Shown in pieces: positions 1 through 23,758 of a DNA stretch of 23,758 nt. Both the position numbers and the translations under genes were made by a program. The notes beneath the pieces were generated by a model, which searched no databases, was not told where the DNA came from, and saw nothing but the letters and a program-made list of their open reading frames with translations. The DNA is from Gemmatimonadota bacterium (GTDB taxonomy: Bacteria > Gemmatimonadota > Gemmatimonadetes > Gemmatimonadales > GWC2-71-9). The stretch lies in contig JAOTWK010000014.1 of NCBI GenBank assembly GCA_029862935.1, forward strand, positions 1-23,758, read 5' to 3'. The number at the start of each line of letters is the position of its first letter. The first letter of the stretch is position 1.

Positions 1-530
1 ACATAGCCGGTCACCTCGAGGGCATCGAACGCCGACGGCACGCGCTCCACTCCGAATCGTTCGAGGTATTCGTCACCGAAGTGGGCGCTCGTGTGGAAGT
101 AGCGCGCACGCACCCAGTGGGGTCCATGATGCACCACGACCGGGAGGCCGAAATTCCAGTCGCTTGTGATGAGATCCCGTTCCCGCGTTTCGAGGTTGAA
201 CCGCCCCACCACTCCGCCCTCGACGCCCACGATGACGGCGTCCTGTGGCGTCGTGCCCGCGATGCGATACAAGGGAAGCACCGCTCCGAACGCGGCTTCA
301 CCTTCGAGGATCGTCCCAAACAGTGAGGGAGTTGTCGGTGCCACCACGAGTTTCGCGGCGGTCATGGTCTCGTTGGGTGCGGCCAACAGACGCGGCATCA
401 GGCTGCGGTCCGGAAACAGGCGGCTCGCCTGCGCCGCAGCACGCTCGGGTGACACGGCGAGGAAGCCCACTGCCACCACGGTGAAGGCGAGCGCCCGGTG
501 CAGCGTACGCACAGTCGGGACGTGTCGCAC
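1..530 (-). CDS. DUF1207 domain protein, 3' part missing (window edge)
   Basis: Partial gene reading leftward off the window; 176 residues are visible. The N-terminus has a signal peptide (hydrophobic stretch about residues 13-25, then AAAQA near 31-35), so the protein is exported. The mature part shows features I associate with the DUF1207 family: RLFPDRSLMPRLLAAP (37-52), a VGVEGGVVGRF stretch (101-111), RDLITSDWNFGLP (118-130) and YFHTSAHFGDEYLERFG (144-160). DUF1207 proteins have no established function; a beta-rich outer-membrane or periplasmic protein is plausible from the alternating pattern. The chosen GTG start at 530 shares its first base with the TAG stop of the upstream peptidase gene (TAGTG), which implies translational coupling. 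A second in-frame GTG at 512 is an alternative and would still leave a signal peptide. The family call is fairly sure; the role is unknown. Confidence 0.75.
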   Translation of the reverse strand, partial: MRHVPTVRTLHRALAFTVVAVGFLAVSPERAAAQASRLFPDRSLMPRLLAAPNETMTAAKLVVAPTTPSLFGTILEGEAAFGAVLPLYRIAGTTPQDAVIVGVEGGVVGRFNLETRERDLITSDWNFGLPVVVHHGPHWVRARYFHTSAHFGDEYLERFGVERVPSAFDALEVTGY

Positions 531-1972
531 TACGTGTACAAATCGATGATGCGTGCGATGGCGCGCTGACAGACCTCGCAGAACCGCATCATGTTTCGCG
601 AGAACATGATGCAGTCGATCTCGGGCCGATAGAGCCCTCGCGACTCGTACGACGCCCCTTCGAAGGCGCCGACGTGGCCACTGTACTCCATGGAGTTGAG
701 CATGTCTCGTTCGATCGCCTGCTGTTCCCGGAACAGCGCGTCGAACTCGGCCTCCGGCGCCTGCGTCTCGATGAGGGCAACGCGACGCTCGAGAACGGCC
801 CTCGAGTGTGCTTCGAACTGTTCCTTCGCCCAGGGTGTCGGCAGCGGGGTGTCGGCACTCACGAGATCGCGCCACTTGAGGGCGGCCGCGCTGTGCAGCG
901 AAGTGACGTTGGGTTCCCATGGCTCGATGTGCTCCATCGCTCCGGTTTCGTACGCGACCGGTGACGTGTAGTACTCGTCGGCCAATCCCGCGAAGTGGTG
1001 ACCAAACTCGTGCACGAAGAGGTAGTCCGCGAACGCCGACCCGACGGCCGCCGTCGCGTGGAAATTATAGATGCCTCCACCCCCGTACTGCTTCTCGTTC
1101 ACGAGAATGGCGACGTACTCGTACGGTGCCGCCGAGATGACGTCGCGCAGCGTGCGGTTGTCGTAGGTCAATACGTAGCGCTCGCTGTCGAAGATGCTGT
1201 ACTGCGTGGCCACAGGGTTTCGCCGATACTTCCCGGCGTGCGGGCGTGACACGCCCGATTCCGCGGCGGGCAGATCGATCGCGCGAACGTTGAAGTCCTG
1301 CCGCCGGCTCTTGAACGGCTCGTACGCGAAGAGTGCCTCGGTCAGGCGGCGCACGTCATTGTGAAAGGTGGGGAGCTCCTCCTCGGTGTAGCCTTCCCCC
1401 AGAAGCACGAGATCGACCTTCTGTTGCGGTGGGCCATGCTCGAACACCGTCCACACGCGCCCGCGCGGTGGCAGGTCGGCCGGATTGACGCTGCGGTCTG
1501 AGGGATCGATGTCGAGCGAGGCAAATTCGACGAACGCATTCTGATCGTCGCGCTTCTTGAGCACCACGCGCACCGGCGCCTTGGGCCACGGAAAGCGCAG
1601 CGACTCGTGAAATGTGCGAGAGCGCTCCCGCGCTTCGGGTGTGGTCTCCCACTCTCCATAGATCGACGCGAAGCCTCGGGAGTACATGATGCTTCCCGTC
1701 AGGGTGTCGATCACCTCGTAGACGTACTTCCCCAGATTCGTGTCGTCGAGCAGCGTGGTCGTGCTGCCGGCCCAGGGACCATCGGAGACGATGCGATCGA
1801 GGCTCACGATCTCGGTCGACGCGTTGCCCGTGTGGAAGTAATCGACCCGCATCGTCTTGTCGACGAAGAAGCGGTCGAAGCGTGGGGCGTGTTGGGCGTG
1901 GACCGGCGCGGCGACCGCGGCAATCAGCGCGGCGCACGTGGCGAGACGAGTGAGGGTTACGAAATAGTGCAT
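530..1972 (-). CDS. Secreted M64-family zinc metallopeptidase
   Basis: 480 residues with a clear Sec signal peptide (hydrophobic core about residues 9-22, cleavage near VHA-QH at 26-27). The catalytic domain contains HEFGHHFAGLADEYY at 321-335. This is the HExxH zinc motif followed by the downstream acidic ligand region typical of peptidase family M64 (the IgA-peptidase family). VDLVLLGEGYTEEEL (186-200) and the conserved cysteine-rich C-terminus (CIMFS and FCEVCQRAI) also fit M64. The N-terminal 150 residues form a separate beta-rich domain often found ahead of the peptidase. Active residues are intact, so it should be an active, probably periplasmic or secreted, endopeptidase; the substrate is unknown. 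A GGAGA ribosome-binding site lies about six bases before the ATG. The gene is followed at once by the DUF1207 gene and preceded by a methyltransferase gene 51 bases away. Confidence 0.9.
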   Translation of the reverse strand: MHYFVTLTRLATCAALIAAVAAPVHAQHAPRFDRFFVDKTMRVDYFHTGNASTEIVSLDRIVSDGPWAGSTTTLLDDTNLGKYVYEVIDTLTGSIMYSRGFASIYGEWETTPEARERSRTFHESLRFPWPKAPVRVVLKKRDDQNAFVEFASLDIDPSDRSVNPADLPPRGRVWTVFEHGPPQQKVDLVLLGEGYTEEELPTFHNDVRRLTEALFAYEPFKSRRQDFNVRAIDLPAAESGVSRPHAGKYRRNPVATQYSIFDSERYVLTYDNRTLRDVISAAPYEYVAILVNEKQYGGGGIYNFHATAAVGSAFADYLFVHEFGHHFAGLADEYYTSPVAYETGAMEHIEPWEPNVTSLHSAAALKWRDLVSADTPLPTPWAKEQFEAHSRAVLERRVALIETQAPEAEFDALFREQQAIERDMLNSMEYSGHVGAFEGASYESRGLYRPEIDCIMFSRNMMRFCEVCQRAIARIIDLYT

Positions 1973-1980
1973 GGATTCTC

Positions 1981-1997
1981 CGCCCGTCTTGCGGGCG
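1981..1997 (-). other. GC stem-loop just upstream of the M64 peptidase start
   Basis: CGCCCG (1981-1986) and CGGGCG (1992-1997) form a perfect six-base-pair all-GC stem with a five-base loop. It lies between the methyltransferase stop (2024) and the peptidase ATG (1972). On the minus strand the 3' arm runs directly into the GGAGA ribosome-binding site. No U-run follows, so it is a poor intrinsic terminator. It could modulate translation of the peptidase or protect an mRNA end. Confidence 0.35.
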
Positions 1998-2023
1998 CTC
2001 CTATTCGAGATGCGGTGACAGCC

Positions 2024-2722
2024 CTACGGCGCCTGAGCACCGTTCTTCAAGTACAACACGACAAAGGCGTCACGGGCCCAGACGACGTCCGCCGAGGCGA
2101 ATCCGGCAGCCAAGGCCATCGCGCGCATGACGTCAACGGAAAGCGGATGGTCGTCGACGCTCTCTTTTCGGAAGTTCTCTTCTACGAGCGCCGGATCGCA
2201 CCCCGATGCCAGCGCGAACGCACAACGGGCGCTCACGGCGGACTGTTGCAGCTCGGGAGCATCAAATCGGATCAGATCGCCCCACACGAAGACGCCGGAT
2301 GGACGAAGCCAAGATGACAGCTTCCGCAGCACCTGGGGCTTGGTGGCGGCCGGCACGTTGTGGAGCACGAGGTTGGAAAATGCGGCGTCGAATGCCCCGG
2401 GTGGCTCGAACTCCTGAATGGCGCGCTGCACCACAGTCACGCGCTCCGCGAAATCCGCGAGCCGATCGGTTGCGTCCTGCACCATCGCTGGGGACGCATC
2501 GAGGGCGGTGATGTGGGCCTCCGGCACGCGTGACGCGATCAGTTTCGTGACGGCGCCGCTGCCAGCTCCGATATCGAGCACACTGAGGGGAGTGTCGTGC
2601 ACGACGAGTCCCACGGCACACTCCACCATCTCGTCGTAGCGCGGCACCAACTGCCGGATCTTGACGTCGTAATCCTGTTGCAGCGCTGTGTAGTAGCCCT
2701 GTGCCGCGTCGTTCACCGTCAC
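2024..2722 (-). CDS. Class I SAM-dependent methyltransferase
   Basis: 232 residues with a Rossmann-type methyltransferase core. Motif I is VLDIGAGSGAVTK (48-60), the acidic residue closing beta-2 is in ITALDASPAMV (71-81), and the later motifs are FDAAFSNLVLHNVP and LRPSGVFVWGDL. This is the Methyltransf_25/11-like fold that transfers a methyl group from S-adenosylmethionine to a small molecule; the sequence does not show which one. The start is GTG at 2722 (MTVND), with another in-frame GTG two codons later; GAGG-type sequence lies just upstream of both. It follows the VOC gene by 28 bases on the same strand, so the two are probably co-transcribed. The C-terminal third (residues about 150-232) is variable and likely forms the substrate cap. 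Cytoplasmic. Confidence 0.85.
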   Translation of the reverse strand: MTVNDAAQGYYTALQQDYDVKIRQLVPRYDEMVECAVGLVVHDTPLSVLDIGAGSGAVTKLIASRVPEAHITALDASPAMVQDATDRLADFAERVTVVQRAIQEFEPPGAFDAAFSNLVLHNVPAATKPQVLRKLSSWLRPSGVFVWGDLIRFDAPELQQSAVSARCAFALASGCDPALVEENFRKESVDDHPLSVDVMRAMALAAGFASADVVWARDAFVVLYLKNGAQAP

Positions 2723-2750
2723 CTCACCTCGATGTCACTCGTCCACGGAC

Positions 2751-3143
2751 TCACCCAGCGAGCTCGAAGAGCGCGAGCACCGCTCCCGCTGGATCGCGGA
2801 TGACACAATAGCGTCCCATCGTACCCATCGTTCGGGCAGGGGCGACGATTTCTCCACCTGATTCCTCGCACTGACGCATGCTGCGATCGAGATCGGCCAC
2901 GATCACGTAGTTGAGCCACTGGGCTGGAAGGTCGGCGTTCCCGCCACGTGCGTGGCACACACCGGCCACAGCTGTCTGATCGTCAGGCGTCGTCATCGTG
3001 AAGTCGCTGTACGTCCCCATGTCGACCGGTGCCGGGACCCACCCCAACACCTTCGCGTAGAAATCGCGGATGCCCTCGGCGTCCGCCACCGTGAGATCGG
3101 TCCACGCGATGGTCCCCACTTCTGGCTTGGCTTCGTCATTCAT
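2751..3143 (-). CDS. VOC-family (glyoxalase/bleomycin-resistance fold) protein
   Basis: 130 residues, the usual length for a single-domain VOC protein with two beta-alpha-beta-beta-beta modules. The first module begins GTIAWTDLTVADAEGIRDFY (10-29), followed by VLGWVPAP. The second contains VADLDRSMRQCEESGGEI and ends with RYCVIRDPAGAVLALFELAG, the classic C-terminal strand of this family. Members are metal-dependent lyases, isomerases, dioxygenases or simple binding proteins; specificity cannot be read from the sequence. An AGGAG ribosome-binding site lies eight bases before the ATG. It sits 27 bases after the lipoprotein gene and 28 before the methyltransferase in one minus-strand run. No signal peptide, so cytoplasmic. 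Confidence 0.88.
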   Translation of the reverse strand: MNDEAKPEVGTIAWTDLTVADAEGIRDFYAKVLGWVPAPVDMGTYSDFTMTTPDDQTAVAGVCHARGGNADLPAQWLNYVIVADLDRSMRQCEESGGEIVAPARTMGTMGRYCVIRDPAGAVLALFELAG

Positions 3144-3170
3144 GGTGAATCGCTCCTGTGCGCCACGTCG

Positions 3171-3776
3171 CTACTGACCGGCCCCCGACTCGAGGCAATT
3201 GACCTCCAACGCGTAGCGATCCGCCGGGACGTCGGTCGGATCGGCGTCATCCCCCCCGTCCCACATTCCTTGAAACAGACAGGTGACTCCTCGCCACCTC
3301 AACGCGAAGCCGGTGCCGTCGGGACCGTCCGCGGCGTAGCCGAAATCCTCATTCCAGCCTCGGGTCGGAAGCGCTTCCCGGACGACATCGTTGGGCCGCG
3401 CGGTCGACCCATAACTGCTTGCGAGGCCGTCCAGCCGCACGCGGCACCCGGGCCCGGACCGGTCTGCCAGGTAGTCGGTGACGACCCGTTCCGACACGGT
3501 GAGTGAGTCTGCCGGCATTGCGCCCAGTATGGCGGCGACTTGTGCGCAGGCGGCGCGGACCGGCTGGGGTGCGACCGTCACTTCGTCATTCGCGACAGCC
3601 GGCTCCTCCGCCGGGAGGCCCTCGGCCTCTGACTGCTGCGGCGTGCTCCCGCCACAGCCGGTGAGGAAGGCCAGCAAGAAGAGTGCGGCCGCAGCTCGCT
3701 GCGTTGGGAAAAGGCGGATTGGCGCGAGACCTTCCGTTGCATGTCGTCGCATGGTGAACGTCTCCGGCCTAGTCAT
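3171..3776 (-). CDS. Small predicted lipoprotein of unknown function
   Basis: 201 residues. A signal peptide ends in a lipobox, FLTGC, with the lipidated cysteine at residue 41, so the protein is probably membrane-anchored on the periplasmic side. A low-complexity linker rich in Glu, Ala and Pro follows (about 43-65). The globular part (about 70-197) holds four further cysteines, at 77, 111, 166 and 194, which could form two disulfides. I recognise no family. The ATG at 3776 overlaps the TGA of the aconitase X small-subunit gene (ATGA), which supports this start. A second ATG eight codons in (MRRHA) would give a more typical signal-peptide length. Its coupling to the aconitase X genes is notable, but no functional link is evident from the protein itself. 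Confidence 0.7.
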   Translation of the reverse strand: MTRPETFTMRRHATEGLAPIRLFPTQRAAAALFLLAFLTGCGGSTPQQSEAEGLPAEEPAVANDEVTVAPQPVRAACAQVAAILGAMPADSLTVSERVVTDYLADRSGPGCRVRLDGLASSYGSTARPNDVVREALPTRGWNEDFGYAADGPDGTGFALRWRGVTCLFQGMWDGGDDADPTDVPADRYALEVNCLESGAGQ

Positions 3777-4201
3777 GGGTCCTCACGGCGAACCGTCACT
3801 GCACCGTCGCGGTCGATCGCGACGATGTCGTCCGATGCGAGCGTCGCGAAGTCGTGATTGCTGAGGGCCACGATGGGAATCGGCATCCCAAAGACCTCGT
3901 CGGCCACAATGGATGCCAACGCCACGAACGCGTCGACCCCTGTCGTGACGATCGCCGCCGGGGCCGTGCCAGCGCGGATGGCCTCGAGCAGGATGGCGGT
4001 GGTCGTGGACGAGCCGCGGGTGAGCGGAATTACCAAGATCTTGCCGACGGCACGCTTGCCGGCAAGGGGATGCCGGCGATCGATGATCTCCCCGGAGCGT
4101 GGGTCGTACCCACCCCAGAACGAGAGCGGCTCGCTTGCGGCGAGCACCGGCCCCAATGCGGTGCCCGGCACCAGCGGACGTCCGCGAAGGATCAGCGCCA
4201 C
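3773..4201 (-). CDS. Aconitase X small (swivel) subunit, DUF126 family
   Basis: 142 residues from a GTG start at 4201, matching the family's usual N-terminus (ALILRGRPLVPGTA). The sequence shows family landmarks: SEPLSFWGGYDP (23-34), IIDRRHPLAGK (39-49), RGSSTTTAILLE (62-73) and RAGTAPAAIV (76-85). The serines in RGSS belong to the active site at the interface with the large subunit. Two-gene aconitase X enzymes are dehydratases; known substrates in the superfamily are cis-3-hydroxy-L-proline in bacteria and phosphomevalonate in archaea. The GTG overlaps the last ten bases of the large-subunit gene. An upstream in-frame start at 4249 would extend the overlap to 58 bases and adds residues the family lacks. 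The downstream lipoprotein gene overlaps by ATGA. Confidence 0.88.
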   Translation of the reverse strand: MALILRGRPLVPGTALGPVLAASEPLSFWGGYDPRSGEIIDRRHPLAGKRAVGKILVIPLTRGSSTTTAILLEAIRAGTAPAAIVTTGVDAFVALASIVADEVFGMPIPIVALSNHDFATLASDDIVAIDRDGAVTVRREDP

Positions 4202-5466
4202 AGCGTTTCGTCCCGTTCGACGCGACCACGGACTGCTGACTGCACGCAATCTGCGAGCGAGCCGAAGGTCACGGACGTTCCCAACAATCCGGGAGCATAG
4301 TAGGCGTATTTGGCAGAATTGGTCATGAGCAGTCTGACGTCCGGTGGCAGCATCGGCGACGCCAGGATGCAGGTGTCCACGGTGACCGTGCCGCCGAAAC
4401 GCTCCAGGGCGTCGAGTGCACCGCTGGCCCTAGCCATCTCGGCCATCAGCCGGCTTGTCGTGACGAGAAAGCGCACGTCGGGGTGCTTCGCCCGGCCCTC
4501 GAGCAACGGGGCCAGCTGGCGGAACTCGGCCAGCGAGAAGTGCGGGCTGCCCAGGACGACCATGTCGAGGTCCGTGCTGTCCGCTGTGGTGAGTAGACGG
4601 CGCACCCGGCGGAGCCGCTCCAAGGAGATCTCGTGGGTCTCGCCCGGCGCGTGACCTTGGAACGCCTCCTCCATTGTGTGCGCCTCAGGCGTGATGCCCA
4701 CCAGGTGAATGAGTGCCACCGCACCGGACGTCGCGGCGGCCGCGCAGAGAGCCTTGAGCTGGTCTTCGGAGGGCGACACCGTGAGCCCTTCCACGACAGG
4801 GATCCGATCGCGAGCCAATTCGCCCAGCAGATGGCCAAGCACGGGGAAGAAGCTGTCATCGCGTTGCAGTCCGGAGGGAACGCCTGTGAGGCGAACCAAG
4901 AAGTCTCCGGCGCGACATTCCGTGAGGTGGAGACCATGTGCTGGCACCCGTCCGGTAATGGCGCAGCAGATGTCGAGCAGATCCGGATAGCGCTCCGTGC
5001 GCGCACCGAGTACGGAGTTGGCGAAGGCGATCGCATTGGACTCTCCCCATGCGACTTGCTGGCCGAACGTGGGACGCCATTCCGTCTGGTACGGTGCGCA
5101 CGTCCACGTCGGCTCGCACCCCATGGCGCGGTAGGCGACCATCTGCCGATGGGCCAGTCCCGCCCATTCCGCGGGCACCGCCCACTCCTGCCAATGATGC
5201 TCGTCGAGGCCGCTGACGTTGAGAGTGGCAGGCACCGCGACGCGGGCCCCCATCCCGGCCAACCGTTCGGCGAATTCGAGACCGGCCTCGCCGACGTAGA
5301 TCGTGCTGTCGATATGCGCGGCCGAGATGTCCATCAGTGTAGGCGCATCGAGGACGGTGGCCATGCGTGTTACGATGGACATGGCGAGGCGGGCGGCCGG
5401 TCCATGATCGCCGGTGAGCATGGCCCGGTCGGTGTTGGACAGCGTAAGCGAGGTGCGTGGCCGCAT
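4192..5466 (-). CDS. Aconitase X catalytic (large) subunit, DUF521/AcnX family
   Basis: 424 residues. Diagnostic stretches are LMDISAAHIDSTIYVGEAGL (44-63), ATLNVSGLD (80-88), TWTCAPYQ (120-127), VAWGESNAIAFANSVLGART (138-157) and DICCAITGRVP (165-175). They also include VDTCILASP (363-371) and TNSAKYAYYAPG (382-393). Conserved cysteines at 123, 167/168 and 366 are placed to bind the iron-sulfur cluster expected in this family. The enzyme dehydrates a hydroxy-acid-type substrate together with the swivel subunit encoded just downstream (ten-base overlap). The start at 5466 (MRPRTS) is chosen because an upstream start at 5589 would overlap the OtsA gene by 95 bases and adds unrelated Arg/Ser-rich residues. 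The gap to OtsA is then 28 bases. No hydroxyproline-pathway neighbours are visible, so the substrate is open. Confidence 0.9.
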   Translation of the reverse strand: MRPRTSLTLSNTDRAMLTGDHGPAARLAMSIVTRMATVLDAPTLMDISAAHIDSTIYVGEAGLEFAERLAGMGARVAVPATLNVSGLDEHHWQEWAVPAEWAGLAHRQMVAYRAMGCEPTWTCAPYQTEWRPTFGQQVAWGESNAIAFANSVLGARTERYPDLLDICCAITGRVPAHGLHLTECRAGDFLVRLTGVPSGLQRDDSFFPVLGHLLGELARDRIPVVEGLTVSPSEDQLKALCAAAATSGAVALIHLVGITPEAHTMEEAFQGHAPGETHEISLERLRRVRRLLTTADSTDLDMVVLGSPHFSLAEFRQLAPLLEGRAKHPDVRFLVTTSRLMAEMARASGALDALERFGGTVTVDTCILASPMLPPDVRLLMTNSAKYAYYAPGLLGTSVTFGSLADCVQSAVRGRVERDETLWR

Positions 5467-5494
5467 CAGCGAGCGGCAGTGCCCCACGAACGAG

Positions 5495-6901
5495 TCACCG
5501 TCGCTTGGCAGACGTGCGGTGTTTGGCAGCGCCCGCCAATCGCTGCACCAGCTTGTGCGCCCACGTGTGGACGTTGAGCGTCGCTTCACGTTTGCGCAGT
5601 GCCTTCATCCGGGATTGCCGTTCCGCCATGGACATGGTGAGCGCCATGTGCAGTTTCTCTGCCGTGTCTTCGAGATTATACGGGTTGACGAGCAGGGCTT
5701 CGTCCATCGTTTCGGCGGCGCCGGCCATGTGCGACAAGATGAGCACGCCAGGATCCTTGACTTGGCAGGCGACGTATTCCTTGGCCACGAGGTTCATCCC
5801 ATCGCGCAGTGGCGTGACGAGCGCCACATCCGCGTCGCGGTACAGCGCGCAAAGCCGTTCCGGGGACAACGAGCGATAGAGGTAGCGTATCGGAGTCCAA
5901 GTCTCGGAGCCGAAACGACCGTTGATCTCACCCACCAAACGGTCGATCACCCGTTTGAGATCGCGGTATTCGGAAACTTCCGACCGACTCGGTACCGCCA
6001 CTTGCACGAGCGTGACGTTGTTGCGGTGTTGGGGGTGCGTATTGAGGAGCCGCGCAAACGCCTTCAGCCGCTCAGGAATGCCCTTCGTGTAGTCGAGCCG
6101 GTCGACGCCCAGCACGATATGCTCGTGTGGCCCGAGTCCCGAATCCGGCGCTGCCTGTGCCAGCGACTCATACCGCTCGAAGTCGATCCCCAAGGGGAGT
6201 GCCATGACTCGGATCTCGCGGCCGTCCAGGTGCACGATGCCCCGCCTGTGATCCACACGGCAGTTGAGCAAGTGGCGGGCACAGTCGAGAAAATTCCGGA
6301 CATATCCGGCGACGTGGAAGCCGACCAGGTTTGCGCCGAGTACGCCGCGGAGCAGTGGGCGCGACCACGGCAAGACGCGAAACACGTCGTACGGTGGAAA
6401 CGGGATGTGCAAGAAGAACCCGATCGGCGTCTGTTTTGAGCGTCGCCGCAGGATGTTGGGCACGAGCATGAGCTGATAGTCATTGATGAGCACCAAGTCC
6501 TTGGGCTGCACCTTTGACGCCGTGACTTGGGCGAACCGCTCGTTGACGCGTCGGTAGGCTTCCCAATCGCTCGTCTCGAAGGTCGAGCGTCCGGGCAGCG
6601 TGTGAAACAGCGGCCAGAGGGTTCCGTTCGAGAACCCGTTGTAGTACCCGCGGAGGTCGGCCTTGGAAATGGAAACCGCTTCGATCTCGTACGGATCCCC
6701 CGGACCGGTGAGCTTTTCGTCAGCGGCTAGGTCACGCCCCGGCCATCCAATCCAGATCCCTCGGCGCTGCCTCAGCAACGGATCGAAGGCCGCGACCAGC
6801 CCGCCGGTGGAGCGGATACGCTCGAGTCCGCGCGCTCCTCGCCGCAGGGTGATCGGTAGCCGATTGCTGACGGCGATGAGTGCAGGTTCTCGACGTGGCA
6901 T
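5495..6901 (-). CDS. otsA: Alpha,alpha-trehalose-phosphate synthase (GT20)
   Basis: 468 residues, the normal length for a stand-alone bacterial OtsA without a fused phosphatase. It makes trehalose-6-phosphate from UDP-glucose and glucose-6-phosphate in the cytoplasm. The N-terminus VSNRLPITLRRG (11-22) and GGLVAAFDP (33-41) form the sugar-phosphate site. Residues corresponding to the known active site are present: Trp96 in FSNGTLWPLFH, Asp141 in NDYQLMLVP, His165 in GFFLHIPFP, and Arg268/Lys273 in GVDRLDYTKGIPER. The nucleotide-sugar loop DGMNLVAKEYVACQ is intact. No trehalose-6-phosphate phosphatase is visible in the window, so OtsB must lie elsewhere. Trehalose normally serves as a compatible solute. 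The gene is the likely upstream partner of the aconitase X genes (28-base gap), while 63 bases separate it from the preceding ligase-like gene. Confidence 0.93.
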   Translation of the reverse strand: MPRREPALIAVSNRLPITLRRGARGLERIRSTGGLVAAFDPLLRQRRGIWIGWPGRDLAADEKLTGPGDPYEIEAVSISKADLRGYYNGFSNGTLWPLFHTLPGRSTFETSDWEAYRRVNERFAQVTASKVQPKDLVLINDYQLMLVPNILRRRSKQTPIGFFLHIPFPPYDVFRVLPWSRPLLRGVLGANLVGFHVAGYVRNFLDCARHLLNCRVDHRRGIVHLDGREIRVMALPLGIDFERYESLAQAAPDSGLGPHEHIVLGVDRLDYTKGIPERLKAFARLLNTHPQHRNNVTLVQVAVPSRSEVSEYRDLKRVIDRLVGEINGRFGSETWTPIRYLYRSLSPERLCALYRDADVALVTPLRDGMNLVAKEYVACQVKDPGVLILSHMAGAAETMDEALLVNPYNLEDTAEKLHMALTMSMAERQSRMKALRKREATLNVHTWAHKLVQRLAGAAKHRTSAKRR

Positions 6902-6964
6902 GAGGAATCGACTGTAATCTACACGGAGTGCAGAGCCGTGTGGCGCGTGCTGCGCGCGGCGGAC

Positions 6965-7642
6965 CTACAGTGATGCCGTCGCCGGCCGGCCATTCAGCGG
7001 GATGATGTCGAGATACCGGTGCCGCTCGGCCTCGCGCGTCGTGCCGCGAACGAAGCCGACCGGCTGCGCGAAATCCGGCCCGTCGAACACGAACGTGTGA
7101 TACTCCCCGCGCTCGCCGCAGGGGTCGAGCCTCTCCACGCAGCTCAGCTCGGTGACCACATCCGCGTCGAACTCGCGTCCCAGGTATGGGACCGCCGGGT
7201 GGTCCAGATGCACGCTGATGATCAGCGCGCGATAGCCGCGCTCGACCACCTCCCAGGCGATCTCCACGGGCGGGTCACCCCACAACGGTTCGATGTGATC
7301 CAATCCGATGTCACGTACCCGTTCTTCGTACCAGCCGCGCACGTCCGCCAAATGCACGTTGCCAAAGATCACGCCATCAACGTCTCGCCGGCGCAGGTCG
7401 CGCAGCAGGTCGAGGAACGCGGTTTCGAAACGCTCGCCCGTCATCGGCGCGACGATGGGCTGGAGTCCGAGTGCGGCCGCCTGACTTTCGAGGAGCTGTC
7501 GCCGCAGGCCGTGAAACCGGACCCGTTCGCTGGGCGCGTCGTAGAGGGCGGTGAGAAAGCGGACCTCGAGACCGGTACGTCGAGCGCGATCGAGGGCGAT
7601 CGTGGCGTCCTTGCCGCCGCTTGTCATGAGCGCGTACGCCAT
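6965..7642 (-). CDS. Diphthine-ammonia-ligase-like ATP-binding protein (COG2102 type)
   Basis: 225 residues. The N-terminal PP-loop SGGKD at 8-12 binds ATP. Further family marks are FGNVHLADVRGWYEERV (93-109) and DPCGERGEYHTFVFDGP (173-189). In eukaryotes and archaea this family amidates diphthine on elongation factor 2. Bacteria lack diphthamide, so the bacterial members must use another substrate; the chemistry is probably ATP-dependent amidation or adenylation of a carboxylate. The ATG at 7642 gives the usual short lead before the PP-loop. The gene is divergent from the ABC transporter gene, so bases 7643-7713 probably hold promoters for both. I am confident of the family; the biological role is not known. 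Confidence 0.85.
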   Translation of the reverse strand: MAYALMTSGGKDATIALDRARRTGLEVRFLTALYDAPSERVRFHGLRRQLLESQAAALGLQPIVAPMTGERFETAFLDLLRDLRRRDVDGVIFGNVHLADVRGWYEERVRDIGLDHIEPLWGDPPVEIAWEVVERGYRALIISVHLDHPAVPYLGREFDADVVTELSCVERLDPCGERGEYHTFVFDGPDFAQPVGFVRGTTREAERHRYLDIIPLNGRPATASL

Positions 7643-7713
7643 TGGGCAGAATGTACGGCTGGGCCCGGGTGCCGGAAGGGTTGACGGGTGCCCGACGGCC
7701 TGCGTCTTTCCCC

Positions 7714-9573
7714 ATGGTGAGTGACATCAAGCAGCGCAAGCGAGCTGCCGCCTCGCAAGTGTGGCAGGAGGCGCGTGAGATCATCTGGACTCGCCGGCGG
7801 CGTCTTGCCCTCGGTGGGGTCATCATGATCTTCAATCGCGCGGCGGGGCTCGTCATCCCGGGCTCGTCCAAGTTCCTGATCGACAATGTCATTGGTCAGA
7901 ATCGGGCGGAGTTGCTGTTCCCGCTCGCCGCGGTGGTCGGTGGCGCGGCGCTGGTGCAGTCCGGCACCTCCTTCGCGCTCTCGCAGGTGCTTGGGGTCAT
8001 GGCCCAGCGCGCCATCACCGACATGCGCAAGAGCGTCCAGGCGCATGTCAGCCGACTGCCGGTCAGCTACTTCGACTCGACCAAAACCGGCGTCTTGATC
8101 TCGCGCATCATGACCGACGCCGAGGGCATCCGGAACCTCGTCGGGACGGGCCTCGTGCAGTTGACGGGTGGGTTCGTGACGGCCGCCATCGCGCTCACGG
8201 TGCTCTTCGTTCTCAACTGGGAACTCACCCTGATCATCCTGATCGTGTTGGGAACGTTCGCCGTTGCGATGACCACTGCTTTTAAGCGCCTGCGACCGCT
8301 GTTTCGTGAGCGCGGCAAGATCAACGCCGAAGTAACGGGGCGCTTGGGTGAGTCGTTGGGCGGCATTCGCGTGGTCAAGGCGTACGTGGCGGAACGAGCC
8401 GAGCACCTCGTATTCGCGCGGGGCGCGCATCGCCTGTTCCGGAACATCGCGAAATCGATCACGGGTATCGCGATGATCACGTCGTTCACGACGCTGATCA
8501 TCGGTGCGGTGGCCGTGATCATGATCGTGGTCGGCGGTCGGGCCATCATGGCCGAGACGATGACGCTGGGCGACTTCATCATGTACCTCCTCTTCACCGG
8601 TCTGGTGGCGCGACCACTCATCGACATCTCCCAGATTGGGACGCAGATCTCCGAGGCGTTTGCGGGGTTGGATCGGATTCGCGAAGTCCGCCGCATGCTG
8701 ACGGAGCAGGATGAGGATGCGTCGCGGGAACCGATGGAACGGGTCGACGGCGAGATCGTGTTCGAGGATGTGTCGTTCGAGTACGACGCGGACGTGCCCG
8801 TGCTCAAGGGTGTGTCCTTCCGCGCGGCACCTAGCACGACGACCGCGTTGGTCGGCTCGAGTGGATCCGGCAAGAGCACGCTCATCTCGTTGGTCATGGC
8901 GTTCAATGAGCCCAAGTCCGGCAAGATCTCTGTCGATGGCCGGGACCTCGCCACGATCCGGATGGGCGACTACCGGCGGATGCTCGGTGTGGTGCTGCAA
9001 GAGAATTTCTTGTTCGACGGGACGATCGCCGAGAACATTGCCTTCTCACGGCCGCATGCCACGCTGGACGAGATTCGCGAGGTGGCGCAGGTTGCCCACG
9101 CCTATGAGTTCATCGAGCAGTTCGAGCACGGATACGACACGATCGTGGGTGAGCGGGGTGTCAAGCTCTCCGGCGGACAGCGCCAACGGATCGCCATCGC
9201 GCGGGCGATCCTGGCCGATCCGCGCATCCTCATTCTCGACGAGGCCACGTCGAGTCTGGACAGTGACAGCGAGGCGATGATCCAAGACGGTCTGCGCACG
9301 CTGCGACGTGGCCGCACCACGTTCGTCATTGCCCATCGGTTGTCGACGATTCGGAGCGCCGACCAAATTCTCGTGTTGGAAGGTGGCGAGATCATCGAGC
9401 GGGGGAGCCATAGTCAATTGCTGGCCAAGCGCGGTCGGTATCGCCATCTCTACGACAAGCAGTACATGCTGGAACACGATCGCTTCATCAACCCGGGCGA
9501 GGATTTCACACCCGAGGTCGAGCGTCCCGTTCCCGAGAAGGCCGACTCGGCGGACGTCCCCAGAGATCTTTGA
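7714..9573 (+). CDS. ABC exporter, fused permease and ATPase (MsbA-like half-transporter)
   Basis: 619 residues from ATG 7714. The N-terminal membrane domain has six predicted helices (about 32-320) with the coupling-region motif LPVSYFDSTKTG (115-126). The C-terminal ATPase has Walker A GSSGSGKST (381-389), Q-loop VVLQENFLFDG, signature LSGGQRQR (485-492), Walker B ILILDEATSSLD (506-515) and switch His541. All catalytic residues are intact; the protein should work as a homodimer in the inner membrane. Lipid or hydrophobic-compound export is typical for this type, but the substrate cannot be told. In-frame starts at TTG 7642, ATG 7651 and TTG 7681 would add up to 24 residues. None has a clear ribosome-binding site, and 7714 gives the usual N-terminus. 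The MFS gene follows after 71 bases. Confidence 0.9.
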   Translation: MVSDIKQRKRAAASQVWQEAREIIWTRRRRLALGGVIMIFNRAAGLVIPGSSKFLIDNVIGQNRAELLFPLAAVVGGAALVQSGTSFALSQVLGVMAQRAITDMRKSVQAHVSRLPVSYFDSTKTGVLISRIMTDAEGIRNLVGTGLVQLTGGFVTAAIALTVLFVLNWELTLIILIVLGTFAVAMTTAFKRLRPLFRERGKINAEVTGRLGESLGGIRVVKAYVAERAEHLVFARGAHRLFRNIAKSITGIAMITSFTTLIIGAVAVIMIVVGGRAIMAETMTLGDFIMYLLFTGLVARPLIDISQIGTQISEAFAGLDRIREVRRMLTEQDEDASREPMERVDGEIVFEDVSFEYDADVPVLKGVSFRAAPSTTTALVGSSGSGKSTLISLVMAFNEPKSGKISVDGRDLATIRMGDYRRMLGVVLQENFLFDGTIAENIAFSRPHATLDEIREVAQVAHAYEFIEQFEHGYDTIVGERGVKLSGGQRQRIAIARAILADPRILILDEATSSLDSDSEAMIQDGLRTLRRGRTTFVIAHRLSTIRSADQILVLEGGEIIERGSHSQLLAKRGRYRHLYDKQYMLEHDRFINPGEDFTPEVERPVPEKADSADVPRDL

Positions 9574-9644
9574 GTGGGCAGTGACCATCGGGCGATCGCA
9601 GATCCGATCCCAATTCCGCACGTGCTGACGAGAGGACCAGAGCC

Positions 9645-10949
9645 ATGACCGACGCGCAGGCTGCCAACGGGACGGCCAAGTCGTCACCGCCTGTGATGTT
9701 TCGTTGGGCGGTGATGGTGATCATCTCGCTGGCGATGTTCGGCAACTATTACGTCTACGATTCCATCGCCCCCATCGCCGACATTCTCAAGGCCGATCTC
9801 GGTTTCAGCGACGAGAACATTGGGCAGCTCTACTCGTTCTACAGTATCGCCGCCGTCGTCGTGCTCTTGATCGGCGGCATCGTCATCGACCGATTCGGCA
9901 CGGCCAAGTCCACGATTATTTTCGGTTCCATCTGTGCGGTCGCTGGCGTCTTGAACGCGATCTCCGCGGAGCTGACGGTCATGCTGGTGGCCCGCGTGCT
10001 GTTGGGGATTGGCTCGGAGCCGCTGATCGTCGCCATCACGACCGCGCTTGCCAAGTGGTTCAAAGGCAAGGAGCTGAGTTTCGCGTTCGGGCTCAATCTG
10101 ACTATTGCCCGACTCGGCTCGGTCGCGGCCGACAACTCTCCGAGCTGGGCGGGCTTCGCGTATACCGGCTGGCAGATGCCGCTCGTCGTCGCAGCGGTGC
10201 TCGGGGCCCTTTGTGTGTTCTCGCCCATTGGGTATGCCGCATTCGAGCGGCATGCCGAGCGCCGGTACGAGCTCGGTGAAGCCGGAGAGACGGACAAGTT
10301 CGTGTGGGGCGACCTGTTCCGATTCGACCGGTCGTTTTGGCTCGTCGTTGCTCTGTGTGCCACGTTCTATTCGGCGATCCTCCCGTTCCGCAGTTTTGCG
10401 ATCAAGTTCTTCATCGAGAATCATGGCATGACGCGCGAGGCCGCCGGGGCGATGAACAGCATGCTGCCGCTCGCCGCCATGGTGGCGACCCCGATCTTCG
10501 GGCTCTTGGCGGATCGCTTTGGCAAGCGCGCGCTCATGATGGCGGGGGCGTCGTTCCTCATCATGCCGGTCTATCTGATGATGGCCTACCACGTGACGCC
10601 ACTCGGCGTACCGGTGGCCATGATGGGGGTGGCGTATTCGCTCATTCCGGCGGTCATGTGGCCGTCGGTGGCGTACATCGTGCCGCAGCAACGGCTGGGC
10701 ACGGCCTACGCGGTCATGACGCTGGTGCAGCAGATCGGTGTGGCGGCGATGAACTGGATCATCGGTCGAACCAACGACGCCTATGGGGCAACCGCGGCCA
10801 ATCCCGACGGCTACGTCGCGGGCATGTGGATCTTCTCGATCCTCGGGATTCTCGGCATCATCTTCGCGATCGCCCTGCGCCGAGTCGAGACCGGTCCGAA
10901 GGCCCACGGGCTGGAGACCATTACGACGAAGACGTCGAAAGCGGAGTAG
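9645..10949 (+). CDS. MFS transporter, MFSD1-like
   Basis: 434 residues with twelve predicted transmembrane helices. GGIVIDRFGTAKST (77-90) is the MFS loop 2-3 motif, and GLLADRFGKRALM is its counterpart in the second half. The stretch WFKGKELSFAFGLNLTIARL (138-157) closely resembles animal MFSD1, as does the N-terminal FGNYYVYDSIAPI region. From memory, vertebrate MFSD1 is a lysosomal dipeptide uniporter, so a peptide or amino-acid substrate is a reasonable guess for this inner-membrane protein. The ATG at 9645 is preceded by AGAGGA with eight bases of spacing, which fixes the start. It lies 71 bases behind the ABC exporter gene and may be co-transcribed with it. A small stem-loop follows the stop codon. 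Confidence 0.88.
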   Translation: MTDAQAANGTAKSSPPVMFRWAVMVIISLAMFGNYYVYDSIAPIADILKADLGFSDENIGQLYSFYSIAAVVVLLIGGIVIDRFGTAKSTIIFGSICAVAGVLNAISAELTVMLVARVLLGIGSEPLIVAITTALAKWFKGKELSFAFGLNLTIARLGSVAADNSPSWAGFAYTGWQMPLVVAAVLGALCVFSPIGYAAFERHAERRYELGEAGETDKFVWGDLFRFDRSFWLVVALCATFYSAILPFRSFAIKFFIENHGMTREAAGAMNSMLPLAAMVATPIFGLLADRFGKRALMMAGASFLIMPVYLMMAYHVTPLGVPVAMMGVAYSLIPAVMWPSVAYIVPQQRLGTAYAVMTLVQQIGVAAMNWIIGRTNDAYGATAANPDGYVAGMWIFSILGILGIIFAIALRRVETGPKAHGLETITTKTSKAE

Positions 10950-10953
10950 GGGA

Positions 10954-10969
10954 TCGCTAGGGTTAGCGA
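10954..10969 (+). terminator. Short stem-loop after the MFS gene, possible weak terminator
   Basis: TCGCTA (10954-10959) and TAGCGA (10964-10969) form a perfect six-base-pair stem with a GGGT loop, five bases after the MFS stop codon. No T-run follows (CACAAAG), so an intrinsic terminator is only a possibility. The position fits the end of the transporter transcription unit. Confidence 0.35.
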
Positions 10970-11033
10970 CACAAAGATGGTTTAGCTCGTTCAGCAGCTG
11001 CCGTCTGTGCGCAGGCGCTCTGACGTCCCCCAA

Positions 11034-11050
11034 TTGACGGTTACTTGACG
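11034..11050 (+). promoter_or_regulatory. Two TTGACG hexamers one helical turn apart upstream of the acyltransferase
   Basis: TTGACG occurs at 11034-11039 and again at 11045-11050, eleven bases apart, in the 255-base gap between the MFS gene and the acyltransferase gene. Each resembles a -35 element, but no convincing -10 lies 16-18 bases downstream of either (candidates CAGCTA, TGGGGT). The spacing would also suit a dimeric regulator. The rest of the gap (10970-11204) shows nothing else I can name. Confidence 0.2.
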
Positions 11051-11204
11051 CTGGCGCAGCTAAGTAATGGGGTACTCATCCGGGAGGCTCGTCCGTGGGG
11101 GGTGAGCTCGTCCAGCCCCGCCGCGCAAGAACGAGACGCGCCGCGCGCGTGGAGCCCCAACTGGCGTACCTAGCCGATGCCGACGCTTCAACCTGGTCGC
11201 TAGC

Positions 11205-12518
11205 ATGTCCGGTGTGACCTTGGGAAGCTGGCCCGGTCCCCCTGGTCGTTATCACGCAATGGACGGCCTGCGGGGAAGCATGATGCTGCTGGGCGTGGCG
11301 CTCCATGCGGCCGTCGCCTACATGCGCACCCCCCTGGGCGAGTTGTGGGGCTTCAAGGACCAGCACACGCACTACGGCTTCGACGTGCTCGTCGCTGTGG
11401 TGCACACCTTTCGCATGCCGGTCTTCTTCGTCATGGCTGGGTTCTTTGCCGCGTTGTTGTTCTACCAGCGCGGAGCCCACCAGATGATTCGCAACCGCGC
11501 GCAGCGCGTGCTCGTACCGCTCGCGATCGGGTGGCTTGTGCTCTTCCCCCTCACGATTGCAGGGTTCGCATTTGCGAGGTTGGGGGGGGCAGCGAACGCC
11601 ACGTCTGATGCCATCCGCTACGCCGCAAGCACGGCAATGCTTGAGCACCTTCAGCTCTTGCACCTCTGGTTCCTATTTGATCTGTTGGTGTACTACGGTG
11701 CGGCGCTGCTCGTATGCCGGTTGGTGCACCGGACGCCCGATGCCAGGCGCCGCAACGTCGCCGTTGGCTTCGGGTGGCTCCTGCAACGCTGGTACGCCCC
11801 ACTACTCCTGGCCGTCCCAACCGTGCTGACACTGGCACCGATGCCGTCCGGCATGCTCGAAACGCCCGGGACATTTCTCCGACCGCCAGCAACGCTCGCG
11901 GCGCATGGAGTCTTCTTCACGTTCGGCTGGTTGCTCTATCTGCGACGGGATCTGTTGCAGAGCCTGACGAAGCACGCCTGGGGTCGCACGTTGGCGGGGT
12001 GCGCACTGTTTCCCCTGCACGGCCTAGCGGTCATCCGGCTCGCTGGGCAGGCTGACCAAACGCTGCGCGGCGTTGCGATCGTGAGCTTGGCCGTGATGAT
12101 CTGGCTCTTCGTGTTCGGCCTGACAGGTCTGTTTGTACGGTACCTCGGCTCGCAGCGACCGCTCGGACGCTATGTGGCGGACGCGTCGTACTGGTTCTAC
12201 CTCCTTCACCTGCCGTTGGTGGTCTGGGGCTCCGGTTTGTTGGCCGGCCGGCCCTGGCCGGCCGGCGTGAAGTACGCCGTGCTTCTCACGGCCGTGGTTG
12301 TGGTCTGCTGGGGGACCTACGATGTAGCGGTTCGCCCCACCATCGTTGGCGTCTTCCTGAATGGACGACGATATCCTCGGGGGCTACCTGCGCCCGCAAC
12401 GTCCGAGATGCGACCTCTTGCAGGACCGGACGGCCGCGTATCGACGACGCCGGTGGAGCCCCACACGGGTTCCACGATATCAGTGCCTGGCAGGAGGTCG
12501 ATCAATGTCCAGCGTTAA
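11205..12518 (+). CDS. Membrane acyltransferase, acyltransferase-3 (OpgC-like) family
   Basis: 437 residues with about ten transmembrane helices. The N-terminus carries the family motif around the first helix, HAMDGLRGSMMLLGVALHA (17-35), with Arg23 and His34 matching the residues needed for acyl transfer. FRMPVFFVMAGFFAALL and RVLVPLAIGWLVLFPL are also typical. Such proteins move acyl groups (acetyl, succinyl or longer) onto sugars or lipids at the inner membrane; OpgC acts on osmoregulated glucans. ATG 11205 has no clear ribosome-binding site. The last 14 bases overlap the following radical SAM gene, so it is probably the first gene of that operon. The C-terminal 55 residues are polar and low in conservation. 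Bases 12243-12266 within it form a strong GC palindrome. Confidence 0.87.
   Translation: MSGVTLGSWPGPPGRYHAMDGLRGSMMLLGVALHAAVAYMRTPLGELWGFKDQHTHYGFDVLVAVVHTFRMPVFFVMAGFFAALLFYQRGAHQMIRNRAQRVLVPLAIGWLVLFPLTIAGFAFARLGGAANATSDAIRYAASTAMLEHLQLLHLWFLFDLLVYYGAALLVCRLVHRTPDARRRNVAVGFGWLLQRWYAPLLLAVPTVLTLAPMPSGMLETPGTFLRPPATLAAHGVFFTFGWLLYLRRDLLQSLTKHAWGRTLAGCALFPLHGLAVIRLAGQADQTLRGVAIVSLAVMIWLFVFGLTGLFVRYLGSQRPLGRYVADASYWFYLLHLPLVVWGSGLLAGRPWPAGVKYAVLLTAVVVVCWGTYDVAVRPTIVGVFLNGRRYPRGLPAPATSEMRPLAGPDGRVSTTPVEPHTGSTISVPGRRSINVQR
12243..12266. repeat. GGCCGGCC-rich inverted repeat inside the acyltransferase gene
   Basis: Two 11-base arms (12243-12253 and 12256-12266) are perfect reverse complements separated by CT, all G/C. 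Each arm contains GGCCGGCC. The same 11-base arm sequence appears at 6981-6991 and the octamer near 13573. It encodes Gly-Arg-Pro-Trp-Pro-Ala in the acyltransferase, so it may be only a by-product of codon choice. Confidence 0.5.
12492..12497 (+). promoter_or_regulatory. Strong ribosome-binding site fixing the first radical SAM start
   Basis: AGGAGG lies seven bases before ATG 12505, inside the acyltransferase coding sequence. It is the best Shine-Dalgarno sequence in the window and rules out the longer in-frame start at 12361, whose first 48 residues look like an out-of-frame reading of the acyltransferase. Confidence 0.8.
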
Positions 12519-13899
12519 GTTCCTCCTGATTCACCCCGCGTCGGCTCGGGCACGAGCGCTTCGCGGGCGCCGCAGGCCGACCGACCGGATCTTCCAACAA
12601 TCGGTTCTGCCGTGTCTCTATGTCGCAGCTGCCACGCCGCCTTGGGTGCACACGCACATCGTCGACGAGGACGTCGAGTCCATCGACTTCGAGGCAGATG
12701 TCGACCTGGTTGGTCTCTCGTTCATGACGCTGAGCGCGCCGCGAGCCTACGAAGTCGCCGACCGTTTTCGCAGGGAGCGAGGTATCCCGGTGATCATGGG
12801 TGGTTTCCATCCCACCGTGTGTCCCGAGGACGCGCTGTCCCACGCCGATGCGATCTGTGTCGGCGATGCGGAAAACAAGATGGCGCAGATCATGGTAGAT
12901 CTTCGCGCGGGTCGGCTCCAGCGCATCTACGATGGCCCGCCGCCGGACCTGGCCGATCTCCCGTTGCCCAATCGCCGCCTCTTGAGCCGCTGGCGCCACG
13001 CCCCGATCGATACGATTCAAGCAACCCGAGGCTGCCCGTATCGGTGCACGTTCTGCTCCGTCACGGCGTTTCATAACCACACGTATCGCACGCGCCCCGT
13101 CGAGCAGGTTGTCGACGAGCTCCGCACCCTGCGGACTCGCGTCCTGTTCGTTGACGACAACCTGATTGTCGATCGGGATTACGCGATGGAGCTCTTCGCG
13201 GCCATTGCGCCGCTCAAGAAGCGGTGGTACAGCCAGTGTAGTACGAGCATCGCCGACGACGCCGAGCTGCTGCGCCGAGCGGCCGCCAGCGGGTGTCGGG
13301 GCCTGTTCGTCGGATTCGAGTCGTTGTCGGAGCCCAACCTGGATGCGTGGCGCAAGGGGTTCAATCGCCCGCGCACATATGCCCGCACTGTCAAGAAGCT
13401 CCACAACGCCGGTATCGCCGTCTTCGCGGGGATCGTGTTCGGCATGGACGACGACACACCGGCCGTCTTTCGACGCACCCTCGAGTTCCTCGATCAAGCG
13501 GAGCTGGATTTTGCCGCGGCGAACGTCCTCACGCCGTTTCCTGGAACCCCTCTGTACGACGAGATGGAGCGGGCCGGCCGCATCTTCGAGCGCGACTGGG
13601 CCAAGTACGATTTCAACCATGTCGTGTTCCACCCGCAGCATATGAGCGCAGCAACGCTGCAGCACGGTGCCTACTGGGTCCGTGCGCAGTTCTACGATCG
13701 CAAGCCCGTCGCGCGGCGCATCATGCGCTCGCTAGGGTACCTCGACCCCGGCACGGTGCTCCACGCGATCGTGCCCCTCAATGTGGGTTTCCGCTCACGC
13801 ATGGGACGGAGCGGGACGATGCAGACCGGGCTCGAATATTGTCCCCCTCCGGCAGACCCGCACGACCGGTGGTCGCCCGTGTCGCAGGGCGTCGAGTGA
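12505..13899 (+). CDS. B12-binding-type radical SAM enzyme (first copy)
   Basis: 464 residues. The N-terminal part (about 1-150) has the Rossmann-like cobalamin-binding-domain layout, with VDLVGLSFMTLSAPRAYEVA and VIMGGFHPTVCPEDAL. The radical SAM domain carries the cluster-binding C-x3-C-x2-C as CPYRCTFC (Cys177, 181, 184), then FVDDNLIVD, the GFESL glutamate motif and TPFPGTPLYDEME. This class catalyses methylations, cyclisations or other C-C chemistry on lipids and natural products; hopanoid and bacteriochlorophyll enzymes are relatives in architecture. No canonical DxHxxG histidine motif is visible, which is common among such proteins. It starts within the acyltransferase gene and its stop overlaps the GH3-like start (GTGA). 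It is clearly paralogous to the enzyme at 20205 (shared CTFCSVTAFH). Cytoplasmic or membrane-associated. Confidence 0.88.
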   Translation: MSSVKFLLIHPASARARALRGRRRPTDRIFQQSVLPCLYVAAATPPWVHTHIVDEDVESIDFEADVDLVGLSFMTLSAPRAYEVADRFRRERGIPVIMGGFHPTVCPEDALSHADAICVGDAENKMAQIMVDLRAGRLQRIYDGPPPDLADLPLPNRRLLSRWRHAPIDTIQATRGCPYRCTFCSVTAFHNHTYRTRPVEQVVDELRTLRTRVLFVDDNLIVDRDYAMELFAAIAPLKKRWYSQCSTSIADDAELLRRAAASGCRGLFVGFESLSEPNLDAWRKGFNRPRTYARTVKKLHNAGIAVFAGIVFGMDDDTPAVFRRTLEFLDQAELDFAAANVLTPFPGTPLYDEMERAGRIFERDWAKYDFNHVVFHPQHMSAATLQHGAYWVRAQFYDRKPVARRIMRSLGYLDPGTVLHAIVPLNVGFRSRMGRSGTMQTGLEYCPPPADPHDRWSPVSQGVE

Positions 13900-15455
13900 C
13901 GGGAGGAGTCCTCAGCCGGCTAGCCAGACTCCCGGCCACCCCGCTGGGGCGCCTGCGGCGCGCGCTGCGTGATCCGGTCCGTACGCAACACCGGCTCCTC
14001 CGCAAGCTGTTGCGGCGGGCCGAACACACGGACTGGGGTCGCACGCACGGCTTTGCGCCTGCCCTCCAAAGCGACGATGTGGTGCAGGCCTTCCAGGAGT
14101 ACCAGGGTTTGAATAGCTACCATGCCGTTCGAGCGTACGTGGACCGCGCGCGTGCCGGTGAGGCGAATGTGCTGTGGCCCGGCCGCACGCGTCACTTCGG
14201 CATCTCGAGTGGCACGGTCTCGTCGGGTCAGTTGATTCCGGTGAGCCCCGCGATGCTCCGGGCGATGACGAGGAGCAGTCTCGTGCCCGGCTTGCAGTAC
14301 GGGAGTGTCAGAAGCTTCGGGTATCTCGGAGGCAAGATCCTGAGCATCCCCGGTGGTGTCTCGGAGGATCCCGCGCGGCCGGGCGTCTGGGTGGGCGAAG
14401 TCAGCGGGCTGATGGCGGCTGCGGTGCCGAACGTAATGAGCCGGCGCTTCCAGGCCATACCGCGGCAGTTGATGCTCATGGAAGGGTGGGATGAGAAGCT
14501 GCAGCAGATCGCGACGCACACCGCACGACAGGACATCAGGGCGATCATTATGGTGCCGAGCTGGGCGCCGATGCTGTTCGATATGGTGTTGGGCTCTTCC
14601 CAGTCGGACGCCACCACGCACGCGGCCCGCGTGCGTGAGGTCTGGCCTGGACTACAGGTGTTCTTTTCAGGTGGTGTGGCCCTGCGGTCGTACCGGCCCA
14701 TTCTCGAGCGGTACCTAGGCTCCGATGTCGATCTCATCGAGTCGTATTCCGCATCCGAAGGCTTCTTCGCCTTTCAGGATGACGTCGACGCGTGCGACCT
14801 CCTGCTGCACGTCGACAGCGGCGTGTTCTACGAATTCGTGCGAATCGAGGAGGTGGACCGTGATCGTCCTGCGCGCCACACGGTGGCCGACGTCGAGCCC
14901 GGCGTGGACTACGCGCTGTTCGTCTCGACGTGCAGCGGACTCTGGGCATACGAGGTCCAGGATGTGGTCCGCTTCACCTCAACGAGTCCACTGCGCCTCA
15001 GGGTCGTGGGCCGCACGGGTGCGATCCTCGACGAGTTCGGTGAGGCTCTTCATGCCGAAGAGGTAGAGCTGGCCCTCGCGCATGCTGCGCGTCTCACCGG
15101 CGCGCGCTGTCTGCACCATCATGTCACGTACGCGCCAACGACCGGCGCTGTCACGCAACACGAGTGGCTCCTGGAGTTTGCCGTTGCGCCCGACGACCTC
15201 GGGGCATTCACGGCGGCGTTAGACGGGTATCTCCAAGAGCACAACCGACATTACCTGATTCGGCGCGAGCCGGGCGTGCTGGCCCCACCGGCCGTGACGG
15301 TGTTGCCGAGCGGAGCGTGCGTGACCTATCTGCGGCGCCATCGGACTCGGATGAGCGCGCAAACGAAGCTGCCGTCGGTGAGCCCGGACCGCGACGTGGC
15401 GACGGGATTGCGTGAAGCGGCCGGCTCCCTCGTAGTGGAGAGCGGCCTGCAGTGA
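13896..15455 (+). CDS. GH3-like acyl-adenylating/amide synthetase family protein
   Basis: 519 residues resembling the GH3 auxin-responsive family, whose plant members adenylate a carboxylic acid and join it to an amino acid. Family regions visible: FGISSGTVSSGQLIP (101-115) for the phosphate loop, FFSGGVALRSYRPILERYLG (256-275), ESYSASEGFFAF (282-293) for the second ATP motif, and LWAYEVQDVVRF (349-360) for the third. Two departures stand out. The phosphate loop is a residue shorter and lacks the usual lysine, and the glycine expected before Asp357 is Gln. The enzyme may therefore use an altered reaction. The GTG at 13896 overlaps the previous stop (GTGA), and its own stop overlaps the next gene's GTG. 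The reading frame is open far upstream (to 13293), but that is inside the radical SAM gene and is not used. Confidence 0.83.
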   Translation: MTGGVLSRLARLPATPLGRLRRALRDPVRTQHRLLRKLLRRAEHTDWGRTHGFAPALQSDDVVQAFQEYQGLNSYHAVRAYVDRARAGEANVLWPGRTRHFGISSGTVSSGQLIPVSPAMLRAMTRSSLVPGLQYGSVRSFGYLGGKILSIPGGVSEDPARPGVWVGEVSGLMAAAVPNVMSRRFQAIPRQLMLMEGWDEKLQQIATHTARQDIRAIIMVPSWAPMLFDMVLGSSQSDATTHAARVREVWPGLQVFFSGGVALRSYRPILERYLGSDVDLIESYSASEGFFAFQDDVDACDLLLHVDSGVFYEFVRIEEVDRDRPARHTVADVEPGVDYALFVSTCSGLWAYEVQDVVRFTSTSPLRLRVVGRTGAILDEFGEALHAEEVELALAHAARLTGARCLHHHVTYAPTTGAVTQHEWLLEFAVAPDDLGAFTAALDGYLQEHNRHYLIRREPGVLAPPAVTVLPSGACVTYLRRHRTRMSAQTKLPSVSPDRDVATGLREAAGSLVVESGLQ

Positions 15456-17752
15456 CGGTCGTACGCCGAATGACGGATCTCATCGAGCGGTTCGCGCGCT
15501 GGATTGTCCTGCTCGCGGTGATCGGCACGGTGACGGCAGGCCTGGCCGCGCGAGGGTTGCGCATTGAGCACGCGCAGGAGAAGTACGAGCCGTCGGCGGA
15601 CGATCCCGTCGTTCGCTCGGTCGAGCAGTTCCGGTCCCGTTTCGGTGCTCGCACCTTGCTCGTCGCCGGGTTGGAGTTCGCCCAGCCGATTGGGGTCGAG
15701 GAGCTTCAGACCATCCAACGAACGGCGGACCGGCTCCGCACCCTGCCGTGGGTGGCCAATGTGCTCAGCGTGGCCGACGTTCGTCGCATTGCTTGGGGTC
15801 GAGAGGGACCTCGGGCGGAACGGGTCGTCGCAGCCGACGCGGCCGACACCACTGATATCGAGCAGCTACGACAACTCGTCGCTGGTACGCCGATCTATCA
15901 GCGGGGATTCCTGTCGTCCGACTGGCGCATGGCTGCGCTCGCAGTGGAGCTGGAACGGGAGGAGGGTGCTGGGCGGGAGGCACGCCAGGCGGAGCACGCG
16001 TTGCAGATTGAGCACCTGCTTCGAGACATGTCGGACGGGCGGTACGATGTGCATTTGACCGGCATGCCGCTGCTCAATCGTGCGCTCCAGGAGAGCGCCC
16101 GTCACGATGTGCGGTTGTTCGGAGCGCTCACCGCGGTGTTCGTCGGAGGAATTCTGCTGCTGTTGTTTCGGCAGTGGCGGCCGATGGTGCTAGCCACCGG
16201 AGTAGCGGCGATCGCGCTCACGTGGACCATCGGTGTGCTGGCAGCGACCGGGACGCCGATGTCGGCATCGCTCACGATGCTGGTGCCACTGATTCTGGTC
16301 CTGAGCGTGGCATTCTCGGTGCACTACCTCACGCATTTCTACGGGAAGGGAGTGCTCGACGCTCCGCGGGATCGGTTCCGCGCGATGATGCAGGTGGTGT
16401 TTCCTCCGAGCATCCTGACCGGTTTGACGACCGCGGCCGGATTCCTGGCGCTCGCCTCCAGCAGGCTCGCGAGCGTACGGGAAACCGGCTTGTTCATCGC
16501 GGCTGGTGTGCTGCTGAGCATGCTCGCTGCGAGTGTGCTCTTACCGACGGTGCTTAGCCTGCCGCGCATGGGTTCTCCCGGTACGGGTCAGATGTCCAGG
16601 CTCCCCGGCAGGATGACGCGCGCGATGACGGATGTCGTGAAGCACCGTGCTAGCCTCATCGTTGTGAGCGCAGCTGCTCTCACCGTTCTCGGAGCGACCG
16701 GTGCCGCGCGCTTGCGATTCGACGCCAATCCGCTGCGCTTTTTCTCACGCGACGAGCCGTTTCGCCGATCGACGGAAGTCATCGATAGTCGGTTGGGCGG
16801 AAGTCTGCCGCTCGAGATCGTCGTGCAAAGACCTCGAGACAGTCTGGCGGGCCTCGTCCCGGCGATCCTGCAGGTACAGCACGAGCTGCGAGCGATTCCC
16901 GAGTTCGGCTTTGTCGGCTCGGCGGCAGACTTCTTGGAGATGGCCGAAGCGGCGCGCCCCCGCATCATGCCTCGCATCTACGACGCAGCGGCGGGGCGCT
17001 TCCCCGCCCGCGTGTGGAGCCGGATGGCTGCGGAGCCTGGCTTGCAGGGATACGTGGCTGAGGATTCGGCGACGCTGTGGCTTCGTATTACGAGTCGGGT
17101 CCGGATTAGCGACTCCGACGCGCTCCGGCGTCTGGTGCAACGCGTGGAGAGTGTGCTGAAGAAAGAGTCGCTCGCGCAGGCGTCGGTGACTGGGCTCGTA
17201 CCCCTGCTGCTCCGCACGCAGGAGTACATGGTCCAAAGTCAGATCTCCAGTTTCTTGCTCGCCTTCACCGTCATTCTCTTACTGGTGTTCCCGTTCGTGC
17301 GAGATTGGCGTGCCGGCACGATCGCCGTGCTCGCCAATGTGGTTCCCCTGGTCATCGTGCTGGGCGTGATGGGATGGCTCGGTATCCCAATGGATATTGC
17401 CTCGATCATGATCGCCAGCATCGCACTTGGCATTATTGTCGACGATACGATCCACTTTCTGTACCGCTACCGCACGTGTCGCGCCGAGGGGTTGGGCACT
17501 TTTGCTGCCGTCGAGCAGACGTATAACGTGGTCGGCATTCCGATTGTCGTGACGTCGATCGTTCTCATTGGGGGGTTCCTGATCCTCACGGCGTCAGTGT
17601 TCCAGCCCACGAGCACGTTCGGTCTGCTCGCGGCAGTGACGATTGCGGCCGCGTTCGTTGCCGACTTGCTCCTCATGCCAGCGCTGCTCCTCGCCCTTCA
17701 CGGGGAATCGCGCCCACGGGAGCCGGCGAGGACAGGGGGTCACCTGGCGTGA
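15452..17752 (+). CDS. MMPL/RND-family transporter (HpnN-like architecture)
   Basis: 766 residues with the two-fold repeat of RND proteins. A first helix (about 16-34) is followed by a periplasmic domain (about 35-218), five helices (about 220-372), then another single helix (about 400-418), a second periplasmic domain and a final helix bundle (about 600-760). HYLTHFYG in the fourth helix and VDDTIHFLYRYR in the tenth are the usual charged or proton-relay positions. FPPSILTGLTTAAGFLALA matches the sterol-sensing-like core. Members move hydrophobic molecules across the envelope: HpnN moves hopanoids and MmpL proteins move mycobacterial lipids. No adaptor or outer-membrane partner is encoded nearby. 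The GTG start overlaps the GH3-like stop, and its stop overlaps the next GTG (both GTGA), so translation is probably coupled and the cargo is likely the cluster's product. Confidence 0.9.
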   Translation: MTVVRRMTDLIERFARWIVLLAVIGTVTAGLAARGLRIEHAQEKYEPSADDPVVRSVEQFRSRFGARTLLVAGLEFAQPIGVEELQTIQRTADRLRTLPWVANVLSVADVRRIAWGREGPRAERVVAADAADTTDIEQLRQLVAGTPIYQRGFLSSDWRMAALAVELEREEGAGREARQAEHALQIEHLLRDMSDGRYDVHLTGMPLLNRALQESARHDVRLFGALTAVFVGGILLLLFRQWRPMVLATGVAAIALTWTIGVLAATGTPMSASLTMLVPLILVLSVAFSVHYLTHFYGKGVLDAPRDRFRAMMQVVFPPSILTGLTTAAGFLALASSRLASVRETGLFIAAGVLLSMLAASVLLPTVLSLPRMGSPGTGQMSRLPGRMTRAMTDVVKHRASLIVVSAAALTVLGATGAARLRFDANPLRFFSRDEPFRRSTEVIDSRLGGSLPLEIVVQRPRDSLAGLVPAILQVQHELRAIPEFGFVGSAADFLEMAEAARPRIMPRIYDAAAGRFPARVWSRMAAEPGLQGYVAEDSATLWLRITSRVRISDSDALRRLVQRVESVLKKESLAQASVTGLVPLLLRTQEYMVQSQISSFLLAFTVILLLVFPFVRDWRAGTIAVLANVVPLVIVLGVMGWLGIPMDIASIMIASIALGIIVDDTIHFLYRYRTCRAEGLGTFAAVEQTYNVVGIPIVVTSIVLIGGFLILTASVFQPTSTFGLLAAVTIAAAFVADLLLMPALLLALHGESRPREPARTGGHLA

Positions 17753-18753
17753 GTGACCTGCGAGCACGTGTCTCTCGAGCCATGGTATTCTTGAGGGCTC
17801 GAGTAGTAGCATTCAAGCGAAGCCGACTGGGTGCGCGCAGCTTCCAGGTGGTGCGCGTCCTCTTCGTTCTCGCGGTGCTCGCGTGGTTGGGGTATCGGCT
17901 CTCCAGCATCGGATGGCAGGAAGTCTGGGTCTCCCGCCCGCGAACGCCCTGGTTCTACGTGACGTGGGTTGGATTGTACCTGCAGCTCCCCCTGGTCGAA
18001 GCGCTGATCTTCCGGTCCGTCTGGGGTCTCCCGATACGCGAGAGCCTGCTGCCGCTGTTACACAAGCGCACCTTGAACCAGGACGTCGTCAGTGGGCTCG
18101 GGGAGGCATCCTTCTTCATGTGGGTCCGGCGCGACGGGAGTCTGTCCGACGGTGAGATCGCCGGCACGCTGAAGGACAATCTCATCGCCTCGTCCCTGGC
18201 GTCGTGGACCTCGATTGTACTCCTCTTCCTGCTCACCGGCCCACTCCTGTTGACCACGCTCCTCGCCGACAGTGGTCCGTTGTACGTGGTGGGTGGTGGT
18301 CTCCTCACCATTCTCGTAATCGTGCTCGGGATGCACTTCAGGAGACGAATCCTCACGCTCGAACCGCGAACTGTCCTAACCGTCACGCTGGTTCACTTCG
18401 GACGCTTCGTCCTGTTCGTCTACCTACTGCAGGTCATCCAGTGGTGGGTGGTCGAGCCCGATGCCCCGCTCCGGCTCTGGGCGGCGATGTTGGTCGTCGC
18501 GACGGTGGTCAGTAGGGTCCCGTTCATTCCCGCCAAGGATCTGGTGGGCATCGGTGCCATTCTCGGAGTGCTGGTGCTGCCGGAAGCCTTCGAGGCGACG
18601 ATTGCGGCGATGTTGCTCATGCGTACGGTGCTCGACAAGGTCACCAATTTGGTGGTGGCCGTCATCCACTTCGCACTCGACCGAGGAAGCCGTTCACCTG
18701 CCTCGCTACCTGCTGACGACGCGATGACTACGAGGTCACGCGCGACACCGTGA
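17749..18753 (+). CDS. Polytopic membrane protein, possibly flippase-like
   Basis: 334 residues with seven or eight predicted transmembrane helices (about 34-52, 68-90, 148-172, 178-196, 212-233, 242-260, 264-282, 286-308). The layout and the near-C-terminal stretch VPFIPAKDLVGIGAILG (257-273), followed by AAMLLMRTVLDKVTN, are loosely reminiscent of the YbhN/UPF0104 or LPG-synthase membrane family. That family includes the hopanoid-locus protein HpnL. The match is weak and I would not assign it firmly. The GTG start overlaps the MMPL stop (GTGA), making it the last gene of the coupled run. It ends 16 bases from the end of the convergent GNAT gene. Role in lipid flipping or transport beside the MMPL protein is inference from position. 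Confidence 0.7.
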   Translation: MSDLRARVSRAMVFLRARVVAFKRSRLGARSFQVVRVLFVLAVLAWLGYRLSSIGWQEVWVSRPRTPWFYVTWVGLYLQLPLVEALIFRSVWGLPIRESLLPLLHKRTLNQDVVSGLGEASFFMWVRRDGSLSDGEIAGTLKDNLIASSLASWTSIVLLFLLTGPLLLTTLLADSGPLYVVGGGLLTILVIVLGMHFRRRILTLEPRTVLTVTLVHFGRFVLFVYLLQVIQWWVVEPDAPLRLWAAMLVVATVVSRVPFIPAKDLVGIGAILGVLVLPEAFEATIAAMLLMRTVLDKVTNLVVAVIHFALDRGSRSPASLPADDAMTTRSRATP

Positions 18754-18769
18754 GCATCGCACGCGTCGT

Positions 18770-19903
18770 CTACAGTGCTTTGTGGAACAAACGGTAGGTC
18801 TTGAGCGGTCGCCCGCCGAACGCGTCGATCACGCGCCGGATGCGCTCGTTCGTCACCTGCACTAAGGACAGCTCGGCCCTCTCGATGCCCAGGTCGCGCG
18901 CGGCCATCGCCGTGCGGTGGGCGAGCAACACCGCGATCCCGCGCCCGGCGAACTCGGGCAGCACGCCGAGCAGAATGAATCGAGCGGACTGGATGCGCGG
19001 AATCGCTCGCGCGAGGCGCAGCCATCCAAACGGCCACAGGCGCCCCCCGATAGTCGCTAGTGCCTCGTTGACGTCGGGAAGGGCAAGCGCAAAGCCGACC
19101 ATCCGTCCGTCGACCTCGGCGAACACAGCTAGCTCAGGACGATAGAACTTGCGGAATTGGCTGGCGCGGCTCAGGTACTCGTGCCAACTGAGTGGCACGA
19201 ATCCCCACACGTCGGCGAACGATCGATTGTAGACGTCGAGCAGCGTTCGCCCCTCATCGATCCAGTGTCTGGGATCAGAGTGGCGCAGGCGCACGCCTCC
19301 GGGTGCAGTGCCCCGGGCAAGCCGCTGGACAATCCGCTGCGCCGCCGGGGATGTCGAACGCTCGAGATCCCAGCTGAACGACTGGTAGTCGGTCCAACAT
19401 GCGTAGCCGGCATCGGTGAGCAGCCCCTCGTACCAGGGTGGGTTGTAGGGTGAGAGCAGCATGGACCTGGACTCAAAGCCCTCGACCAGTAGACCGACTT
19501 CGTCGTGCATGGTCAGATTCACGGGACCGAACACACCAGTCCGTCCCTGCGTCCGCAGCGCCGACTCGGCGGTTTCGAGAAGGGCGGAAGCCACGCGTGT
19601 GTCGTCGACGGACTCGAAGAAGCCGAAGAACCCCGAATGCGGTTCCCATCGCGTCGCGAAGTCGCTGTCGACAACTGCGGCGATCCGGCCCACGATGGAG
19701 CGGTCTTGGCGTGCGATGAACCGCTCCACCCATCGCGATCCGAGCGACGGGTTGTGCCGCGCCGACCAGCGACTGCGTTCCGTCTGCCGCAAGGGAGGAA
19801 CCCAACATGGATCGCCGCGATACAGTGCGTGGGGCAAATCGCAGAACGTGCGGTGCTCTGATGCGGAACGCACCCGAGTGACGGCGATATCCCCAGTGGG
19901 CAT
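18770..19903 (-). CDS. Long-form GNAT-family N-acyltransferase
   Basis: 377 residues. The N-terminal half has conserved features of a long GNAT subgroup I associate with E. coli YghO: YRGDPCWVPPLRQTE (28-42), ARHNPSLGS (48-56), then GRIAAVVDS, FGFFES, FGPVNLTMHDEVGLLVEGF and LSPYNPPWYEGLL. The C-terminal half is a second GNAT fold with LLGVLPEFAGRGIAVLL as the acyl-CoA pyrophosphate-binding motif. It should transfer an acyl group from a thioester to an amine. GNAT-type bacterial ceramide synthases are known, so N-acylation of the product of the alpha-oxoamine synthase encoded at 23053 is an attractive guess. ATG 19903 is preferred: a TTG at 19939 is in frame but lies within the predicted promoter. 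The gene is on the strand opposite to both flanking operons. Confidence 0.82.
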   Translation of the reverse strand: MPTGDIAVTRVRSASEHRTFCDLPHALYRGDPCWVPPLRQTERSRWSARHNPSLGSRWVERFIARQDRSIVGRIAAVVDSDFATRWEPHSGFFGFFESVDDTRVASALLETAESALRTQGRTGVFGPVNLTMHDEVGLLVEGFESRSMLLSPYNPPWYEGLLTDAGYACWTDYQSFSWDLERSTSPAAQRIVQRLARGTAPGGVRLRHSDPRHWIDEGRTLLDVYNRSFADVWGFVPLSWHEYLSRASQFRKFYRPELAVFAEVDGRMVGFALALPDVNEALATIGGRLWPFGWLRLARAIPRIQSARFILLGVLPEFAGRGIAVLLAHRTAMAARDLGIERAELSLVQVTNERIRRVIDAFGGRPLKTYRLFHKAL

Positions 19904-19910
19904 GCGGCGC

Positions 19911-19939
19911 AGGTTAGGCCAGGTCAAACTCGGTGTCAA
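19911..19939 (-). promoter_or_regulatory. Predicted sigma-70-type promoter of the GNAT gene, likely leaderless
   Basis: On the minus strand a perfect -35 TTGACA (19939-19934) is followed after exactly 17 bases by TAACCT (19916-19911), which keeps the three most conserved -10 bases. A start site about seven bases further on falls at or next to the A of ATG 19903, and no ribosome-binding site is visible. A leaderless mRNA is therefore predicted. Confidence 0.5.
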
Positions 19940-20194
19940 ACCCCTGCCCCTTGCCCGGATTCGACGTCGACGGTATGTGGGAGAGAGTCGGTTAGCCTAC
20001 ACGCACTGACCGAATTCCTGTGGGATGAGGTGCGTGTTGCCCGCAGCAATCCTTTGTGGCTCAAGCACTTGACGGTTTCTTGCCTCGAGTGCGCGAAGTT
20101 CTCTCGTGAGGGGCGGCAATGCGCGGTGGTGTCGTGCGGCTCGTTGACCCAGGCGACACCGTACTCGCGTGCGCGGTCTGCAGAACGGGGTAAC

Positions 20195-20199
20195 GGAGG
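20195..20199 (+). promoter_or_regulatory. Ribosome-binding site GGAGG before the second radical SAM gene
   Basis: GGAGG is five bases before an in-frame GTG (20205) and seventeen before the homology-favoured ATG (20217). An out-of-frame five-codon reading frame (ATG 20203 to TGA 20220) lies between and overlaps the ATG as ATGA, so the site may act directly on the GTG or through coupling. Confidence 0.6.
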
Positions 20200-20204
20200 C
20201 CCAT

Positions 20205-21536
20205 GTGCATTCGGCGATGAACATCCTATTGGTCGGCCCGACGGCACTTGATTCTCAGGGTACGCCGATCAAGCAGCGCCGGCTGCATTTGCCGGGGCTC
20301 ACGCTTCCCATGCTCGCGGCCGTCACGCCAGGGGATGCGCGGATCCAGCTCGTCAGCGAGACTGTCGAGGATATCCCGTTCGACGGCGACTGGGACCTCG
20401 TCGGGCTGACCGGCATGGGCTCGGGCATCGTGCGCGCCTGGCAGATCGCTGACGCGTTCCGCGAGCGGGGACGGACCGTCGTCATCGGCGGGATTGCGGC
20501 CAGCCTGGGCCAGTTAGAATGGTCGCTGTCGCATGCCGACGCAGTGGTGGTCGGCGAGGCGGAGGAACTTTGGCCGCAGGTGGTGGCAGATGCCGCCGCC
20601 GGCCGGCTGCAGCAGGTCTATCGGATGCAGCGTCCGCCGTTCATCGACACGCTGCCCGAACCGCGCTACGACCTGATGAACCCGTGGAAGCACGGTCTGT
20701 GGCGGCCGGTTCAGGCGACGCGCGGCTGCCCGTTCCCGTGCACATTTTGCTCAGTCACCGCGTTCCATGAATCGCGATACCGCAAACGTCCAGTAGACCA
20801 GGTCGTTCGCGACGTGCGGGCCGCTCGACGTCACGGAAGCCGGTATATCGCGTTCATCGATGACAACATCGCGGTCGATTGGGATTATTGCGCCGAGCTG
20901 TGGGAGGCGCTCATTCGGGAGCGGATCATCTGGATGAGCCAGAGCAGTCTCCATATCGCCGAGCGGCCAGACATGTTGCGTCTCGCCCATCGTGGCGGCT
21001 GCCGGCTCCTCTCGTTTGGGGTGGAGTCGACCGGGGAAGACAGCCTGGCCGGTATCGAGAAGCGCTTCAACCGGCCCGGCCAGTACGCGGAGGCGGTGCG
21101 GACGATACGCCGCCACGGCATCGATGTCTCGACGGAAATGATCATCGGCCTGGACGGCGACGATCGGTCGGTGTTCGAGCGGACCTTCAGGTTTCTCATA
21201 GAGAACGCGATCTCTGTGCCCCGCGTGCACATCTTGACCCCGGTGCCGGGAACGCCGTTGTACGACGAGATGGAGCAGGACGGAAGGTTGCTGACGCAGG
21301 ACTTCGGCCGCTTCACGGGGGGCTACGTCACCTTCCGTCCAAAGCGACTGTCCGTAGAGGAACTACAGGTAGGCTACTGGAATCTGTATCGAAAGCTGTT
21401 TAGCTGGCGGTCAATCCTGCGTCGAGCGGGACACAATCGAGCTTCGCTCGGTCCGTACATGCGAGCGGTCGTGTGGGCAGTGAATCTGCATTATCGCAAC
21501 CACATCCACCGACGCATCACGCCGGGTATCGTCTAG
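20205..21536 (+). CDS. B12-binding-type radical SAM enzyme (second copy)
   Basis: 443 residues from GTG 20205, or 439 from ATG 20217 (MNILLVGPTA, the more typical family N-terminus). Residue numbers here count from the ATG. The N-terminal Rossmann-like domain includes DLVGLTGMGSGIVRAWQIA (60-78) and VVIGGIAASL (88-97). The radical SAM cluster motif is CPFPCTFC (Cys171, 175, 178), followed by FIDDNIAVDWDY, SFGVES and TPVPGTPLYDEMEQDGR. The sequence parallels the enzyme at 12505 nearly end to end (ATRGCP, CTFCSVTAFH, FNRP, TPxPGTPLYDEME), so the two are paralogues that probably act on related substrates or successive positions. The B12 DxHxxG motif is not visible. It is the first gene of the rightward operon; the third radical SAM gene starts 14 bases after its stop. 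The precise reaction is unknown. Confidence 0.87.
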   Translation: MHSAMNILLVGPTALDSQGTPIKQRRLHLPGLTLPMLAAVTPGDARIQLVSETVEDIPFDGDWDLVGLTGMGSGIVRAWQIADAFRERGRTVVIGGIAASLGQLEWSLSHADAVVVGEAEELWPQVVADAAAGRLQQVYRMQRPPFIDTLPEPRYDLMNPWKHGLWRPVQATRGCPFPCTFCSVTAFHESRYRKRPVDQVVRDVRAARRHGSRYIAFIDDNIAVDWDYCAELWEALIRERIIWMSQSSLHIAERPDMLRLAHRGGCRLLSFGVESTGEDSLAGIEKRFNRPGQYAEAVRTIRRHGIDVSTEMIIGLDGDDRSVFERTFRFLIENAISVPRVHILTPVPGTPLYDEMEQDGRLLTQDFGRFTGGYVTFRPKRLSVEELQVGYWNLYRKLFSWRSILRRAGHNRASLGPYMRAVVWAVNLHYRNHIHRRITPGIV

Positions 21537-21550
21537 TGTCTGGAGGCACC

Positions 21551-23056
21551 ATGCGCGTGTTGTTGGTTCGTCCTCCCGTTCCGCCGCACACGATCGGGCT
21601 CAAGCATGTGATGGTCTGCGAGCCGCTCGAGCTCGAGTACGTGGCCGCCGGGCTCGATGGTCACGAAGTCAACATATTCGACGGCCTCCTCGAGGGTGGC
21701 TTGGAGCACCGGATTCGGGCGTTTCGACCGGACGTGGTCGGCACGAGCGCGTACATCACCGGCGTGAACGAGGCCATCAAAGTGTGCCGTTCGGCCAAGC
21801 GGTGGAACCGGGCATGTCGCACCGTGGTGGGGGGTGTCCATGCGGCCTGCGCGCCGGAGGATTTCGTGGACGCTGCCGTGGACTGCGTGGCACTGGGTGA
21901 CGGCACGACGCTCATGCCGGAGTTGATGGAGGCCTTTGCCGGGAGGTGCGCGCTCGACGAAGTGCCGGGTTTGGCTGTCCCGCGGGGTGATGGTCTCCTC
22001 TTCACGAAGGAACGTACGTACATGCCAGACCCGGACCTGCTCCCGCTGCCGAGGCGTGACCTCGTGGCGCATCTCCAGCATCGCTACTACTACCTGTTCC
22101 ACCAGCCGGTCGCCACCGTGAAGACGACATGGGGCTGCTGGTACAAGTGCAACTTCTGCTTCACTTGGCAGATTACCGGCGGGGTACCGTACTCCCGCAG
22201 CCCCGAGTCGATCGCTCAGGAGTTGGCGCAGATCGAGGCGCGGGATGTTTACATCGTGGACGACATCTTTCTCATCAACCGCTCGCGTCTGGCGCAGCTC
22301 GCCGAGCTCCTCCGTCAGCGAGGCATCCGCAAGAACTACCTCGTGTACGCCCGTGCTGACTTCATCGCCGAGAACGAAGACGTTATCGCTGAGTGGGCCC
22401 GGCTGGGGTTGCGCGCCGTATTCATTGGGTTGGAGGCGACCACGGATCCTGAACTTGACGCGATGAACAAGCAGTGCACGGTCGACTGGAACCGTGAGGC
22501 GATCGCGGTGCTGCGACGCCACGGGGTCGACACGTACGGATCGCTTATTACCCAGCCGGATTACGAGGCGGAGGATTGGGCCAGGCTCAAGCGATTCATC
22601 GACGAGACCGGCCTTTACTACCTGAATGTGTCACCACTCACCCCACTTCCGGGGACGGAGATCTGGGACACGTACAAAGACAAAACGGTGATTGACCGGC
22701 AGGCGCACGGGCTGTGGGACCTGTCGCACGTTCTTCTCCCCACCCGGCAGCCGCTCAAGTCGTATTATCGGTCCCTGCTGAGTGTGTATCTCCACTCGTG
22801 TCTGGACCCACGCAGGGCAAACCGCTTGTCCCTCAGAACGGCCCCGCCGATCTTCTCGCGCAAGTTCCTGCGACTGTGGCTCGGGGGTCTGCGGGTGGCG
22901 ATGCAGTTCCTGGTTGCCCATCGCCATCACACCGGGCGCGAGCTGGCCAGGGCGCGCGACCGCGGCGAGCCAGTCGCTGGGCTGCACGACGCGCCGCGGA
23001 CGGACGCATTGCCGCGCCAAACGTTCGCTCCAGTGGAAGGACGGGTGCCTTCATGA
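21551..23056 (+). CDS. B12-binding-type radical SAM enzyme (third, divergent)
   Basis: 501 residues. The N-terminus MRVLLVRPPVPPH and the following LELEYVAAGLDGHEVNIFDG (27-45 region), DVVGTSAYITG and VVGGVHAACAPEDF are typical of the cobalamin-binding half. The cluster motif is CWYKCNFC (Cys196, 200, 203), followed by VDDIFLINRSR, FIGLEATTD and LTPLPGTEIWDTY. It is only distantly related to the copies at 12505 and 20205 and is nearer in style to HpnJ- or BchE-like enzymes. The C-terminal 100 residues are basic and may contact membrane or a carrier protein; the final 40 look disordered. GGAGG four bases before ATG 21551 fixes the start. The stop overlaps the ATG of the alpha-oxoamine synthase gene (ATGA), so the two products should be made together. 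Confidence 0.87.
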   Translation: MRVLLVRPPVPPHTIGLKHVMVCEPLELEYVAAGLDGHEVNIFDGLLEGGLEHRIRAFRPDVVGTSAYITGVNEAIKVCRSAKRWNRACRTVVGGVHAACAPEDFVDAAVDCVALGDGTTLMPELMEAFAGRCALDEVPGLAVPRGDGLLFTKERTYMPDPDLLPLPRRDLVAHLQHRYYYLFHQPVATVKTTWGCWYKCNFCFTWQITGGVPYSRSPESIAQELAQIEARDVYIVDDIFLINRSRLAQLAELLRQRGIRKNYLVYARADFIAENEDVIAEWARLGLRAVFIGLEATTDPELDAMNKQCTVDWNREAIAVLRRHGVDTYGSLITQPDYEAEDWARLKRFIDETGLYYLNVSPLTPLPGTEIWDTYKDKTVIDRQAHGLWDLSHVLLPTRQPLKSYYRSLLSVYLHSCLDPRRANRLSLRTAPPIFSRKFLRLWLGGLRVAMQFLVAHRHHTGRELARARDRGEPVAGLHDAPRTDALPRQTFAPVEGRVPS

Positions 23057-23758
23057 CGCTTCCCCGATCGAAATTCGAAGAGCCAGTGCTCGGACGGCTC
23101 CGCGATCCGTTCGGCGGGCTCTTCGCGGATCAGCAAGTACCGCCACGTGAGTCTCTGGTAGATACGCCGTCCGCGCGAGCGTGGTTCGAGCTCCTGCGGT
23201 GGGGCTATGAGAACGACCTCTACACTTATCAGCCGCCGCTCGAGGGCCGCTCCGGCGTGCGGGTGCGCGTGGACGGCGAGTGGCTGCTGATGCTGTCCTC
23301 ATATGACTACCTCGGCTTCATCGGACACCCCCGGATCACCCAGGCCGCTGTCGCGGCGGTCCGCGAATACGGGACCGGTACGGGAGGCGTACGGCTCCTG
23401 ACGGGCACGACCGACTTGCACCTGGAACTCGAGCGCGAGCTCGCAAATTTCAAGGGTACCGAGGCGGCCATTACGTTCAGCACGGGGTACGGCGCCAACC
23501 TCGCGGTCATTCCGGCGCTGATCGGGCCGCGCGATCGCGTCCTCGTAGATGCGAAGGCGCACCGTAGCATCATCGACGCTTGCCGGCTGTCGAGAGCCTC
23601 GGTCCATCGTTTCGAGCACAATGACATGACCGCACTCGAGAAGCTCCTGAGCGCTCAGCCGGGCGGACGGACTTTGGTCGTGGTGGAGGGCATATATTCA
23701 ATGGACGGCGACACGACCCCGCTTCCAGCGGTGGTCGCGTTGAAAGAGCGGTATGGTG
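23053..23758 (+). CDS. Alpha-oxoamine synthase (SPT/KBL/AONS family), 3' part missing
   Basis: 235 residues are visible before the window ends. The family uses pyridoxal phosphate to condense an amino acid with an acyl thioester, releasing CO2 and giving an amino ketone. Serine palmitoyltransferase, 2-amino-3-ketobutyrate CoA ligase and 8-amino-7-oxononanoate synthase belong to it. Visible motifs are SSYDYLGFIGHPRI, GTGTGGVRLLTGTTDLHLEL, FKGTEAAITFSTGYGAN, VDAKAHRSIIDACRLS, FEHNDM and VVVEGIYSMDGD. The cofactor lysine lies beyond the edge. An N-terminal extension of about 90 residues before the core, with FELLRWGYENDLYTYQPPLEG, resembles the longer serine-palmitoyltransferase-like forms and not the short AONS. 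The ATG overlaps the stop of the radical SAM gene. The substrate cannot be decided, but a long-chain acyl donor fits the locus. Confidence 0.88.
   Translation, partial: MTLPRSKFEEPVLGRLRDPFGGLFADQQVPPRESLVDTPSARAWFELLRWGYENDLYTYQPPLEGRSGVRVRVDGEWLLMLSSYDYLGFIGHPRITQAAVAAVREYGTGTGGVRLLTGTTDLHLELERELANFKGTEAAITFSTGYGANLAVIPALIGPRDRVLVDAKAHRSIIDACRLSRASVHRFEHNDMTALEKLLSAQPGGRTLVVVEGIYSMDGDTTPLPAVVALKERYG

Follow-up and report, generated by a model that had tools for sequence, protein, structure and literature searches.

The window analysed here, a stretch of 23,758 nucleotides, carries nine genes between positions 11205 and 23758. On the plus strand, the first of these encodes an OpgC/MdoC-like acyltransferase-3 membrane protein (11205–12518; Pfam Acyl_transf_3, 102.1 bits; MdoC model, 159.1 bits against a cut-off of 338). 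It is followed by rSAM1, a radical SAM enzyme with a B12-binding domain (12505–13899), an OlsH-related GH3 acyl-acid amido synthetase (13896–15455), an HAE3-like pump of the MMPL/RND superfamily (15452–17752; Pfam MMPL, 107.8 bits; HAE3 model, 192.3 against a cut-off of 351.9) and TM, a polytopic membrane protein without a Pfam family (17749–18753). A long GNAT N-acyltransferase is encoded on the minus strand (18770–19939, with an alternative ATG at 19903; Pfam Acetyltransf_1). The plus strand then carries rSAM2, likewise of the radical SAM type, whose B12-binding match is weak (20217–21536), rSAM3, which again has a B12 domain (21551–23056), and an alpha-oxoamine synthase (AOS) that is cut by the window's end after its N-terminal 235 residues (23053–23758; Pfam Aminotran_1_2). 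Open reading frames and Pfam matches placed all nine genes where the original prediction had put them. A literature search found no description of this locus.

The genes were also predicted to be packed and overlapping, and with the start codons chosen here (ATG 12505 for rSAM1) five of the six same-strand joints do overlap. The overlap is 14 nt between acyltransferase-3 and rSAM1 and 4 nt at each of the joints rSAM1/GH3, GH3/MMPL, MMPL/TM and rSAM3/AOS; rSAM2 and rSAM3 are separated by 14 nt (21536/21551). The GNAT gene is convergent with TM, at a distance of 16 nt, and divergent from rSAM2. Since this minus-strand gene splits the set, the arrangement is that of two plus-strand operons around one reverse gene rather than a single operon. 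Acyltransferase-3 is the first gene of the left operon, and its membership of the pathway is assigned by position only.

The GH3 protein matches the Pfam GH3 N, M and C domains above cut-off. Its structure was predicted with a pLDDT of 88.1, and a Foldseek search with this model returned GH3 proteins in all of the first 28 rows, with PaaK-type ligases next. The fold of the model is nearest to the amide-forming GH3 acyl-acid amido synthetases. The best family model is OlsH (NF052613) with 303.2 bits, which is below the curated cut-off of 620. A bacterial GH3 enzyme is placed in an operon of the OlsH/OlsI ornithine-lipid pathway of Singulisphaera, and planctomycete OlsH operons include the alpha/beta-hydrolase OlsI (PMC12493201). 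The window likewise has an operon-borne bacterial GH3 of the amide-forming family. However, neither OlsI nor OlsG is found in the window, the OlsI hydrolase being absent from the nine genes at 11205–23758, and the OlsH score is sub-cut-off. The terms 'radical SAM' and 'MMPL' have 0 occurrences in the main text of the OlsH paper (PMC12493201).

A GH3 search of genome contigs gave 80 loci, nearly all named Bacteroidota. Among these, the only matches to other window genes were TM at L001 (127 bits), AOS at L046 and L059 (86–89 bits) and MMPL at L078 (113 bits). The 36 Rhodothermia-type GH3 regions that were fetched held no window-type rSAM, MMPL, GNAT or AOS (tblastn, E 1e-6, >50 bits), and TM was present in one of them. 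GH3 matches occurred in eight plasmid records and in no phage record, and viral contigs scanned with GH3, rSAM1, rSAM2 and rSAM3 yielded no relative.

TM has no Pfam match even at E 10. Homologues were found in 104 of 146 Rhodothermia-type genomes, and MMPL matches in 41 of the 146. An MMPL frame is also present in 11 of 15 TM homologue regions, a point in favour of the original interpretation. MMPL matches were also seen in 24 plasmid records. Plasmid matches were obtained for rSAM2 and rSAM3 as well, and four of these were examined.

Gemmatimonadota is represented in the neighbourhood comparisons by the window alone. In a distant genome (G046), rSAM2 (65%), rSAM3 (58–64%, in two pieces) and AOS (49%) occur in the order of the window; a PF13480 GNAT, a P450 and, in convergent orientation, a long GNAT come next. 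This genome is not one of the 84 in which GH3 was matched. Relatives of GH3 and rSAM2 have contigs of the same size in common (8125, 8447 and 16204) besides the window's own. These four, from the first 13 GH3 rows and 120 rSAM2 rows, compare with a control mean of 0.084, and the count was reached in none of 2000 controls. For AOS, the number of same-size contigs was at chance, both with rSAM2 (2, against 0.84 on average in the controls) and with GH3 (1, against 0.86), and these counts were left out of the argument for linkage.

A related cluster lies on the Citrobacter portucalensis plasmid NZ_CP134684.1 (52.1–63.5 kb), where GH3 is accompanied by five rSAMs, a GNAT, a PAP2 protein and a desaturase. 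It shares with the window the combination of GH3, radical SAM and GNAT genes. The two GH3 proteins are nevertheless only 27.6% identical over 87 residues, and the 49-kb stretch around the cluster has no window-type AOS, MMPL, TM or long GNAT. The literature search found no description of this cluster; searches with its DNA gave nothing closely similar in E. coli genomes and, among plasmids, only the cluster itself. Another genome (G113) has three rSAMs, a GNAT, a hypothetical protein and a GH3 matching those of Citrobacter (28%, 32%, 34%), together with a Rieske protein, and in the tree each of its three rSAMs pairs with a Citrobacter rSAM as an orthologue.

It was foreseen that independently scattered homologues would count against a joint function, and this was seen in part: in G033, for example, the GH3, MMPL, TM and GNAT homologues lie far apart on one contig. 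The locus could comprise two separate functions, with a GH3/rSAM1/MMPL/TM operon that makes and transports an N-acyl amino acid lipid beside an rSAM2/rSAM3/AOS operon, the two being neighbours by chance or through shared regulation. The dividing GNAT gene, the G046 locus without GH3 and the solitary GH3 of the fetched Rhodothermia-type regions would all fit. Against this stand the three further same-size contigs of GH3 and rSAM2 relatives and the recurrence of GH3 with rSAM1-like enzymes in two other lineages, Citrobacter and G113, so that we regard two functions as unlikely. An arrangement that is partly repeated elsewhere is not what chance proximity would give.

All three radical SAM proteins match Pfam Radical_SAM above cut-off and keep CxxxCxxC. 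The B12-binding domain is above cut-off in rSAM1 and rSAM3, while rSAM2 reaches 24.1 bits against a cut-off of 32.1. By domain match, rSAM1 and rSAM3 are candidate B12-type enzymes that may bind cobalamin and transfer methyl groups. In the tree, rSAM1 groups loosely with the rSAMs beside GH3 in Citrobacter and G113 (weak support, 54/90); two further rSAM1-like loci (L224 in G123 and L225 in G074) contain no other window or Citrobacter gene.

The rSAM3 protein resembles the hopanoid C-3 methylase HpnR (TIGR04367 of NCBIfam) in domain layout, and HpnR is its best model. A hopanoid-tailoring set similar to HpnR, HpnJ and HpnN was considered in this light, with rSAM1 matching HpnJ (93.1 bits) and MMPL matching HpnN (90.2 bits). 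It was rejected as extremely improbable: the HpnR score of 237.7 bits and the two others are far below their cut-offs of 650, 577.6 and 751.85, respectively, and no squalene-hopene cyclase was present among the 19 window frames scanned.

The rSAM2 protein is below every curated family cut-off. It is 68–73% identical to proteins source-named Gemmatimonadota, Acidobacteria, Thermoanaerobaculia, Planctomycetota, Roseomonas and Chitinophagales, a relative occurs in the cultivated Roseomonas sp. HF4, and at E 1e-80 it was found in one of 395 phylum-sample genomes. Its predicted structure (pLDDT 91.7) has the dehydratase AprD4 as the nearest solved fold. The fold resembles AprD4, MgmA, CysS, TsrM, OxsB and TokK (TMq 0.64–0.76), but the sequence is only 14–20% identical to these proteins, none of which is known to be a lipid enzyme. 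In Shinella, an rSAM2-like enzyme (33%) and GNAT genes lie inside a leader-peptide cluster, which means that the combination of rSAM and GNAT is not diagnostic of lipids.

A secreted natural product such as a signal, antibiotic or metal ligand, with an alpha-aminoketone core, would be in keeping with the patchy distribution in the genomes searched, the plasmid-borne relative in Citrobacter, the oxidases of the related clusters (P450, Rieske, desaturase) and the predicted export by MMPL. No NRPS, PKS or carrier protein was detected among the 19 window frames scanned, however, and the strong conservation of rSAM2 (72% mean column identity over 52 rows) is more like that of a core-type enzyme. 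A secreted product rather than a membrane lipid is thus possible yet somewhat unlikely; this reading overlaps with the one preferred below.

The 235-residue AOS fragment was compared with the full-length orthologues P0122–P0125 (420–428 residues). BioF (TIGR00858) is the best-scoring model for the fragment (195.6 bits) and for all four orthologues (382–392 bits), in each case below the cut-off of 426.45. In the tree, the window AOS falls in its own clade apart from BioF, which is represented by one row on a very long branch. With its sub-cut-off score and its place outside the clade in this thinly sampled tree, BioF was rejected as the identity of the enzyme, although it is the best-scoring model.

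Three SPT models gave 340–355, 327–337 and 241–268 bits with the same orthologues, against cut-offs of 640, 500 and 670. Reference residues of SPT in S. multivorum numbering are Asn52, Ser81 and GTFSK (PMC10196870). The residue that contacts the serine hydroxyl via water is Asn in all 22 rows of the SPT-like group (which includes L251 of G046, not GNAT-adjacent) and Tyr in the window AOS. This position is Tyr in nine of nine orthologues and in 108 of 110 further rows as well, and the Ser81 position is Val in all 120 rows of window, orthologues and further rows. GTFSK is replaced by GSLSK in nine of nine orthologues, at a site beyond the window's end.

The bacterial ceramide synthase (bCerS) is a GNAT. 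In favour of the original interpretation, 16 of the 20 regions fetched for this family place a long GNAT no more than 350 nt from an AOS. In Rhodothermia-type genomes the family often adjoins an SPT-like AOS. The window GNAT and those of the G046 locus separate in the best tree, though the AU test does not reject a common group (p 0.064). The name bCerS is used in a bacterial sphingolipid context (PMC11334938). The window resembles an SPT and bCerS module in pairing an AOS with a nearby long GNAT, the likeness of this GNAT to bCerS being one of family neighbourhood. It differs in the AOS pocket and clade and in the two rSAM genes between AOS and GNAT.

An ordinary sphingolipid pathway with incidental radical SAM genes would account for this GNAT neighbourhood and for the best solved match of P0123, a Sphingobacterium SPT. 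We consider it improbable, as every SPT model is below cut-off and the window clade carries the three changes named above. In addition, no ceramide reductase, ketoreductase, ACP, acyl-CoA synthetase or acyl-CoA ligase was found among the 19 frames scanned, in a window that ends inside AOS. The claim that AOS starts sphingolipid synthesis is weakened because the serine-contacting Asn is Tyr, whereas the long-GNAT neighbourhood fits it.

The data establish the gene identities, the predicted folds of GH3 and rSAM2, a distinct AOS clade with a changed pocket, and the recurrence of rSAM2-rSAM3-AOS (with GNAT) and of GH3 with rSAM; a single pathway of all nine genes is a proposal built on these. Our preferred reading is a mosaic locus for the biosynthesis and export of an acylated amino amphiphile, to which we give about an even chance. 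Evidence against it includes the GH3 regions of Rhodothermia-type genomes, the G046 locus without GH3, the BioF scores of the AOS, the chance-level contig sharing of AOS, and the failure to find a carrier protein, ketoreductase or acyl-CoA ligase among the 19 frames scanned. In this reading AOS would join an acyl thioester to an amino acid that is not serine, or that is bound differently from serine, and so form an alpha-amino ketone. Amide bonds to an acyl group or amino acid would be made by the long GNAT, the ATP-dependent GH3 ligase or both, and rSAM1–3 may act on unactivated carbons, in the chain or in the head, by methylation, dehydration or rearrangement. Acyltransferase-3 possibly O-acylates the product, which MMPL and TM would carry across the membrane. 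The product may be a membrane lipid or a secreted amphiphile, as both are compatible with this reading. The original proposal of an unusual amino-lipid, altered by radical chemistry and exported, is thus partly supported, by the gene identities, the distinct AOS clade and the GH3 fold; its sphingolipid start is weakened, and radical alteration of the chain is a prediction.

More tentatively, and at rather less than even chances, the locus could represent a new class of bacterial amphiphiles that is built by the AOS clade with the Tyr pocket. An rSAM2/rSAM3 pair common to many lineages would do the tailoring, and variants linked to GH3 would have moved from phylum to phylum, in one case onto an Enterobacterial plasmid. 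Knowledge of the product would assign a reaction to rSAM2 and to the AOS clade with its altered pocket, and would explain the association of GH3 ligases with radical SAM enzymes.

The nine genes predicted at 11205-23758 were all found with open frames and family profile scans, and the tight packing with overlapping starts ascribed to them held at five of the six same-strand joints. With gene starts that we chose among the open frames, these five overlaps measure 14, 4, 4, 4 and 4 nt, and the sixth joint is a 14-nt gap. The left operon consists of an acyltransferase-3 (11205..12518), the radical SAM enzyme rSAM1 (12505..13899), a GH3-like enzyme (13896..15455), an MMPL transporter (15452..17752) and a polytopic membrane protein, TM (17749..18753). 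The right operon consists of rSAM2 (20217..21536), rSAM3 (21551..23056) and an alpha-oxoamine synthase, AOS (23053..23758), cut by the window end. A long GNAT lies between the operons on the minus strand (18770..19939). In the left half of the window, the 10 frames that were scanned (533-10946) encode ordinary metabolism and transport. The swivel domain and AcnX of aconitase-X are encoded there by a pair of genes (3773-5589, minus strand), likewise ordinary. The closest named relatives are Gemmatimonadales or Gemmatimonadota bins (P0005 for GH3; P0259 and P0268 for rSAM2), which makes a Gemmatimonadota host probable. This DNA has apparently been assembled into a longer contig as well, since a 49826-base contig is listed for GH3 (P0001) and rSAM2 (P0241) and a 23758-base contig for the cut AOS (P0121).

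The AOS piece comprises 235 residues, and the PLP lysine position falls beyond its end. The full-length orthologues P0122-P0125 are 70-74% identical over the window's part, and the best solved structure match of P0123 was a Sphingobacterium serine palmitoyltransferase (SPT). A quick tree of 60 rows, with some branches flagged as long (L228, L255 and others), placed 26 database rows with the window AOS in one group (SH-aLRT 96), which the AOS of the radical SAM locus in genome G046 joined (support 99). Next to this group come 22 SPT-like rows (fork support 84); four KBL and three glyCac rows stand apart from it. As for the biotin-pathway synthase, a firm grouping with which would have refuted the original prediction, the tree also separates the group from BioF, represented by one row with a very long branch, although bioF is still the top-scoring model for P0122-P0125 (382-392 bits, cut-off 426), which fall under every NCBIfam cut-off. 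In S. multivorum SPT, Asn52 contacts the serine hydroxyl and Ser81 the carboxylate, each via water (PMC10196870, in part). Both residues are kept in 22/22 SPT-like rows. In the window AOS, all nine orthologues, the G046 AOS and 110 further rows, position 52 is Tyr (108 of the 110; the other two Cys) and position 81 is Val (all 110). Because Val at 81 was also seen in the four KBL and three glyCac rows, Tyr at 52 is, at the sequence level, the distinguishing change of the clade. The PLP lysine is kept in the nine orthologues and in 108 of the 110 rows (two gaps), and the SPT motif GTFSK reads GSLSK in all nine.

A long GNAT match was found in 145 of 146 Rhodothermia-type genomes (the class of genome G001). 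Among 20 long-GNAT regions that we selected from such genomes, 18 contained an AOS (16 on the same strand within 350 nt, two at 2.7 and 5.9 kb), and none was found in the other two. For the three AOS scanned from this set, the Bacteroidetes SPT model scored best (491-510 bits, cut-off 640). The frequency of an AOS neighbour in these regions supports a putative role of the GNAT family in N-acylating AOS products. The window GNAT and the GNAT of the G046 radical SAM locus were ungrouped in the best tree, and their forced grouping was not rejected (AU p 0.064).

The NCBIfam family named for the window GH3 is OlsH, lyso-ornithine lipid synthetase, at 303 bits, below the cut-off of 620. The activity described for OlsH is the ATP-dependent synthesis of N-acyl ornithine (PMC12493201, in part). 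The GH3 structure predicted from 50 sequences had a pLDDT of 88.1 and a pTM of 0.75. Its first 28 Foldseek rows were GH3 acyl-acid amido synthetases (TMq 0.54-0.77), including FIN219 in row 27, which we take to be GH3.11; PaaK-type ligases came next (TMq up to 0.60). Given these 28 rows, an amide-forming activity is likely on the model. TM belongs to no Pfam family. In the Rhodothermia-type locus L182 (5709-10004), genes for TM, a DUF3047 protein and MMPL are adjacent, and relatives of the latter two occurred in 15/15 and 11/15 TM-chosen Rhodothermia-type regions, respectively. The adjacent MMPL and TM genes of the window are consistent with this neighbourhood.

rSAM1 and rSAM2 are 41% identical, and rSAM3 is nearer the HpnR model. 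The rSAM2 homologues carry names from five phyla and are 66-84% identical (mean column identity 72%, 51 chosen rows). The predicted rSAM2 structure (pLDDT 91.7) was nearest to AprD4 (TMq 0.76), followed by MgmA, CysS, TsrM, MiaB, OxsB and TokK. Methylation is a possible reaction, with dehydration or another radical step no less favoured.

The co-occurrence search proposed in the original prediction succeeded in part. The rSAM2-rSAM3-AOS set recurs in G046, and GH3 with radical SAM enzymes in Citrobacter and in the Rhodothermia-type genome G113. GH3 matches occur in 84/146 Rhodothermia-type genomes, probably including those of the hits named Rhodocaloribacter, Longibacter, Salisaeta and Rhodothermus. 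However, in 36 regions that we selected from these genomes (~9 kb each side where the contig allowed), tblastn (E 1e-6, >50 bits) found no window-type rSAM, MMPL, GNAT or AOS, and TM was near GH3 in one (G001 C105).

In G046, rSAM2 (65% identity to the window), rSAM3 (58-64%, two pieces) and AOS (49%) are followed by a PF13480 GNAT, a P450, a convergent long GNAT (38%) and a sulfotransferase. This genome was the sole rSAM2 match in 395 phylum-sample genomes (E 1e-80; for most genomes no more than four candidates were scored) and in 114 genomes of its order (E 1e-90), and the sole rSAM3 match in 146 genomes (E 1e-40). A further long GNAT and an SPT-like AOS lie elsewhere in it, not adjacent to each other. 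A 23S_rRNA_IVP (PF05635) frame is located between rSAM2 and rSAM3 (L199:11529-11984), and the rSAM3 frame is ~100 residues longer than that of the window.

Matching contig sizes suggest that GH3 and rSAM2 relatives are co-located on contigs of 8125, 8447 and 16204 bases, besides the 49826 listed for the GH3 and rSAM2 of this locus (control mean 0.084; 0/2000 controls as high). A GNAT sits among four rSAMs on a Citrobacter portucalensis IncF plasmid (L208:17127-28513, NZ_CP134684.1 52126-63512), which also carries GH3, PAP2, a fifth, reverse rSAM and a desaturase; three of its five rSAMs passed the B12-binding cut-off. G113 has three rSAMs and a Rieske protein, and the GNAT, the hypothetical protein and the GH3 of the Citrobacter cluster each have a relative there (28%, 32% and 34%). 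In the rSAM tree, each of the three G113 enzymes has its own Citrobacter partner (support 98/93, 100/98 and 100/99), and rSAM1 of the window grouped weakly with these GH3-linked enzymes (54/90). Two other rSAM1-like loci (G074, G123) were without any other window or Citrobacter gene. In Acetoanaerobium noterae, one gene resembling rSAM2 (42%) and three that resemble rSAM3 less closely stand in tandem with a methyltransferase; the 26.7 kb searched there gave no match to AOS, GH3 or GNAT. These four radical SAM genes, with the methyltransferase gene in their midst, lie at L204:11389-17398 on a record labelled plasmid (2.6 Mb). A Shinella plasmid (L205:7626-9809) encodes an rSAM2-like enzyme (33%), GNAT genes and NHLP/Nif11-type leader peptides; read from its genes, it is a peptide cluster with an enzyme pair like that of the window.

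The best-ranked matches among open-licence papers, as far as their text was available, held no description of this gene combination, and 'radical SAM' and 'GH3 auxin-responsive promoter' occurred together in none of the open-licence papers. The claim that the combination is no described pathway agrees with this literature, and the locus is probably undescribed. It is a real locus that recurs in parts. From the sequences, its most likely function would be to make and export an acylated amino amphiphile that is radically tailored. Until the product is known, it is counted with the known lipid or amphiphile loci rather than as a new kind of system.
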